From Thauera aromatica K172 (GTDB taxonomy: Bacteria > Pseudomonadota > Gammaproteobacteria > Burkholderiales > Rhodocyclaceae), in the NCBI RefSeq assembly GCF_003030465.1, contig NZ_CP028339.1, forward strand, positions 1,488,001-1,552,000: a stretch of 64,000 nt of DNA, in the 5' to 3' direction. The translations under genes and the position numbers were made by a program. The notes beneath the pieces are model-generated. The model was not told where the DNA came from and made no database searches. It worked only from the letters and a program-made list of their open reading frames with translations. Below are positions 1-64,000 of this stretch, piece by piece. The first letter of the stretch is position 1. The number at the start of each line of letters is the position of its first letter.

Positions 1-267
1 GATCTCGTCGCGGGTCAGGCCCAGGTTGCTGGCGGCGTACTCGCGCCCGGCGCCGAACACGGGCTCGGCCAGTTCGGGCTGGAGGGCGACGCCGACGTGG
101 GCGGCGTAGGGGTTGTCGAGCAGGCGCAGGCCGACGTCGGCCAGCCTCCGGTCGAGTTCGTGGCGGAAGGTCTCGTCCACCAGCGCGCGCCGCACCAGGC
201 GGTCGCCGCGTGGCAGCCAGCGCTGGGCGAGCAGGCGGGCGGTGAGGGTTTTGAGTTCGTATTCCAT
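1..267 (-). CDS. Partial small protein, possibly MksE/JetB-like condensin subunit
   Basis: The reading frame starts at the ATG complementary to 265-267 and runs off the left window edge after 89 codons. The visible part begins MEYELKTLTARLLAQRW and is helical, with many Leu, Arg and Asp residues and no signal peptide. It follows the 436-aa gene at 294-1604 after 26 nt, so the two are probably co-transcribed. A 400-500 aa winged-helix protein followed by a small helical protein is the order seen in MksF-MksE-MksB condensins and in Wadjet JetA-JetB-JetC. That assignment is inferred from order, size and composition, not from a diagnostic motif. The expected third gene, an SMC-like ATPase, would lie outside the window. 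Confidence 0.45.
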   Translation of the reverse strand, partial: MEYELKTLTARLLAQRWLPRGDRLVRRALVDETFRHELDRRLADVGLRLLDNPYAAHVGVALQPELAEPVFGAGREYAASNLGLTRDEI

Positions 268-293
268 GGGGGCGTGATCCGGAAAGGGCGGGC

Positions 294-1604
294 TCAGGCC
301 CGGGCGGCCGGTGCGCTGGCCGCGGGCGGCGCAAAGACCGGCGCCGGCGTGCGTGGGCGTGCTTCGCCCTGCGTGATGGCGGCGATTTCGTCCGCGCCGA
401 CCGCGCTCAGCGTGTCACCGAACTCGATATCCACCGGCAGGCGCATGAACGTGCCGACCGGGCCGTCTTCCGGGCCGGCCTGGGCGCCGTCGGCGAGCAG
501 GGCGAGCAGCGACAGGCGGTAGCTGGCGAGGGCGAAGCCGCCGCCGGCAACGACGCGGTGCAGCGGTTGTGCTTCGGGCAGCGCGGCGAGGCGGTCGGTG
601 AAGTGTTCGAGCAGGCGCAGGTCTTCGCTCTGCAGCGCGACTTCTGCCCTGGCGTCGCCGGGGGGCGGCAGGCGGGTATCGGCTTCGGTGGCGGCCGGGC
701 CGCCTTCGAGCAGGGCCTCGGCGCGGTCGAGCAGTTCGTGGCCGCCGGCGAGCAGCGGCAGTTCGGGCACCGCGGCAATGGCTGCCGCCGCGAGGCCGGA
801 AATGGCGCCGGCCTCCAGGCTGCGCAGCCAGGCCGCGACGTCCGAGGACGAGACGCCGGAGGCGCCGAGGGTGACGCGCTGCGCTTCGATCTTGTTGAGC
901 GCGCGCTGGAAGGCGGCATCCACCCGTGCCAGGCGCGACTGGGCCAGGCCGATGCGCTGGGCGATGCGGGCGATGTCGAAATCGACTTCGGGGTCGGCGA
1001 GCAGCGTGTTGAGCAAGTCGGTGCCGCGTGCCAGCCAGCGCCCGTTGGCCGACAGGCGGCGGCGGGCGTCGAGGATGCGGAACTCCGAGCCGGAGGCGAT
1101 CGCTTCCTCGAAGTGCCAGCTGAGGTCGTTGAGCTTGGACAGCAGATGGCCGAGCGCTTCGGGGGTGATGCCGCCCACCGCCTGCAGGCCGGCGAGCTGG
1201 GCGGTGAGAAAGCCGAGCTCGGCGTCCTCTTCCTCGCCGAAACGCAGCAGCATCGCGATTGCCGCCACCGCGTTGCGGCCGATGTCGGACAGCGCGTAGT
1301 GGCCGTCCTCGCCGATCGCCAGCAGGGCGTTGTCGCGCAGGCGCTTCAACACGGTCTCGAACTTGACCGGATCGAGGTAGGTGAAGCGCGCGCGCAGCGC
1401 TTCGGGCGGCCAGCGCGGCGAATCCGCTTCGCGGCCGATTTCGCGCAGCACCAGAAGGCGCATCAGCACCTCGGCCTCGGTGCCGCGGAACAGCGTGATG
1501 AAAGCGTCGAGCAGCGGGCGCGCCGACGCCAGCGCCGCCAGCTCGGGCACTTCGTCGGCGTCGACGCCGGGGGCGAGGAAGTCGGAGAGGATGGGGTCGG
1601 TCAT
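294..1604 (-). CDS. Helical protein with N-terminal winged helix, possibly MksF-type kleisin
   Basis: This 436-aa cytoplasmic protein starts MTDPILSDFLAPG. Residues about 35-115 look like a winged helix-turn-helix (LMRLLVLREIG, then an RFTYLDPVKFETVLKRL segment, then HYALSDIGR). The remainder is almost entirely alpha-helical and ends in an Ala/Pro-rich tail. I cannot name a catalytic motif. Winged-helix ends on a helical core, about 440 aa, and a small helical gene directly downstream fit the kleisin (MksF) of Mks condensins or a JetA-like Wadjet subunit, which act in chromosome organisation or plasmid defence. This is inference. prfB lies 101 nt upstream on the same strand and is probably an independent gene. 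Confidence 0.5.
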   Translation of the reverse strand: MTDPILSDFLAPGVDADEVPELAALASARPLLDAFITLFRGTEAEVLMRLLVLREIGREADSPRWPPEALRARFTYLDPVKFETVLKRLRDNALLAIGEDGHYALSDIGRNAVAAIAMLLRFGEEEDAELGFLTAQLAGLQAVGGITPEALGHLLSKLNDLSWHFEEAIASGSEFRILDARRRLSANGRWLARGTDLLNTLLADPEVDFDIARIAQRIGLAQSRLARVDAAFQRALNKIEAQRVTLGASGVSSSDVAAWLRSLEAGAISGLAAAAIAAVPELPLLAGGHELLDRAEALLEGGPAATEADTRLPPPGDARAEVALQSEDLRLLEHFTDRLAALPEAQPLHRVVAGGGFALASYRLSLLALLADGAQAGPEDGPVGTFMRLPVDIEFGDTLSAVGADEIAAITQGEARPRTPAPVFAPPAASAPAARA

Positions 1605-1705
1605 CGTCAGTACCGGCGCCTGGGCAGATCGGGCGCCGCAGGCGGGTGGGGGGTGGAGCCGGCGGAACCGATGCGCCGCCCGCCTGCAGGGGCGGCGCCA
1701 GCGGA

Positions 1706-2810
1706 TCAGACGCCCTGCTTCAGGCTTGCCGCGATGAAGTCGTCGAGGTCGCCGTCGAGCACGGCCTGGGTGTTGCCGACTTCGTAGTTGGTGCGCAGAT
1801 CCTTGATGCGCGACTGGTCGAGGACGTAGCTGCGGATCTGGTGGCCCCAGCCGATGTCGCTCTTCGAGTCTTCGAGCTTTTGCTGCTCGGCCTGGCGCTT
1901 GCGCAGCTCGAGCTCGTACAGGCGTGCCTTCAGCATCGACATCGCCTCGGCCTTGTTCTTGTGCTGCGAGCGGTCGTTCTGGCACTGCACGACGATGCCG
2001 GTCGGCTCGTGGGTGATGCGCACCGCGGAGTCGGTCTTGTTGATGTGCTGGCCGCCGGCGCCCGAGGCGCGGTAGGTGTCGATGCGCAGGTCCGCCGGGT
2101 TGATGTCGATCTCGATCGAGTCGTCCACTTCCGGGTACACGAACACCGAGGTGAAGCTGGTGTGGCGGCGGGCGTTGGAGTCGAAGGGCGACTTGCGCAC
2201 CAGGCGGTGGATGCCGGTCTCGGTGCGCAGGTAGCCGTAAGCGTAGTCGCCGCTGAACTTGATCGTGCAGTTCTTGATGCCGGCGACTTCGCCTTCGGTT
2301 TCTTCCATCAGCTCGACGCCGAAGCCCTTCTTCTCGCCGTAGCGCAGGTACATGCGCTCGAGCATCCCGGCCCAGTCCTGGGCTTCGGTGCCGCCGGCGC
2401 CGGCCTGGATTTCGATGAAGCAGTTGTTGGGGTCCATCGGGTTGCCGAACATGCGGCGGAACTCGAGCTTCTCGACTTCCGCGGCGAGCGCGCCGAGGTC
2501 GGTCTCGACTGCCTCGAAAGTGTCGTCGTCGTCCTCGGCTTCGGCGAGCTCGTAGAGGTCCTTGAGATCACGCGACTGCGCGTCGATGTTCTGCAGCGTC
2601 AGCACCACGTCTTCGAGCTGGCGCTTTTCCTTGCCGAGCTCCTGGGCGCGCTCGGCGTTGTTCCACACCGCCGGGTCTTCCAGTGCGCGGTTAACCTCTT
2701 CGAGCTTCGATGCTTTCACATCGTAGTCAAAGATACCTCCGTAGTTCGCGACCGCGGGCGGCGAGGTCGGCGAGTTTTTCGGCGATGGCGTTCTGGCGTT
2801 CGGCTTCCAT
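1706..2810 (-). CDS. prfB: Peptide chain release factor 2, with programmed +1 frameshift
   Basis: RF2 recognises UGA and UAA stop codons and triggers peptidyl-tRNA hydrolysis. The first 27 codons start at ATG 2808-2810 ([20 protein letters not shown]...RRYL) and end at an in-frame TGA (2727-2729). A +1 shift at CTT-T continues into [13 protein letters not shown] and on to the stop at 1706-1708, giving about 367 aa, the usual RF2 length. The stop-codon tripeptide SPF is present (RKSPFDSN), as is the GGQ motif ([15 protein letters not shown]). Expression should be autoregulated, because low RF2 slows termination at the internal TGA and favours the shift. lysS, a frequent neighbour of prfB, is not adjacent here. 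Confidence 0.97.
2726..2742 (-). promoter_or_regulatory. prfB programmed +1 frameshift site
   Basis: On the minus strand the sequence reads ACGGAGGTATCTTTGAC. It contains a Shine-Dalgarno-like GGAGG, then TAT, the slippery CTT, the stop TGA and a following C. These are the hallmarks of the conserved RF2 recoding site. The zero frame terminates at TGA and the +1 frame continues as Leu-Asp-Tyr-Asp. Confidence 0.95.
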
Positions 2811-3107
2811 GGCTGCGGCTCCGGCGGAATCTGGGAAACCGTGCAGTATACCGCGGGCCGGGCAGTGGCGGACCCCCTTCCAACACCCCTTCCACGGCAC
2901 CCTTCCACGGCGGCGGCTCCGGTGCGGGGGCACGGCTGATCTGGCTGGTCTATGGTGTGAATGTGGCCCTGCGCCTTGCCGGACGGCGGATGCCGGCACT
3001 CCGGCGGCGAGGTGGAAACGAGAGGTGGAGACGCAAGGTGGCGGGGCTCCTCTCCAGGGCGCGGGGCGGCCCGCAACGGGCCGGAGCGCGAAGATGAGGG
3101 CGCAACA

Positions 3108-4781
3108 ATGGACGCGGCTGGCGTGGTGGATGCGGTGGAGTATCGTACCGAGCCTGCGTGCTACCGGCATTGGTCGCTCGCGGTCGATGGCGAAGTCGCC
3201 ACCCTGGCCCTGAACATCGCCGAGGATGGCGGCATCCGCCCGGGGTACACGTTGAAGTTGAACTCCTATGACCTCGGCGTCGCCATCGAACTGCACGACG
3301 CGCTCCAGCGCATCCGCTTCGAACACCCGTCGGTGCGCAGCGTGGTGCTCACTTCGGGCAAGCCGAAAATCTTCTGCTCCGGCGCCAACATCCGGATGCT
3401 GGGGCTGTCCTCGCCGGCGTGGATTGCGAACCTGTGCAGGTTCTGCAACGAAACGCTCAACGGCATCGAGGACGCCAGCCAGTATTCCGGGTTCAAGTTC
3501 ATCGCCGCGTGCAACGGCGCCACTGCCGGCGGCGGCTACGAGCTGGCGCTGGCGTGCGATGAGATCGCCCTCACCGATAACCGCAACTCGGCGGTGTCGC
3601 TGCCCGAGCTGGCGTTGCTGGGCGGGCTCAGCGGGACCGGCGGTGTCGTCCGGCTGACCGACAAGCGCAAGGTCCGCCGCGACCACGCCGACCTCTTCTG
3701 CACCCTCGCCGAAGGGGTGTACGGCAAGCGCGCGGTGGAATGGCGCCTGGTCGACGCGGTGGTCAGGAACAGCCACTTTGCCGAGCACATCGCCGAACGC
3801 GCGAAGACGCTCGCCGCCGGCTCCGACCGCCCCGCCGGGGCAAAAGGAGTGGCCTTGCCGACCCTAGAGCGCAGCGTCGAGATCGCCGCCAACCACGACG
3901 CCCGCTATCACTACGAATTCGTCGATGCCGCGATCGACGCCGCCGCCCGCAGCGTGACCCTGACCGTGCGCGCCCCGGCCGCCGTCACCGCGACCACGAT
4001 TGCCGAAATCGAAGCCCAGGGCGCCGACTGGTGGCCGCTGAAGATGGCGCGCGAACTCGACGACGCGATCCTCAACCTGCGCACCAACCACCTCGACATC
4101 GGCCTGTGGCTGCTGCGCACCGAAGGTGACACCGAAGTCGTGATGGACATCGACGCCACCCTCGTCGCCCACCAGCAGCACTGGTTCGTGCGCGAGACGC
4201 TCGGCATGCTGCGCCGCACCCTGGCGCGTCTGGACGTGTCCTCGCGCAGCCTCTACGCGCTGATCGAGCCGGGCTCGTGCTTTGCCGGCACCCTGCTCGA
4301 GATCGCCCTTGCCGCCGACCGCAGCTACCTGCGCGACGACGAGGACGGCGCCAACCGCATCGGCCTCACGGCGATGAATTTCGGCCCCCTGCCGATGGTC
4401 AACGGCCTGTCGCGCATCGCCGCGCGCTTCTACCAGGAAGAAGGCCCGGTGGCGGCGGTAAAGGCGCGCAAAGGCGAGCTGCTCACCGCAGCCGAGGCGA
4501 TGGAGCTGGGCCTGGTGACGGCGATCCCGGACGACCTCGACTGGGCCGACGAAGTGCGCATCGCCTGCGAGGAACGCGCCAGCCTGTCGCCCGATGCGCT
4601 CACCGGGCTGGAAGCCAACCTGCGCTTCGGCATCGCCGAAACCATGAACACGCGCATCTTCGGCCGCCTGTCGGCGTGGCAGAACTGGATCTTCAGCCGC
4701 CCCAACGCGGTCGGCGAGCACGGCGCGCTGAAGCTCTTCGGCTCGGGCAGAAGCGCGCGCTTCGATTGGGATCGGGTTTGA
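3108..4781 (+). CDS. boxC: 2,3-epoxybenzoyl-CoA dihydrolase / benzoyl-CoA-dihydrodiol lyase BoxC
   Basis: BoxC opens the ring of 2,3-epoxybenzoyl-CoA in the aerobic box pathway of benzoate degradation. The 557-aa protein has an N-terminal crotonase-like half, with [14 protein letters not shown] near residue 90 and the oxyanion-hole stretch [19 protein letters not shown] near 135, and a second crotonase-like half ([13 protein letters not shown]). Length matches BoxC. I chose ATG 3108 because GAGGG lies 9 nt upstream and longer versions add only low-complexity residues. The gene is divergent from prfB. boxA, boxB and the benzoate-CoA ligase are not in the window, so it is an orphan here. It may be a second copy or a remnant of a split cluster. 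Confidence 0.9.
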
Positions 4782-4818
4782 GCAGGGCCGTGTGTCGCAC
4801 CTTTCCGGGGGCGTGCCC

Positions 4819-5520
4819 ATGAACGTGTTCCGCCGTCATCGCGAGCATCACCGCACCGACCGCAGCGGCTGGCTGCGCGCGAGCGTACTCGGCGCCAACG
4901 ACGGCATCGTCTCCACCGCCAGCCTGCTGGTCGGCGTTGCCGCGGCCGGTGCCGACCAGCAGAGCATCGTGCTGGCCGGCGTCGCCGGGCTGGTGGCCGG
5001 CGCGATGTCGATGGCCGCCGGCGAGTATGTTTCGGTGCACTCGCAGGCCGACACCGAAAAGGCCGACCTGTCGCGCGAGCGTGCCGAGCTGGAGGCCGAT
5101 CCGACCGCAGAGCACCGCGAGCTGACCGCCATTTACGTCGCCCGCGGCGTCGAGCCCGAGCTGGCGGCCCGGGTCGCCCGCCAGCTGATGGCGCGCGATG
5201 CGCTCGGTGCCCACGCCCGCGACGAACTGGGCATCACCGATGCACTGGGCGCGCGTCCGCTGCAGGCCAGCCTCGCTTCGGCGGCGAGTTTCGCGCTCGG
5301 CGCCGGCCTGCCGCTGGCGGTGACCGTGGTGATGCCGGTGTCCAGCCTGATTCCGGGGCTGGCCGCGAGCTCGCTCGCCTTCCTCGCCCTGCTGGGCGTA
5401 GCCGCGGCGCGGGTCGGTGGCGCCGATACGCTCGCCGGCGCGCTGCGGGTGAGTCTGTGGGGGGCGCTGGCGATGGCGATCACCGCCGCGGCGGGGGCCT
5501 TGTTCGGTGCCGTCGTTTGA
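4819..5520 (+). CDS. VIT1/CCC1-family metal transporter
   Basis: This 233-aa integral membrane protein begins MNVFRRHREHHRTDRSGWLR, followed by the family signature LGANDGIVSTASLLVGVAAAG and GAMSMAAGEYVSVHSQ. A soluble helical hairpin (ERAELEADPTAEHREL...) and three C-terminal membrane segments follow. VIT/CCC1 proteins move Fe(II) or Mn(II) across membranes; the direction here is probably export, by analogy. A GTG at 4792 would add nine residues, but the ATG at 4819 starts at the conserved N-terminus. The gene lies 37 nt downstream of boxC on the same strand, with no functional link apparent. Confidence 0.88.
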   Translation: MNVFRRHREHHRTDRSGWLRASVLGANDGIVSTASLLVGVAAAGADQQSIVLAGVAGLVAGAMSMAAGEYVSVHSQADTEKADLSRERAELEADPTAEHRELTAIYVARGVEPELAARVARQLMARDALGAHARDELGITDALGARPLQASLASAASFALGAGLPLAVTVVMPVSSLIPGLAASSLAFLALLGVAAARVGGADTLAGALRVSLWGALAMAITAAAGALFGAVV

Positions 5521-5578
5521 GCGCCGGCACCCGCGTCCACGCTTGACCCGGCAGCCTGTTCCGGACGGTGGAGACGGT

Positions 5579-6325
5579 TTACGAACGCCGCTCTGGAAGC
5601 GGATTGGGGCCGGCGGGCAGGCTGCGCATCGACGAGCGCAATTTGTAGCGGCTGCCCGGATGAATCAGACGGGCATAGCTGATCAGATGGTCGTCCGACC
5701 AGGTGCGGCGGGTCATGCTCAGACAGGGCGTCGCGGTGTCGATGTCGAGCAGGGACGCCACTTCGGCATCGACCAGCACGGCCTCGACCACATGCTCGAC
5801 ATCGGAAATCGGGCAGCTCGCGACCAGGACCTCATTGGGCGTCTGTCTGGAAAAGTCCGTCCGCAAGTAATCGGGAGCCCAGCGCGGATTGACGAACCGG
5901 TCTTCGAGCTGAATCGGAACGCCATCTTCCCGGTGCACCAGGACGGTATGAAAAACCCGCGCGCCCAGGCGCATGCCCAGGCGCAGCGCGACCTCGTCGT
6001 CGGCCTGGACCTCCTCGCGGCGAATCACATCGTTGCTGTATGCGTGATCGCGGCTGCGCACTTCGGCGGCGATATTGAACACTTCGAGCAGCGAGGACTC
6101 GGCCTTGCGGTCGGTGACGAAGGTGCCCAGCCCGGCCTGGCGCACCAGGTAGCCTTTCTGCACCAGGTCGCGGATCGCTTTGTTCGCGGTCATCCGGCTG
6201 ACGCCGAAATCGCGCGCGAGCTGTTCCTCGGGCGGGATCTGGTGATGGACCGGGAATTCGCCGCTGCGGATGCGCTCGAGCAGGTAATCCTCGATCTGTC
6301 GATAACGCGGGGAAGTGCTGCTCAC
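5579..6325 (-). CDS. hutC: Histidine utilisation repressor (GntR/HutC family)
   Basis: This 248-aa repressor has an N-terminal GntR winged helix (EDYLLERIRSGEF, then PPEEQLARDFGVSRMTANKAIRDL at about 30-55) and a C-terminal UTRA ligand domain (FHTVLVHREDGVPIQLEDRFV). HutC represses hut genes and is released by urocanate. It uses a GTG start at 6323-6325 (VSSTSPRYRQIEDY). It is the last gene of the hut operon, 83 nt after hutH, so it is probably co-transcribed and autoregulated. The likely targets are the two operators at 13302-13313 and 13509-13518. Confidence 0.93.
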   Translation of the reverse strand: MSSTSPRYRQIEDYLLERIRSGEFPVHHQIPPEEQLARDFGVSRMTANKAIRDLVQKGYLVRQAGLGTFVTDRKAESSLLEVFNIAAEVRSRDHAYSNDVIRREEVQADDEVALRLGMRLGARVFHTVLVHREDGVPIQLEDRFVNPRWAPDYLRTDFSRQTPNEVLVASCPISDVEHVVEAVLVDAEVASLLDIDTATPCLSMTRRTWSDDHLISYARLIHPGSRYKLRSSMRSLPAGPNPLPERRS

Positions 6326-6408
6326 GTGTCGTCCTCTGGCTGTCGCTGCGATGCCGGCATGATACCGGCCGATGCCACCCGATGCCGCTACGCTGCGGCG
6401 CACGCCGC

Positions 6409-7953
6409 TCAAGCCTGCGAGGGCAGCAGGCCTGCCGGCATCAGTGCCGATAGTCGGCGCTCGAGCAGCAAGGTGTTCGCCGCCTCGATGTCGGGGGCGA
6501 AGAAGCGGTCGTGGTCGTAGAACGGCACCTGTGCGCGCAGCAGGGCGCGCGCCTGCTCGAGCTGCGGCGAACTCCTGCGGCCGTCGCGAAAGTCCAGCCC
6601 CTGGCAGGCAGCGAGCCATTCGACGGCGAGCACGCCGCGGGTGTTGGCTGCCATCTCCCACAGCCGGCGGCCGGCGTTGGGTGCCATCGAGACGTGGTCT
6701 TCCTGGTTTGCTGAAGTCGGCAGGCTGTCCACGCTGGCCGGGTGGGCGAGTGCCTTGTTGTCGCTCGCCAGCGCCGCCGCGGTGACCTGGGCGATCATGA
6801 AGCCGGAATTGACGCCGCCGTTGGCGACGAGGAAGGCCGGCAGCTGCGACAGGTTCTTGTCCATCAGCAGCGACACCCGGCGCTCGGCCAGGGCGCCGAT
6901 CTCGGCGATCGCCAGGGCGAGGTTGTCCGCGGCCATCGCCACCGGCTCGGCGTGGAAGTTGCCGCCGGAGAGGATGTCCCCCCTTTCGTTTTCCCCTTCG
7001 GCGAACACCAGCGGGTTGTCCGACACCGCGTTGGCCTCGATCTCCAGCACTTCGGCGGCCTGACGGAGCTGGGTCAGGCAGGCGCCCATGACCTGCGGCT
7101 GGCAGCGCAGCGAGTACGGGTCCTGGATCTTGCCGCAGGCGAAGTGCGACTGCGCGATCTCGCTGTCGGCCTCGAGCAGGTGGCGGTAGGCGGCGGCCGC
7201 GTCGATCTGGCCGCGCTGGCCGCGCGCCGCGTGGATGCGCGCATCGAAGGGCACGCGCGAGCCGAGAGCCGCTTCCACGGTGAGGCTGCCGCACACGGTG
7301 GCGGCGGCGAACAGGTCCTCGGCCTCGAACAGGCCGCGCAGCGCGTAGGCGGTGGACACCTGGGTGCCGTTCAACAGCGCCAGGCCCTCCTTCGCCGCCA
7401 GCGTCAGCGGCGCCAGCCCGGCCACCGCGAGCACCTCCTTCGCCGCCAGCCACTGGCCGCGGTGGCGGGCCTTGCCTTCGCCGAGCAGTACCAGCGCCAT
7501 GTGCGCGAGCGGGGCGAGGTCGCCCGAGGCGCCGGCCGAGCCCTTGGCCGGGATGTGCGGATAGACCTCGGCATTGAGCAGCGCGATCAGGGCGTCGATG
7601 ACTTCGCGCCGGATGCCGGAGAAGCCGCGCGCGAGGCCGTTGATCTTCATCAGCAGGATCAGGCGCACGGTGGCGTCGTCGACCGCCTCGCCGATGCCGG
7701 TCGCGTGGGACAGGACGAGCGAGCGCTGCAGCAGTTCGAGGTCCTGGTGGGCGATGTGGGTCTGCGCGAGCAGGCCGAAGCCGGTGTTGATGCCGTAGGC
7801 GGTGCGGTCCTCGTCGATGACGCGGCGCACGCAGGCGACGCTGCGCTCGATGGCGGCCGCAGCCTCGGCGGCGAGCTGCACGTGCACCGGCTCCTGCCAA
7901 GCCTGGCGCAGTTGGGCCAGGCTCAGGCCGCCGGGTTGCAGGTGCAGTTCCAT
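6409..7953 (-). CDS. hutH: Histidine ammonia-lyase
   Basis: HutH deaminates L-histidine to urocanate and ammonia, the first step of histidine breakdown. The 514-aa protein carries the ASGDLAP motif ([14 protein letters not shown], near residue 145), whose Ala-Ser-Gly forms the MIO cofactor. It also has [10 protein letters not shown] near residue 50 and the C-terminal [10 protein letters not shown] segment. The start ATG lies 2 nt after the hutU stop, which indicates translational coupling. Confidence 0.97.
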
Positions 7954-7955
7954 GC

Positions 7956-9629
<1,674 letters not shown>

Positions 9630-9700
9630 GGGATTCTCCGGGGATGGGGGTGAGGATGGGGGCACGGGATGAGAGGTGAGGTCGGGGGATGCGAGACCGG

Positions 9701-11029
9701 TCATAGCCAGCCGAGCTTGTGGGCGAGCTGGGCGAAGGGGATGGCGAGCACCAGGCTGAGGAAGGTGCGCTGCAGCCAGACCAGCAACAGGTCGCGCATG
9801 CGCAGCGGGATGCGGGTGGCGATGACGCAGGGAATCGAGGCCGACAGGAAGAGCACGCTGCTGACCGAGACCACGGCGACGGTGAAGCGCACGACGACGT
9901 CGGCTTCCTTCATCAGCATCGCGGGCAGGAACATCTCGGCGAGGCCCGAGGCCACCGCACGCGCCACCGCCATTGGCTCGTCGAGGCCGAAGGCCCAGGT
10001 CACCGGGTAGAGCAGCGCGCCGAGGACGTCGAACACCGGCGTGTACTTGGCGGCGAGCAGACCGAGCAGGCCGACGGCGAGGATGCTGGGGAGGATCGCG
10101 GCGGTCATGCGCAGGCCGTCGGCGAAGGTCTCGCGCAGCGAGATCCACAGCGGCGGCGCGCTGTGCGCATGCTCCAGGCCGGCGTCCCAGGCGGCCTGCA
10201 CGCGGCTGCGGCCGGTGGGCAACGGCGGATCGGCGCGGCCTTCGCTGGGCAGGCGCGAGATCGGGTAGATGCGCGCGCTCACCGCGGTGACGGCGAAGGT
10301 GATCGCCATGCAGCCCCAGAAGTACAGGTTCCACGCCGGCATCAGGTCGAGCGTCTTGGCGACGATGACCATGAAAGGCGCCGACACCGTAGAGAAGCCG
10401 GTGGCGATGATCGCGGCTTCGCGCAGGGTGTAGTGGCCCTGGGCGTACATGCGCGCGGTGATCAGCAGGCCCACCGAGTAGCTGCCGACGAAGGAGGCCA
10501 CGGCGTCGATCGCCGACTTGCCCGGCGTGCGCCAGATCGGCCGCATCACCGGCTGCATCAGCACCCCGGTGAATTCGAGCAGGCCGAAGCCGATCAGGAA
10601 CACCAGCGCGAGCGCGCCCAGCGGCACGATCAGCGCCAGGGTCAGCACCAGCTTGTCGAACAGGAAGGGCAGCATGCCCGGCGCGTACACTGCCTCGGGG
10701 CCGGCACGGAACAGGAAGGCGACGCCGATCGCGAGGCCGAGCACCTTCAGCACCGAGAAGGCGAGCGCGACCGCGTTCTCGCGCCAGGTGCCGCGGATCC
10801 ACGGCTGGAGGGCGCCATAGGCCATCAACAGCATCGCGATCCCGATCACCAGGGGGCGCGCTTCCTTGAGCAAGAAACTGGCCGTGTGGTCGAGGATGAT
10901 GGTGGACTTGCCGCCGATCTCGAAGGGCACGAAAAAGATCAGCAGGCCAATCAGGCTGTAGCCGAGCAGGCGCAGCAGCGCCAGGTTCCGGGCGGACGCA
11001 GGCACGGCCGCAGTGGGTTGTTCGGTCAT
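9701..11029 (-). CDS. YjiH-family membrane protein, candidate hut transporter
   Basis: This 442-aa inner-membrane protein has about ten hydrophobic segments and resembles the YjiH / nucleoside-recognition (Gate) domain family. Landmarks are [17 protein letters not shown] near the N-terminus, the [20 protein letters not shown] segment near residue 170, and [17 protein letters not shown]. It sits between hutG and hutU in the operon, where histidine or urocanate permeases often occur. By position I infer that it moves histidine, urocanate or a breakdown product such as formamide. The family itself has no settled substrate, so the role is a guess from context. Confidence 0.8.
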
Positions 11030-11086
11030 CGGGGTCTCCTCCGGTGGATGGGTTTCGTTTGAGCTTGAGGTGCGGCGGCGTGGTGT

Positions 11087-12037
11087 TCAGCCGTTGAGGG
11101 TGAGCAGGTGGACCAGGCGCGCGGCGACACGGGCGGTGCGCTGGTCGATGTCGTATTCGGGGTTGAGTTCGGCAAGGTCGGCGACGCGCAGCTTGGCGCT
11201 GTCGCGCAGCTGTTCGACCAGCGCCTCGAGCAGCGCCAGTGGCACACCGCGCGCGGCCGGTGCGCTGACGCCGGGGGCCTCGCCGGCAGGCAGCACGTCG
11301 AGGTCGATGGTCAGATAGAGGTGGTCACAACCGGCGATGAAGGCGTCGAGCGCGGCGCGCACCTCCGGCAGGCTCGTCGGGGTGATCTCGCGGTCCTCGC
11401 GCACCAGCACGTCGAGTTCGGCGGCGCGGCGAAACAGCGCGCGGGTGTTGGCGGCCCGGCTCACGCCCAGGCAGGCGTAGCGGAAGGGCCAGCCGCGCGC
11501 TGCGGCGGCCTCGGCGATCTGCGCGAAGGGGGTGCCCGACGAATGCGCATGGGCCGGGTCGCGCAGGTCGAAATGGGCGTCCAGATTGACGATGCCGATG
11601 CGCGGCGCGTGCTTGCCGTTGCCCTCGAGATGGGCGGCGAGCCCTTGCCAGGTGCCGAACGCGACCTCGTGGCCGCCGCCGAGCACGAGCGGGAGATGGC
11701 CGCCGGCGAGGATCCCGGCGAGCTTCTCCGCCAGCCGCGCCTGCGCGCCGTCGAGGTCGCCGTCGGCGCACACGACGTCGCCCGCGTCGTAGGCCGGGCC
11801 GCTGCGGTGCCAGGCCAGCCCGGCGAGCGCCTTGCGGATCGCCGCCGGGGCCGCAGCGGCGCCCGTGCGCCCCTGGTTGCGGCGTACGCCCTCATCGCAG
11901 GCGAAACCGAGCAGGACCGCGCCCGGAGTGGTCGTGGCGTCGGCGAAGGCGCCGATCACCTGGTGCCAGCGCGGGCTGTCGGGCTCGGGGTCGACGCGGC
12001 CGCTCCAGGCGTCCATCGTGTTGCGGTCGGTGCTCAT
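11087..12037 (-). CDS. hutG: Formimidoylglutamase (arginase family)
   Basis: HutG hydrolyses N-formimino-L-glutamate to glutamate and formamide, completing the four-enzyme hut route. The 316-aa protein shows the binuclear Mn ligands of the ureohydrolase family: GGGHE near residue 120, NLDAHFDLR near 150, and TIDLDVLP near 240. HutF and the N-formylglutamate deformylase are absent, so the direct HutHUIG pathway is indicated. Its ATG overlaps the hutI stop by 4 nt (12034-12037). Confidence 0.95.
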
Positions 12038-13278
12038 CGTGCCTCCGGGAAACGGTCATGGGTGATGCGGCCGCCGAACACGCGCTGGCGCAGGCGGCCG
12101 GGCTGCACGGCGTAGGCCAGCTCGGCGCTGTGGCCGGCCTGCCACACGCACAGGTCGGCGCGCTGGCCGGCGGCGATGCGGCCGCTGTCGGCGAGGCCGA
12201 GGGCGCGCGCGCCGTGCGCGGTCATGCCGGCGAGCGCCTCGCGCGGGGTGAGGCGGAACAGGGTGCAGCCCAGGTTCAGCATCAGCGTCGGCATGAACAT
12301 CGGCGAGCTGCCGGGGTTGGCGTCGGTGGCGAGCGCCATCGGCACGCCGTGGCGGCGCAGCAGCTCGACCGGCGGCAGCTGCGTCTCGCGCAGGGTCAGG
12401 AAGGCGCCGGGCAGCAGCACGCCCACCGTGCCGGCCGCGGCCATCGCCTGCACGCCGGCCTCGTCGAGGTATTCGATGTGGTCGGCAGAGAGCGCGCCAT
12501 GGCGTGCGGCGAGCGCTGCGCCGCCCAGGCTGGAGAGCTGCTCGGCGTGGGCCTTGATCGCCAGCCCGTGGCGCTGCGCGGCCTCGAACACGCGCTCGCA
12601 CTGCGCCGGGCTGAAGGCGATGCCCTCGCAGAACACGTCGACCGCATCGGCCAGGCCCTCGGCCGCCGCCGCCGGGATCATGCGCGCGCAGACCTCGTCG
12701 ATGTAGCCGTCGGCGTCGCCGGCGAACTCGGGCGGCAGCGCGTGCGCGCCGAGCAGGGTGGTGACAATGCGCACCGGCAGCCCGCCCTCCTGTGGCCGGC
12801 CAAGGCGGCGCGCGATGCGCAGCATCTTGAGCTCGTCGGCCAGGGCGAGGCCGTAGCCGGACTTGATCTCGACCGTGGTGGCGCCGTCGTCCACCAGCGC
12901 CTGCAGGCGCGGCAGGGCGGCGTCGAAGAGTTGATCCGGGCTCGCCGCGCGGGTGGCGCGCACGGTGCTGAGGATGCCGCCGCCGGCACGCGCGATCTCG
13001 GCGTAGCTCACGCCCTCCAGGCGCTGCTCGAACTCGTCGGCACGGCTGCCGCCGAACACCAGATGGGTGTGGCAGTCGACCAGGCCGGGCGTGATCAGGC
13101 CGCCTCGCCCCGCCTCCACGCAGCCTTCGGCCTGCGCCGGGGCGAAGCCGGCCTCGGGCCACAAGCCCGTGATCCGCGCCCCGTCGACGCGTACCACCAT
13201 CGGCTGCGGCAGGGTCTGCAGGCCGTCGAACACGGTTGCGTCCCGCCACAGCATCGACGGACTGTTTTGTGTACTCAT
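12034..13278 (-). CDS. hutI: Imidazolonepropionase
   Basis: HutI opens the ring of 4-imidazolone-5-propionate to N-formimino-glutamate. The 414-aa amidohydrolase carries the metal-binding [17 protein letters not shown] near residue 70, [13 protein letters not shown] near 245, and [20 protein letters not shown]. It is the first gene of the hut operon, so the promoter and HutC operators lie just upstream. The ATG at 13276-13278 has only a weak ribosome binding site (TGAG about 8 nt upstream). One operator lies only 24 nt upstream of this ATG. Confidence 0.96.
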
Positions 13279-13301
13279 TTATGGGCTCATTGATGCGCTA
13301 T

Positions 13302-13313
13302 TTGTCTATACAA
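13302..13313. promoter_or_regulatory. Candidate HutC operator, hutI-proximal
   Basis: The sequence TTGTCTATACAA is a near-palindrome matching the HutC site TGTA-N2-TACA with one mismatch (TGTC-TA-TACA). It lies 24-35 nt upstream of the hutI ATG, where a bound repressor would block transcription or initiation. The match is read directly; binding by the HutC encoded at 5579-6325 is inferred. Confidence 0.7.
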
Positions 13314-13508
13314 TAAAGCGGCATCGAAGCCAGGTCAAGCTTCTCCGGGAAAAATCCTTCTGCCGCCCCGGTGCTCCGCATACCGCACCGCAGCAGACTC
13401 CTCCCCGGCGTACATGCTCTCTGGGTCGCCGGCGACGGAAGCGATGTCAGTCGCACGCCTTTTCGGCGTCTTCCGTCGCCACGATCCCTGGCGATCATGC
13501 ATGCGTGA

Positions 13509-13518
13509 TGTATATACA
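13509..13518. promoter_or_regulatory. Candidate HutC operator, distal
   Basis: TGTATATACA is a perfect TGTA-N2-TACA palindrome, the half-site pattern known for HutC in pseudomonads. It lies about 230 nt upstream of hutI, in line with two-site repression or an unrecognised upstream promoter. Confidence 0.7.
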
Positions 13519-13619
13519 ATTATTCTGGCAAGCCTTCATCTATCGCTCCCGTCGATCGAGCCGGAATAGAGCCGGGATGCGTGGAAGGCTTCCCGAGCCT
13601 GGCTGATCCGGGGCGCTGC

Positions 13620-13631
13620 GGGGGGGGGGGG
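13620..13631. repeat. Poly-G tract (12 bases)
   Basis: Twelve consecutive G residues in intergenic DNA. Such tracts are prone to slippage and sequencing error. It does not lie in a gene or clearly between promoter elements, so no phase-variable role is claimed. Confidence 0.85.
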
Positions 13632-13761
13632 CTGCGCCGGGCGCTCGCGCGCGTCCGTCCCCATCCGGGTCCGCTCGAACCCGAGAGGTTTACGGCGTGC
13701 AGCACAGCCTGTCGCGCCGGCTGCATCTTTGGTGATCAACCAGGCAATGAAATAGGTCCAG

Positions 13762-13822
13762 CCGTTCGTCCCGAGCTTGTCGCAGGGCGCCTGCTGGGCT
13801 TCGCCAGGCTCGGCCCGAACGG
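13762..13822. repeat. REP-like imperfect inverted repeat
   Basis: The arms CCGTTCGTCCCGAGC and GCTCGGCCCGAACGG are imperfect inverted copies around an inner GCTTGTCGCAGGG / GGGCTTCGCCAGGC stretch, giving a hairpin of about 60 nt. The sequence resembles the dispersed palindromic GTTCG...GAGCTTGTCGAAGG repeats found between genes in many proteobacteria. Only one copy was noticed in this window. It ends 28 nt before the E2 stop codon and may act as a 3' end structure for that minus-strand operon. Confidence 0.6.
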
Positions 13823-13850
13823 TATTTGCTTGCCGGGTGAATAAGTCGGA

Positions 13851-14954
13851 TTAAGTCGGCTGCTGCAGATCGGCGATCACCGCGGCGAGAAAACGGCCGG
13901 CTTCGCCGCCGGTGACCACGCGGTGGTCGAAGGTCAGGCTCAGCGGCAGCACCCGATGCACGACCGCGACCCCCTCGACCGCCACGACCTGGTCGTGGGC
14001 GCGGCCGGCGCCGAGGATGGCGACGGTGGGCGGGACGACGACGGGGGCGGCGTACTTGCCCGCGATCATGCCGAAGTTGGACAGCGTGATCGTGCTGCCG
14101 CGCAGTTCCTCGGCGGGAATCTTGCGGGCGAGGACGTCGGCGCGCATGCGGTCGAGGCCGCGGCGCAGGTCGGCGGCGTCGCGCTGGGCGACGTCGCGCA
14201 GCACTGGCACGAACAGGCCTTCGGCGAGGTCCACGGCGATGCCGACGTCGACCCGCTCGAGCCGGCGCAGGCCCATCGAGTGGCCGTCGTACCAGGCGTT
14301 GAGTGCGGGTTCGGCGCGGCAGCCGGCGACCAGCGCGCGCACCAGGCGGATCGTGATGTCGCTGCCGGCTGCCCAGGCGTGGATGTCGGCGTCGTCGATG
14401 ACGGTGGCGGCGGCGACTTCGGCCTGGGCGAGCGCCATGTTCTGCGCCATCGCCCGGCGCACGCCGCGCAGCGGCTCGGCGGGGCCGGCAGCGGCGAGTT
14501 CCTTGGCGGCGCGCTGGACGTCGCTGCGGGTGATGATGCCGTCCGCGCCCGAGGGCGCGACCATCGCCAGTTCGATGCCGAGCTGACGCGCCAGCGCGCG
14601 CACCGCGGGCGTGGCGCGGACCGCCGACGGGCCGGCGCCGATCGCGGCCGGGGCTTCGGCATGGACTTCCTCGCCGACCTGCACTTCACCCACCACGGTG
14701 CCGCTGTCGGCGTCTTCGTCCGCGCCCTCGAAGCCGGCCAGCGGAGCGCCGACATGGACGAGCTGGCCGGCCTCGCAGTACAGCTTGGCGACGCGGCCGG
14801 AATGCGGCGAGGGAATGTCGACGATTGCCTTCGCCGTCTCCACCGATACCAGCGGCTGGTCGGCGGCGATGTCGTCGCCGGCCTTGACGTGCCATTCGAC
14901 GATTTCCGCTTCCTGCAGGCCTTCGCCCAGGTCGGGCAGCTTGAAGATCTTCAT
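13851..14954 (-). CDS. Dihydrolipoamide acyltransferase E2 of a 2-oxoacid dehydrogenase
   Basis: This 367-aa E2 transfers the acyl group from the E1-bound lipoyl arm to CoA. It has one lipoyl domain (residues 1-75, with lipoyl-Lys in SVETAKAIVDIPSP), a peripheral subunit-binding domain (RATPAVRALARQLGIEL near 115) and a catalytic domain ending in LTFDHRVVTGGEAGRFL, whose His is catalytic. The motif has Thr where many E2s have Asp. The ATG overlaps the E1beta stop by 4 nt. The substrate (pyruvate, acetoin or branched-chain oxoacid) cannot be fixed from sequence. E3 is missing from the operon and is presumably shared. Confidence 0.92.
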   Translation of the reverse strand: MKIFKLPDLGEGLQEAEIVEWHVKAGDDIAADQPLVSVETAKAIVDIPSPHSGRVAKLYCEAGQLVHVGAPLAGFEGADEDADSGTVVGEVQVGEEVHAEAPAAIGAGPSAVRATPAVRALARQLGIELAMVAPSGADGIITRSDVQRAAKELAAAGPAEPLRGVRRAMAQNMALAQAEVAAATVIDDADIHAWAAGSDITIRLVRALVAGCRAEPALNAWYDGHSMGLRRLERVDVGIAVDLAEGLFVPVLRDVAQRDAADLRRGLDRMRADVLARKIPAEELRGSTITLSNFGMIAGKYAAPVVVPPTVAILGAGRAHDQVVAVEGVAVVHRVLPLSLTFDHRVVTGGEAGRFLAAVIADLQQPT

Positions 14955-15934
14955 GATGCCTCCTCCAGGGTGCGCCGCGCCGCGGCGACGATGCGCGCCA
15001 CGCTCGGCAGGTACTGTTGTTCGAGCCGCGCGAGCGGGATCACCGTATCGTAGCCGGTGACGCGCTGCACCGGCGCGAGCAGGGAATAGAGGCCTTCCTC
15101 GGCGAGGCCGGCGGCGATCTCGGCGCCGAGCCCGGCGGTGCGCGCGGCTTCATGGACGATCACGCAGCGCCCGGTGCGCGCTACCGACTCGAGGATGGTT
15201 GTCATGTCGAGCGGCTTGAGGGTGGCGAGGTCGATGACTTCGGCCATCACCCCCTCGGCGGCGAGGGCGTCGGCGGCGGCCTCGGTCTCGTGGATCATCG
15301 CCCCCCAGCTCACTAGGGTGAGATCGGCGCCGCCGCGCAGGGTGAAGCACACGTCCAGCGGCAGCGCCTCGCCGTCGTCGGCGACGTCCTGGCGGAACAG
15401 GCGGTAGAGCCGTGTCGGCTCGAGAAAGATCACCGGATCGGGGTCGCGGATCGCGGCCAGCAGCAGGCCGTAGGCGCGCGCCGGCGAGGACGGCATCACC
15501 ACGCGCAGGCCGGGGACGTGGGCGAGCATCGCCTCGGGGCTTTCGGAGTGGTGCTCGGGGGCGTGGATGCCGGCGCCGCAGGGCGTGCGCAGCACCAGCG
15601 GGCAGGACAGCCGCCCGCGGCTGCGGTTGCGCAGGCGCGAGGCGTGGTTGATCAGGTGATCGAGCGCCGGGTAGAGGAAGCCGGAAAACTGGATCTCGGC
15701 CACCGGCTTCAGTCCCATCGCCGCCATGCCCACGGCGGTGCCGGCGATCGCGGTTTCGGCGAGCGGGGTGTCGATCACCCGCTCCGCGCCGAAGCGCTGC
15801 TGCAGGCCGAGGGTGGCGCGGAACACGCCACCGTTGGCGCCGATGTCCTCGCCCAGCAACACCACTGCGGGGTCGTGGGCGAGGGCGTGGGCGAGCGCCT
15901 GGTTGACTGCTTCCACAAGGTTGAGCTCAGCCAT
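14951..15934 (-). CDS. 2-oxoacid dehydrogenase E1 component, beta subunit
   Basis: This 327-aa transketolase-like subunit pairs with E1alpha to bind thiamine diphosphate. It begins MAELNLVEAVNQALAHAL, followed by VVLLGEDIGANGGVFRAT (TPP-contacting Glu), RVIDTPLAETAIAGTAVGMA, and RTPCGAGIHAPEHHSESPEA. Length and motifs match PdhB/AcoB/BkdA2. It lies 66 nt after E1alpha and overlaps E2 by 4 nt. Confidence 0.94.
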   Translation of the reverse strand: MAELNLVEAVNQALAHALAHDPAVVLLGEDIGANGGVFRATLGLQQRFGAERVIDTPLAETAIAGTAVGMAAMGLKPVAEIQFSGFLYPALDHLINHASRLRNRSRGRLSCPLVLRTPCGAGIHAPEHHSESPEAMLAHVPGLRVVMPSSPARAYGLLLAAIRDPDPVIFLEPTRLYRLFRQDVADDGEALPLDVCFTLRGGADLTLVSWGAMIHETEAAADALAAEGVMAEVIDLATLKPLDMTTILESVARTGRCVIVHEAARTAGLGAEIAAGLAEEGLYSLLAPVQRVTGYDTVIPLARLEQQYLPSVARIVAAARRTLEEAS

Positions 15935-16000
15935 GTTCCCCTCCGCGCGTATCGATGAGTCCGTTGTCCGGGTGATGCCGGGGCCGCATGCCGCCCTCGC

Positions 16001-17098
16001 TCAAGGCGAGTTGCCGCTGGCGCCGCCGTTCTGCGGCGCAAAGTGCAGCGCGCTGGCGCGTTGTCCCTGCAAGGCGGCGGGCAAGGTGGCGTAAAGGTAG
16101 TCGAACATCGCCGCGGTGTCCGGGGGCGGGGTGGCGAGATAGGCCTCGACCGCGGCGTTGACCGTCTCGGCGCATTCGTGGGCGAGCGCTTCTTCCTGCT
16201 CCTTGCTCCACGCCCCCAGGTGCAGCAGGTGCTTGCGCAGGCGGGCGATCGGCTCGAGCGCCCATTGTTCCTGCACCAGCGCGGGGTCGCGGTAGCGCGA
16301 GGCGTCGTCGGCAGTGGTGTGGTCGCCGAGGCGGTAGGTCAGGGCTTCGATCAGGGTCGGCCCGCCGCCGCTGCGCGCGCGCTCGATCGCCTCGCGGGCG
16401 ACGTGGTGCACGGCGACGACGTCGTTGCCATCGACCTGGATGCCGTCGATGCCGGCTGCGATCGCCTTCTGCGCCAGCGTCGCAGTGGCGCTCTGTGCGC
16501 TGCGCGGCAGCGAGATCGCCCACTGGTTATTGCTGACTACCAGCACCATCGGCGCGTTCCACACCGCGGCGAAGTTCATCCCTTCGTAGAAATCGCCCTT
16601 GGAGGTGGCGCCGTCGCCCATGAAGCACACCGCCACGCGCGCTTCGCCGCGCAGCTTGAAAGCATAGGCGGCGCCGGCGGCGTGGCAGACCTGGGTGGCG
16701 ATCGGCACGCAGTTGGGGAAGTCGCTGCGTGGTCCGGAGAAGTCGCAGCCGCGCTCGTCGCCACCCCAGTAGCGCAGGCTTTCCTCGATTTTCACGCCGC
16801 GCACGAGCTGGGCTGCATGTTCGCGGTAGGACGGCAGCAGCACGTCCGCGGCGTCCATCGCCGCGGCGACACCGACGCCGACCGCTTCCTGGCCGAGCGC
16901 CGAAGCGAAGGTGCCGAGCTTGCCGGTGCGCTGCAGGGCGATCGCCTTGGCGTCGAACGTGCGCGTCAGGTACATCGCACGGTAGAGGGGGACGAGGGCG
17001 GCCGGGTCGCGTGCGAACGCGGGCAGCGGCGCAAGGGCTTCGCCTTCGGTGTCGATCAGGCGGACATGTTCGATGTGAAAACGCGCGACGGTGCTCAT
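16001..17098 (-). CDS. 2-oxoacid dehydrogenase E1 component, alpha subunit
   Basis: This 365-aa TPP-binding subunit shows the motif GDGATSKGDFYEGMNFAAVW...NNQWAISLP near residues 165-200 and the phosphorylation-loop-like segment TYRLGDHTTADDASRYRD near 265. The N-terminal YRAMYLTRTFDAKAIALQRTG resembles the heterotetrameric PDH E1alpha of the PdhA type more than AcoA, but this is only an impression. It is the first gene of the operon. The 325 bases between it and ompW hold no other gene; only the ompW terminator is apparent, and I saw no sigma-54 site in front of the gene. Confidence 0.93.
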   Translation of the reverse strand: MSTVARFHIEHVRLIDTEGEALAPLPAFARDPAALVPLYRAMYLTRTFDAKAIALQRTGKLGTFASALGQEAVGVGVAAAMDAADVLLPSYREHAAQLVRGVKIEESLRYWGGDERGCDFSGPRSDFPNCVPIATQVCHAAGAAYAFKLRGEARVAVCFMGDGATSKGDFYEGMNFAAVWNAPMVLVVSNNQWAISLPRSAQSATATLAQKAIAAGIDGIQVDGNDVVAVHHVAREAIERARSGGGPTLIEALTYRLGDHTTADDASRYRDPALVQEQWALEPIARLRKHLLHLGAWSKEQEEALAHECAETVNAAVEAYLATPPPDTAAMFDYLYATLPAALQGQRASALHFAPQNGGASGNSP

Positions 17099-17354
17099 CG
17101 CAGTCTCCCTTTCAGGTCGAGCGTGGTGCGCAGGTGCCCGGGGTGGTGCGGTTTCGGTTGCGGCCCGCCGTGCAAGTGGTGTTGAGGCCTTGCCGGCAGG
17201 TGTGTCGGGCGGTTCTCGTCATCCGTCAGTGCCGCCGTTTGCATATTTGGAACGTCTTGCCGCGGCGATGTTCCCGCTCCGGTGCAAGCCGGACCGATAA
17301 AGTGCGATGCGTTCGGAGTGCCGCGGGGGCGCTCGCAGCGCTCGATGCGGGCGC

Positions 17355-17379
17355 AAAAAAAGCGACCCCGGAGGGTCGC
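17355..17379 (-). terminator. Rho-independent terminator of ompW
   Basis: On the minus strand a perfect 7-bp stem, GCGACCC / GGGTCGC with a 4-nt loop (17362-17379), is followed by a run of seven T (17355-17361). It starts about 45 nt after the ompW stop, so ompW is a monocistronic unit. Confidence 0.88.
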
Positions 17380-17423
17380 ACAGGAGGGATCGGCCGCGCA
17401 TCGCCGCCGCAGCGGCCGGGCGC

Positions 17424-18095
17424 TCAGAAGCGGTAGCCGAGGCCGACCATGAACACCCACGGGGCCACATCGACGTCGACCGCGACCTTGCTGGTGCCGA
17501 GCCTGGCGGTGGCGGTGGTGTCGATGTCCACGTACCACAGCGCGGCGTTGACCATCAGCCGGTCGGTGATCATGTAGTCGGTGCCGAGCTGCAGCGACAG
17601 GCCCCAGGACTCGTCCAGTTCCAGGCTGGAAAAGCCGTTGGCGCGCTGTGCGCGGCTGAAGCCTTCGTCGAAAAACCGGGTGTAGTTGATCCCGGCGCCG
17701 ATGTAGGGCTGCCACTTCGAGTCCGGCGCCAGCGGGAAATACTGCAGCGACAGGGTCGGCGGCAGGTGCTTGAACTCGGCCAGCCTGCCGTCGATGCCGG
17801 GGGCAACGCCGGAGACCTTGACCTGGTGCTTGAACGGGGTGGCCGCGAGCAGTTCGATGCCGATGTGATCGGTCAGCATGTAGCTCAGGGTCAGGCCGAG
17901 CTGGGTGTTGTTGTCGATCGTCGCCTTGCTGCCGGGCACCGCGCTGCCATTGACCCGGACGGCGGAGCTGTCGTCTTGTGGGGCGACCACTGCGGCGCCG
18001 GCACGCACGATGAAATCGCCTTCCTTGTGCGCCATTACCAGCGGGCTGGCGAGGGTGAGTGCAAGGGCAGAAGAGAGAAGGGCGCTTGTTTTCAT
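17424..18095 (-). CDS. ompW: OmpW-family outer membrane protein
   Basis: This 223-aa protein has a signal peptide (MKTSALLSSALALTLASPLVMA, cleaved near residue 22) and an 8-stranded barrel pattern ending in the outer-membrane signature GYRF. OmpW motifs are the mature N-terminus HKEGDFIVRAGAAVVAP, DNNTQLGLTLSYMLTDHIGIELLAATPF and WQPYIGAGINYTRFF. OmpW forms a narrow hydrophobic channel for small molecules. In E. coli it is FNR-dependent, which fits the two perfect FNR boxes upstream here and the denitrification genes elsewhere in the window. Confidence 0.94.
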   Translation of the reverse strand: MKTSALLSSALALTLASPLVMAHKEGDFIVRAGAAVVAPQDDSSAVRVNGSAVPGSKATIDNNTQLGLTLSYMLTDHIGIELLAATPFKHQVKVSGVAPGIDGRLAEFKHLPPTLSLQYFPLAPDSKWQPYIGAGINYTRFFDEGFSRAQRANGFSSLELDESWGLSLQLGTDYMITDRLMVNAALWYVDIDTTATARLGTSKVAVDVDVAPWVFMVGLGYRF

Positions 18096-18163
18096 TTTGA
18101 GCTTCCTGAGCGGGTGAACAAATTTCGGTCCCGCTCATGCTATGACGCCCGGAAATCCTGGAT

Positions 18164-18177
18164 TTGATCCAAATCAA
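18164..18177. promoter_or_regulatory. FNR/ANR box, ompW-proximal
   Basis: TTGATCCAAATCAA is a perfect match to TTGAT-N4-ATCAA. Its centre lies about 75 nt upstream of the ompW ATG, a plausible place for a class II activator site near position -41.5 of a promoter. Confidence 0.88.
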
Positions 18178-18197
18178 TGTTCAGTAGCAGTGAAAAT

Positions 18198-18211
18198 TGA
18201 TTTGGATCAAT
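18198..18211. promoter_or_regulatory. FNR/ANR box, ompW-distal
   Basis: TTGATTTGGATCAA is a second perfect FNR consensus, 34 nt centre-to-centre from the first (just over three helical turns). The rest of the 18096-18436 gap between ompW and recJ is AT-rich near the boxes and GC-rich further on, with no gene seen. Confidence 0.85.
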
Positions 18212-18436
18212 AAATAAACATTTTGCGGTGCATCATGTTTCGATGTTTTTTGCTGGAACAGGAGGGTTTTCGTCATGTTGCGATGCAATGTGACGAAAAA
18301 CGGACGAAGCCCGGCGGGCCATGAGGCGGCCGGCCGGGGAGCGGATGCGGGGCGTGCGCAGGCGAGTGTGTGCGGGGACGCGCGATGGGGTGCGCGAGGG
18401 AGGGCGCTAGGGGTGCCGCGGCGTCGCGGCGGTGTT

Positions 18437-20152
18437 TCAGGCGGGCTCGAAGTGCTCCAGCAGCAGCTGTACGCTGCTCACGCCGTTGTACTCGTTGATC
18501 CCCAGCTTGTATGCGGCGTGGATCTGGGCGGCGGCGCCGTCGGCGTGGTTGAAGCGGATCGCCTGGTAGCGTGTGCCGCTGCGCGACAGTTCGAGCTTGA
18601 GGTGGCGGTCTTTCAGCAGGCGCTGGCGTTCGACGCGGAAGACGTCGTCGAACAGCGGGGCGGGGAAGCCCTGGCCCCAGGTCTCGGCCTCCAGCATGCG
18701 CACCGCGTCGAGGGCGAAATAACCCGACTCCAGGCTGCCGTCGGTGTCGATGCGGCGCTGCAGGTCGGCGGGGGCGACCAGCTCGGCGACGACTTCTTCG
18801 AAAGCGGCATCGAAGTTCGCCAGCTCACTTTCGCGGATGCTCAGACCGGCGGCCATGGCGTGGCCGCCGAAGCGCAGGACGAGACCGGGGTGGCGCTTGG
18901 TCACCAGGTCGAGCGCATCGCGCAGGTGGAGGCCGGGGATCGAGCGCCCCGAGCCTTTGAGCTCGCCGTCGGCGGCGCGGGCAAAGGCGATCGTCGGCCG
19001 GTGCAGGCGTTCCTTGATGCGGCCGGCGACGATGCCGATCACGCCCTGGTGCCAGTCGGGCTCGAACAGGGCGATGGTGGCGCGGCCGCCCGCACTCGCT
19101 TCGCCGTCGAGGCCGGCGAGGCGGGCGAGCGCCTCTTCCTGCATGCCGGCTTCGATCGTGCGGCGCTCGCGGTTGAGGCGGTCGAGCTCCTGGGCGATGT
19201 TCATCGCCCGCCCCGGGTCGTCGGTGATCAGGCATTCGATGCCCAGGCTCATGTCCGACAGCCGCCCGGCGGCGTTCAGGCGCGGGCCGATCATGAAGCC
19301 GAGGTCGGTCGTGCTGGCGCGCGCCGGGTCGCGGCCGGCGAGCGCGAACAGGGCGCGGACGCCCGGCTGCAGGCGGCCGGCGCGCATGCGGGCGAGGCCC
19401 TGGGCGACGAGGATGCGGTTGTTGCGGTCGAGCTTGACGACGTCGGCGACGGTGCCGAGCGCGACCAGGTCGAGCAGCTCGGCCAGGTTAGGCTCCTTGC
19501 CGCCGGCGAAGCTGCCGCGCTCGCGCAGCTCGGCGCGCAGCGCGAGCATGGTGTAGAACATCGCGCCGACGCCGGCCAGCGCCTTGCTCGGGAAATCGCA
19601 GCCGGGCTGGTTCGGATTGACGATGACGTCGGCCTCGGGGAGGACGTCGCCGGGCAGGTGGTGGTCGGTGATCACCGTCGCCATGCCGTGGGCGCGCGCG
19701 GCGGCGATCCCTTCCACGCTGGCGATGCCGTTGTCGACGGTGATGAGGACGTCGGGCTCGAGCCGCGCGGCGATCTCCACCATCGCCGGAGTGAGACCGT
19801 AGCCGAGGGTGATGCGGTCGGGCACCAGGTAGTGCACGTCGGCGCCGAAGGCGCGCAGCGCGCGCATGCCCACCGCGCAGGCGGTGGCGCCATCGCAGTC
19901 GTAGTCGGCGACGATGACCAGGCGCGCACCGGCCTCGATCGCGTCGGCGAGCAGCTGCGCCGCTTCACCGGTGCCTCTGAGGGCCTCGGGCGGCAGCAGG
20001 TTCTTCAGCGCGGTGTCGAGCTCGTCGGCGCGGGTGATGCCGCGCGCGGCGTAGAGGCGGGCGAGCAGCGGATGCAGGCCGGCGTCGGCGAGGCGGTCGA
20101 AGGCGCGCTGCGGCACGGCGCGGGACTGGATGCGGGGGGCGGCGGGACTCAT
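18437..20152 (-). CDS. recJ: Single-stranded-DNA-specific exonuclease RecJ
   Basis: RecJ degrades ssDNA 5'-3' in recombination and mismatch repair. The 571-aa protein has the DHH-phosphoesterase motifs VIVADYDCDGATA (motif I), TVDNGIASVEGIAAA, VITDHHLPGD (the DHH motif) and DLVALGTVADVV, followed by the DHHA1 segment with RFGGHAMAAGLSI and a C-terminal OB-like region. The ATG at 20150-20152 overlaps the stop of the upstream gene as ATGA, and longer starts would run into that gene in another frame. Confidence 0.96.
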   Translation of the reverse strand: MSPAAPRIQSRAVPQRAFDRLADAGLHPLLARLYAARGITRADELDTALKNLLPPEALRGTGEAAQLLADAIEAGARLVIVADYDCDGATACAVGMRALRAFGADVHYLVPDRITLGYGLTPAMVEIAARLEPDVLITVDNGIASVEGIAAARAHGMATVITDHHLPGDVLPEADVIVNPNQPGCDFPSKALAGVGAMFYTMLALRAELRERGSFAGGKEPNLAELLDLVALGTVADVVKLDRNNRILVAQGLARMRAGRLQPGVRALFALAGRDPARASTTDLGFMIGPRLNAAGRLSDMSLGIECLITDDPGRAMNIAQELDRLNRERRTIEAGMQEEALARLAGLDGEASAGGRATIALFEPDWHQGVIGIVAGRIKERLHRPTIAFARAADGELKGSGRSIPGLHLRDALDLVTKRHPGLVLRFGGHAMAAGLSIRESELANFDAAFEEVVAELVAPADLQRRIDTDGSLESGYFALDAVRMLEAETWGQGFPAPLFDDVFRVERQRLLKDRHLKLELSRSGTRYQAIRFNHADGAAAQIHAAYKLGINEYNGVSSVQLLLEHFEPA

Positions 20153-21249
20153 CGGGAGGCGGCGGTGGGGGCGTCGGAAAGCGGCGGGGCGGGGAGCGGG
20201 GCGAGGGTCTCGAGCAGGGTGCCGAAGGCGCAGGGCTTGCGCCAGAACTTCCAGCGGTCGCGGGCGCGCAGGTCGAGCTCCAGGGTGCCGCGGTCGCCCG
20301 GCGCACTCAGGTGCAGCGCATCGAGCGTGCCGCCGCCGAGGGCCGCGGCAAGCGGAGCGAACCAGTCGCGCTCGAGCGTTTCGAGGCTGCTGCGCCAGGC
20401 GTCCACGTCGCGCTGCTGCGCCGCGCGGTGCAGGGTGTCGAGCAGGACCAGGGTGTCGCCGCGCAGGGCGGTTTCGAGCTGCGGCGGGGTGGGTTCGAGG
20501 CCTGCGGCCCGGGCCAGCCCTGCGCCCAGCGGATCGACCGCCTGGACGGCGGCGGCGGGTGCGCGCGGGGCTGTGCCCAGCGCTCCCGCACCCCACAGCC
20601 ACAGGCTGTTGACCGCACGCCGGCCGGCTTCTTCGCGGCGGCGGTTGAGCCGATGGTTGTGCAGCACGATCTGCGCTTCGTTCATCGTCCGCTGCCACCG
20701 GCGGGCGTCTTCGCCTTCGGGAAGAAAGTGCTTCACCGGGCGGCCGACGACGTCGTCGAGCGGGTACAGATCGACCCGCGTCGGCGCGGCCAGGCGCAGG
20801 TACCAGCGCGTCGGTGCGCACGCCTCGAAACGGCCGAGACCGGCAAAGACCTCGCCGAGCGCGGCGACCAGCTCCGCGGCTTCGGCCGCGTCGAGCTCGT
20901 CTTCGGCGAAGCCGTTCAGCAGCAGGTGTTCGCGCGCGAAGGACAGGTTGACCGGGTCGGCGCACAGCCAGAATGCATCGGTGCCGGCGCCCTGGGCCGG
21001 ATCGCGGGGATGCTCGCCGGCTTCGCCGAGGCGGCGCAGGGCGGCCAGGGGCAAGGGCGCGCCGGCGGTGGCCGGGGGCAGGCCGAAGCTGCGCGCGAGC
21101 CGGCGGTCGAGTGCTTCGGGTGCGCCGATCCGCCAGCGCCCGAGGCCGAGCAGGCGCTCCAGTCCGGGCAGGGCGAGGCCGCTGGCGGGGCCGACGAGAC
21201 TGGCGGACGGCCACAGCAGGCCGGGAATCAGGAGCTGGATCGGCATCAC
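20149..21249 (-). CDS. Conserved protein upstream of recJ, often annotated phosphoglycerate mutase regulator
   Basis: This 366-aa cytoplasmic protein of uncertain function has the landmarks MPIQLLIPGLLWP at the start, FWLCADPVNLSFAREHLLL near 95, MNEAQIVLHNHRLNRRREEAGRRAVNSLWLWG near 190, and RDRWKFWRKPC near the end. Proteins of this type occur next to recJ in many betaproteobacteria. They are annotated after similarity to a phosphoglycerate mutase-like fold, without a proven activity. Coupling to recJ by a 4-nt overlap suggests co-expression. A start at the second Met (21246) is equally possible. Confidence 0.85.
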   Translation of the reverse strand: MMPIQLLIPGLLWPSASLVGPASGLALPGLERLLGLGRWRIGAPEALDRRLARSFGLPPATAGAPLPLAALRRLGEAGEHPRDPAQGAGTDAFWLCADPVNLSFAREHLLLNGFAEDELDAAEAAELVAALGEVFAGLGRFEACAPTRWYLRLAAPTRVDLYPLDDVVGRPVKHFLPEGEDARRWQRTMNEAQIVLHNHRLNRRREEAGRRAVNSLWLWGAGALGTAPRAPAAAVQAVDPLGAGLARAAGLEPTPPQLETALRGDTLVLLDTLHRAAQQRDVDAWRSSLETLERDWFAPLAAALGGGTLDALHLSAPGDRGTLELDLRARDRWKFWRKPCAFGTLLETLAPLPAPPLSDAPTAASR

Positions 21250-21430
21250 GGGAGCAGGAGAAGAAGCGGCGCGAGTCTAGCACGGCACCTGTCGGGCGCT
21301 GCCGTGCCGGCCACGGGCCGTGCACGGGGGCGCCCGACGGGCGACACGCCGGCGCGTGTGAAACCGGGCGCGCAACCGAGCGCGCCGCGGTGTGTCGAAG
21401 GAAAATGGGGTTGATCGAGGAGGACAGGCC

Positions 21431-21814
21431 ATGAGCCCGGAACACCTGAGCGCACTGATCGCCGAGATCGAGGCGGAAACTCCGCTCGATTTCAGCGCCG
21501 CGGCCATCGATGCGCAGTATGCGCGGCGGCTGATGGCGAGCCATTTCTGTGAAATCGACGCGCGCCTGGCGGCCTGCGGCCTGCTGCTCGAGGACCGGCT
21601 GGAAATGATGGCGGCGATCGCCGCGCACGCGTTGGTCGAGAACATGCTGCTGCAGCTGGTGCAGTTGCGCGCGGTGGCGGCGCTGCATGAGCGGGCGAAG
21701 GTGCGTGGCGGTGAGCCGCAGGGGGCCGGGGCGGAGGGGGGCTCGGCGGCAGGCGCCGATGGGGCGGTAGATGCGGCGTTCCGGGAGTGGATGCGGCGCC
21801 ACGGGATTGGTTAG
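21431..21814 (+). CDS. Small hypothetical protein
   Basis: This 127-aa protein starts MSPEHLSALIAEIEAETPLD after a strong ribosome binding site (GGAGGA, 8 nt upstream). It is helical and acidic at the N-terminus, with a hydrophobic segment (MMAAIAAHALVENMLLQLV). A Gly/Ala-rich linker and a C-terminal AAFREWMRRHGIG follow. It is divergent from the recJ operon. No family is recognised. The good start and ordered N-terminal half support it as a real gene. Confidence 0.65.
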   Translation: MSPEHLSALIAEIEAETPLDFSAAAIDAQYARRLMASHFCEIDARLAACGLLLEDRLEMMAAIAAHALVENMLLQLVQLRAVAALHERAKVRGGEPQGAGAEGGSAAGADGAVDAAFREWMRRHGIG

Positions 21815-21967
21815 CGGAATGACTTGAATTAGCTCTTGGGGGCTCACTTTGGAGGTTTTCATCGATGGATTCCCGTAAAAATCAAACTTTTACTGCCACC
21901 CCCGCAGAGCTGGGGGGATTTCCCGGATTGGTTTAACGTGTCTCGAATGGCTTCCGGATGTGAGCGG

Positions 21968-22471
21968 TCAAGCGGCTTGGTTTTTCTTACGGATGGTTTT
22001 TTGACGGGCCATCGAGCCTGTCGGCAGTGCCCCCAGCAGTGCGCCGATCGATACAACAACGATCCCAAGCGCGGTCGTGATCCCCAGCAATTCGTCGAGG
22101 ATCAGTACGCCGCCGATGGCAGAGAAGGCGGGTACCAGCACGAGTATCATCGACGCCTGACAGGCGCCAATCTTCTGGTTTGCGTAGCTGTACATGCCCG
22201 CTGCTAGCAATGCGGCGATGATGCCCTGGTACATCGCCTGCAGGCCGATCTCACCCCAGCTGGCGTGTGCGATGTTACTTGGCAGCCAAAATAGATAGAC
22301 TGGCAGATAGATCACCAGCGAAAAGCTCGCGATGCCGATAATGTCCATCTGGGGGCGGATCTGCCAGTGCCGCATTAGGAGACCGAAGATCGCCCAGCAC
22401 AGAGCTGCAACGAGGAAGAGGCCATCGCCGATCCATACGCCTTCGGCCGAAGGGGCGAACAGGCTTTGAGA
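21968..22471 (-). pseudogene. 5'-truncated EamA/DMT transporter copy
   Basis: The translated segment from SQSLFAPSAEGVWIGDGLF to the stop at 21968 is closely similar, residue by residue, to the C-terminal half of the intact EamA protein at 28986-29999; both share MYSYANQKIGACQASM, for example. The N-terminal five membrane segments are missing, and the frame continues upstream into unrelated sequence (to 22549), so the gene is not functional as a transporter. It faces the MocR regulator at 22821, so the pair was probably a divergent mocR-eamA unit. Codon use is more AT-rich than in the second copy, which suggests an independent origin rather than a recent local duplication. Confidence 0.85.
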
Positions 22472-22820
22472 GCCAGGGTCTCCGCACTCGGCTTGCATAA
22501 TGCACCCATGGATTTCATCAATAAAATCAAGGCGCCGAGCCGGTATCACCCGAAAGTTTCTCTTAGCCGAAGCCTGCGAATTTTGGTTCCTTCGCCGCTC
22601 GCTGCGATTCGGATCCGGCGAGGAGTGTATTTAAGATCAGTTGCTTAGAGAGCGCTGGCGCGATGATGTTCGAGGGCGGAGGCCAGTTTTTCGAGGCGCC
22701 CGAATGTTGTCGTTCTACGAGCTCGGGACAGCGGAAACACGTTTGATATAGCGCCTAGAGTGATCGTCAGGAATGATCTGTGCCAAAGCCGCGGGACTAT
22801 TTGATTGTTACGATGCGAAC

Positions 22821-24233
22821 ATGAGCCTCTATCAAGAATTCGCGGATCGAACCGCAAAGCTGATCGCAGATGGTGTGCTGCGTCCGGGAGAACGACTTCC
22901 GTCTGTTCGGCAAGCATGTAAAGTGAATGCAATCAGTCCAGTTACGGTTACCAAAGCCTACCATCTGCTGGAGAGCCGTGGCTTGATCGAAGCGAGGCCG
23001 AAGTCCGGGTACTTCGTTCGTGCGCGCCTCGGTCACAAGTTGCCTGAACCAGAGATGACCCATCCGGTTGGAGGTTCGACAGCCCTTCAGGTAAGCGATT
23101 TCATCTTCCAGATCCTTGATAGTGCGCGAGATCCTTCTATTGTTCCACTCGGTTCGAGTTTTCCTGATTCGCGACTATTCCCACTCGAAAGGCTTGGACG
23201 ATTCTTGGCAGCGGCTGCACGAAGGCTCGATCCGTTGGCGACGGTCACGGACCTTCCTCCGGGCAATGAGGAGTTACGAAGGCAGCTAGCTCTACGTTAC
23301 TTGGCGCATGGCGCTTCGGTCTCGCCGCACGAGGTCATCGTGACCTCCGGTGCGATGGAAGGACTCAGCCTTTGCCTCCAAGCCTTGACAAAGCCTGGAG
23401 ATCTGATCGCTATCGAGTCGCCAACCTTCTATGCAGGGCTGCAGGCAAGTGAACGACTCGGTCTCAAGGTGATCGAGATTCCAAGCCATCCGCGCGAAGG
23501 CGTGAGTATCAGCGCGCTTGCAGACGCGCTGCGGCATCATTCGATCAAGGCTTGCCTTTTCATGCTGAATTTTGCGAATCCGACGGGAAGCCGCGTTTCG
23601 GATGAGAATAAGAGGGCGCTCGTCGAGTTGCTTCACAAGCACCAAGTTCCGTTGATTGAAGATGACGTCTACGGTGAACTGTACTTCGGGTGTGATACGC
23701 CAGTTTCCAGCAAGGCAGTGGATGAGGACGGCCTAGTCCTCCATGTCTCCTCATTTTCGAAGTGCCTCGCGCCGGGTTACCGCGTCGGCTGGGTCGCAGC
23801 AGGCCGTTTCGCGAAAGAGGTTCAACGGCAGAAATATTCGACTAGCCTTGCCACAGCGGTGCCCATGCAGATTGCGCTGGCGGCATACCTGAAGCATGGT
23901 GGCTTCGACAATCACCTGCGAAAGTTGCGCCGACAGTTGATGACGCAGGAGGCCCGAATCATTGCGGGGGTTGAAGAGCATTTTCCGGTAGGTACACGAT
24001 TGGCGCGACCGGACGGCGGGTATTTCCTATGGCTCGAATTGCCCAGTCAGGTCGATACTCTACGCTTATACGAAGAGGCCCTGGTGAGTGGTATCAGTAT
24101 CGCACCGGGGCCGATCTTCTCCGCAAAGCGCGAGTTTTCCAACTATCTGCGGCTCAATTTTGGCCACCCCGCAACCGAGCGCCAGGGGGATGCACTGGCT
24201 ACGCTAGGCCGTCTGATTAAGCGCCAGCTATAG
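22821..24233 (+). CDS. MocR-type transcriptional regulator (GntR HTH + aminotransferase domain)
   Basis: This 470-aa regulator has an N-terminal GntR winged helix (MSLYQEFADRTAKLIADG, then GERLPSVRQACKVNAISPVTVTKAYHLLE, residues 1-75). A fold-type I aminotransferase domain follows, with NFANPTGS, EDDVYGELYF and the PLP-lysine motif VSSFSKCLAPGYRVGW. MocR proteins sense PLP or amino acid derivatives and usually control a divergent or adjacent gene; here that neighbour is the broken eamA at 21968-22471. Base composition is clearly more AT-rich than in flanking genes, a sign of transfer. Its last 6 nt overlap norF tail-to-tail. A second, truncated MocR lies at 46272-46850. ATG 22821 matches the family N-terminus, though the ribosome binding site is poor. 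Confidence 0.92.
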   Translation: MSLYQEFADRTAKLIADGVLRPGERLPSVRQACKVNAISPVTVTKAYHLLESRGLIEARPKSGYFVRARLGHKLPEPEMTHPVGGSTALQVSDFIFQILDSARDPSIVPLGSSFPDSRLFPLERLGRFLAAAARRLDPLATVTDLPPGNEELRRQLALRYLAHGASVSPHEVIVTSGAMEGLSLCLQALTKPGDLIAIESPTFYAGLQASERLGLKVIEIPSHPREGVSISALADALRHHSIKACLFMLNFANPTGSRVSDENKRALVELLHKHQVPLIEDDVYGELYFGCDTPVSSKAVDEDGLVLHVSSFSKCLAPGYRVGWVAAGRFAKEVQRQKYSTSLATAVPMQIALAAYLKHGGFDNHLRKLRRQLMTQEARIIAGVEEHFPVGTRLARPDGGYFLWLELPSQVDTLRLYEEALVSGISIAPGPIFSAKREFSNYLRLNFGHPATERQGDALATLGRLIKRQL

Positions 24234-24536
24234 GCTCGCAAAGCGAGCGAAGCTGTCGCCAAAGAAGGTCGTCAGCACGATCGCGATCGGCGCGAAGGCG
24301 ATGAAGATGCGCAGCACGTTGCGGATGAAGGGGTGGGCCAGCTCCGCCTCGATGAAATGGCGCGCAACCAGGCTGCCCTTGAACCAGATGATCGCGGCCA
24401 CGACCAGTTGCACCGCGTGATCGCCGCCGAAGCCTGCGCCGAGTTGCGGACTCACCAGGGTCAGCCCGACCAGGAGCAGCCAGGTCAGGACCAGCGGACG
24501 AAGCGACGTGGAGGGTTTGCGTTCGATGTTTTCCAT
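24228..24536 (-). CDS. norF: NorF-like cytochrome oxidase subunit IV family protein
   Basis: This 102-aa protein (MENIERKPSTSLRPLVLTWL) has three predicted membrane helices and ends in IVLTTFFGDSFARFASL. It follows norE after 2 nt. NorF is an accessory protein for activity of nitric oxide reductase NorCB. The identity rests on size, topology and the adjacent norE. norCB is not in the window. The stop codon region overlaps the convergent MocR gene by 6 nt. Confidence 0.82.
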   Translation of the reverse strand: MENIERKPSTSLRPLVLTWLLLVGLTLVSPQLGAGFGGDHAVQLVVAAIIWFKGSLVARHFIEAELAHPFIRNVLRIFIAFAPIAIVLTTFFGDSFARFASL

Positions 24537-24538
24537 GA

Positions 24539-25144
24539 TCAGGCCAGGACGTAGAAGAAGGGAAAGATGACGAGCCAGATGATGTCGGTCGCGTGCCAAT
24601 AGCTTGCGAGCGCTTCCAGGCCGCTGTGCTCTTCGGCGGTATAGATCCCGAACGTGTGGCGTGTCAGGACCCAGAGGATGCCGAGGATGCCCCAGAAGGC
24701 ATGCACCATGTGGGTGAAGGTCAGGTAGTAATAGACGGTGAAGAAGATCCCCGATTCCCCGTCGATGCCGTGGGCGAAGTTCCACTGGATCTCCAGGTAC
24801 TTCGCCACCGGATAGCCCAGCGCCGCGACCAGCCCCGCGATCAGCCACGCCATCGATTGGCGCCTGCGCCCGGCGCGCAGACTGGTGACCGAACATGCGA
24901 TGAAGAAGCTGCTCGTCACCATCAGCAGGGTGATGATCACCCCTGCCGTCTGCGACAGCCGCTCCGCCCCGGCGTGAAAGGCCTCCGGAAAGTGCGCACG
25001 CGCGACGAAGTACACGATGAACAGCAGCATGAATTCGACGAACTCGCAGCAGATCCCGACCCAGATGCCTTTGTTGCCCGGCACACGGCTGGTACCGGGA
25101 GATGCGTCACCTGCCATGGGCAGGCTCATGGTGCTGGCGATCAT
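24539..25144 (-). CDS. norE: NorE-like cytochrome c oxidase subunit III family protein
   Basis: This 201-aa protein has five membrane helices of the subunit III fold. Landmarks are KGIWVGICCEFVEFMLLFIVYF near residue 35, KYLEIQWNFAHGIDG, and FTHMVHAFWGILGILWVL, with a C-terminal SYWHATDIIWLVIFPFFYVLA. NorE assists nitric oxide reductase function. ATG 25142-25144 was chosen because AGGAGGGAAACACC directly precedes it; further upstream Met codons lack such a site. norE is divergent from ccoG across a 199-nt gap. Confidence 0.88.
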   Translation of the reverse strand: MIASTMSLPMAGDASPGTSRVPGNKGIWVGICCEFVEFMLLFIVYFVARAHFPEAFHAGAERLSQTAGVIITLLMVTSSFFIACSVTSLRAGRRRQSMAWLIAGLVAALGYPVAKYLEIQWNFAHGIDGESGIFFTVYYYLTFTHMVHAFWGILGILWVLTRHTFGIYTAEEHSGLEALASYWHATDIIWLVIFPFFYVLA

Positions 25145-25257
25145 GGTGTTTCCCTCCTGATTCGATGTCGTCATTGTGAGCGTCCGAAAACGGGAGGGCA
25201 GATACAGCCGGGCGGATTGTCGTCCGGTACAGCGCGACCGTCGCATTCAATCTGCAC

Positions 25258-25271
25258 CTGATCTAAATCGT
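25258..25271. promoter_or_regulatory. Degenerate FNR/DNR-type site between norE and ccoG
   Basis: CTGATCTAAATCGT matches TTGAT-N4-ATCAA at seven of ten consensus positions. It lies in the divergent promoter region, 114 nt upstream of norE and 73 nt upstream of ccoG. It could serve either direction. Weak evidence on its own; the location in front of norEF is what makes it worth listing. Confidence 0.4.
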
Positions 25272-25343
25272 ACAATCTGAATCTGCCTCCATCACACCCG
25301 TGATGATGTACTTCTGGCCATCTTCAGAGCCGGAGTACGCAAC

Positions 25344-26741
25344 ATGCCCCCCCCCGTCAGCAAGGCGCGCGAAGCCCGGCTGGAGTTTTATCGCAAGAAG
25401 GGAACGATCCACGCCAAGGCGGTGCAGGGGCGCTACAACAGCCTCCGCTGGGCGATGGTGTGGCTCACGCAGATCGTCTTCTATGGCGCGTGCTGGCTTC
25501 CGTGGACAACCGAGACCGGTACGCGGCAGGCGATCCTGTTCGACATCACCCACGAAAGGCTCTACCTCTTCGATCTGGTGCTGTGGCCGCAGGATGCGCT
25601 GCTGCTCGCCTTCGTTCTGATCCTGGCGGCGACCGCGCTGTTCTTCGTCACCGCGCTCGCCGGGCGTCTGTTCTGCGGCTTCGCCTGTCCGCAGACGGTC
25701 TATACGTCGATCTTCACCTGGATCGAGTCCAAGGTCGAAGGCGACCATCTCGCGCGCTTGAAGCTGGACCAGAGTCCGATGTCGGCGCGCAAGCTCGCGA
25801 TCAAATCGGTCAAGCACGGCATCTGGGCGCTGGTGGCGGCGTGGACCGCGATCACCTTCGTCGGCTACTTCACCCCGATCCGCGAGCTGCTGCCGACGAT
25901 CGCCGCCTTCCAGACCGGCCCGTGGGAGGCGTTCTGGCTGCTCTTCTACGCCACCTTCACCTACGTGCAGGCGGGGCTGGCGCGCGAGGCGGTGTGCCAG
26001 CACATGTGCCCCTACTCGCGCTTCCAGGGCGTGATGTCCGACCCGACGACGGCCACCGTCAGCTACGACCGCCAGCGTGGCGAGCCACGCGGTGCCTTGC
26101 GCCAGGCGAAGCAGACGGGTGATTGCATCGACTGCGGCATCTGCGTGCAGGTGTGCCCGACCGGCATCGACATCCGCGACGGGCTGCAATACCAGTGCAT
26201 CAACTGTGGCCTGTGCGTGGACGGCTGCGACGAGGTCATGGACAGGATCGGCGCGCCGCGCGGGCTGATCCGCTTCGTGAGCGAGAACGAACTCGCCGGC
26301 AAGCCCAGGTCGAAGGGCGTTCGCCTGCGGCCACGGGTGCTCTCCTACGTCGGCCTGCTGCTCGTGTTCATGACCCTGACCGGGTGGACGCTGAGCGAAC
26401 GCGTGCTGCTGCGCGTCGAGGTGCTCCGCGATCGCGGCGCCCTGCTGCGCGAAACCCCGGAAGGCCGCATCGCGAATGCCTACACCCTGAAGCTGATCAA
26501 CATGGAAGAGGCGCATCGCCGTTTCCGGATCGGCGTGAGCGGCCTGCCGGGCCTTCGGATCGACGGTCCGACCGAGTTCACCGCCGCGCCCGGCAGCATC
26601 CATACGGTCTCGCTCACGGTGTCGTCCCCGACCGCGGACGGGCTCTCGGGCGCGCAGCCGATCGCGTTCGAGACGGTGGCGCTGCACGACGAGGACATCG
26701 CCGTGCGCGAGAAGAGCACCTTCATCCTGCCCACCCCCTGA
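25344..26741 (+). CDS. ccoG: CcoG/FixG-family ferredoxin-like membrane protein
   Basis: This 465-aa protein has about five membrane helices, two CxxxC motifs at membrane edges (FCGFACPQ, CQHMCPYSRFQG), and two 4Fe-4S clusters (CIDCGICVQVCPTG, CINCGLCVDGC, near residues 265-300). A periplasmic Ig-like C-terminal domain follows (FRIGVSGLPGL...). CcoG reduces Cu(II) to Cu(I) for assembly of cbb3 oxidase. No ccoNOPQ genes are nearby. It is instead the first gene of a run ending at argD, only 17 nt before cysI. It may supply Cu(I) for the copper enzymes of denitrification, or feed electrons to the siroheme reductase downstream; both are inferences. Confidence 0.93.
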   Translation: MPPPVSKAREARLEFYRKKGTIHAKAVQGRYNSLRWAMVWLTQIVFYGACWLPWTTETGTRQAILFDITHERLYLFDLVLWPQDALLLAFVLILAATALFFVTALAGRLFCGFACPQTVYTSIFTWIESKVEGDHLARLKLDQSPMSARKLAIKSVKHGIWALVAAWTAITFVGYFTPIRELLPTIAAFQTGPWEAFWLLFYATFTYVQAGLAREAVCQHMCPYSRFQGVMSDPTTATVSYDRQRGEPRGALRQAKQTGDCIDCGICVQVCPTGIDIRDGLQYQCINCGLCVDGCDEVMDRIGAPRGLIRFVSENELAGKPRSKGVRLRPRVLSYVGLLLVFMTLTGWTLSERVLLRVEVLRDRGALLRETPEGRIANAYTLKLINMEEAHRRFRIGVSGLPGLRIDGPTEFTAAPGSIHTVSLTVSSPTADGLSGAQPIAFETVALHDEDIAVREKSTFILPTP

Positions 26742-26758
26742 GCCCGCCGAGGAACCCC

Positions 26759-28429
26759 ATGTACCGCTACAACGAAACCGACCAACGCCTCGTGGACGAC
26801 CGGGTCCGGCAGTTCCGCGACCAGATGCAGCGCTATCTCGATGGCCGCCTGAGCGAAGACGATTTTCGTCCGCTGCGCCTGCAGAACGGGCTGTACGTGC
26901 AGCGTCATGCGCCCATGCTGCGGGTGGCGATCCCGTACGGCACGATGTCGAGCCGGCAGCTGCGCACCCTGGCCCACATCGCGCGCACCTGGGACCGCGG
27001 CTACGGGCACTTCACGACCCGCAGCAACATCCAGTTCAACTGGGTGCGGCTTGCCGACGTACCCGACATCCTCGCCCTGCTCGCCACCGTACAGATGCAT
27101 GCGATCCAGACCTCCGGCAACTGCATCCGCAACATCACGACCGATCAGTTCGCCGGGGTTGCCCAAGACGAAGTCCTGGATCCGCGGCCCTACTGCGAGA
27201 TCGTCCGTCAGTGGTCGGCGCTGGCGCCCGAGTTCCTGTTCCTGCCGCGCAAGTTCAAGATCGCCATCGTCGGCGGTGCGGAAGACCGCGCCGCGGTGCG
27301 CTTCCATGACATCGGCGCGCGGGCGCGGCGCAACGAACAAGGCGAGCCGGGCTTCGAAGTCTTCGTCGGCGGCGGCCTCGGGCGCACGCCGATGGTGGGG
27401 CACTGCATCAAGTCCTTCCTGCCGCGCGCCGAGTTGCTGAACTACTTCGAGGCCATCCTGCGGGTCTATAACCGCCATGGACGGCGCGACAACAAGTACA
27501 AGGCGCGCATCAAGATCCTGGTCAAGGACCTGACGCTGGGAGGCTTCGCCCGCGAGGTGGACGCGGAGTGGAGCCATGCACGCGGTGGCGGCAACCTGCT
27601 CGCGGAGGCGGCCTGCGAACGGATGGAAGCCTACTTCGCGCCACCCGAGTATGCGGATGTCCGGGTGGACGACCCGGTCTTCGTTGTCGCGCGCGCAGCG
27701 AGCCGCCCGTTCGCGCGCTGGGTCGAGCGCAACGTAGCTGCGCACCGCCATCCGGGTTACGGCATCGTGACCCTGTCGCTGAAGAAGACCGGCGTGCCGC
27801 CCGGCGACGCGACGGCCGACCAGATGGACCTGATCGCCGATCTGGCCGACCGCTTCAGCGGCGGCGAGATCCGGGTCAGCCACGAGCAGAACCTGATCCT
27901 GCCCAACGTCGCCCGGCGCGACCTGCATGCCCTGTGGGAGCTCGCCCGTGCGTGCGGGCTCGCGACGCCGAACATCGGGCTGCTGACCGACGTCGTCTGT
28001 TGTCCGGGCGGTGATTTCTGTTCGCTGGCGAATGCGAAATCGTTGCCGGTGGCGGCAGCGATCCAGCAGCGCTTCGACGATCTGGATTACCTGTTCGACC
28101 TGGGGCCGGTGGAGTTGAACATCTCCGGATGCGTCAATGCCTGCGGCCATCACCACATCGGCCACATCGGCATTCTCGGCGTCGATAAGAACAACGAGGA
28201 GTGGTACCAGGTGACCCTCGGCGGCAGTGAAGGCAATCGTGCCCGGCTCGGCCGGGTCATCGGCCCCTCGTTTGCTGCGAGCGAGATTCCGGAGGTCATC
28301 GCCAGACTCCTGCACACCTATGTCGGCGAGCGGCACGACGGCGAAGGCTTCATCGACACCGTCGAGCGCATCGGACTCGATCCCTTCAAGGCCGCCGTCT
28401 ATGGAGAACGTCATGAAGCCGCTCATTAG
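26759..28429 (+). CDS. cysI: Siroheme nitrite/sulfite reductase (CysI type)
   Basis: This 556-aa hemoprotein reduces sulfite to sulfide or nitrite to ammonia by six electrons. Two ferredoxin-like/siroheme repeats are seen. The first has GYGHFTTRSNIQFNWVRLAD near residue 85 with anion-binding basic residues, and the second has RVSHEQNLILPNV near 375. The 4Fe-4S/siroheme cysteines occur as CCPGGDFCSLANAKSLP and NISGCVNACGHHHIGH (C-x5-C and C-x3-C). DUF934 follows immediately, the normal partner of CysI in betaproteobacteria. No cysJ flavoprotein or cysH/cysD is present, so the electron donor and the true substrate are open. The ATG has GAGGAA 7 nt upstream. Confidence 0.92.
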   Translation: MYRYNETDQRLVDDRVRQFRDQMQRYLDGRLSEDDFRPLRLQNGLYVQRHAPMLRVAIPYGTMSSRQLRTLAHIARTWDRGYGHFTTRSNIQFNWVRLADVPDILALLATVQMHAIQTSGNCIRNITTDQFAGVAQDEVLDPRPYCEIVRQWSALAPEFLFLPRKFKIAIVGGAEDRAAVRFHDIGARARRNEQGEPGFEVFVGGGLGRTPMVGHCIKSFLPRAELLNYFEAILRVYNRHGRRDNKYKARIKILVKDLTLGGFAREVDAEWSHARGGGNLLAEAACERMEAYFAPPEYADVRVDDPVFVVARAASRPFARWVERNVAAHRHPGYGIVTLSLKKTGVPPGDATADQMDLIADLADRFSGGEIRVSHEQNLILPNVARRDLHALWELARACGLATPNIGLLTDVVCCPGGDFCSLANAKSLPVAAAIQQRFDDLDYLFDLGPVELNISGCVNACGHHHIGHIGILGVDKNNEEWYQVTLGGSEGNRARLGRVIGPSFAASEIPEVIARLLHTYVGERHDGEGFIDTVERIGLDPFKAAVYGERHEAAH

Positions 28430-28964
28430 GGATGGTCGCATCGTCGATGACGACTGGGTCGTGCTGGACGGGGACGACGGACAAGCGCCCGATCTGGCGC
28501 CGTCGGGGGCCAGGCAGATCGTGCCGATCGCCCTCTACCGGGCGCACGCCGATGCGCTGCGTCACCTGGGACACCGCATCGGTATCGCACTCGGCCCGGA
28601 AGATGATCCCGAGGTAGTGCTGCCCTACATGGCGCACGTCAGCCTCATTGCGATCCGCTTCCCGAACTTCACCGATGGCCGCGGCTACTCGACCGCGCGC
28701 CTGCTCAGAAGCCGCTTCGGCTATGCGGGTGAACTGCGCGCCATCGGCGATGTGCTGCGCGACCAGTTGTATTTCTTGCACCGCTGCGGGTTCGATGCGT
28801 TCGCGCTGCGGCCGGATCAGGACCCCGACGATGCGCTGGGCGCGTTCGGCGACTACACCTGGCGCCCGGTTTTCGGCGCCGCGGCGGCGGCGCAGCCCGG
28901 ATCACCGCGCGAGGACGGCGGGGAACCGCCGCGCGCCGCGTCCGTGCCGGACGCGCTGCCATGA
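28413..28964 (+). CDS. DUF934 protein, CysI-associated
   Basis: This 183-aa cytoplasmic protein (MKPLIRDGRIVDDDWVVLDG) carries the family stretch VSLIAIRFPNFTDGRGYSTARLLRSRFGYAGELRAIGDVLRDQLYFLHRCGFDAF. DUF934 genes follow cysI in many betaproteobacteria and are thought to assist sulfite reduction, without a proven mechanism. ATG 28413 is preceded by GGAGAACG and lies inside the end of cysI (17-nt overlap), indicating coupling. The C-terminal 30 residues are Pro/Ala/Gly-rich. Confidence 0.88.
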   Translation: MKPLIRDGRIVDDDWVVLDGDDGQAPDLAPSGARQIVPIALYRAHADALRHLGHRIGIALGPEDDPEVVLPYMAHVSLIAIRFPNFTDGRGYSTARLLRSRFGYAGELRAIGDVLRDQLYFLHRCGFDAFALRPDQDPDDALGAFGDYTWRPVFGAAAAAQPGSPREDGGEPPRAASVPDALP

Positions 28965-28985
28965 CGCCGCACGCCGGAGACTGAA

Positions 28986-29999
28986 ATGACCGAGCACGCC
29001 ACCGGACTGCCGGACACCGCCAAGGGGCTGCTGGCGGCACTGGTCGTCGTCATCTGCTGGTCGGGGTTCAACATCGTGTCCCGCTTCGGCAGCACGGCGA
29101 GCTTCACGCCCTTCGACCTCGCCGCGCTGCGCTATGGCGTATCGGGCGCGCTGACCCTGCCCTTCTTCCTGAAATACGTCCCGCTGCGCGAATGGCCGCG
29201 CCATGCGGCGCTCGCCCTGTTCGGCGGGCTCGGCTACGGTCTGTTCGTCTATTCCGGCTTCGCCTTCGCCCCGGCCGCGCATGCGGGCGTGTTCGTCAAT
29301 GGCGGCATTCCGTTCTGGACGGTGATCATGGTCGCCGCGCTCGCGGGCTTCCACATCGCGCGCCAGACCGTGCTCGCGCTGGTCCTGTCGAGCGCCGGCC
29401 TGGTCCTGATCGGCTTCCAGAGCCTGTTCACCGCCGCCGCGCCGGGGACCTGGATCGGGGATGCGCTCTTCCTCGCCGCAGCCCTGTGCTGGGCGCTGTT
29501 CGGTCTGCTGATGCGCCATTGGCGGATCCGGCCCCAGCACGGCATCCTCGGCATCGCCAGCTTCTCGCTGGTGCTGTACATGCCGATCTATCTGCTGTGG
29601 CTGCCGGGCGACATCGCGCAGGCGGGCTGGGGGGAGATCGGACTGCAGGCGGTCTACCAGGGCATCGTCGCCGCGTTGCTCGCCGCCGGCATGTACAGCT
29701 ACGCCAACCAGAAGATCGGCGCCTGCCAGGCGTCGATGATGCTCGCCCTCGTGCCCGCCTTCACCGCCGCCGGCGGCGTCCTGATCCTCGGCGAGACACT
29801 GGGACTCACGACGATGCTCGGCATCGTGGTCGTGTCGCTGGGCGCCGTGCTCGGCGCGCTGCCGTCCGGCACCCTCGCACGCCTGCGTCCCTTCCGCGGC
29901 GGCCGGGCACGCGAGGGCGCCCCCTCCTCCGCCGGCACGGCGCCGTGCCTGCCCGACGACCGGGCGGCGGGCGCCGACACACAGTCGTGCGGCAAATGA
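28986..29999 (+). CDS. EamA/DMT-family transporter, probable amino-acid or metabolite exporter
   Basis: This 337-aa inner-membrane protein has ten predicted helices in two EamA repeats. The first includes GLLAALVVVICWSGFNIVSRFG and AALRYGVSGALTLPFF, and the second includes TWIGDALFLAAALCWALFGLL and MYSYANQKIGACQASM. A soluble, basic and Pro-rich tail of about 40 residues follows. EamA proteins often export amino acids or related compounds. The position between cysI-DUF934 and three aminotransferase genes suggests the product of that pathway as substrate. A truncated relative lies at 21968-22471. Confidence 0.9.
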   Translation: MTEHATGLPDTAKGLLAALVVVICWSGFNIVSRFGSTASFTPFDLAALRYGVSGALTLPFFLKYVPLREWPRHAALALFGGLGYGLFVYSGFAFAPAAHAGVFVNGGIPFWTVIMVAALAGFHIARQTVLALVLSSAGLVLIGFQSLFTAAAPGTWIGDALFLAAALCWALFGLLMRHWRIRPQHGILGIASFSLVLYMPIYLLWLPGDIAQAGWGEIGLQAVYQGIVAALLAAGMYSYANQKIGACQASMMLALVPAFTAAGGVLILGETLGLTTMLGIVVVSLGAVLGALPSGTLARLRPFRGGRAREGAPSSAGTAPCLPDDRAAGADTQSCGK

Positions 30000-30031
30000 C
30001 GACGATGATTTCTTCGACCGAGGAGCACGAC

Positions 30032-31123
30032 ATGGGCTCGAACGAGCGTGCATTCAACTTCAGCGCCGGCCCGGGGGCCTTGCCCGAGGAAGTGTTGCGC
30101 CAGGCGCGCGACGAACTCCTGAACCGGGGCGGCTGCGGGGTATCGGTCGCCGAGATGAGCCACCGCGGCGAACACTTCATCGCGATCGCGGAACAGGCCG
30201 AGCGCGACCTGCGGGACCTGCTGGCGATCCCCGCCGACCATGCAGTCCTCTTCCTGCAGGGCGGCGGCTCGCAGCAGTTCGCCCAGGTGCCGCTCAACCT
30301 GCTGCCGGAAGGCGGGTGCGCGGACTACATCGACACCGGCTTCTGGTCGGTTCGGGCCATCGAGGAGGCGCGCCGGTATGGGCGGATCAACATCGCCGCA
30401 AGTTCGCACGATGACGGCTATCGCCATATTCCGCGCCAGGCCCGCTGGCGGCTGTCGGCATCGTCAGCGTATGTGCATTACACCGCCAACGAGACCATCG
30501 ACGGTCTGGAGTTCGACTGGATTCCCGAGGTGGGCGACACGCCGCTGGTCGCCGACTTCTCGGCGAACATCCTGTCGCGCCCGCTCGACGTCTCGCGTTT
30601 CGCCCTGATCTACGCCGGCGCGCAGAAGAATATCGGCCCCAGCGGGCTGGCCGTCGTCATCGTGCGCAAGGATCTGCTGGGGCGCGCCCGTCGATGCTGT
30701 CCGACGATGCTGGACTACCGGATCGCGGCGGGGCACGGCTCGATGTACAACACGCCGCCGACCTTCGCCTGGTACCTGGCGGGCCTGATTTTCCGCTGGC
30801 TGAAGGCGCAAGGCGGACTGACGGCGATCGCCGAGATCAATCGGCGCAAGCAGAAGCGCCTGTACGACACGATCGATGCCAGCGGGCTGTACGTGAATCG
30901 GGTCGAAGCGAAGGATCGCTCGTGGATGAACGTCCCCTTCCGCCTCGTCGACGACCGTCTGGACGAGGCCTTCCTCGCCGGCGCCGAGGTGCGCGGTCTG
31001 CTCTACCTGAAAGGCCACCGCGCGACCGGCGGCATGCGCGCTTCGCTCTACAACGCCGTCAGCGAGGCGGCGGTCGATGCGCTGGTCGCCTACATGACCG
31101 AATTCGAACGGGAACGGGGCTGA
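30032..31123 (+). CDS. serC: Phosphoserine aminotransferase
   Basis: This 363-aa fold-type I PLP enzyme interconverts 3-phosphohydroxypyruvate and phosphoserine. The sequence begins MGSNERAFNFSAGPGALPEEVL; further motifs are GVSVAEMSHRGEHF, LFLQGGGSQQFAQVPLNL, ADFSANILSRPLD, and the PLP-lysine in IYAGAQKNIGPSG. ATG 30032 follows GAGGAGC at good spacing; an upstream ATG (29996) overlaps the eamA stop and would add 12 residues. Position inside a cysI/exporter operon rather than with serA or pheA suggests a dedicated role. It could be a second, specialised serC. Confidence 0.93.
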   Translation: MGSNERAFNFSAGPGALPEEVLRQARDELLNRGGCGVSVAEMSHRGEHFIAIAEQAERDLRDLLAIPADHAVLFLQGGGSQQFAQVPLNLLPEGGCADYIDTGFWSVRAIEEARRYGRINIAASSHDDGYRHIPRQARWRLSASSAYVHYTANETIDGLEFDWIPEVGDTPLVADFSANILSRPLDVSRFALIYAGAQKNIGPSGLAVVIVRKDLLGRARRCCPTMLDYRIAAGHGSMYNTPPTFAWYLAGLIFRWLKAQGGLTAIAEINRRKQKRLYDTIDASGLYVNRVEAKDRSWMNVPFRLVDDRLDEAFLAGAEVRGLLYLKGHRATGGMRASLYNAVSEAAVDALVAYMTEFERERG

Positions 31124-31157
31124 TCGCATGCGCCCCACGGACAATGGAGGACAACCG

Positions 31158-32285
31158 ATGAGCGATCACATTCATACGCTGGCCCTGCCGCGGATACGGG
31201 CGCTGTCGCCTTACGTGCCCGGCAAGCCGGTCGACGAACTCGCGCGCGAGCTCGGGCTCGACCCGGCCGACATCGTCAAGCTGGCCAGCAACGAGAACCC
31301 GATGGGGCCGAATCCGCGGGTCCTCGAGGCGATCCGGAGCGCCGCCCGGCACCTGACCCGCTACCCGGACGGCAACGGCTTCGCGCTCAAGGCCAGACTT
31401 GGCGAGCGCTTCGGCATCGATGCGGCGCAGATCACCCTGGGCAACGGGTCCAACGACATCATCGTGATGGTGGCGGACGCCTTCCTCGCCGAGGGGCGCA
31501 ACGCTGTGTTCAGCCAGTACGGCTTCGCCGCCTATCCGCTGGCGACCCAGGCGTCGGGCGCCGAATGCCGCGAGGTCGCCGCCAGGGCGTGGGGCAACGA
31601 TCTGGAAGGCATGCTGGCGGCCATCGACGGCGATACCCGGGTGTTGTTCATCGCGAATCCGAACAACCCGACCGGCACCTGGGTCGACCGCCCGAACCTG
31701 GAGCGATTTCTCGCCTGCGTGCCGCGCCACGTGCTGGTCGTCCTCGACGAGGCCTATCTCGAATATGCGGACGATGCCGACCTGCCCGACGGCCTCGACC
31801 ATGTCGCCCGCCACCCCAACCTGCTGGTGTCGCGCAGCCTGTGCAAGGCCTACGGCTTGGCGGGGTTGCGCGTCGGATACGCGGTGTCGTCCCCCGCGGT
31901 GGCCGACCTGCTCAACCGCGTCCGGCAACCCTTCAACGTCAACAGCCTGGCGCTCGCGGGCGCCTGCGCGGCGCTGGACGACGATGCCTATCTGGAGGCC
32001 GGCCGCCGGGTGAATCGACTCGGTCTGGCCCAGTTGCAGGCGGGGCTGGACGAACTCGGGCTGTGCTGGATCCCGACGCGGGCGAATTTCGTCACCGTCG
32101 ACCTGGGGATGCCGGCCCAGCCGGTCTACCAGTCCCTGCTGCGCCAGGGCGTGATCGTCCGCCCCCTGGACGGCTACGGGCTGCCCTGCCACCTGCGGAT
32201 CTCGGTGGGGCTCGAACACGAGAACCGCCGCTTCCTCGACGCCCTCGCGACCGCCATCAAGGAGGCTGCCCATGTCGCACACTGA
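31158..32285 (+). CDS. hisC: Histidinol-phosphate aminotransferase family (HisC2-like)
   Basis: This 375-aa class I/II aminotransferase has LSPYVPGKPVDELARELG near the start, VKLASNENPMGPNPRVLEAI, FIANPNNPTGTW, LDEAYLEYAD and the PLP-lysine SRSLCKAYGLAGLRVGY. The HisC2 group accepts histidinol phosphate and aromatic amino acids. No other his gene is near, so the actual substrate here may differ. GGAGGACAACCG precedes the ATG. The gene follows serC by 34 nt and overlaps the next gene by 14 nt. Confidence 0.92.
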   Translation: MSDHIHTLALPRIRALSPYVPGKPVDELARELGLDPADIVKLASNENPMGPNPRVLEAIRSAARHLTRYPDGNGFALKARLGERFGIDAAQITLGNGSNDIIVMVADAFLAEGRNAVFSQYGFAAYPLATQASGAECREVAARAWGNDLEGMLAAIDGDTRVLFIANPNNPTGTWVDRPNLERFLACVPRHVLVVLDEAYLEYADDADLPDGLDHVARHPNLLVSRSLCKAYGLAGLRVGYAVSSPAVADLLNRVRQPFNVNSLALAGACAALDDDAYLEAGRRVNRLGLAQLQAGLDELGLCWIPTRANFVTVDLGMPAQPVYQSLLRQGVIVRPLDGYGLPCHLRISVGLEHENRRFLDALATAIKEAAHVAH

Positions 32286-33537
32286 ATCCGTCGGGCGTAC
32301 CGACTTCGACCGCCTGATGATCCCCTGCTACGCGCCGGACGGTTTCATCCCGGTACGCGGTGAGGGCTCGCGCGTTTGGGATCAGCACGGACGCGAGCTG
32401 ATCGACTTCGCCGGCGGCATCGCCGTCAATGCGCTCGGACACGCGCATCCGTCCCTGGTGCGGGCCCTGGTCGAGCAGGCCGGCAAGCTGTGGCACGTCT
32501 CGAACCTGTATACCAACGAGCCGGCCTTGCGCCTGGCATCGAAACTGGTCGCGGCGACGTTCGCCGAGCGTGTGTTCTTCGCCAACTCCGGCGCCGAGGC
32601 GAACGAGGCCGCGTTCAAGCTGGCGCGGCGCCATGGCCTCGAGACGGCGGGCGCGCACAAGCACGAGATCGTCGCCGCCCTCGACAGCTTTCACGGCCGC
32701 ACGCTGTTTACCGTCAGCGTCGCCGGCCAGCCGAAATACTCGGCTGGCTTCGGCCCGCCGATCGGCGGCATCCGCCACGTCCGCTTCAACGACATCGGCG
32801 CGCTGGAGGCGGCCGTTTCCGCCAATACCTGCGCGATCGTGCTCGAGCCGGTGCTGGGCGAGAGCGGCGTGCTGCCGGCCGAGCGCGCCTATCTCGAGCG
32901 GGCGCGCGAGCTGTGCGACGAGCATGGCGCGCTGCTGGTGTTCGACGAGGTCCAGACGGGCATGGGCCGCGTCGGTGAATTGTTCGCCTATCAGCGCTAC
33001 GGCGTGACGCCGGACGTCCTGACCAGTGCCAAGGCGCTCGGTGGCGGCTTTCCCATTGCGGCGATGCTGACCCGCGCCGATCTGGCCGGCCATCTGGGGG
33101 TCGGCAGCCATGGCAGCACCTACGGCGGCAACCCACTCGCCTGTGCGGTCGCCGAGGCGGTGCTGGACATCATCGCCACCCCGGCCGTACTCGCCGGCGT
33201 CAGGGAGCGCCATGAGCGGTTCAGCACCGAGCTGCGGCGCATCGGTGCGCAGACCGGCCTGTTCGAGCAGGTGCGCGGGCTGGGCCTGCTGCTCGGCGGC
33301 GTCCTCGGCGAGGCCTGGAAGGGCCGCGCACGCGACGTCATGCGGACATGCGAAGAGGAAGGGTTGATGGTGCTCCAGGCCGGACCCGATGTGATCCGGC
33401 TGGCCCCCAGCCTGGTCATCGATGCTGCGGACATCGACGAAGGCATGCGCAGACTCGAGCGTGCCGCGCGCCGGCTGAGGGACGAAGCGGGCCGGGCCTG
33501 CGATCCCGACACCGTACTGATCACGGGAGTGGCCTGA
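32272..33537 (+). CDS. argD: Acetylornithine/succinylornithine-type class III aminotransferase
   Basis: This 421-aa class III PLP enzyme resembles ArgD/AstC. Motifs are YAPDGFIPVRGEGSRVWDQHG, GHAHPSLVRALVEQAGKLWHVSNLY, FFANSGAEANEAAFKLARRHG, LVFDEVQTGMGRVG and the PLP-lysine in TSAKALGGGFPIAAML. It ends the ccoG-argD run; the sequence beyond is IS debris, so the operon may once have been longer. Members of this family also act on other omega-amino compounds, so the assigned acetylornithine role is by similarity only. Confidence 0.92.
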   Translation: MSHTESVGRTDFDRLMIPCYAPDGFIPVRGEGSRVWDQHGRELIDFAGGIAVNALGHAHPSLVRALVEQAGKLWHVSNLYTNEPALRLASKLVAATFAERVFFANSGAEANEAAFKLARRHGLETAGAHKHEIVAALDSFHGRTLFTVSVAGQPKYSAGFGPPIGGIRHVRFNDIGALEAAVSANTCAIVLEPVLGESGVLPAERAYLERARELCDEHGALLVFDEVQTGMGRVGELFAYQRYGVTPDVLTSAKALGGGFPIAAMLTRADLAGHLGVGSHGSTYGGNPLACAVAEAVLDIIATPAVLAGVRERHERFSTELRRIGAQTGLFEQVRGLGLLLGGVLGEAWKGRARDVMRTCEEEGLMVLQAGPDVIRLAPSLVIDAADIDEGMRRLERAARRLRDEAGRACDPDTVLITGVA

Positions 33538-33540
33538 CAC

Positions 33541-33680
33541 GGACGGCCTCGATGCGGTGCTGCTGGGGCGGATCCAGTCCGAATTGATGCCGGCATGGTC
33601 TCGCAGGCCAACCTCCAGGTGCTCGCCAAGGGCGGCGGCAAGTCCCTGAAGGCCATGCCGATGCGCCGTGGCGACTCGAT
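33541..33680 (+). pseudogene. Fragment of an IS1634/IS4-like transposase
   Basis: In the frame of 33571-33681 the translation reads DPVRIDAGMVSQANLQVLAK then GGGK and PMRRGD, resembling the segment following the second catalytic Asp of IS1634-like DDE transposases (DxGMVSxxNxxxL). Sequence before and after gives no continuation, and it stops against the IS66 remnant. It is an insertion scar behind argD. Confidence 0.5.
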
Positions 33681-33973
33681 CACCGAAGCAGTCCGAGCAC
33701 CAGCGCGTCGAACTGCACCCGGGTGAGTACGACACCGCCTTGGCCCCCGGCCCATTGACACCGGCCCTGGTTCAAGCGCCGGCATGCCGGCCACACCCCG
33801 AAGCTGTCGTGGACCAGCACCTTCAAGCGCGTGCCGCGCCGATTACTGAAGAGGTAGGCGTGGTGGGGCTGTGCTTGGCCGAACACGCGCATCACCTGCG
33901 CGAGCAGCGTGTCCATGCCCGCGCGCATGTCCAAGGGCGCCACCGACAGCCACAGCGCCTCGATGCGGATCAT
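33680..33973 (-). CDS. tnpB: IS66 accessory protein TnpB, C-terminally truncated
   Basis: The 97-aa protein begins MIRIEALWLSVAPLDMRAGM and continues with LLAQVMRVFGQAQPHHAYLFSN, RRGTRLKVLVHDSFGVW, the signature of IS66 Orf2 proteins. It ends at FDALVLGLLR, about ten residues short of the family's usual end, at the junction with other IS debris. Start overlaps tnpA stop by 4 nt, the normal arrangement. Confidence 0.85.
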   Translation of the reverse strand: MIRIEALWLSVAPLDMRAGMDTLLAQVMRVFGQAQPHHAYLFSNRRGTRLKVLVHDSFGVWPACRRLNQGRCQWAGGQGGVVLTRVQFDALVLGLLR

Positions 33974-34350
33974 GCGAGCCACTCGCGCAGCCATGCACCA
34001 CAGGCGTCGGCGGCCTGGAGCGGCCATTCGAGCTTGACGCGGGCGTTGCCGCGTTGCGCTGCGACGCGGATCACCGACGCCTCGACTCCGGGGGCGACCT
34101 GTACCGCGACAAAGCCCGGCTCGGCCAACGCATTGAGTCCTACGCCGACCGGCGTGCGCCGGCTCGGCGGCACGATGCCGCGCTCGCGCATCCAGCGATG
34201 CACCTGGTTGGCGTTCAGGCCGTTGGCCAGGGCCACGCCAGCCACCGAGACACCCGGCTCACGATAGGCCGAGACCACCGACCGCTTGAATGCTTCGCTA
34301 TGCGTGCGCCGACTCCGGCGCGGGATAACCACATCCATCGTGTCCACCAT
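33970..34350 (-). CDS. tnpA: IS66 accessory protein TnpA
   Basis: This 126-aa protein has an N-terminal helix-turn-helix (RRTHSEAFKRSVVSAYREPG, then VSVAGVALANGLNANQVHRWMRERG), typical of IS66 Orf1 / IS3-like HTH. A basic C-terminal half follows. A start at Met 5 (34338) is also possible. Complete as far as can be seen, but its partner transposase TnpC is absent. Confidence 0.85.
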   Translation of the reverse strand: MVDTMDVVIPRRSRRTHSEAFKRSVVSAYREPGVSVAGVALANGLNANQVHRWMRERGIVPPSRRTPVGVGLNALAEPGFVAVQVAPGVEASVIRVAAQRGNARVKLEWPLQAADACGAWLREWLA

Positions 34351-34390
34351 CGAAAACTAGTGGACACCATCTTCGATGGGCTACGGAACA

Positions 34391-34409
34391 CCGCTCAGCG
34401 CCCGCTTAC
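34391..34409 (-). repeat. Terminal inverted repeat of the IS66 remnant
   Basis: GTAAGCGGGCGCTGAGCGG, read on the minus strand, marks the outer right end of the element, about 40 nt upstream of tnpA. A pair of short inverted repeats GTGTCCAC / GTGGACAC (34340-34347, 34360-34367) lies between it and tnpA. From 34410 to narK1 (228 nt) I see no gene. Confidence 0.7.
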
Positions 34410-34637
34410 GGATCTATGCGGCATAGCTCGTATCTGTGCTTATAGAAAATCGACTTCGCTGCATCTGTTGTGTGGTCGATGCGGATGGTCCAATCCTCAT
34501 CCATTGAAGCGAAGCCAGAAGAGGGATTTGCGACTCCGCAGATGACGGAACGCGATCCATGTGGGGTATGGGCTACAAGCTGTCTCCTTCTGCGTGCATC
34601 ACATATTTCGAGTGCATGACGACCGGAATCGATCAGG

Positions 34638-35900
34638 ATGGCTACTCGCAAGTTTCAGCAGATGTCCGTGCTCATCATGAGCACCACCGCATTCACCGTC
34701 TGTTTTGCCGTGTGGATGCTGTTCGCGGTGATCGGCATCCCGATCAAGGAAGTCCTCGCCCTCAACGAGACCCAGTTCGGCCTGCTGGCGGCCACGCCGG
34801 TCCTGACCGGCTCGCTGATCCGTCTGCCGCTCGGCATGCTCACCGACAAGTTCGGCGGCCGCATCGTCTTCTTCGTGCTGATGCTCTGCACCGTGCTGCC
34901 GATCTGGCTGATCGGTCACGCCACCGAATACTGGCAGTTCCTCGTCGCGGGCTTGTTCGTCGGCTTCGCGGGCGGCTCCTTCTCAGTGGGTATCGCCTAC
35001 TGTGCGCGCTGGTTCGAGCGCCAAAACCAGGGCTTCGCGATGGGGGTGTTCGGTGCCGGCAACTCGGGCGCCGCGGTCACCAAGTTCGTCGCGCCCACGC
35101 TGGTGGTCATGTTCGGATGGCAGATGGTGCCGCAGGTCTATGCGGTGGCAATGCTGATCACCGCGGTCGCGTTCTGGTTCTTCACCTACGACGACCCCGA
35201 GCACCGGGTGCACTCCTCGGTGACCTTCCGCGACCAGCTGCGCGTACTCAAGGATCCGCGCGTGTGGAAGTACTGCCAGTACTACTCGATCGTGTTCGGC
35301 GGCTACGTCGGCCTGTCGCTGTGGCTCACCAAGTACTACGTCAACGAGTTCGGCATGGGCATCCAGGCGGCGGCGCTGCTCGCTGCCTGCTTCTCCCTGC
35401 CCGGCGGCGTGCTGCGCGCGGTGGGCGGCTGGCTGTCCGACCGCTACGGCGCGCACAAGGTCACCTGGTGGGTGATGTGGGCGTCGTGGATCTGCCTGTT
35501 CCTGCTCTCCTATCCGAACACCGACTTCACCGTGCAGACGGTCGAGGGGCCGCGCACCTTCAGCATCCACCTCAACGTGTGGGTGTTCACGATTCTGCTC
35601 TTCATCGTCGGCATCGCCTTCGCCTTCGGCAAGGCCTCGGTGTTCAAGTACATCTCCAACGAGTTCCCCAAGGAGATCGGCGCGGTCTCCGGCATCGTCG
35701 GCCTGGTGGGCGGCATGGGCGGCTTCCTGCTGCCGATCATGTTCGGCGCCCTGGTCGACCTCACCGGCGTGCGCTCGAGCGCCTTCATGCTGCTCTACGG
35801 CGTGACCTGGGTTTCCCTGATCTGGATGTACCTGACGGAAGTCCGTCGTGTCGACATGTTCGACGGTCACGACACCGCGGTCGACTCGTCCAAGGCCTGA
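34638..35900 (+). CDS. narK1: Nitrate/proton symporter NarK1
   Basis: This 420-aa MFS transporter has 12 helices. The nitrate signature of the first half is seen as LVAGLFVGFAGGSFSVGIAYCARWF, followed by GFAMGVFGAGNSGAAVTK, and the second as GKASVFKYISNEFPKEIGAVSGIVGLVGGMGG. The loop motif is PLGMLTDKFGGR. NarK1-type proteins import nitrate with protons. It is the first gene of the narK1K2GHJI-ppiC run; the IS66 remnant ends only 228 nt upstream, so its native promoter may have been affected. Confidence 0.94.
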   Translation: MATRKFQQMSVLIMSTTAFTVCFAVWMLFAVIGIPIKEVLALNETQFGLLAATPVLTGSLIRLPLGMLTDKFGGRIVFFVLMLCTVLPIWLIGHATEYWQFLVAGLFVGFAGGSFSVGIAYCARWFERQNQGFAMGVFGAGNSGAAVTKFVAPTLVVMFGWQMVPQVYAVAMLITAVAFWFFTYDDPEHRVHSSVTFRDQLRVLKDPRVWKYCQYYSIVFGGYVGLSLWLTKYYVNEFGMGIQAAALLAACFSLPGGVLRAVGGWLSDRYGAHKVTWWVMWASWICLFLLSYPNTDFTVQTVEGPRTFSIHLNVWVFTILLFIVGIAFAFGKASVFKYISNEFPKEIGAVSGIVGLVGGMGGFLLPIMFGALVDLTGVRSSAFMLLYGVTWVSLIWMYLTEVRRVDMFDGHDTAVDSSKA

Positions 35901-35927
35901 TTCGCAAGACAACGAGGGGTGGGTTTC

Positions 35928-37583
35928 ATGCAAGCAAGCAATGTCGCGGCGCCGAGCCCGGCGATCACCAGCAGCGTCGACCTCGTCGATTGGCGCCCCG
36001 AGGACGAGGCCTTCTGGAAGGAGAAGGGCTCCCGGATCGCCAACCGCAACCTGTGGATCTCCATCCCCAGCCTGTTGTGCGGCTTCGCCGTGTGGCTGAT
36101 GTGGGGGATCATCACGGTGCAGATGGCCAACGCGGGCTTCCCCTTCGCCCCCGACCAGCTCTTCTCGCTGGCAGCGATCGCCGGCCTGTCGGGCGCCACC
36201 ACGCGCATCCCGGCCTCCTTCTTCATCCGCATCTGCGGCGGCCGCAACACGGTGTGGCTGACCACCGCGCTGCTGATGATCCCCGCCGTGGGCACCGGCA
36301 TCGCGCTGCAGAGCCTCGACACGCCGCTGTGGGTGTTCCAGCTCATGGCGCTGCTGTCCGGTATCGGCGGCGGCAACTTCGCCTGCTCGATGGCCAACAT
36401 CTCGACCTTCTTCCCGAAGCGCCTGCAGGGCACCGCGCTCGGCCTCAACGCCGGCCTGGGCAACTTCGGCGTGACCACCTCGCAGCTGCTGATCCCGGCG
36501 GTGATGACCATGGGCGTGTTCGGCGCGCTCGGCGGCGACGCGATCCCGCTGGTCAAGGATTCGGCCACGCTGATCGGCAAGATCGCCGCGGGCACGCCGA
36601 CCTGGGTGCAGAACGCCGGCTTCGTCTGGCTGCTGCTGCTGGTGCCGCTCGCGGTCGTGGGCTGGTTCGGCATGAACAACCTGCTCACCGTGTCGCCGAA
36701 CATCGGCTCCACCGCCGCGGCGCTGGGCAAGATCATCCTGTTCTACGGCATCGCCCTGGTGGTCTCGGCGATCGGCCTCTACCTCTACCTGCCGAGCGGC
36801 GTCGGCGTGCTCGCGGGCAGCGGGATGTGGATCATGCTGCCGCTGGTCATCCTCGGCACGCTCTACGGCATGAAGTTCGCCGCCAGCGGCGAGATGAAGA
36901 CCAATCTCGACAAGCAGTTCGCGATCTTCCGCAACAAGCACACCTGGTCGATGACCGCGCTCTACGTGGTGACCTTCGGCTCCTTCATCGGCTTCTCGAT
37001 GGCGCTGCCGCTGTCGATCACGGTGATCTTCGGCAACACCCACGTGCTCGATCCCGCCACCCAGGCCTGGGTGCATGCGAAGAACCCGAACGCACCGTCC
37101 GCGCTGATGTTCGCCTGGATCGGCCCCTTCGTCGGCGCGCTGATCCGACCGGTGGGCGGCTGGATCTCGGACAAGCTGGGCGGCTCGATCGTCACCCAGT
37201 GGATCTCGATCGTGCTCGTGATCGCCTCCGCGGTGACCGGCTACGTGATGTTCCTCGCCTACCACTCGGCGACGCCCGAAGAGTATTTCTTCGTGTTCAT
37301 GGCGCTGTTCGTGCTGCTGTTCGCCGCCTCGGGCATCGGCAACGGCTCGACCTTCCGCACCGTCGGCTTCGTGTTCGACAAGGACGAGCGCGGCCCCGTG
37401 CTCGGCTGGACCTCGGCGGTGGCGGCCTACGGCTCCTTCATCGCTCCGGTGGTGATCGGCGGCCAGATCAAGGCCGGCACGCCCGAGTACGCGATGTACG
37501 GTTTCGCAGTGTTCTACGCCCTGTGCGTGGTCCTCAACTGGTGGTTCTACCTGCGCAAGGATGCTTACGTCAGGAACCCTTGA
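35928..37583 (+). CDS. narK2: Nitrate/nitrite antiporter NarK2
   Basis: This 551-aa MFS protein has an N-terminal soluble extension (VDWRPEDEAFWKEKGSRIANRNLW), then 12-14 helices. The signatures are LLSGIGGGNFACSMANISTFFPKRLQGTALGLNAGLGNFGV and FAASGIGNGSTFRTVGFVFD. The large insertion in the middle is typical of NarK2-like antiporters that exchange nitrate for nitrite. GAGGGGTGGG precedes ATG 35928. With NarK1 it gives the two-transporter arrangement known from denitrifiers such as Paracoccus, where they are fused. Confidence 0.94.
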   Translation: MQASNVAAPSPAITSSVDLVDWRPEDEAFWKEKGSRIANRNLWISIPSLLCGFAVWLMWGIITVQMANAGFPFAPDQLFSLAAIAGLSGATTRIPASFFIRICGGRNTVWLTTALLMIPAVGTGIALQSLDTPLWVFQLMALLSGIGGGNFACSMANISTFFPKRLQGTALGLNAGLGNFGVTTSQLLIPAVMTMGVFGALGGDAIPLVKDSATLIGKIAAGTPTWVQNAGFVWLLLLVPLAVVGWFGMNNLLTVSPNIGSTAAALGKIILFYGIALVVSAIGLYLYLPSGVGVLAGSGMWIMLPLVILGTLYGMKFAASGEMKTNLDKQFAIFRNKHTWSMTALYVVTFGSFIGFSMALPLSITVIFGNTHVLDPATQAWVHAKNPNAPSALMFAWIGPFVGALIRPVGGWISDKLGGSIVTQWISIVLVIASAVTGYVMFLAYHSATPEEYFFVFMALFVLLFAASGIGNGSTFRTVGFVFDKDERGPVLGWTSAVAAYGSFIAPVVIGGQIKAGTPEYAMYGFAVFYALCVVLNWWFYLRKDAYVRNP

Positions 37584-37646
37584 GGGGCAGACCCGAAGGG
37601 TTCTTGCATCCGATTGAACTAAATGTAACAAGTAAGGAGCGGCAAC

Positions 37647-40600
37647 ATGAGTCACTTCCTCGATCGACTGAAGTATTTCTCGAATCCCAAGGAAACATTC
37701 GCCAACAAGCACGGCCTTGTCACCGGGGAGGACCGCACTTGGGAAGATGCGTACCGTAACCGTTGGGCCCATGACAAGATTGTGCGTTCTACACACGGCG
37801 TTAACTGTACCGGTTCCTGCTCCTGGAAGATCTACGTCAAGGGCGGTCTGGTTACCTGGGAAACCCAACAGACCGACTATCCGCGCACCCGCCCAGACAT
37901 GCCCAACCACGAGCCGAGGGGGTGCCCGCGTGGTGCGAGCTATAGCTGGTATCTGTATAGCGCGAACCGCGTCAAGTATCCGCTTGTGCGCGGTCGGCTG
38001 CTCGAGCTGTGGCGTAGCGCAAGGGCCGCTGCGCGCGACCCGGTGGAGGCGTGGGCTAGTATCGTCGAGATCGACGAGCACCGTCGTGCCTACCAACAGC
38101 GGCGTGGCTTGGGTGGCTTTGCCCGTTCGAACTGGGAGGAGGTCAATGAACTGATCGCTGCAGCCAATATCTACACGATCAAGAAATACGGGCCGGACCG
38201 AGTAGTCGGCTTCTCTCCGATTCCGGCGATGTCGATGGTCAGCTATGCCGCCGGTAGCCGATACCTGAATCTGATTGGCGGCGTTCCCCTTAGCTTTTAC
38301 GACTGGTATTGCGACCTTCCGCCGTCCAGCCCGCAGGTCTGGGGCGAGCAGACCGACGTGCCCGAGTCGGCGGATTGGTACAACGCCAATTACATCATTG
38401 CATGGGGGTCGAACGTACCCCAAACCCGGACACCGGACGCCCACTTCTTGACCGAGGTTCGCTACAAGGGCACCAAGACGGTCGCGGTGACTCCGGATTA
38501 TTCGGAAGTCGCCAAGCTCTGCGATCTCTGGCTTCACCCGAAGCAGGGTACCGATGCGGCGGTGGCCATGGCGATGTGTCATGTCATCCTGAAGGAGTAC
38601 TACGTCGAAAAGCGCAGTGCCTACTTCGACGACTATGTGCGCCGCTACACCGACATGCCGCTACTCGTGACCCTGCGCAAGCAGATTCTCGCGGACGGCA
38701 AGGAAGTCATGGTGCCGGACCGCTACCTCCGTGCCTCTGACTTCGCGGACAAGCTGGGTGCAAGCAACAACCCCGAGTGGAAAACCGTCGCCTTCGACGA
38801 CAAGGGCGAGATCGTCCTGCCCAACGGCTCGATCGGCTTCCGCTGGGGAAAGCCTGACCGTGACGACGCCGGCAGGTGGAATCTGGAGACGAAGGACGCG
38901 CGTAACGGTGGCGATGCAAAGCTGCGCCTTTCGCTGCTCGAAGACGGCGGAAAGCCCGAGATTGCCGCGGTGGGATTCCCCTACTTCGGGGGGGTCGAGA
39001 ACGAGCACTTCGCCAACAATCCACTGAAGGATGTATTGGTCAATGCAGTCCCGGTCAAGCGCCTGCAAACCGAAGAGGGTGAGGCGCTGGTCGCGACGGT
39101 CTTCGATCTGCTCTTGGCCCAGCACGGGGTCGCACGCGGTCTCGAGGGCGAGCAAGCTGCGCGCAGCTACGATGACAACACTGCCTATACACCCGCCTGG
39201 CAGGAGCGCATCACGGGCGTTCCCCGTGGCAACGTCATCGCGGTTGCGCGTCAGTTCGCCGACACCGCCGATAAGACGCAGGGCCGGTCGATGGTGATCA
39301 TCGGGTCCGGCTTGAACCACTGGTTCCACAGTGACATGAGCTACCGCGGCATCATCAACATGACGATGCTATGCGGCTGCATCGGCAAGAGCGGTGGCGG
39401 TTGGGCTCACTACGTAGGGCAGGAAAAGCTGCGCCCGCAGATTGGTTGGACCGTCCTTGCCTTTGCCCTCGACTGGATCCGCCCGCCGCGCCAGCAAAAT
39501 GCCACCAGTTTCTTCTATGCGCATACCGACCAGTGGCGCTATGAGCGACTCGGTGTAGACGAGGTGCTGTCGCCGCTAGCCGATCGTGGTGAGTGGGGCG
39601 GGAGCATGATCGACTACAACGTTCGTGCCGAGCGCATGGGCTGGCTACCGTCGGCGCCGCAACTCGAGATCAACCCCTTGCAGATCGTGCGCGACGCCCA
39701 AGTGGCGGGCATGGAGCCGAAGGACTACGCGGTTCGGGGGCTCAAGGATGGTTCTCTGAAGATGAGTTGCACCGATCCGGACAACCCAGCCAACTGGCCG
39801 CGCAACATGTTCGTCTGGCGCTCCAACCTGCTCGGATCGAGCGGCAAGGGGCATGAGTATTTCGTCAAGCACCTGCTCGGCACTACTCATGGTGTGCTGG
39901 GCAAGGATCTGGGCAGGAACGAGGCCAAGCCGACGGAAGTCGTCTGGCATGAGACGGCGCCTGAGGGAAAGCTCGATCTGCTGGTCACACTCGACTTCCG
40001 CCTCAGCACGACTTGCCTGTATTCCGACATCGTGCTGCCTACGGCGACGTGGTATGAGAAGAACGATATCAACACCAGCGACATGCACCCGTTCATCCAT
40101 CCATTGTCCGCTGCGGTGGAGCCGGCCTGGCAATCGAAGAGTGACTGGGACATCTACAAGGGACTGGCGAAGGCCTTCAGTGCGATCGTGCCGGGCCACC
40201 TCGGTGTGGAAAAGGACCTTGTTCTGACGCCTCTGATGCACGATACGCCGGCAGAGCTTGCACAGGCGACCGGTGTCAAGGAGTGGGCCAAGGGCGAATG
40301 TGAATTGATCCCGGGCGTCACCGCTCCCGCCATTACCGTAGTCGAATACGACTACCCCAACTTGTACAAACGCTTCACGTCGCTTGGTCCGCTCATGGAC
40401 AAGCTGGGTAACGGCGGCAAGGGTATCGCCTGGAACACCGAAGCCGAGGTCGAGCAACTCGGTGCACTCAACGGTCGGGTGAGCGAGGAAGGGGCAACCC
40501 AAGGGCGCCCGCGGATCGAAAGCGACATCGACGCCACCGAGGTGATCCTCATGCTCGCCCCCGAAACCAACGGGCATGTGGCCGTCAAGGCCTGGCAGGC

Positions 40601-41414
40601 GCTGGGCAGGGCCACCGGTCGGGAGCATGCACATCTGGCCCTTCCGCGCGAGGACGAGAAGATCCGCTACCGGGACATTCAGGCCCAGCCCCGCAAGATC
40701 ATCAGCTCGCCAACTTGGAGCGGCCTCGAGAGCGAGCATGTGTCTTACAACTCCGGCTACACGAACGTGCATGAGTTGATCCCTTGGCGAACCCTGACCG
40801 GCCGCCAGCAGTTCTATCTCGATCATCCGTGGATGCACGCGTTCGGCGAGGCGTTGTGCTGCTATCGCCCGCCGGTGAACCTGAAGACGACGACGGATCT
40901 GCACAACAAGCGGCCGAACGGGAACACCGAGATCCTGCTCAACTTCATAACGCCGCATCAGAAGTGGGGCATACATTCAACATATACAGACAATCTGATC
41001 ATGCTCACGCTGAGCCGCGGTGGACCGATTGTCTGGATCAGCGAGGAGGATGCCGGGCGGGCAGGCATCGAGGACAACGATTGGGTCGAGCTGTTCAATC
41101 TCAATGGTGCCATTGCCGCGCGGGCAGTCGTCAGCCAGCGGATCAAGACCGGGACGGTGTTCATGTACCACGCCCAGGAAAAAATCGTGAATACCCCTGG
41201 CGCGGAGACGACTGGTACGCGAGGAGGTATCCACAACTCGGTTACCCGCATAGTGCTCAAACCCACCCACATGATCGGGGGCTATGCGCAATTCTCCTAC
41301 GGTTTCAACTACTACGGCACCGTCGGTACCAACCGTGACGAATTCGTCATCGTCCGCAAGATGGACAAGGTCGATTGGCTCGACGGCGAAGTGGCTGCTA
41401 CTGAAAACGCTTAA
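37647..41414 (+). CDS. narG: Respiratory nitrate reductase, alpha subunit
   Basis: This 1255-aa Mo-bisMGD catalytic subunit reduces nitrate to nitrite on the cytoplasmic face. The FS0 4Fe-4S ligands are in THGVNCTGSCSWKIYV (His and two Cys) and EPRGCPRGASYSW. The Mo-coordinating Asp region is LPPSSPQVWGEQTDVPESADW. The C-terminus has GGIHNSVTRIVLKPTHMIGGYAQFSYGFNYYGT. No TAT or Sec signal is evident, as expected for NarG. Codon use is somewhat less GC-rich than in narK1K2. AAGGAGCGGCAAC precedes the ATG. A degenerate FNR-like site (TTGAACTAAATGTA, 37614-37627) lies 20 nt upstream. Confidence 0.97.
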   Translation: MSHFLDRLKYFSNPKETFANKHGLVTGEDRTWEDAYRNRWAHDKIVRSTHGVNCTGSCSWKIYVKGGLVTWETQQTDYPRTRPDMPNHEPRGCPRGASYSWYLYSANRVKYPLVRGRLLELWRSARAAARDPVEAWASIVEIDEHRRAYQQRRGLGGFARSNWEEVNELIAAANIYTIKKYGPDRVVGFSPIPAMSMVSYAAGSRYLNLIGGVPLSFYDWYCDLPPSSPQVWGEQTDVPESADWYNANYIIAWGSNVPQTRTPDAHFLTEVRYKGTKTVAVTPDYSEVAKLCDLWLHPKQGTDAAVAMAMCHVILKEYYVEKRSAYFDDYVRRYTDMPLLVTLRKQILADGKEVMVPDRYLRASDFADKLGASNNPEWKTVAFDDKGEIVLPNGSIGFRWGKPDRDDAGRWNLETKDARNGGDAKLRLSLLEDGGKPEIAAVGFPYFGGVENEHFANNPLKDVLVNAVPVKRLQTEEGEALVATVFDLLLAQHGVARGLEGEQAARSYDDNTAYTPAWQERITGVPRGNVIAVARQFADTADKTQGRSMVIIGSGLNHWFHSDMSYRGIINMTMLCGCIGKSGGGWAHYVGQEKLRPQIGWTVLAFALDWIRPPRQQNATSFFYAHTDQWRYERLGVDEVLSPLADRGEWGGSMIDYNVRAERMGWLPSAPQLEINPLQIVRDAQVAGMEPKDYAVRGLKDGSLKMSCTDPDNPANWPRNMFVWRSNLLGSSGKGHEYFVKHLLGTTHGVLGKDLGRNEAKPTEVVWHETAPEGKLDLLVTLDFRLSTTCLYSDIVLPTATWYEKNDINTSDMHPFIHPLSAAVEPAWQSKSDWDIYKGLAKAFSAIVPGHLGVEKDLVLTPLMHDTPAELAQATGVKEWAKGECELIPGVTAPAITVVEYDYPNLYKRFTSLGPLMDKLGNGGKGIAWNTEAEVEQLGALNGRVSEEGATQGRPRIESDIDATEVILMLAPETNGHVAVKAWQALGRATGREHAHLALPREDEKIRYRDIQAQPRKIISSPTWSGLESEHVSYNSGYTNVHELIPWRTLTGRQQFYLDHPWMHAFGEALCCYRPPVNLKTTTDLHNKRPNGNTEILLNFITPHQKWGIHSTYTDNLIMLTLSRGGPIVWISEEDAGRAGIEDNDWVELFNLNGAIAARAVVSQRIKTGTVFMYHAQEKIVNTPGAETTGTRGGIHNSVTRIVLKPTHMIGGYAQFSYGFNYYGTVGTNRDEFVIVRKMDKVDWLDGEVAATENA

Positions 41415-41428
41415 GGACGCCTGCACAA

Positions 41429-42952
41429 ATGAAGATTCGCGCTCAAATCGGCATGGTGCTCAACCTCGACAAGTGCATTGGTTGCCACACCTGCTCAGTA
41501 ACCTGCAAGAACGTGTGGACCAGCCGAGCCGGCATGGAATACGCGTGGTTCAACAACGTCGAGAGCAAGCCCGGCATCGGTTATCCCAAGGAGTGGGAAA
41601 ACCAGGACAAGTGGAACGGCGGCTGGCTGCGCAAGGCCGACGGTTCGATCGAGCCTCGACAGGGCGGCAAGTGGAAGATCCTGATGCGGATCTTCTCCAA
41701 TCCGAACCTGCCCTCCATCGACGACTACTACGAGCCTTTCACCTTCGACTATGCACACCTGCAATCTGCGCCGGAGAGCAAGGCGGCTCCGGTCGCACGT
41801 CCCCGCAGTCTGATCACCGGCGAGCGTATGCAAAAGATCGAATGGGGCCCGAACTGGGAGGAGATTCTGGGCGGTGAGTTCAGCAAGCGCTCGAAGGACA
41901 AGAACTTCGACCATATCCAGAAGGAGATCTACGGCCAGTTCGAACACACCTTCATGATGTACCTGCCGCGCTTGTGCGAGCACTGCCTCAACCCCGCCTG
42001 TGTAGCGAGTTGCCCGTCGGGCTCGATCTACAAGCGCGAGGAAGACGGTATTGTATTGATCGACCAGGACAAGTGCCGCGGCTGGCGCATGTGCGTGTCC
42101 GCCTGCCCATATAAGAAAATCTACTACAACTGGAAGAGCGGCAAGGCCGAGAAGTGCATCTTTTGCTATCCGCGCATCGAAGCCGGTCAGCCCACGGTTT
42201 GCTCGGAAACATGCGTCGGTCGTATCCGCTACCTCGGAGTTTTGCTTTACGATGCAGACCGCATAGAGGAGGCCGCCAGCGTCCAGCATGATCGGGATCT
42301 GTATAGAGCACAGCTCGGCATTTTCCTCAATCCGGACGACCCGAAAGTGATCGAGCAGGCGCGTGCCGACGGCATCCCCGAGAGCTGGCTTGAGGCCGCG
42401 CGCAAAAGCCCGGTGTACAAGATGGCGGTGGACTGGAAGGTCGCACTTCCGCTGCACCCGGAGTACCGCACCCTGCCCATGGTGTGGTACGTGCCGCCGC
42501 TTTCGCCGATCACCGGTGCCGCCAACGCGGGACAGATCGGCATCAACGGCGAACTGCCCGACGTGAATCAATTGCGCATTCCAGTCAAATATCTCGCGAA
42601 TCTGCTCACCGCGGGCGATACCGCACCGGTGGTCACCGCACTTGAGCGCATGCTTGCGATGCGCGCCTTTCAGCGTGCCCGGCATGTCGATCAACGCGAG
42701 GACCTTGCTCCACTCAAGCAGGTCGGGATGACGATGGCCGAGGCTGAGGAGATGTACCGGATCATGGCCATTGCCAACTACGAGGATCGCTTTGTGATCC
42801 CGAGCAGCCATCGTGAATATGCCGAGAACGCGTTCGATATGCGTGGAGGATGTGGCTTCAGCTTCGGTAACGGATGCTCGGATGGCGCGAGTGACATTAG
42901 CCTGTTCGGCGCGTCTAGGAAGCGAACCATTCCGATCAAGCTGGGGGTTTGA
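41429..42952 (+). CDS. narH: Respiratory nitrate reductase, beta subunit
   Basis: This 507-aa electron-transfer subunit has four Fe-S clusters: CIGCHTCSVTCKNVW near residue 16, CEHCLNPACVASCPSG near 185, CRGWRMCVSACPYKK near 217 (Trp replaces a Cys, giving the 3Fe-4S cluster as in E. coli NarH), and CIFCYPRIEAGQPTVCSETC near 244. It lies 14 nt after narG and 1 nt before narJ. Confidence 0.97.
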   Translation: MKIRAQIGMVLNLDKCIGCHTCSVTCKNVWTSRAGMEYAWFNNVESKPGIGYPKEWENQDKWNGGWLRKADGSIEPRQGGKWKILMRIFSNPNLPSIDDYYEPFTFDYAHLQSAPESKAAPVARPRSLITGERMQKIEWGPNWEEILGGEFSKRSKDKNFDHIQKEIYGQFEHTFMMYLPRLCEHCLNPACVASCPSGSIYKREEDGIVLIDQDKCRGWRMCVSACPYKKIYYNWKSGKAEKCIFCYPRIEAGQPTVCSETCVGRIRYLGVLLYDADRIEEAASVQHDRDLYRAQLGIFLNPDDPKVIEQARADGIPESWLEAARKSPVYKMAVDWKVALPLHPEYRTLPMVWYVPPLSPITGAANAGQIGINGELPDVNQLRIPVKYLANLLTAGDTAPVVTALERMLAMRAFQRARHVDQREDLAPLKQVGMTMAEAEEMYRIMAIANYEDRFVIPSSHREYAENAFDMRGGCGFSFGNGCSDGASDISLFGASRKRTIPIKLGV

Positions 42953-42953
42953 G

Positions 42954-43640
42954 ATGCAAGAGCGGACCATGAAGGGAACCTTGCTTGTACTCGCCCGCCT
43001 ACTCGATTACCCCGCGCCCGAGTTGCGTCGCAATATGCCCGAGCTGCACCGGGTCCTTCGACGTGAAAACGCCTTGAGTGCGTCTCGGCAAGCTGAGCTC
43101 GAAGTACTCATGGACGTGTTGCTGGAGATGGACACGATCAGTGCCGAAACAGCCTATGTTGACCTTTTCGATCGCGGGCGCCGAACGTCACTTCATCTTT
43201 TTGAGCATGTCCATGGCGATTCCAGGGAGCGAGGACCGGCAATGCTTGACCTCAGGCAGACTTACGAAGAAGCCGGCCTCGAGTTCATGAGCGGCGAACT
43301 GCCTGACTTTCTGCCTGCAGTGCTCGAGTTCGTGTCTTCCCAGCCTCGATGTGAGGCAAGCGCATTCCTCGGCGAGATCTCCCACATCGTGAACGCACTG
43401 TTCGTGGCGCTCATGGAACGTGGCAGTGCCTATGCGTATGTTATGGGGGCGCTGCTCGATCTTGCTGGTGAGGAGCCACGCCCCTTGGCGCTCGCACCTG
43501 AGCCCACCCTTGACGAGAGTTGGGCAGAGCCGGAGCCCTTCGCCGGCTGCTCGACGCACGGCCAGTCAGCGCCGGAACAGCCAGTGACTCTCCATTTCGT
43601 ACCCAAGGGCACATCCATCAACTCTGGAGCCGAAAAATGA
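42954..43640 (+). CDS. narJ: Nitrate reductase assembly chaperone
   Basis: This 228-aa TorD/NarJ-type helical chaperone, required to insert the Mo cofactor into NarG, contains YVDLFDRGRRTSLHLFEHVHGDSRERGPAMLDL near residue 65 and LPDFLPAVLEFVS near 115. A second in-frame Met (42969) could be the true start. It overlaps narI by 4 nt (ATGA). Confidence 0.95.
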   Translation: MQERTMKGTLLVLARLLDYPAPELRRNMPELHRVLRRENALSASRQAELEVLMDVLLEMDTISAETAYVDLFDRGRRTSLHLFEHVHGDSRERGPAMLDLRQTYEEAGLEFMSGELPDFLPAVLEFVSSQPRCEASAFLGEISHIVNALFVALMERGSAYAYVMGALLDLAGEEPRPLALAPEPTLDESWAEPEPFAGCSTHGQSAPEQPVTLHFVPKGTSINSGAEK

Positions 43641-44359
43641 ACTCCTTCCAGAATTTTCTCTTCGGTATCTATCCCTACATCTGCCTTACCGTGTTCCTTC
43701 TCGGTAGCCTGATCCGCTTTGACAGGGATCAGTACACTTGGAAAAGCGAATCCTCGCAACTCTTACGACCCGGTGAACTAAGGCTCGGTAGCAATTTGTT
43801 CCATGTTGGCATCCTGTTTCTTTTCTTTGGGCACCTCATTGGCATCCTGACGCCACATGCCGTATACGAGCCTTTCATCAGTGCAGGAACCAAACAGCTG
43901 CTCGCCATGGTAAGTGGCGGAGTCGCGGGGCTGGCCGGCATCTTCGGCTTGACGATCCTGCTGCGTCGGCGTCTGACCGATCCGCGCATCCGCAAGAACT
44001 CCAAAGCGAGTGACCTCGTCGTGCTGTGGATGCTGTGGGCACAGTTTGCGCTTGGCCTGGCCACGATTCCCTTGTCGGCGCAGCACCTTGACGGCAGCGT
44101 GATGATCAAGCTTGCCGAGTGGGGACAACATATTGTGACCTTTCGTAGTGGTGCAGCGGAATCGCTTGAAGGCGTGGGTTTCATCTTCAAGGCCCACCTG
44201 TTTATCGGCATGAGCATTTTCCTGTTATTCCCCTTCACGCGATTGGTTCACGTCTGGAGCGGCTTTGCCTCGCTTACCTATTTAGCGCGCCCGTTTCAAC
44301 TGGTGCGTAGCCGCCGTCTGACCCTTCCGACCGGCCACAATGAGCCGGGTCGTTCTTGA
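43637..44359 (+). CDS. narI: Respiratory nitrate reductase, gamma subunit
   Basis: This 240-aa membrane cytochrome b oxidises quinol and passes electrons to NarH. Five helices are seen, with the heme-ligand histidines in NLFHVGILFLFFGHLIG near residue 55 and FKAHLFIGMSIFLLFPFTRLVHVWSG near 190-205. The stop at 44357-44359 lies 10 nt before the parvulin gene. Confidence 0.96.
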   Translation: MNSFQNFLFGIYPYICLTVFLLGSLIRFDRDQYTWKSESSQLLRPGELRLGSNLFHVGILFLFFGHLIGILTPHAVYEPFISAGTKQLLAMVSGGVAGLAGIFGLTILLRRRLTDPRIRKNSKASDLVVLWMLWAQFALGLATIPLSAQHLDGSVMIKLAEWGQHIVTFRSGAAESLEGVGFIFKAHLFIGMSIFLLFPFTRLVHVWSGFASLTYLARPFQLVRSRRLTLPTGHNEPGRS

Positions 44360-44369
44360 GGGGAGAGGC

Positions 44370-45161
44370 ATGGATAAGGGATGCGAAGTGCTTGTCGAGG
44401 TGCCCGCGCAAATCAATGGAGCTGCGCTGCATCGCCCCGGTGAGAAAGTGCCCGTCGAGGAGTTGCGTCAGCGGGCTTGTACCGAATTGCTGCGCCAGGC
44501 AGCGCAGCGCGATGGGTTTTTGGCGGCGGACGACCCTGCCGGCCCGGATGGCGTGATCAGCGAAGCTGCCTCACAGGCGATCGAGGTGTGGCTCGAGCGC
44601 GAGATACAGTTGCCCGAACTCTCGGAAGAGGCGCTGCGGCGCCATTTCGAGGCTCACAAGGCACGCTTCGCGATTGGGGAGAGAGTGTGTCTGCGCCACA
44701 TCCTCTTTGCAGTAACGGCAGGCGTGGACGTAGCCACGATGCGCGAGCGTGCCGAGCAGGCGCTCCTCGATGTACGTTGCCACGACGGTACGAACGGAGG
44801 GAGCTTTGCCGCGCGAGCGCGCGAGCTATCCAACTGCCCAAGCGGCGCGCAGGGTGGGGATCTCGGGATGCTGACTGCGGATGATGTTGCACCGGAATTG
44901 GCACGCGAGCTCTTTGGCCGGGCGGAAGTCGGAGTTCTGCCACGGCTGGTACATAGCCGCTTCGGCCTGCACGTGGTCGAAGTACTCGAGCGCATCCCGG
45001 GGATCCAGCCCGGCTTCGAATCGGTGCGTGCTGCGGTTGCAAACTCCATGCAGCGTGCGACCTACGTGACGGCCCTCCGCCATTTGCTCCTCCGACTCGC
45101 CAACCAATCCGACGTCTACGGCGTCGACCTGGATGACACAGCTATACCACTGGTCCAGTGA
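44370..45161 (+). CDS. PpiC-type peptidyl-prolyl isomerase of the nar operon
   Basis: This 263-aa protein lacks a signal peptide. An N-terminal helical part (AQINGAALHRPGEKVP...) is followed by a parvulin domain at about 115-220 (VCLRHILFAV, FAARARELSNCPSGAQGGDLGML, VHSRFGLHVVEVLERIPG). Cytoplasmic parvulins of the NifM type help fold metalloenzymes. Such a gene is a common last member of narGHJI operons in denitrifying betaproteobacteria and presumably helps NarGH maturation. GGGGAGAGGC precedes ATG 44370; a Met at 44340 would overlap narI. Confidence 0.88.
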   Translation: MDKGCEVLVEVPAQINGAALHRPGEKVPVEELRQRACTELLRQAAQRDGFLAADDPAGPDGVISEAASQAIEVWLEREIQLPELSEEALRRHFEAHKARFAIGERVCLRHILFAVTAGVDVATMRERAEQALLDVRCHDGTNGGSFAARARELSNCPSGAQGGDLGMLTADDVAPELARELFGRAEVGVLPRLVHSRFGLHVVEVLERIPGIQPGFESVRAAVANSMQRATYVTALRHLLLRLANQSDVYGVDLDDTAIPLVQ

Positions 45162-45287
45162 AGTGAAAAGTTATAACCGGATCGCTTCTTCAAAATTCAA
45201 GAAGATGAAACGGCCATGATGGCAATACATGACTAGTGCATTCGCGGAGACGCTCTGCGACGGACCACGACAAATCGGAGAATACGC

Positions 45288-45497
45288 ATGACCAAGTTTT
45301 CCTTCCTGATCGCCGCTGCGGCGTCCGTTTTGCTGGCTGCCTGTGGCAACTCCGGTAGCGGCACTCCCGCGGCGCCGGCCAAGGCCCCCGCGGCTCCGGC
45401 AGCGGCTGCGGCCCCCGCTGCGCCGGCCGCGGCCGCGCCCGCCGCCGCTCCGGCCGGTGCCGGGGGCGAGGGCACCTACAAGAAGGTTCTTGATTAG
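45288..45497 (+). pseudogene. Truncated lipoprotein-anchored cytochrome c
   Basis: The 69-codon frame has a lipoprotein signal (MTKFSFLIAAAASVLLAAC, lipobox LAAC), an Ala/Pro-rich linker, then GGEGTYKKVLD and a stop. In small monoheme cytochromes c the sequence after such a linker continues GxYxxxCxxCH, so the gene breaks off exactly before the heme motif. The sequence from about 45491 onward belongs to the IS1595-family fragment, whose TAA overlaps this TAG. I infer a cytochrome c serving nitrate or N-oxide respiration that was destroyed by the insertion or a later deletion. The rest of the gene is not found in the window. Confidence 0.6.
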
Positions 45498-45887
45498 CAA
45501 TGAATCTCAGCCATACGAATCAAGCGCTGGGGCTGCGGGGCGCAGGTGGCCGCAGCCACGAGCAGTCGCGTGTGCAGGGAGCGCAGATCGAATCGGCGGT
45601 TGAATCGATAGGTTAAACGCAGCCAGGTATCGAGCGGCATATTTTCGGAAGTCGAATGCATGGTAACTCCCGCTCAAGCTGGTCTTGAGATTGCCGAGCA
45701 CGGTGTTGATCCACTTGAACTCGGGCAAGTCCTTGGGCTTTCGCCGGCCGACGACGGTCGGCTGATGCATGCAGCCTGCCGTGGTTACCGCAGCGAAGCA
45801 GGCCAGCCCATCGGAGAACACGGTGCTGCCCGGGGCCAGATGCGTCTTCGCCCACTGGCCGATCGCGTTCAGGCTGAAACCGCTGAC
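45494..45887 (-). pseudogene. IS1595-family (ISXO2-like) transposase fragment, frameshifted
   Basis: Minus-strand translation gives VSGFSLNAIGQWAKTHLAPG, then VFSDGLACFAAVTTAGC and LPEFKWINTVLGNLKTSLSG, YHAFDFRKYAARYLAAF. This is the C-terminal half of a DDE transposase of the ISXO2 type with Asp and Asn-Thr motifs in place. A one-base shift near 45615 is needed to reach YRFNRRFDLRSLHTRLL and the TAA at 45494-45496. The N-terminal half is absent and an in-frame TGA stands at 45897. The element is dead. Confidence 0.85.
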
Positions 45888-46102
45888 TGAGCACGGTCAC
45901 CCACCACGATGGGAAACAGGGTGTTTTTGGTCATTCTGGGTGATGTTCCAGGCCTGAAGTCCCTCATCTTCGATGACCAAGAGTTTTCCAAAGACATCAA
46001 TGAGTTAACGACTCAGTTCGGGCACGGTTTGTGCTTTACGTATTGGCGCGCGCTGCGTGCAGAGTCAGCCCTTCTGCCTGGCGACAACTCGCCCGGAACG
46101 TA

Positions 46103-46160
46103 GGCGTTGTCAAGGCTGCGGGCGTAGCTCGCACCCGAAGGGCATGGCCTTGACAACGCC
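46103..46160. repeat. 14-bp perfect inverted repeat, possible IS ends or MITE
   Basis: GGCGTTGTCAAGGC (46103-46116) and GCCTTGACAACGCC (46147-46160) are perfect inverted copies separated by 30 nt. They may be the terminal repeats of the adjacent IS1595-type element in head-to-head remnants, or a very short MITE. Neither a duplicated target nor a second copy near 45490 is seen. Confidence 0.65.
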
Positions 46161-46229
46161 GGAGTGCAGGGCAAGCTCGCGTTCAAGCAGAAGGGCGGAG
46201 CGGCGTTCAAGCGGCTGTTCGCCATCACG

Positions 46230-46269
46230 GAGTGTGATCATCGCAACATCAAATTCGGTGATCACACTC
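46230..46269. repeat. 11-bp perfect inverted repeat before MocR fragment
   Basis: GAGTGTGATCA (46230-46240) and TGATCACACTC (46259-46269) flank an 18-nt spacer and end where the MocR-like homology starts. It may mark the recombination junction or be part of a lost insertion element. Confidence 0.6.
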
Positions 46270-46271
46270 AG

Positions 46272-46850
46272 CCGCTGATCGAAGACGACGTCTACGCCGA
46301 ACTGTACTTCGGCCGCGAGGCGCCGCTGTGCACCAAGGCGGAAGACCCGGCGGGTCTGGTGATGCACGTCTCGTCGTTCTCGAAATGCCTGGCGCCCGGC
46401 TACCGCCTTGGCTGGGTCGCTGCCGGGCGCTACGCGAGCCGGGTCCAGCGCCTGAAGCTGTCGACCAGTCTGGCGACCACGGTGCCGGTGCAGATCGCCG
46501 TGGCCGAGTATCTGAAGCAAGGCGCCTACGACAAACACCTGCGCCAGCTGCGGCGCAGGCTGGCCGCGCAGGAAGCGCAATTCGTGGATGCCGTTGAGCG
46601 CCATTTCCCCGCCGGCACGCGGCTGGCGCGACCGCAGGGCGGCTATTTCCTGTGGGTTGAATTACCAGCGCGGATCGATACCCTGGCGCTGCATCGGCGC
46701 GCCCTGGACAAGGGTATCAGCATTGCTCCGGGGCCGATTTTTTCGGCCAAACGCGAGTTCGATCATCACCTTCGGCTCAACTTCGGACACCCCGGAACCG
46801 ATCGTCAGCGTGCGGCGATCACGCTCCTGGGGCAGATGCTCGCCATGTAG
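46272..46850 (+). pseudogene. C-terminal fragment of a second MocR-type regulator
   Basis: The frame encodes PLIEDDVYAELYFGREAP, VSSFSKCLAPGYRLGWVAAG (with the PLP lysine) and the C-terminal GISIAPGPIFSAKREFDHHLRLNFGHPG. It is closely similar to the last 190 residues of the MocR at 22821-24233 but is GC-rich like the chromosome. The DNA-binding domain and half of the aminotransferase domain are missing; upstream codons in the same frame (from 46164) are unrelated. This may be the original regulator of the intact eamA at 28986 before rearrangement. Confidence 0.85.
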
Positions 46851-46999
46851 TGGTTGCGGCGCAGGGCTATGCCGCTCCCGATGAGTGGCCCTTACCTGGG
46901 CTGACCGAGGCGCCGGCCTGCTGAATGCTGTCGTGGTGCTTCCGCGGTCGGGCTCGCGTCAGGTGCAGCTTGCGCGTGCGACCGGAGTCGTTGGTGCCC

Positions 47000-47896
47000 C
47001 TAATCGTTTGCGTACTGCTCGACGCCGGCGCGGCCGTGCCAGAAGCCGTTGCAGGGCTCGGCGACCATCCACGCGCGGCTGGCGGCGAGGGCCTCGGCTG
47101 GGGTCGTGGCGCCGTCGAGCGCGGCGCGAAAGAGCGCGACCACCTGGGCGGTGTCGGCACCCTGCGGGCTGATGCGCAGCACTTCGCCGTGCTCGCGTAC
47201 CGCGGCCAGGTCGCCGAGCAGGTTGTGCACCCGCGCCGACTGTGTCTGGACGCCGTTCAGGGTCAGGAAAGGCTCGCCTTCGCGGGTGCGCAGGGTGATA
47301 CCGTCCAGGATCGACAGGCAGCGGAACTCGCAGGTGTCCTTCTGCAGGTTGAAATGGCGGGCGGTGAAGCAGCGCGCCGAGTGCGCCAGCGGCAGGCGGC
47401 CGTAGGCGAAGATTTCGGTCTCGATCGGCGCGGCGAGGCCGGCGCGCAGCTCGGCGAGGGTGGTGGCGGAGAGCTCGGGGGCCACCGCCCAGCGGGTGGC
47501 GCCGGTGTCGGCCAGGAGCTGCAGGGTGTGCGGGTTGAAGACGTTCAGGGTCGGGCCGGCGATCCAGTTTGCCACCCCGGCTTCGGCGAGCAGGCGTACC
47601 GAGCCCATGTCGTTGGCTTCGACGCGGAAATCGGTCTGGCGCACGATGCGGCGCAGCGCCTTGAGGTCGGATTCGGATTCGATCAGGCTCTGGGTGCTGA
47701 TCACCACTTCCTTGCCTGCGGCGGCGAGCATGTGGCCGACTTCGAACCAGTCGTCGAGGCGCAGCTCATGGCGGCGCGAGCATACGGTTTCGCCCAGATA
47801 GACGCTGTCGACCGGGCTGTCGGCGAGGCCGGCGTAGAAATCGAGCACGCTCTGGCGCGGCCAGTAGTAGAGCAGGGGGCCGAGGGCGAGTTTCAT
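47000..47896 (-). CDS. ubiV: O2-independent ubiquinone hydroxylation protein UbiV (U32 peptidase family)
   Basis: With UbiU this 298-aa protein hydroxylates the ubiquinone ring without oxygen. Family motifs are YLGETVCSRRHELR near residue 35 and the 4Fe-4S cysteines in HSARCFTARHFNLQKDTCEFRC near 175-195. Loss of the usual protease context and pairing with ubiU support UbiV rather than a peptidase. It follows ubiU by 82 nt. Ubiquinone is the electron donor for NarGHI, so the placement next to denitrification genes is functional. Confidence 0.92.
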   Translation of the reverse strand: MKLALGPLLYYWPRQSVLDFYAGLADSPVDSVYLGETVCSRRHELRLDDWFEVGHMLAAAGKEVVISTQSLIESESDLKALRRIVRQTDFRVEANDMGSVRLLAEAGVANWIAGPTLNVFNPHTLQLLADTGATRWAVAPELSATTLAELRAGLAAPIETEIFAYGRLPLAHSARCFTARHFNLQKDTCEFRCLSILDGITLRTREGEPFLTLNGVQTQSARVHNLLGDLAAVREHGEVLRISPQGADTAQVVALFRAALDGATTPAEALAASRAWMVAEPCNGFWHGRAGVEQYAND

Positions 47897-47978
47897 CGTT
47901 GGGGTCTCGTTCGATCGGGGTTGTACGGCAGGTGGGCGGCGTGTGCCGGAGCCCCGCGCCGCGGGGTGCGGCGCGGCC

Positions 47979-48992
47979 TCACTTCCAGGGGCGGTAATAG
48001 GCGCCCAGGGTGTGGGCCTGGCCTTCCGAGACCTTGTTCAGTTCGGCCATCCACGCCGGCAGCACGGTGAACGATTCGGGCGCCGCGCGCAGCTTGTCGA
48101 GCGCGGCGCGCCAGACCTTGGTGACCTGGGTGACGTAGGCCGGGCTGCGCTGGCGGCCTTCGATCTTGATCGCGCGGATGCCGATGCGGGCGAGTTCGGG
48201 GAGCAGCTCGAGGGTGTTGAGGCTGGTCGGCTCCTCGAGCGCGTAGTAGGTCTCGTCGTTGACTTCGAAGCGGCCCTTGCACAGCGTCGGGTAGCCGGCA
48301 CGTTCACCTTCGGCGAAGCGGTCGATGAGGATGCCGTTGAGGCGCGTTTCCATGCCCTGCGGGGTGTCTTCCCAGCGCACGTGCTTGCCCGGCGAGCAGG
48401 CGCCGTTGCAGTTGGGCGATTCTCCGGTGGCGTAGGCCGACAGCGCGCAGCGGCCTTCGACCATCACGCACAGGCCGCCGAAGCCGAACACTTCGATTTC
48501 CACCGGCGAGTGGGCGATGACGTTCTCGACCTGGGCCATCGACAGCACCCGCGGCAGCACTGCGCGCTGGATGCCGAAGCGCTCGTGGTAGAAGTTGATC
48601 GCCTCGTAGCTGGTGGCCGAGCCCTGCACCGACAGGTGCAGGCGCAGATCCGGGTGGGTCTTGGCAGCGTAGGCCATCAGCCCGGGATCGGCGAGGATCA
48701 GGGCGTCGAGGCCGAATTCTGCGGCACGGTCGATGGCGGCGGTCCAGCTCGACCAGTTGCCGGCCTGCGGGTAGGTATTGAGCGCGAGCAGCACTTTGCG
48801 GCCGCGGGCGTGGGCGTAGGCGATGCCTTCGCGCATCTGCGCCGGATCGAAGTTCAAACCGGTGAAGTTGCGCGCGTTGGTGGCGTCCTTGAAGCCGAGA
48901 TAGACGCAATCGGCGCCGTGGTCGATGGCGGCCTTGAGGGCCGGCAGGCTGCCGGCGGGGCAGACGAGCTCGATCGGGGTGTGGGCAGTCAT
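47979..48992 (-). CDS. ubiU: O2-independent ubiquinone hydroxylation protein UbiU (U32 peptidase family)
   Basis: This 337-aa partner of UbiV begins MTAHTPIELVCPAGSLPALKAAIDHGADCVYLGF. A 4Fe-4S cluster is formed by cysteines in GFGGLCVMVEGRCALSAYATGESPNCNGACSPG near residues 165-195. The C-terminal AIKIEGRQRSPAYVTQVT is typical of U32 proteins. A GTG at 49025 would add eleven residues. ubiT is not adjacent. Confidence 0.93.
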   Translation of the reverse strand: MTAHTPIELVCPAGSLPALKAAIDHGADCVYLGFKDATNARNFTGLNFDPAQMREGIAYAHARGRKVLLALNTYPQAGNWSSWTAAIDRAAEFGLDALILADPGLMAYAAKTHPDLRLHLSVQGSATSYEAINFYHERFGIQRAVLPRVLSMAQVENVIAHSPVEIEVFGFGGLCVMVEGRCALSAYATGESPNCNGACSPGKHVRWEDTPQGMETRLNGILIDRFAEGERAGYPTLCKGRFEVNDETYYALEEPTSLNTLELLPELARIGIRAIKIEGRQRSPAYVTQVTKVWRAALDKLRAAPESFTVLPAWMAELNKVSEGQAHTLGAYYRPWK

Positions 48993-49050
48993 GAGGTGCG
49001 GGTTGGAGTCGAAAGACCGTACCACGGGGGCATTGGTTGCCCGCCGTGCT

Positions 49051-50250
49051 TCAGTTCGGGATTTTCCAAAAGGAAACGTCGTTTATGTTGCAGTCATTTG
49101 AGGGCTGGGTGCAGAGACAGTGAGCCTCTTTGGATTGCATGACAGACGGTCTGTGATGAACGATCCATGACAAATCGTAGTTTACTGTAGTGCTTGTAGG
49201 CATGGGCTGATGCTCGCCATGCAACAGGAACATTCCCATCGCAGCTGCGGCTACAGCTGCGCCGAACTGTAAGGCCCGGAGGCGGCCTTCACCTTCAAGG
49301 AGGTTGGGACGGTTCGCTTCGGTTTGCATGCACCCAGGTCCTCGGTTATTCAATGGGTTACATGGATTGGTCGTGGAGGGCGCCGCCGTCGAGGACGACG
49401 TGGTCGGGGTGACCTCGTCGAAGCGCAGGACGCTGCCGCCGTGTTCGGTGGCGAAGGCTTGCGCGTCGGCCTCGCGGGCGAAAGAGGCGGCGGTCGGGCC
49501 CATCGAGCCCAGGCGGCTCAGCGCCGGCGGGAACACGGTGGACAGCCCGTACAGGGTGCGCACGTCGTCGAGGCTGAAGATGTTGAGGATGCGGAATACG
49601 TCGGCCGGATTGAGCAACAGCAGGTAGGGCAGGGCCTCGCCGCCCCACTGCCCGCCGCTGAGCACCAGCGCGCCGAGCAGCAGCAGGTCGAACACGAGGA
49701 CGAAGAAGAACCACAGCGCGATCGCCAGCCCCGAAGCGCGGGTGCGGTCGGCGGCGAACACCGACAGCATCACCGCCAGGCTCAGAAAGGCGCAGCCGAG
49801 CAGCACCGAACTGGCCATGAAGCCGAAGTAGTGGAACAGCGCGGCCAGATCGAGCTGGGCGGAGAGCACCAGGCCGACGAGGCCGAAGCCGGCCACGGTG
49901 GAGAAGGCGAGCGCCGCGGCGAGGCCGAGGTACTTGCCCAGCAGCAGCTCGCCGCGGGTGATCGGCATCGACAGCAGGAGTTCGAGCGAGCCGCGCTCGC
50001 GCTCGCCGACGATGGCGTCGAACCCCAGCAGCAGCGCGATCAGCGGGATCAGGTAGATCACCAGGCTGACCAGGCTGGCGATCGTGACTTCGATCGAGCG
50101 GAAACCCACCGTGCCCTGCTGGGCCGCGCCGAAGTAAGCGATCGACAGCGCGAATGCGGTGAATACCAGCGCCACCGCCAGCACCCAGCGGTTGCGGATG
50201 CGGTCCCAGAACTCCTTGCCGGCGATGGCGGCGATCTGCGCGAACTCCAT
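49051..50250 (-). pseudogene. nosY: nosY permease fused to the C-terminus of nosL by apparent deletion
   Basis: The first about 245 residues are NosY, the ABC-2 permease of the copper-site maturation transporter: MEFAQIAAIAGKEFWDRIRNRW, GFDAIVGERERGSLELLLSMPITRGELLLGKYLG, LLLLNPADVFRILNIF, and five membrane helices. After STVFPPALS (about 49515) the sequence changes to GSMGPTAASFAREADAQAFATEHGGSVLRFDEV, which looks like the end of the lipoprotein copper chaperone NosL. The last NosY helix and most of NosL are missing. An unrelated-looking 90-residue tail follows to 49051. The product would be 399 aa instead of about 275. Whether it still works is unknown. The start overlaps nothing; nosF lies 11 nt upstream. 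Confidence 0.75.
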
Positions 50251-50261
50251 GCCTGCTCCTT

Positions 50262-51206
50262 TCAGTCGGAAAAGCCGAAGAACACGTCTTCGAGCGAAGG
50301 TTCGTGGACGGTGAGATCGAGCACCGTGTCGCCCAGGCCGGCGAGTGCGGCGATCACCGCCATCTTGGTTTCGCGCCGGCACTGCACCGCGACGTGGTCG
50401 TCGCGCGCCTCGACCGCGCCCACCGGCAGGTGGCCGAGTGCGGCGCGTACCGCGGCGAAGTCGGCCGGGGCCACGCGCACGGCAAACCACAGCGGCAGGT
50501 CCATCTGCTCGCGCAGCGCCTGCACGGTGCCGCTGGCCTGGACCTTGCCTGCGGCCATGATCGCCAGCCGGTCCACGCGCTCCTGAATCTCGGCGAGGAT
50601 GTGCGAGGTGATGACGATGGTCACGCCGGCGCTCTTCAACTGGCGCAGGATCGTATAAAAACCGCGGATCGCCTCCGGGTCGAGGCCGGTGGTGGGCTCG
50701 TCGAGGAACAGCAGCTTGGGGTCGCCGAGCAGGGCCTGGGCGAAGCCGAGGCGCTGGCGCATCCCTTTGGAGTATTCGCGGACGCGCCGGCGGGCGGCGT
50801 GGGCGAGGCCGACGCGTTCGAGCAGTTCGCCGTTGCGCGCCGCGGGCACGCCTTTGAGGCGGGCGAAGAACTGCAGCGTCTCGAGCCCGGTGAGGTTGTC
50901 GTAGAGGACGACGTTCTCCGGCAGGTAGCCGAGCTTGCGCCGCACCGCGCGGAATTCGCCGCCGGTGCCGACGCCGGCGCCGTCGATGCGGATCTCGCCC
51001 GCGGTCGCGGGGATGAGGCCGAGCATCATCTTGAACAGCGTGCTCTTGCCGGCGCCGTTGTGGCCGATCAGGCCGAACAGCTCGCCGCAGCGGATTTCCA
51101 GGTCGACGCCGTCGACGGCGCGGATCGGGCCGTAGTGCTTGTGCACGCCGCGCACCGCGATCAGCGGCGCGGCGGCGTCATTGGGGGCGGGGGAAGTGTC
51201 GGCCAC
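50262..51206 (-). CDS. nosF: ABC transporter ATP-binding protein NosF
   Basis: This 314-aa ATPase, which energises NosY for NosZ copper-centre (CuZ) maturation, carries Walker A GHNGAGKST near residue 48, the Q-loop/ENVVLYDNLTG region, signature YSKGMRQRLGFAQAL near 147 and Walker B LLFLDEPTTGLDP. The C-terminal segment ends in EPSLEDVFFGFSD. Its start overlaps the nosD end by 29 nt. Confidence 0.95.
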   Translation of the reverse strand: MADTSPAPNDAAAPLIAVRGVHKHYGPIRAVDGVDLEIRCGELFGLIGHNGAGKSTLFKMMLGLIPATAGEIRIDGAGVGTGGEFRAVRRKLGYLPENVVLYDNLTGLETLQFFARLKGVPAARNGELLERVGLAHAARRRVREYSKGMRQRLGFAQALLGDPKLLFLDEPTTGLDPEAIRGFYTILRQLKSAGVTIVITSHILAEIQERVDRLAIMAAGKVQASGTVQALREQMDLPLWFAVRVAPADFAAVRAALGHLPVGAVEARDDHVAVQCRRETKMAVIAALAGLGDTVLDLTVHEPSLEDVFFGFSD

Positions 51207-52479
51207 GCCATTGGCTCCAGTCGGGGTTGTGCGGCAGCATCCGCGGGTTCGGGTCGACGATGCTCGGTGCGCGCAAGAGCGGGAACTGCTGGCCCACCAG
51301 GCGCAGGGTCTGCACCGCCGGGCTGGCGAGCAGCAGCTTCATCAGCGGGTGGCGCCAGGACAGGCGGTCGACGAGGTCGTTGGCCTCGTAGCGGACGTCG
51401 CCGGCGCCGTCGCCGTCGCGGTCCCAGCCCAGGTAGTTGCTCCAGTAGTTGCCCGCCTGCTCGCCCCAGGGCAGGTCGCGGGCGCCGACGTAGCGTACCT
51501 GCTCGCGGTTGAGGATGAAGTCGTTGCCTTCGACTTCGTTGTTCTTCGAGCCCGCCCACAGGTGCACGCCGACGACGTTGTCGACCACGGTGTTGCCGCG
51601 CAGGGTGTTGTATTCGGCATCGTAGATGAAGAAGCCGCGCTGGTTGCCGGCGACGACGTTGCCTTCGATGGTCGAGTCCTGGATCGTGCGCAGCATGATG
51701 CCGTGATCCGAATTGGCCCAGGCGCGGTTGTTGCGCACGGTGAGGCGGCGCACTTCCATCAGCGCGAGGCCGCCGCGGTTCATCCAGGTGTCGTTGCCTT
51801 CCCAGACGTTGTCGTAGGCGTTCATGTAGTGCGTGCCGTAGCGGCTGTGGTGCAGGCGGTTGGCGCGGAACACGGCGTCGTGCGAGACATCGACGTAGAG
51901 CGCGTCGCGCACGAAGCTGATGTTGTTGCCGAGGATCTGTGCACGGTGGGTGTTGTAGAGCTGGATGCCGTTGCCGCGCTTGACCGACATGTAATCGCGC
52001 TTGCCGGTGATGACGTTATTCTCCACTCGGACGTCGTTGGCCTTCTCGATCCACAGCCCGAACAGGTTGTAGGCGAGGTCGCAGTTGCGCACGAGCGCAT
52101 GGTCGGCGCCGGGCTGTATGTAGATGCCGGCATTCTGCTCGCCGAGGTGATCTCCCGAGTTCCAGATGATGAAACCTTCAATGGTGACGCCAGGGGCGGC
52201 AATCCGGACCACGTCACCGCGACCTTGCCCGTCGAGCGTCGGCCGGTCGAGCCCGCGCAGGGTCAGCGGCTTGGCGATGAGGAGGTTCTCGGCATAGCGT
52301 GCGCGCTCGATCTCGATCACGTCGCCGGGCTGGGCGCGCTCGATCGCGGCCTGGATCGACTCCCCCGCGCGCACGCGCAGCGTCGCGGCCAGGGTGTCGC
52401 CGGCGGTGACGAGGCCGAGCGCGACGAGCAGCAGGCCGGCCGCCAGTGCGCGCAGGCGCCGGACGTGGTTGGGGGACAT
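51178..52479 (-). CDS. nosD: Periplasmic copper-site maturation protein NosD
   Basis: This 433-aa protein has a signal peptide (RRLRALAAGLLLVALGLVTAG...LAA, cleaved near residue 31), followed by a right-handed beta-helix of CASH/NosD repeats (NGIQLYNTHRAQILGNNISF, RRLTVRNNRAWANSDHGIML and similar). It ends with the NosD C-terminal AGNYWSNYLGWDRDGDGAGD segment. NosD works with NosFY to deliver the sulfide/copper of CuZ. It follows the small membrane protein gene by 8 nt. Confidence 0.95.
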   Translation of the reverse strand: MSPNHVRRLRALAAGLLLVALGLVTAGDTLAATLRVRAGESIQAAIERAQPGDVIEIERARYAENLLIAKPLTLRGLDRPTLDGQGRGDVVRIAAPGVTIEGFIIWNSGDHLGEQNAGIYIQPGADHALVRNCDLAYNLFGLWIEKANDVRVENNVITGKRDYMSVKRGNGIQLYNTHRAQILGNNISFVRDALYVDVSHDAVFRANRLHHSRYGTHYMNAYDNVWEGNDTWMNRGGLALMEVRRLTVRNNRAWANSDHGIMLRTIQDSTIEGNVVAGNQRGFFIYDAEYNTLRGNTVVDNVVGVHLWAGSKNNEVEGNDFILNREQVRYVGARDLPWGEQAGNYWSNYLGWDRDGDGAGDVRYEANDLVDRLSWRHPLMKLLLASPAVQTLRLVGQQFPLLRAPSIVDPNPRMLPHNPDWSQWRGRHFPRPQ

Positions 52480-52487
52480 CGCTGGGC

Positions 52488-52916
52488 TCAGAGCAGCAGC
52501 AGGCCGGCCGATTTGAGGCCGATGAACAGGGCGGCGCCGATCAGCAGGTTCTTGAAGCCGACGTAGCACACCATGTCCATGCGGCTGGCGCGGCGGTAAC
52601 GCCGCCCCCACCACGGCCCTTCCTTGACGTAGGGCTTGGCGCCCAGGCGCACCAGCACTTCGAACACGCTCCAGCCGAACCACCAGCCGATGATGGTGCC
52701 GGCGCTGAGCTGGCCCATCGCCGCCAGCACCCAGGCCACGCTGGCGGCGGCGGCGAGCGCCAGGCTCGCCGCCTGTACCGCGCGCTGGCGCTGGAAGGCG
52801 CTGCGGCTCCATGGCCACAGGTGGTCCCAGGCTTCGGCGGCGAGACGCTTGAGCAGGCTGCCCTCGGCTGCGTACGGGGGGTGGACCGGTTCGGTCAGCA
52901 TGCGCGGATCGACCAT
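52488..52916 (-). CDS. Conserved membrane protein of the nos cluster
   Basis: This 142-aa protein has an N-terminal soluble part (MVDPRMLTEPVHPPYAAEGS) and two or three membrane helices (LALAAAASVAWVLAAMG, GTIIGWWFGWSVFEVLVRLG, FKNLLIGAALFIGLKSAGLLLL). It lies between nosR and nosD on the same strand (18 and 8 nt gaps), so it belongs to the operon. I do not recognise a named family. A role next to NosR in electron transfer or assembly is only a guess. Confidence 0.8.
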   Translation of the reverse strand: MVDPRMLTEPVHPPYAAEGSLLKRLAAEAWDHLWPWSRSAFQRQRAVQAASLALAAAASVAWVLAAMGQLSAGTIIGWWFGWSVFEVLVRLGAKPYVKEGPWWGRRYRRASRMDMVCYVGFKNLLIGAALFIGLKSAGLLLL

Positions 52917-52934
52917 GATTCTCTCCTTGCCGGA

Positions 52935-55106
52935 TCAGGCGTTCGGTGCCCGCGCGGGCACGGGCGTGATCGGGATGTAGTAGCCGTCGGCGCCGATCGG
53001 CGTCAGCGACTGGCCGGCCTTGGCGCGGCGCTTGCGCTCGTCGGCCAGCGGCGGGCAGACATGGTTGTCGGTGTACAGCACCATGCAGTCCAGGCACAGC
53101 ATGCATTCGCGGTGGTCGATGCGGCCCTTGTCGTCGATCGCGAGCGAGCCGCAGCCCTTCGCGCAAGCCTTGCAGCTGTTGCATTCCTGCTTGCGGCGCA
53201 GACCGAACCAGCGGAAGGTCGAGGGCATCGCCAGCGCGGCGCCGAGCGGGCACAGATACTTGCAGAACGGGCGCTCGATGAAGATCGACAGGCCGAGCAG
53301 GCCGGCGGCGAACAGGGTGTAGGGCCAGCTGCGGTTGAACAGGCCGACGAGGAAGGTGGTCTTGAAGGGCTCGACTTCGGCGAGCTTCTCCGCCAGACCG
53401 ATCGAGAACATCGACACCGCGAGCAGGCCGAAGAACACGCCGTACTTCACCCATTTCAGGCGGTTGTGCCATTTCATCGGCAGCGCGAACTGGAAACGCT
53501 GCAGGCCGATCGCGCGCGAGACCTTGTAGATCATCTCCGACAGCGAGCCGAACGGGCACAGCCAGCCGCAGAACAGGCCGCGGCCCCAGACGAACACGGT
53601 GACGATGATGAAGATCCAGAACAGGAAGATGAACGGGTCGGTCAGGAACAGTTCCCACTGCCACTGGAACAGCAACGAGTGGAACCAGGTCAGCACCTGC
53701 GTGATCGAGGGCTGGGCGAGCAGGCCGAAGCCGACGAAGCCGATGCTGATCGTCCACGCGCCGTACTTGAAGAGGTTGACCGGCCACTTGTTCTTGCGCG
53801 TCGAGCGTCGGGTGAGCGTGTCGCGGTTCGCATAGATGGCGGCGACCGCCACGAGCAGGGCGGCGAACAGGGCGATTTCCACCGCGCGCGTCTTCCATAC
53901 CCGCACCCAGGGGGCATCGGGTTTGTTCACTTCGGGGCGGCCGCCTTCCAGGTAGCGGTCGGCGAGCCAGTATTCGGTGTCGAAGTTCACGAAGGTGCGC
54001 GCGCCGGTCTCGCGGTCGACGCGGTTGCCGAGGAAGATGAACTTCCACGGGAAGGCGCCGGAGAAGGCCGCAGAGCGCACGATGAAGATGCCCGACTCGG
54101 TGAAGGCGGGGGCACCGGCGGCGCTGACGCCGTAGAGGTTGAGGTAGTCGAGGTCGCGGAAGGTGAACGCGTCCTGGCCCTGGCGGATCTGGACGCGGTC
54201 GTAGATGCCGCCGCGCACGAAGCCCGAGCCCTTGAACGACTCCCGGCCGCCGCTGCGGATCACGAAGAGGGCGTGCTCGCCTTCGGCCAGGCGCGACATC
54301 AGCGCGCGCCAGCCGGCTTCGCCGAGGATCGCACGGCCGATTTCCGGATGGTTCAGGTAGCCGAACCAGAGCTCGATGAACGGCGTCGCGCTGCGCTCGA
54401 GGCCGACCTGCTCGGGCCGGACGGTGAGGCGCTGGACGGCGCCTTCGTCGACCAGCGCGGCCCAGTCGAGCGTGCGGCCGGCATCCTTGAGCTTCGCCTG
54501 CGGGCGGATGGTCGGCTCGAGGATGCCGACCTGGCGGGCGACCGCGGCGCCCGAGGCCATCATCACCTGGTTCTGGGCGATGACGGTGACGGTGGCGCCG
54601 GAGATGGCGTCGAGGCCGATGATCTCTTCTTCGGGGCGGGAGCGGCCGATCTCGATGTTGTCGCCGACGAACTTGCCCAGGTACTGCTCGTTGAACTTGA
54701 TCAGGGACGATTCGGGAATGCCGAGCAGCAGGATCGGCTCGGAGTGCTTGAGGATCTTGACGCCGACGAAGCGGCCTTCGGTGTTCATGCCGATCAGCGT
54801 GACCACCGGCTTGCCCGAGTAGGCCGGGGTGTCGGTGATGTCGGTCGACAGCATCACGTAGCCGAGCAGCTTGCGCGTGCCGTTTTCATCCGCATAGCCC
54901 TCGACGTAGCGCGGCTGGCCCTTGCGTTCGGAGAAGTGCGTGGCGCCGGGCAGGACTTCGCCACAGGGTACGTAGTCGCACAGCGCGGGAGCGGTGTTCA
55001 GCTCCGGTGGCAGTTTGGCCTCGTAGGCGCTAGCCATGACGGATGAAGGGCCGAACAGCATGAAAGCGGCGAGCCAGGCGTTGCAGACCGCACGAAGAAA
55101 TCTCAT
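52935..55106 (-). CDS. nosR: NosR, membrane iron-sulfur/flavoprotein for N2O reduction
   Basis: This 723-aa protein begins with a signal-like segment (MRFLRAVCNAWLAAFMLFG). A periplasmic FMN-binding domain follows, with DAISGATVTVIAQNQ, whose Thr is the flavin-attachment site, near residue 190. Then come six helices with CxxxCP motifs (FCGWLCPFGS, FCKYLCPLGA) and two 4Fe-4S clusters (CNSCKACAKGCGS, CMLCLDCMVLY). NosR is needed for NosZ activity and supplies electrons to it. An alternative Met at 55169 would add 21 residues and has a slightly better upstream AAAGG. It lies 162 nt downstream of nosZ. Confidence 0.95.
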   Translation of the reverse strand: MRFLRAVCNAWLAAFMLFGPSSVMASAYEAKLPPELNTAPALCDYVPCGEVLPGATHFSERKGQPRYVEGYADENGTRKLLGYVMLSTDITDTPAYSGKPVVTLIGMNTEGRFVGVKILKHSEPILLLGIPESSLIKFNEQYLGKFVGDNIEIGRSRPEEEIIGLDAISGATVTVIAQNQVMMASGAAVARQVGILEPTIRPQAKLKDAGRTLDWAALVDEGAVQRLTVRPEQVGLERSATPFIELWFGYLNHPEIGRAILGEAGWRALMSRLAEGEHALFVIRSGGRESFKGSGFVRGGIYDRVQIRQGQDAFTFRDLDYLNLYGVSAAGAPAFTESGIFIVRSAAFSGAFPWKFIFLGNRVDRETGARTFVNFDTEYWLADRYLEGGRPEVNKPDAPWVRVWKTRAVEIALFAALLVAVAAIYANRDTLTRRSTRKNKWPVNLFKYGAWTISIGFVGFGLLAQPSITQVLTWFHSLLFQWQWELFLTDPFIFLFWIFIIVTVFVWGRGLFCGWLCPFGSLSEMIYKVSRAIGLQRFQFALPMKWHNRLKWVKYGVFFGLLAVSMFSIGLAEKLAEVEPFKTTFLVGLFNRSWPYTLFAAGLLGLSIFIERPFCKYLCPLGAALAMPSTFRWFGLRRKQECNSCKACAKGCGSLAIDDKGRIDHRECMLCLDCMVLYTDNHVCPPLADERKRRAKAGQSLTPIGADGYYIPITPVPARAPNA

Positions 55107-55268
55107 TGCAGCAACAGGGAAAGCGTGGAAGCAATCCGTCCATCCGAAACGGGGTTCGCCGGCGGTCATGAAAAAGCCTTTTGTCCTGGGAAGACGGGCG
55201 CACCTTGCCCGCAGGCGGCGCGGTCCGTCGGTACCCGCGGTGTCCGACGGACCGCGCCTACGTGGCAC

Positions 55269-57212
55269 TCACGCTTCGACGATCATGCGCGAGCGCATCT
55301 CCATGTGCAGGGCGTGGCAGAAGTGGGTGCAGTAGCACCAGAACACGCCTGCCTTGTCGGCCTTGAAGGTCACCGACTTGGTTTCCTGCGGATTGACGAT
55401 GAAGTTGATGTTGTAGCGCTCGATCGCGAAGCCGTGGGTCAGATCCTCGATCTTGTCGAGGTTGGTGAGCACGATCGTGACCTCATCGCCCTTCCTGAGC
55501 TTGAACTCGCGCAGGCTGAAGGCGGGCGCCTGGCTGACGAGCTTCACCGTAACCTTGTTGCCATCGCGGAACACGCCCGACTCCTGGGGGCCGCGCACGG
55601 CGTTCGGGAACTGGTCGAGCTCGTAGATCTGTTTCGGCTTGATGATGTCGCGGCGGATGATGATGGAGTCGTGCGGCTCCGATGACACGGGGTTGTCGTG
55701 CACGAGCTTCATCTTTTCGCCGCTGATGTCGATCAGCTGTGAGGTCTCGGGGTGCAGCGGGCCGACCGGGAGGAAACGGTCCTTGGAGAACTTGTTGTCC
55801 GAGACTAGGAACTTGCCGTCGCAGTCGCGGGTTTCGCCCATCGAGGTAAAGCCGTGGCCGGGCTGGTAATGGACGTCGAGGCGATCGACGACGACGGTCA
55901 CGCTCTTGTCGCCCTGATAGGACTTGATCGCGCCGTCGATGCTCCACTTGACGATCTGGCTGTCGAGGAAGAGCGTGGTGTAGGCGTTGCCGCGGCCGTC
56001 GAAGGCGGTATGCAGCGGGCCGAGGCCGATCTCTGGTTCGGCGACCACCGCCTCGCGGGGCTCCTTCAGATTGCCGTCGAACCACTGCAGCACCTTCTCG
56101 TGGGCGATCAGGCTTGCGGAGGGGGAGAGCTTGCCGGCGCAGGCGTAGTACTTGCCGTCCGGGCTGATATTGACACCATGCGGGTTCTTGGGGACGGGCA
56201 CATAGCAGGTGAGGGCGGTCTTCGGGTCGGCGTTAGCGGCCTGGGTACCGTCGACGACCGGCACCTTGGAGTCGCCGTAGGTCTTGAACTTGCCGTCCCT
56301 GACGGCCTGCTCGATGCGGGCGATGTTGAAGAACAGGCATGAGTCCCATTCGGCGGACATCATGTCTTCATACTTGGCGCCCATCTCGGTGTTGTACTGG
56401 GTGGTGGCGGCGAGCTTGCCGTCGTAGGAGGAGGCGACGAGCTCGCAGTTGCCGTCGATCAGCACCTGCCAGCGCACTTCCATCGATTCCACGTCGACGC
56501 AGCTGAACAGCGAACGGTACTTCGCTTCGTCCTCGATGCCGACACCGACGTTCGGCAGCGGGATGGAGAATTCCGCGCCGCAGAACACACGCGTGCTGCG
56601 GTTGATCGCCGGATCCACCGGATCGCGCTTGTCCGGGAAGGTGCCGTGAAAGCCCTGAATGTTCGGCAGCTGGGTGATCTTGTCGCACTCCATCGTGTCC
56701 AGCCGAACGCGCGCCAAGCGGCAGTTGAGCTTGTCGTTCACGAACAGGTAGCGGCCGTCGTAGGTGCCGTCGGTGTACGACGGGTGCAGATGGTGGGTGT
56801 CGCCGGTGTGGTACTTCAGCGAGCCATCCGGATTCGTGCCGATGATCGCCTTCGATTCGTTGGTGATCCCCCAGCCGATCATGCAGTCGATGTTGAACAC
56901 CGGGATGCGCTTGAACTCCCGCCCCGAGGGCAGGCCGAACACGCGCACGTCGCCGGCGTGGCCGGCGCTGGAGAACATGTAGTAGGTGTCCAGTTGGCCG
57001 GGCGCGACCGAATAGTCGCCGCCGTGGGCGCCGGACGTGTCCGCGTGCGCCGTCGTCGCCGCGACCGCGCTGGCCGCGGTGTCGTCCTTGCACGCCGCCA
57101 GCCCGAACGAAATCCCCGCCCCGGCGAGGCCGGTAAAGGCCACCTTGTTCAAGAACCGGCGGCGGCTGTCGTCCGGCAGTCCGCTGTGCGGCGTGGTGTG
57201 CTTCTGGCTCAT
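55269..57212 (-). CDS. nosZ: Nitrous-oxide reductase, TAT-dependent (clade I)
   Basis: NosZ reduces N2O to N2 in the periplasm. The 647-aa protein has a TAT signal (DSRRRFLNKVAFTGLAGAG) and a seven-bladed propeller with CuZ histidines (HHLHP near residue 125, plus later His such as NPHGVN and GPLHTAFDG). A C-terminal cupredoxin with CuA ligands follows (FWCYCTHFCHALHMEM). The TAT signal places it in clade I. ATG 57212 follows GGAG; a TTG at 57233 could add seven residues. No FNR consensus was seen in the 286 nt upstream. Confidence 0.97.
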   Translation of the reverse strand: MSQKHTTPHSGLPDDSRRRFLNKVAFTGLAGAGISFGLAACKDDTAASAVAATTAHADTSGAHGGDYSVAPGQLDTYYMFSSAGHAGDVRVFGLPSGREFKRIPVFNIDCMIGWGITNESKAIIGTNPDGSLKYHTGDTHHLHPSYTDGTYDGRYLFVNDKLNCRLARVRLDTMECDKITQLPNIQGFHGTFPDKRDPVDPAINRSTRVFCGAEFSIPLPNVGVGIEDEAKYRSLFSCVDVESMEVRWQVLIDGNCELVASSYDGKLAATTQYNTEMGAKYEDMMSAEWDSCLFFNIARIEQAVRDGKFKTYGDSKVPVVDGTQAANADPKTALTCYVPVPKNPHGVNISPDGKYYACAGKLSPSASLIAHEKVLQWFDGNLKEPREAVVAEPEIGLGPLHTAFDGRGNAYTTLFLDSQIVKWSIDGAIKSYQGDKSVTVVVDRLDVHYQPGHGFTSMGETRDCDGKFLVSDNKFSKDRFLPVGPLHPETSQLIDISGEKMKLVHDNPVSSEPHDSIIIRRDIIKPKQIYELDQFPNAVRGPQESGVFRDGNKVTVKLVSQAPAFSLREFKLRKGDEVTIVLTNLDKIEDLTHGFAIERYNINFIVNPQETKSVTFKADKAGVFWCYCTHFCHALHMEMRSRMIVEA

Positions 57213-57507
57213 ATTGCTGTGCTCCGTTTTCAACGAGGGATGTGCTTGCAGGCTGGCGGTCGGTCGGTGATAGGCGGCCCGCGACCGGCCGCCGCGCGCT
57301 CGTCCCGGGCTTGCGACCGGCCCGGTGCGGAATCGAGAACAGGGAGAATTCTCAGCGTCTTCGGGCAGTCAAAACAGTTACAGAGCCAAACATATCCGAT
57401 CCGCACAGATGGCCCGGCGCACGGCAGTGGATGCCTGCCCTTTCAAGGCCTTGCAGAATTTGCCGGGGGACGGCCCCGCGCTGGCCGGCGCCGATACAAT
57501 GGCGTCC

Positions 57508-59799
<2,292 letters not shown>

Positions 59800-59878
59800 G
59801 TCCCGTTCCCTGCCTCGAACCCAGCCTGATCGCCACCGCGTTCCGGCCCCGGTCGGGTGCGCGCCGCGGGAACACAGA

Positions 59879-59907
59879 TTCGGTGTTTTATGGAAATTAG
59901 TTATAAT
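59879..59907 (+). promoter_or_regulatory. Candidate sigma-70 promoter of the sulfur cassette
   Basis: A perfect -10 TATAAT (59902-59907) lies in an AT-rich island, 17 nt after a weak -35 TTCGGT (59879-59884), about 125 nt upstream of the rhodanese gene. The AT-rich context stands out in this GC-rich genome. Confidence 0.45.
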
Positions 59908-60033
59908 AAAGTTACTTTTGATGTATTTTAAGTGATAAAGAGCCGCTCTATGCTCTGCCGACAACAATCGGGAAGCCGGTGTGCAGACGATGCCCTCGCT
60001 TCCGCCCCCCGACCGTCAGAGGAAACTGCAGTC

Positions 60034-61020
60034 ATGCTGAAAAAAGTCATTCTCCCCCTCGCCTTCGCCGCCGCCTTCTCTGCTTTCCCGGCGCTGGCCA
60101 CCACCCACACCCAGGCGCCGGCCAGCGCAGCCGCGGCGGTGGCCGCGACCCTGCCGCCGCTGATCGACGCGCAGGCGCTGAAGGCCCAGCTCGGCCGCAC
60201 CGACCTGCGCATCCTGGACATCCGCGCCGACAAGGACTACGCCGCCGGCCACATCCCGGGCGCGATCAACACCCCCTACGGCAAGTATCGCGGCCCGCAG
60301 GACAACCCCGGGCAGCTGCCGGCCGAGGCCGTGCTCACCGAACTGCTGCAGGCTGCCGGCGTCGATGCCGACACCCAGGTGGTGGTGGTCCATGGCGGCG
60401 CCAATCACACCGACTTCGGCGCCGCGGCGCGCGTCTACTGGACGCTGAAAGTCGGTGGCCTGACCCGGTTGTCGATCCTCGACGGCGGCACCAAGGCCTG
60501 GCAGGCGGCCGGCGGCGCGCTCGACAGCGCGGCGCCGGCGGTGGCGCGCAGCCGCTTCAGCTACCGCTACGATCAGGACCAGATCGTCAGCGGCGAGGAG
60601 CTCGCCGCCGCCCTCGAGGCCGACCAGGCCCCGGCGCTGATCGATGCGCGCCCGGCGAAGTTCTACTCCGGCGAGGTGCGTGTCGATGCCGCGGCGCGCT
60701 ACGGCACCCTGCCCGGTGCGCGTTCGCTCGACAACGCTCAGTTCTTCCCCGAGGGCGGCACCACGCTCAAGCCCGCGGGGGAACTGAAGGCGCTGGTGGC
60801 CCAGGCCGGTGCGGCCGATGCCCCGGCGGTGTCGTTCTGCAACACCGGCCACTGGGCGGCGACCAACTGGTTCGTGATGTCCGAGATCGCGGGCAACAAG
60901 CAGGTCAAGCTCTACCCCGAGTCGATCGTGGGCTGGAGCAAGAGCGCGCTGCCGATGGAAAATGAGCCCTCGCGCGTGACCGCCCTGATCCAGGACGTCA
61001 AGCGCGCGCTGGACAAGTGA
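60034..61020 (+). CDS. Periplasmic tandem-rhodanese sulfurtransferase
   Basis: This 328-aa protein has a signal peptide (MLKKVILPLAFAAAFSAFPALA) and two rhodanese domains. The first (LDIRADKDYAAGHIPGAINTPYG) lacks a catalytic Cys, having HGGANHTDFGAA in the loop. The second has the active loop VSFCNTGHWAATNW. This is the normal split in thiosulfate:cyanide sulfurtransferase-like proteins. It is the first gene of a cassette with a YeeE/YedE sulfur transporter 19 nt downstream, so it may deliver sulfane sulfur or process thiosulfate for import. Confidence 0.92.
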   Translation: MLKKVILPLAFAAAFSAFPALATTHTQAPASAAAAVAATLPPLIDAQALKAQLGRTDLRILDIRADKDYAAGHIPGAINTPYGKYRGPQDNPGQLPAEAVLTELLQAAGVDADTQVVVVHGGANHTDFGAAARVYWTLKVGGLTRLSILDGGTKAWQAAGGALDSAAPAVARSRFSYRYDQDQIVSGEELAAALEADQAPALIDARPAKFYSGEVRVDAAARYGTLPGARSLDNAQFFPEGGTTLKPAGELKALVAQAGAADAPAVSFCNTGHWAATNWFVMSEIAGNKQVKLYPESIVGWSKSALPMENEPSRVTALIQDVKRALDK

Positions 61021-61039
61021 CCGCGGCGGAGTTTCGGCA

Positions 61040-62185
61040 ATGCGACTGCTGATCCGGTTGTTGTTCGTCCTCGGCGGACTCGCCGGCGTGCTCGCGGTGA
61101 CGCTTGCCGCCGGCCTGCGCCAGGGCCTGCTGGCGCTGCTCGGTATCGGCTTCGGTGCGGCGCTGCAGGGCGCGCGCTTCGGTTTCACCACCGGCTGGCG
61201 CGACTACATCGAACGCCGCGACCCGCAAGGCCTGTGGGCGCAGATGCTGCTGCTCGCGCTGGCGGCGGCGCTGACCCTGCCGCTGCTGGCGGCCAATCCG
61301 GGCGAACTGGTGGGCGCGGTGGCGCCGCTGACGGTGAGCCTGGTGCTGGGGGCGTTCCTGTTCGGCGCCGCGATGCAGCTCGCCGACGGCTGCGGCTCGG
61401 GCACCTTGTACAAGGCCGGCGCCGGTGCGCCGCTGTCGGTGGTGGTGCTGCCCACCTTCGCCATCGGCAGCTTCGTCGGCGCTTCGCACCAGCCCGCCTG
61501 GATTGCCCTCGGCGGCTTGCCCGCGGTCGATCTGCTCGTCCTCGGCTGGCCGCTCGCCCTGCTCCTCACCGTCGCCGGCTGCGCCCTGGTGGCCTGGCTG
61601 GCGGCGCGCGGTGCGCGCCAGAACAGCCGGGCGCGGCTGAGCGGCGAGCCGGCCGCGCTGCGCAGCGCGCTCGATGCCGCATCGGGCTACGGCGGCTGGG
61701 CGCGGCGCTGGTGGATCGGCGCGCTCGTGCTGGCCGTGCTGTACACCGCGCACCTGGTCGTTGCCGGCCAGCCGTGGGGGATCGTCTACGGCATCGGCGT
61801 GTGGGGGGCGAAAGTCGCAGCGGCGCTGGGCTGGAGCCCGGTGGGCGATCCGTTCTGGGGGAGCGCGCCGCATGCGGCGCGGCTCACCGAGCCGGTGCTG
61901 GCCGACGTCACTTCGGTGACCAACCTCGGGCTGATCTACGGTGCCCTGGTGGCGGCGCGCTGGAACGGTGCGGCCGCATTCGCCACACCTTCGGCGCGGC
62001 GCCTGATCGCCGCCAGCGTCGCCGGGCTGGTGATGGGCTACAGCTCGCGGATGGCCTTCGGCTGCAACGTCGGCGCGTTCTTCGGCGGCGTCGCCTCGGC
62101 CAGCGTGCACGGCTGGGTGTGGTTCGCACTCGCTTTTGCCGGCTCGATCGTCGGTGTGCGGATTCGCCGCCGGGTGGCGGGCTGA
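61040..62185 (+). CDS. YeeE/YedE (TsuA-like) sulfur-compound transporter
   Basis: This 381-aa membrane protein has about ten helices. The two Cys-containing signature segments are MQLADGCGSGTLYKAG near residue 115 and MAFGCNVGAFFGGV near 340, the conserved cysteines that relay thiosulfate or sulfur in TsuA. The rhodanese gene upstream and the tiny membrane protein downstream form one unit. The likely role is uptake of thiosulfate or a similar sulfur compound. Confidence 0.9.
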   Translation: MRLLIRLLFVLGGLAGVLAVTLAAGLRQGLLALLGIGFGAALQGARFGFTTGWRDYIERRDPQGLWAQMLLLALAAALTLPLLAANPGELVGAVAPLTVSLVLGAFLFGAAMQLADGCGSGTLYKAGAGAPLSVVVLPTFAIGSFVGASHQPAWIALGGLPAVDLLVLGWPLALLLTVAGCALVAWLAARGARQNSRARLSGEPAALRSALDAASGYGGWARRWWIGALVLAVLYTAHLVVAGQPWGIVYGIGVWGAKVAAALGWSPVGDPFWGSAPHAARLTEPVLADVTSVTNLGLIYGALVAARWNGAAAFATPSARRLIAASVAGLVMGYSSRMAFGCNVGAFFGGVASASVHGWVWFALAFAGSIVGVRIRRRVAG

Positions 62186-62198
62186 AGGAGCGGACGAC

Positions 62199-62366
62199 AT
62201 GGACGGACAAAAACTCTTTCGCCTCGCGAGCGCGCTCTTCTGGGGGCTAGTGCTGGCACTGGTCGCGGTCGATACGCTCAATTCCAGCGGTGTGCGGGTC
62301 GAGCCGCCGCCGATCGCGCTCGGCAGCGGACAGATGGCCTCGGGCGGGCACTGCTCGGGACGCTGA
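62199..62366 (+). CDS. Small single-helix membrane protein of the YeeE cassette
   Basis: This 55-aa protein (MDGQKLFRLASALFWGLVLALV) has one membrane helix and a periplasmic tail ending in MASGGHCSGR, with a single Cys and His. AAGGAGCGGACGAC precedes the ATG and the gene lies 13 nt after yeeE, so it is very likely translated. The terminal GGHCSGR could bind a metal or carry sulfur; this is speculation. Confidence 0.75.
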   Translation: MDGQKLFRLASALFWGLVLALVAVDTLNSSGVRVEPPPIALGSGQMASGGHCSGR

Positions 62367-62581
62367 GCCCGGCCGGGGCCGTTCCGGCTTCCCGCTGGAC
62401 CGGGAGCGCACAAGCGCACCACCCATGCGCCCGCCGCGGCCGATGGCCCGGCGGACGGATGCGGTGGCCTTGCCGCAGGCCGTGCCGGACTTACATTCCG
62501 GCGCGCTTTAGTCTCCCCTTGTGTTCCATCCGCGGGCACAATGCCGGGCTGCAGTCTTTCCATCCGAGTCCCCGACCATCC

Positions 62582-63838
62582 ATGCGCTACGAATTCCTCG
62601 TGGGCCTGCGCTACACCCGTTCGCGCAAGCGGGCCCAGGGCCGAAACCGCTTCATTTCCTTCATTTCGCTGGTTTCCATGCTCGGCATCGCGCTCGGCGT
62701 TGCCGCGCTGATTGTCGTGCTCTCGGTGATGAACGGCTTCCAGGAGGAGCTGCGCACCCGCATCCTCGGCGTCGCCTCGCACATCCAGGTGCACAGCGTG
62801 GACGGCGGCCTCGAGGCCTGGCAGCAGGTCGCCGAGGAGGCGCAGCGCCATCCCGAAGTGAAGGCGGCGGCGCCCTACGTGCAGGAGCAGGGCATGCTGT
62901 CCTTCGACGAGGCGGTGCGGGGCACGATCGTGCGCGGGGTGATTCCGGCGGAAGAAGAGAAGGTCGCCGAGTTCGGCCGCCACATGCAGGCCGGCGCGTT
63001 CGAGGCGTTGCAGCCGGGACGCTTCGGCATCGTCCTCGGCCGCGACCTGGCCCACGCGCTGCGTGTGCGGATGGGCGACAAGCTCACCCTGATCGCCCCC
63101 CAGGGGCTGGTGACGCCGGCCGCGGTGCTGCCGCGGGTCAAGCAGTTCGAGGTCGTCGGCATTTTCGAGGCCGGCATGTACGAGTACGATTCCGCGCTCG
63201 CGCTGGTGCATCTGGCCGATGCCCAGGCGCTGTACCGGCTGGGCGATGCGGTGAGCGGCGTGCGGCTCAAGCTCGACGACCTCTTCGCCGCGCCACGGGT
63301 GGCGCGCGAGCTGGCGCTGACGGTCAGCCAGCCCGGGCTGGCGGTGGCCGACTGGACCCGCAGCCACGCCAACTTCTTCCGCGCGGTGGCGCTGGAAAAG
63401 ACGATGATGACCCTGATCCTGTTCCTGATCGTCGCCGTGGCCGCGTTCAACATCGTGTCCACGCTGGTGATGGCGGTGCAGGAAAAATATGCTGACATCG
63501 CCATCCTGCGCACCCTGGGGGCGAGCCCGGCGTCGATCATGGCGATCTTCGTGCTGCAGGGCACGATCATCGGCTTCGTCGGGCTGGCCGCGGGGGTGGC
63601 AGGCGGGCTGGCGATCGCGCACAACCTCGACGTGGTGATTCCGGCGCTGGAGGCGCTCACCGGCGCCACGCTGTGGAACAAGGAAATCTACTACATCAAC
63701 GAGCTGCCCTCGCAGGTGCTGGCGGCCGACGTCGTCTCGATCGTCTCGGTGTCCTTCGTCCTCACCCTGCTTGCCGCGCTGTACCCGAGCTGGCGGGCGT
63801 CGCGGGTCAATCCGGCGGAGGCGCTGCGCTATGAATGA
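62582..63838 (+). CDS. lolC: Lipoprotein-releasing system permease LolC/LolE
   Basis: This 418-aa permease moves outer-membrane lipoproteins from the inner membrane to LolA. It has the N-terminal YEFLVGLRYTRSRKR, a first helix with FISLVSMLGIALGVAALIVVLSVMNGF, a large periplasmic domain, then three helices with IAILRTLGASPASIMAIFVLQG and the C-terminal LYPSWRASRVNPAEALRYE. LolC and LolE cannot be separated confidently here; a single LolF-like protein is also possible. It overlaps lolD by 8 nt. Confidence 0.93.
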   Translation: MRYEFLVGLRYTRSRKRAQGRNRFISFISLVSMLGIALGVAALIVVLSVMNGFQEELRTRILGVASHIQVHSVDGGLEAWQQVAEEAQRHPEVKAAAPYVQEQGMLSFDEAVRGTIVRGVIPAEEEKVAEFGRHMQAGAFEALQPGRFGIVLGRDLAHALRVRMGDKLTLIAPQGLVTPAAVLPRVKQFEVVGIFEAGMYEYDSALALVHLADAQALYRLGDAVSGVRLKLDDLFAAPRVARELALTVSQPGLAVADWTRSHANFFRAVALEKTMMTLILFLIVAVAAFNIVSTLVMAVQEKYADIAILRTLGASPASIMAIFVLQGTIIGFVGLAAGVAGGLAIAHNLDVVIPALEALTGATLWNKEIYYINELPSQVLAADVVSIVSVSFVLTLLAALYPSWRASRVNPAEALRYE

Positions 63839-64000
63839 GACCGCGATCGTGCGCGATGGCGCCGGATCGGCGCCGGTGCTGGCCTGCGACGGCCTGGCCA
63901 AGCATTTCCGCGAGGGGGCGGAGGCGGTGAAGGTGCTCGACGGCGTCAGTCTGCGCGTCGGCCGCGGCGAGCACCTCGCCATCGTCGGCGCCTCGGGCTC
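63831..64000 (+). CDS. lolD: Lipoprotein-releasing system ATPase LolD, partial
   Basis: The start codon at 63831 lies inside the end of lolC. The visible 56 residues read MNETAIVRDGAGSAPVLAC, then GLAKHFREG, VKVLDGVSLRVGRGEHLAIVG and the beginning of Walker A (GASGS) at the window edge. The gene continues beyond 64000. Confidence 0.92.
   Translation, partial: MNETAIVRDGAGSAPVLACDGLAKHFREGAEAVKVLDGVSLRVGRGEHLAIVGASG

Follow-up and report, generated by a model that had tools for sequence, protein, structure and literature searches.

What would bring a membrane ferredoxin, a siroheme reductase, an exporter, and three aminotransferases together in one tight run of genes? This question is raised by a locus in Thauera aromatica K172, which we analyzed within a stretch of 64,000 nt of contig NZ_CP028339.1, called the window hereafter. 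Judged from sequence comparisons, these genes probably represent an MpaR-type, cyanide-responsive tolerance operon that has gained three pseudomonad-like aminotransferase genes. A response to cyanide is indicated by the regulator, the operator, and the gene set described below. An early proposal that the genes break down a nitrogen- or sulfur-containing compound is not supported.

Gene organization

The seven plus-strand ORFs from ccoG2 to argD2 (Table 1) are intact, with ATG starts throughout, no internal stops, and successive gaps of 17, -17, 21, 32, 34, and -14 nt. This short or overlapping spacing agrees with the description of the block as a single operon-like unit in the initial annotation, which overlooked the mocR gene directly upstream and the truncated second copies of eamA and mocR. 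Because these extra remnants are present, the locus must have been rearranged. The seven genes form a single block, but the conserved unit consists of mocR and the first four of them. A simple scan of positions 25100-34700 found no sigma-70-like promoter, which is weak evidence because only 1.0 is expected from shuffled sequences, and recovered seven terminator-like sites, every one within genes and none intergenic.

Table 1. Features of the mocR-ccoG2-argD2 locus and its surroundings (window coordinates)
Feature	Position	Strand	Length (aa)	Description
C-terminal remnant of second eamA	21971-22549	-		75% identical to eamA residues 143-304
mocR	22773-24233	+		MpaR-like MocR/GntR-type regulator with PLP-binding, aminotransferase-like domain; Pfam GntR and Aminotran_1_2
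norF	24228-24533	-		No Pfam match; named from the initial annotation and position
norE	24542-25246	-		Matches COX3
Predicted MocR operator	25250-25285	+		ATCTG-N20-ATCTGAATCTG; 58 bp upstream of the ccoG ATG
ccoG2	25344-26741	+	465	Second CcoG/RdxA-type membrane ferredoxin; TIGR02745
cysI2	26759-28429	+	556	Siroheme/4Fe-4S nitrite or sulfite reductase; NIR/SIR family
DUF934 gene	28413-28964	+	183	Partner of cysI2; PF06073
eamA	28986-29999	+	337	DMT-family exporter, core cluster member; PF00892
serC2	30032-31123	+	363	Phosphoserine aminotransferase, pseudomonad-like; PRK05355
hisC2	31158-32285	+	375	Histidinol-phosphate/aromatic-type aminotransferase; TIGR01141
argD2	32272-33537	+	421	AstC/ArgD-family acetylornithine aminotransferase; PRK05093
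IS66 remnant	33680-34350	-		TnpB 33680-34027 (TnpB_IS66); TnpA-like 33970-34350 (HTH_Tnp_1)
C-terminal remnant of second mocR	46164-46850	+		68% identical to the window MocR, 90% to the L077 MocR

The family assignments are backed by scores of 460.6 bits for CcoG2 (cut-off 316.7), 515 bits for SerC2, 347 bits for HisC2, and 661.6 bits for ArgD2 against the models listed in Table 1. We rejected the reading of these genes as housekeeping copies: for each of the five enzymes searched (CcoG, CysI, SerC, HisC, and ArgD), the genome encodes another homologue, as expected for the dedicated paralogues originally proposed. CcoG2 is 51% identical to the other genomic copy and falls in a cluster-type clade in our tree. 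It matches the same model as the CcoG/RdxA proteins of cbb3-oxidase assembly operons, whereas the window copy has no ccoNOPQ alongside. Similarly, cysI2 and its DUF934 partner share family and pairing with assimilatory cysI-DUF934 pairs, one of which lies elsewhere in the genome (63% and 42% identical, respectively), whereas the window copy is a paralogue preceded by an operator of the MocR type.

A predicted MpaR-type regulator and operator

The window MocR is 55% identical to Pseudomonas aeruginosa MpaR over 97% of its length. The MpaR residues F114, F203, Y284, and K314 are identical in the window protein and are kept in 18 relatives in our alignment. Y284 and K314 by themselves are not specific, as they are also present in an unrelated MocR; the one control in the alignment, a second MocR of the Dechloromonas hortensis locus (L083), has gaps at both F positions.

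The predicted operator is the sole match in the whole genome to a 41-base pattern searched with up to three mismatches. Its layout, CTG-N22-CTG-N3-CTG, precedes ccoG both in the window and in every one of the 17 named loci that include the ccoG 5′ end, against a background of 111 sites over 845 kb when both strands are counted and the true sites are included. Three P. aeruginosa promoters used as positive controls have the same layout, with spacers of N21, N21, and N22. Of 34 loci that lack a ccoG 5′ end, 9 carry the pattern in front of eamA. Expression of ccoN4 is MpaR- and cyanide-dependent and requires the first block, ATCTGAT (PMC10790758). Burkholderia and Paraburkholderia MocR proteins that adjoin cysI-DUF934 show about 50% identity. 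At the mocR-cysI loci of these two genera and of A. soli, no convincing operator was found in front of the genes, and a looser pattern matched only within the cysI match.

The P. aeruginosa system to which MpaR belongs, PA4129-PA4134, likewise combines a MocR, ccoG, a NirA/CysI-type reductase, and DUF934 with the layout ATCTG-N-CTG-N3-CTG. Relative to the genes around mpaR on one P. aeruginosa replicon (L148), identity is 62% for CysI2, 45% for CcoG2, and 58% over 47% of its length for the DUF934 protein. The two systems differ in that the window genes run in one direction from ccoG to argD behind one operator, with norEF between mocR and ccoG. The window also has three additional aminotransferases and an EamA exporter without counterpart in PA4129-PA4134, whereas ccoN4/ccoQ4 are missing and none of the seven ORFs encodes an oxidase subunit. 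If the predicted operator functions as proposed, it ties a locus bearing the aminotransferase trio to the MpaR cyanide response and extends this type of response to denitrifying Rhodocyclales, with EamA as a candidate added member. In addition, CTG-N22-CTG-N3-CTG offers a searchable operator for cyanide regulons.

A conserved core with optional aminotransferases

Conserved co-occurrence, the check proposed in the initial annotation, holds for part of the block only. The core mocR-ccoG-(cysI-DUF934)-eamA is found in Thauera, Parazoarcus, Zoogloea, and Dechloromonas, with eamA coming after ccoG or DUF934, whereas the full seven-gene order is conserved in none of 53 relatives. Among the 18 core loci that include the 5′ end of ccoG, only two showed aminotransferases, namely the window and the D. 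hortensis locus (part of the ORFs being scanned in the others), so these enzymes appear to be optional to the core. In the close relative L100, EamA is present as fragments only and is therefore dispensable there.

The trio itself has a pseudomonad flavor. In a tree of 47 chosen sequences, SerC2 is sister to the pseudomonad housekeeping SerC (support 100/99), and it is 56% identical to the housekeeping-type copy elsewhere in the genome. HisC2 is 69% identical to P. aeruginosa HisC versus 57% to the nearest other HisC of the genome, and ArgD2 is 70% identical to P. aeruginosa AruC versus 43% to its best other genomic homologue. These relationships are consistent with a scenario in which serC-hisC-argD was acquired from a pseudomonad-like source and added downstream of an older core. 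In a search for SerC on plasmids, the two best matches were P. aeruginosa chromosome-like gyrA-serC-pheA-hisC blocks.

A known cluster with the same arrangement is the cio cluster of Pseudomonas pseudoalcaligenes/oleovorans CECT5344 (BN5_1899-1912), which, compared by published names and order only, shares mocR, cysI, and serC-hisC-argD in the same order with the window. It differs in that ccoG and eamA are present in the window, whereas cioAB, dapA, metF, cysM, maeB, and nit4 are absent from the window operon; a whole-genome search for a bd-type oxidase (cioAB, PF01654) gave no matches, with the control positive in 10 of 14 genomes. In CECT5344, the cyanide/ammonium protein ratios of SerC, HisC, and ArgD are 53.6, 33.3, and 399 (PMC10138600), and the cluster with the trio was reported to be without homologues in a published survey (PMC11049912). 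Among the SerC matches listed from 398 Pseudomonadaceae genomes and those from a 369-genome class sample, we found no cluster of this type. The window locus is a second carrier of serC-hisC-argD beside mocR and cysI, in another lineage than CECT5344.

Second SerC copies were seen in the Pseudomonadaceae scan, in which often 5 candidates per genome were scored: at least 11 of the 398 genomes have two SerC matches at E ≤ 1e-100 among the matches listed. When these 11 genomes and G664 were searched again, the second copies showed 44-53% identity; 6 of the 12 genomes have them next to a different MocR (25-26% identity). In the class sample, 17 genomes including G000 pass 1e-147, and hisC directly follows serC in none of the 16 other loci.

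It might be argued that the trio is a chance passenger, inserted behind a cyanide-type core, bounded by an IS66 remnant, and functionally unrelated to that core. The genes serC-hisC-argD follow eamA in none of the 53 relatives, 46 of which hold at least 1.2 kb past eamA; the IS66 remnant lies 143 bp downstream of argD2; and the mocR and eamA remnants mark a rearranged locus. We nevertheless regard such a passenger role as unlikely, given that the CECT5344 cio cluster shows the same gene order, that the D. hortensis operon has an aromatic aminotransferase and its own ArgD, which belongs to a different subfamily, and that the window ORFs are undisrupted and closely spaced or overlapping.

The reductase and the denitrification neighborhood

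NirA is cyanide tolerant and the CysI of P. aeruginosa is not (PMC12688703). CysI2 scores 109.6 bits against the CysI equivalog TIGR02041 (cut-off 756.55) and stays below the cut-offs of all CysI and NirA equivalogs. In an unrooted tree, NirA joins the CysI1 of the T. aromatica genome rather than CysI2, and among positions fixed in the CysI2 clade, 31 are common to NirA only versus 17 common to CysI1 only. On these comparisons, CysI2 cannot be placed clearly nearer to NirA than to the housekeeping CysI. A K-x-K motif is identical in all 16 rows of the alignment and offers no way to tell nitrite from sulfite reductases. The motif QTSGNC, present in CysI2 and in the L148 reductase beside mpaR (QTSGND in CysI1), was dropped as an active-site signature of cyanide tolerance because cysI-DUF934 genes of A. 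baumannii and S. meliloti without an adjacent MocR carry it too.

The setting of the block among denitrification genes, pointed out in the initial annotation, is borne out: norEF is divergent from ccoG, and narK-type genes, narG, narH, narI, and a nos-type gene are nearby within the window. Perhaps, then, the MocR core answers nitrite or NO, cysI2 turns nitrite into ammonium, CcoG2 and NorEF aid respiration, and any link to cyanide is incidental. This possibility gains from the adjacency of norEF and ccoG in two further loci (L100 and L086) and from NirA, which is reported to reduce nitrite and the loss of which impairs growth with nitrite under low oxygen (PMC12688703). However, the phenotype of the nirA mutant is reported to be cyanide dependent, norEF turned up in just 2 of the 53 relative loci, and the FNR patterns scanned match at 18164 and 18197 and not near ccoG. 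Moreover, the operator and regulator match a cyanide-induced system. A denitrification or nitrosative-stress operon therefore seems improbable to us.

The function first suggested, a dedicated pathway coupling nitrite or sulfite reduction to amino acid synthesis and export, is very hard to sustain even though the reductase, the exporter, and the three aminotransferases are encoded together in one operon-like unit, because SerC, HisC, and ArgD work in three unrelated pathways, the trio is missing from the other core loci, and in the cyanide-induced CECT5344 cluster it stands beside the unrelated DapA, MetF, CysM, MaeB, and Nit4.

A possible route to cyanide tolerance

If the MpaR-type reading is right, cyanide would react with the PLP held by MocR, as in the PLP-cyanohydrin model published for MpaR, and MocR would then switch the ccoG promoter. 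The operon would provide stand-ins for functions blocked by cyanide. CcoG2 might serve as a second CcoG for cbb3-oxidase assembly, and the siroheme reductase CysI2 might sustain nitrite or sulfite reduction, its relative NirA being cyanide tolerant. The PLP cofactor itself is a likely target of cyanide, and we infer that SerC2, HisC2, and ArgD2 would act as amino-acid-biosynthetic stand-ins in this strain and that the substrate exported by EamA would be an amino acid or a cyanide-derived adduct. With this locus, the question of why cyanide-tolerance operons include amino-acid aminotransferases becomes testable.

More tentatively, and with rather less conviction than for the operon itself, we speculate that a general logic of cyanide proofing might be at work. 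One and the same chemistry, the attack of cyanide on PLP, could underlie both sensing and damage: a PLP-binding regulator would register the attack, and the operon would then supply replacement PLP aminotransferases, a replacement siroheme reductase and oxidase-assembly factor, and an exporter of the resulting amino or cyano compound, with different lineages recruiting non-orthologous enzymes for the same cyanide-sensitive steps. The replacement aminotransferases in question would be serC, hisC, and argD in the window and in CECT5344, and an aromatic type together with a different ArgD in Dechloromonas.

The operon and its setting

The seven genes recognized in the initial annotation are all intact plus-strand ORFs, and the gaps between them (17, -17, 21, 32, 34, and -14 nt) came out the same on rechecking. 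Domain scans identify the products as CcoG, a siroheme/4Fe-4S nitrite or sulfite reductase, DUF934, an EamA exporter, SerC, HisC, and an AstC/ArgD-type aminotransferase. We consider it likely that these genes form an MpaR-type cyanide-responsive tolerance operon that gained pseudomonad-like aminotransferases. A simple scan of positions 25100-34700 returned no sigma-70-like promoter (mean of 1.0 in shuffles), and its seven terminator-like sites are all intragenic; a single promoter region was found for the operon.

An IS66 remnant directly follows the operon; beyond it are two narK-type MFS genes with narG, narH, and narI, and then a nos-type gene. The IS66 element looks truncated because argD occupies the place where TnpC is expected. 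Pieces of a second eamA and a second mocR flank the region, and the identity of the latter to the MocR of a relative's locus (L077) indicates that another version of this cluster was once present here. Two cluster versions seem to have met at this locus.

Features in and around the operon (window positions)
Feature	Position	Strand	Remark
OmpW gene	17424-18095	-	
FNR-box-like palindromes TTGAT-N4-ATCAA (n=2)	18164; 18197		upstream of OmpW gene
REARRANGEMENT: second eamA, C-terminal piece	21971-22549		flanks region
mocR regulator	22773-24233	+	upstream of ccoG; not mentioned in initial annotation
norE/norF	upstream of ccoG	-	divergent
Predicted operator ATCTG-N20-ATCTGAATCTG	25250-25285		58 bp 5' of ccoG ATG
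Seven-gene operon	25344-33537	+	
IS66 remnant, TnpB and TnpA-like ORFs	33680-34350		directly 3' of argD
REARRANGEMENT: second mocR, C-terminal piece	46164-46850		90% identical to L077 MocR; flanks region

Conservation of the core cluster

A scan of the EamA protein against 84,980 species genomes, which catches close relatives only, yielded 53 loci onto which the window proteins were mapped. CcoG is present at 20 of these loci (17 with its 5' end; cut in L050, L064, and L093), MocR at least 62% identical at 15, CysI at 13, and norEF at two (L086 and L100). The order mocR-ccoG-(cysI-DUF934)-eamA recurs in Thauera, Parazoarcus, Azoarcus, Zoogloea, and Dechloromonas. The mocR gene is divergent in L077 and L083 (Dechloromonas hortensis), and Azospira (L086) has ccoG-cysI-DUF934-eamA with no mocR within the stretch covered. 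By this comparison, the core cluster is old.

SerC was found at none of the 53 loci, HisC gave a single partial match (35%, L055), and ArgD gave two (33% and partial in L071; 39% in L083). At least 1.2 kb past eamA is covered in 46 of the 53 loci and in 15 of the 17 core loci (exceptions L077 and L079). These counts make the seven-gene order private to this strain within the searched set. The conserved co-occurrence that the initial annotation proposed to check holds across genera for the core but not for the full order. The locus otherwise closest in order, from Thauera THA1 (L100), reads mocR-norFE-ccoG-cysI-DUF934; its eamA survives as fragments only (L100:8533-8912), with a pirin gene approximately 0.9 kb further on.

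Regulator and operator

A P. aeruginosa replicon (L148) carries, side by side, genes annotated as DUF934, nitrite/sulfite reductase, ccoG, mpaR, ccoN, and cbb3 subunits. Identities to the window proteins are 55% for MocR, 62% for CysI, 45% for CcoG, and 58% for DUF934 (over 47% of DUF934 length). From gene order and the MpaR name, we equate this set with PA4129-PA4134, a cluster reported to be cyanide-induced and, with cioAB, to confer cyanide resistance (PMC6664145). MpaR is described as controlling it in response to cyanide, with K314 needed and Y284 largely needed, and a PLP-cyanohydrin model of activation has been proposed (PMC10790758). Residues F114, F203, Y284, and K314 of MpaR are all conserved in the window MocR and in 18 other aligned relatives; one unrelated MocR, a thin control, also carries Y284 and K314 but is gapped at both F positions. 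Cyanide sensing by the window MocR is predicted from that of MpaR.

The motif ATCTGAT is reportedly required for ccoN4 expression and repeated upstream of the other two units (PMC10790758). Each of the three L148 promoters has ATCTGAT...CTG-N3-CTGTTT, with N21, N21, and N22 between the first and second CTG. The predicted window operator matches none of 100 shuffles. Its core, CTG-N22-CTG-N3-CTG, precedes ccoG in the window and in 17 of 17 named loci with a ccoG 5' end (84 to 128 bp ahead of the ccoG match start). A looser pattern has 111 matches per 845 kb (both strands, true sites counted in), so that approximately 0.2 would be expected in 17 stretches of 150 bp. Although the 17 loci are related and hence not independent, the letters around the fixed ones vary between the versions in Azoarcus-type loci, Dechloromonas, Azospira, and P. 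aeruginosa.

Of the other 36 eamA loci, 34 were also inspected (L050 and L093, where a cut ccoG precedes eamA, were excluded; L064, also with a cut ccoG, was included). The looser pattern lies within 400 bp upstream of eamA at nine (L066, L067, L069, L070, L084, L087, L088, L090, and L092, all without adjacent ccoG) versus approximately one predicted by that background. From this excess, eamA itself seems to belong to the MocR regulon in relatives of the Zoogloea, Azoarcus, and Denitromonas type, and the exporter alone could be MocR-controlled. In the whole genome, a 41-base operator pattern has one match within three mismatches, at the ccoG promoter, and the reversed control pattern has none. 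If MocR acts solely via such sites, its regulon in this genome is this operon.

Origin of the aminotransferases

The initial annotation also weighed whether these were housekeeping copies lacking paralogues, which they are not. The 3.7-Mb genome (window at C1:1488001-1552000) encodes further SerC (56% identical), CcoG (51%), and CysI with DUF934 (63% and 42% to the operon pair), as well as HisC and ArgD-type homologues. The operon HisC is 69% identical to a P. aeruginosa protein versus 57% to the genome's best other copy; for ArgD, the values are 70% and 43%. No SerC more than 58% identical to the operon copy occurs in 28 same-genus genomes, some of them incomplete drafts. In a tree of 47 of 97 sequences, SerC of the window branches as sister to housekeeping SerC of pseudomonads (support 100/99), on a long branch distant from its own genus. 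The phylogeny suggested in the initial annotation sets SerC apart; HisC and ArgD were judged by identity. The serC-hisC-argD block was probably gained from a pseudomonad line.

Aminotransferases were seen at two of 18 core loci, the window included (by Pfam on chosen ORFs of the other loci). In L083, DUF934 and eamA are separated by an aromatic aminotransferase gene, and eamA is followed by one for an acetylornithine aminotransferase from a different subfamily. Given their identities to the window enzymes (28%, partial, to HisC; 38% to ArgD), they are of different origin.

The published cio cluster of P. pseudoalcaligenes CECT5344 comprises mocR, cysI3, cioC, cioA, cioB, serC, hisC, argD, and more (PMC8567248, PMC10138600); its likeness to the window trio is by gene names and order. 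Unlike that cluster, the window operon lacks cioAB. Reported cyanide/ammonium protein ratios are 17.4 for CysI3 (printed CysL3), 53.6 for SerC3, 33.3 for HisC3, and 399 for ArgD3, with MocR, CioC, and CioA detected in this comparison with cyanide only, except that CioC also appeared with arsenite (PMC10138600). Unpublished data quoted in PMC8567248 describe constitutive cluster expression in the MocR mutant; CECT5344 MocR would therefore repress, whereas MpaR activates. According to PMC11049912, bacterial databases yielded no cluster homologous to it. In our own search, none of its type was among the matches listed from 398 Pseudomonadaceae genomes. By gene names and order, the window is thus a second carrier of the trio beside mocR and cysI. 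Among the open-access titles listed, none dealt with this operon in Rhodocyclales.

In six Pseudomonadaceae genomes (L165-L170), an additional SerC, 50-53% identical to that of the window, adjoins a different MocR-like regulator, 25-26% identical to the window MocR, in a separate, uncharacterised pairing.

Proposed function and related clusters

Cyanide would induce the operon, as for the CECT5344 trio, and its enzymes would replace cyanide-poisoned ones. NirA (PA4130) is reported to be unaffected by 200 uM KCN, whereas CysI has no activity at 100 uM (PMC12688703), and tolerance of the operon CysI (CysI2) would be by analogy with NirA. An unrooted tree groups NirA with the genome's other CysI (CysI1), not CysI2; among clade-fixed positions of CysI2, 31 favor NirA versus 17 for CysI1. 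A residue signature proposed for CysI2 tolerance failed its control. EamA may serve to export an amino or cyano compound. Unlike PA4129-PA4134, the operon lacks ccoN4. Several findings speak against the cyanide reading: the grouping of NirA with CysI1, the failed signature, the sighting of aminotransferases at just two core loci, the missing ccoN4 and cioAB, the Burkholderia-type loci without an operator before the genes, and the decayed eamA of L100. A search of this genome for a bd-type oxidase came back negative, so that help by the operon CcoG for a putative cbb3-type oxidase would be the likely respiratory route.

The operator pattern is absent before the mocR-cysI-DUF934 genes of Burkholderia/Paraburkholderia L178, L179, and L180 (MocR ~50%), which may use another regulator site. 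On a Halomonas sp. PA16-9 replicon (L150:7684-13440), an operator-like pattern occurs four times around ccoG and mocR, and a Cys/Met-metabolism PLP enzyme, tied to them by position only, is encoded on the minus strand beyond ccoG. A mobilizable plasmid of Acinetobacter soli (L186:8795-15653) carries a MocR-like regulator and a cytochrome bd-type oxidase pair, with a hypothetical gene and a nitrite/sulfite reductase divergent; the arrangement resembles a further set of cyanide type, lacking the operator pattern.
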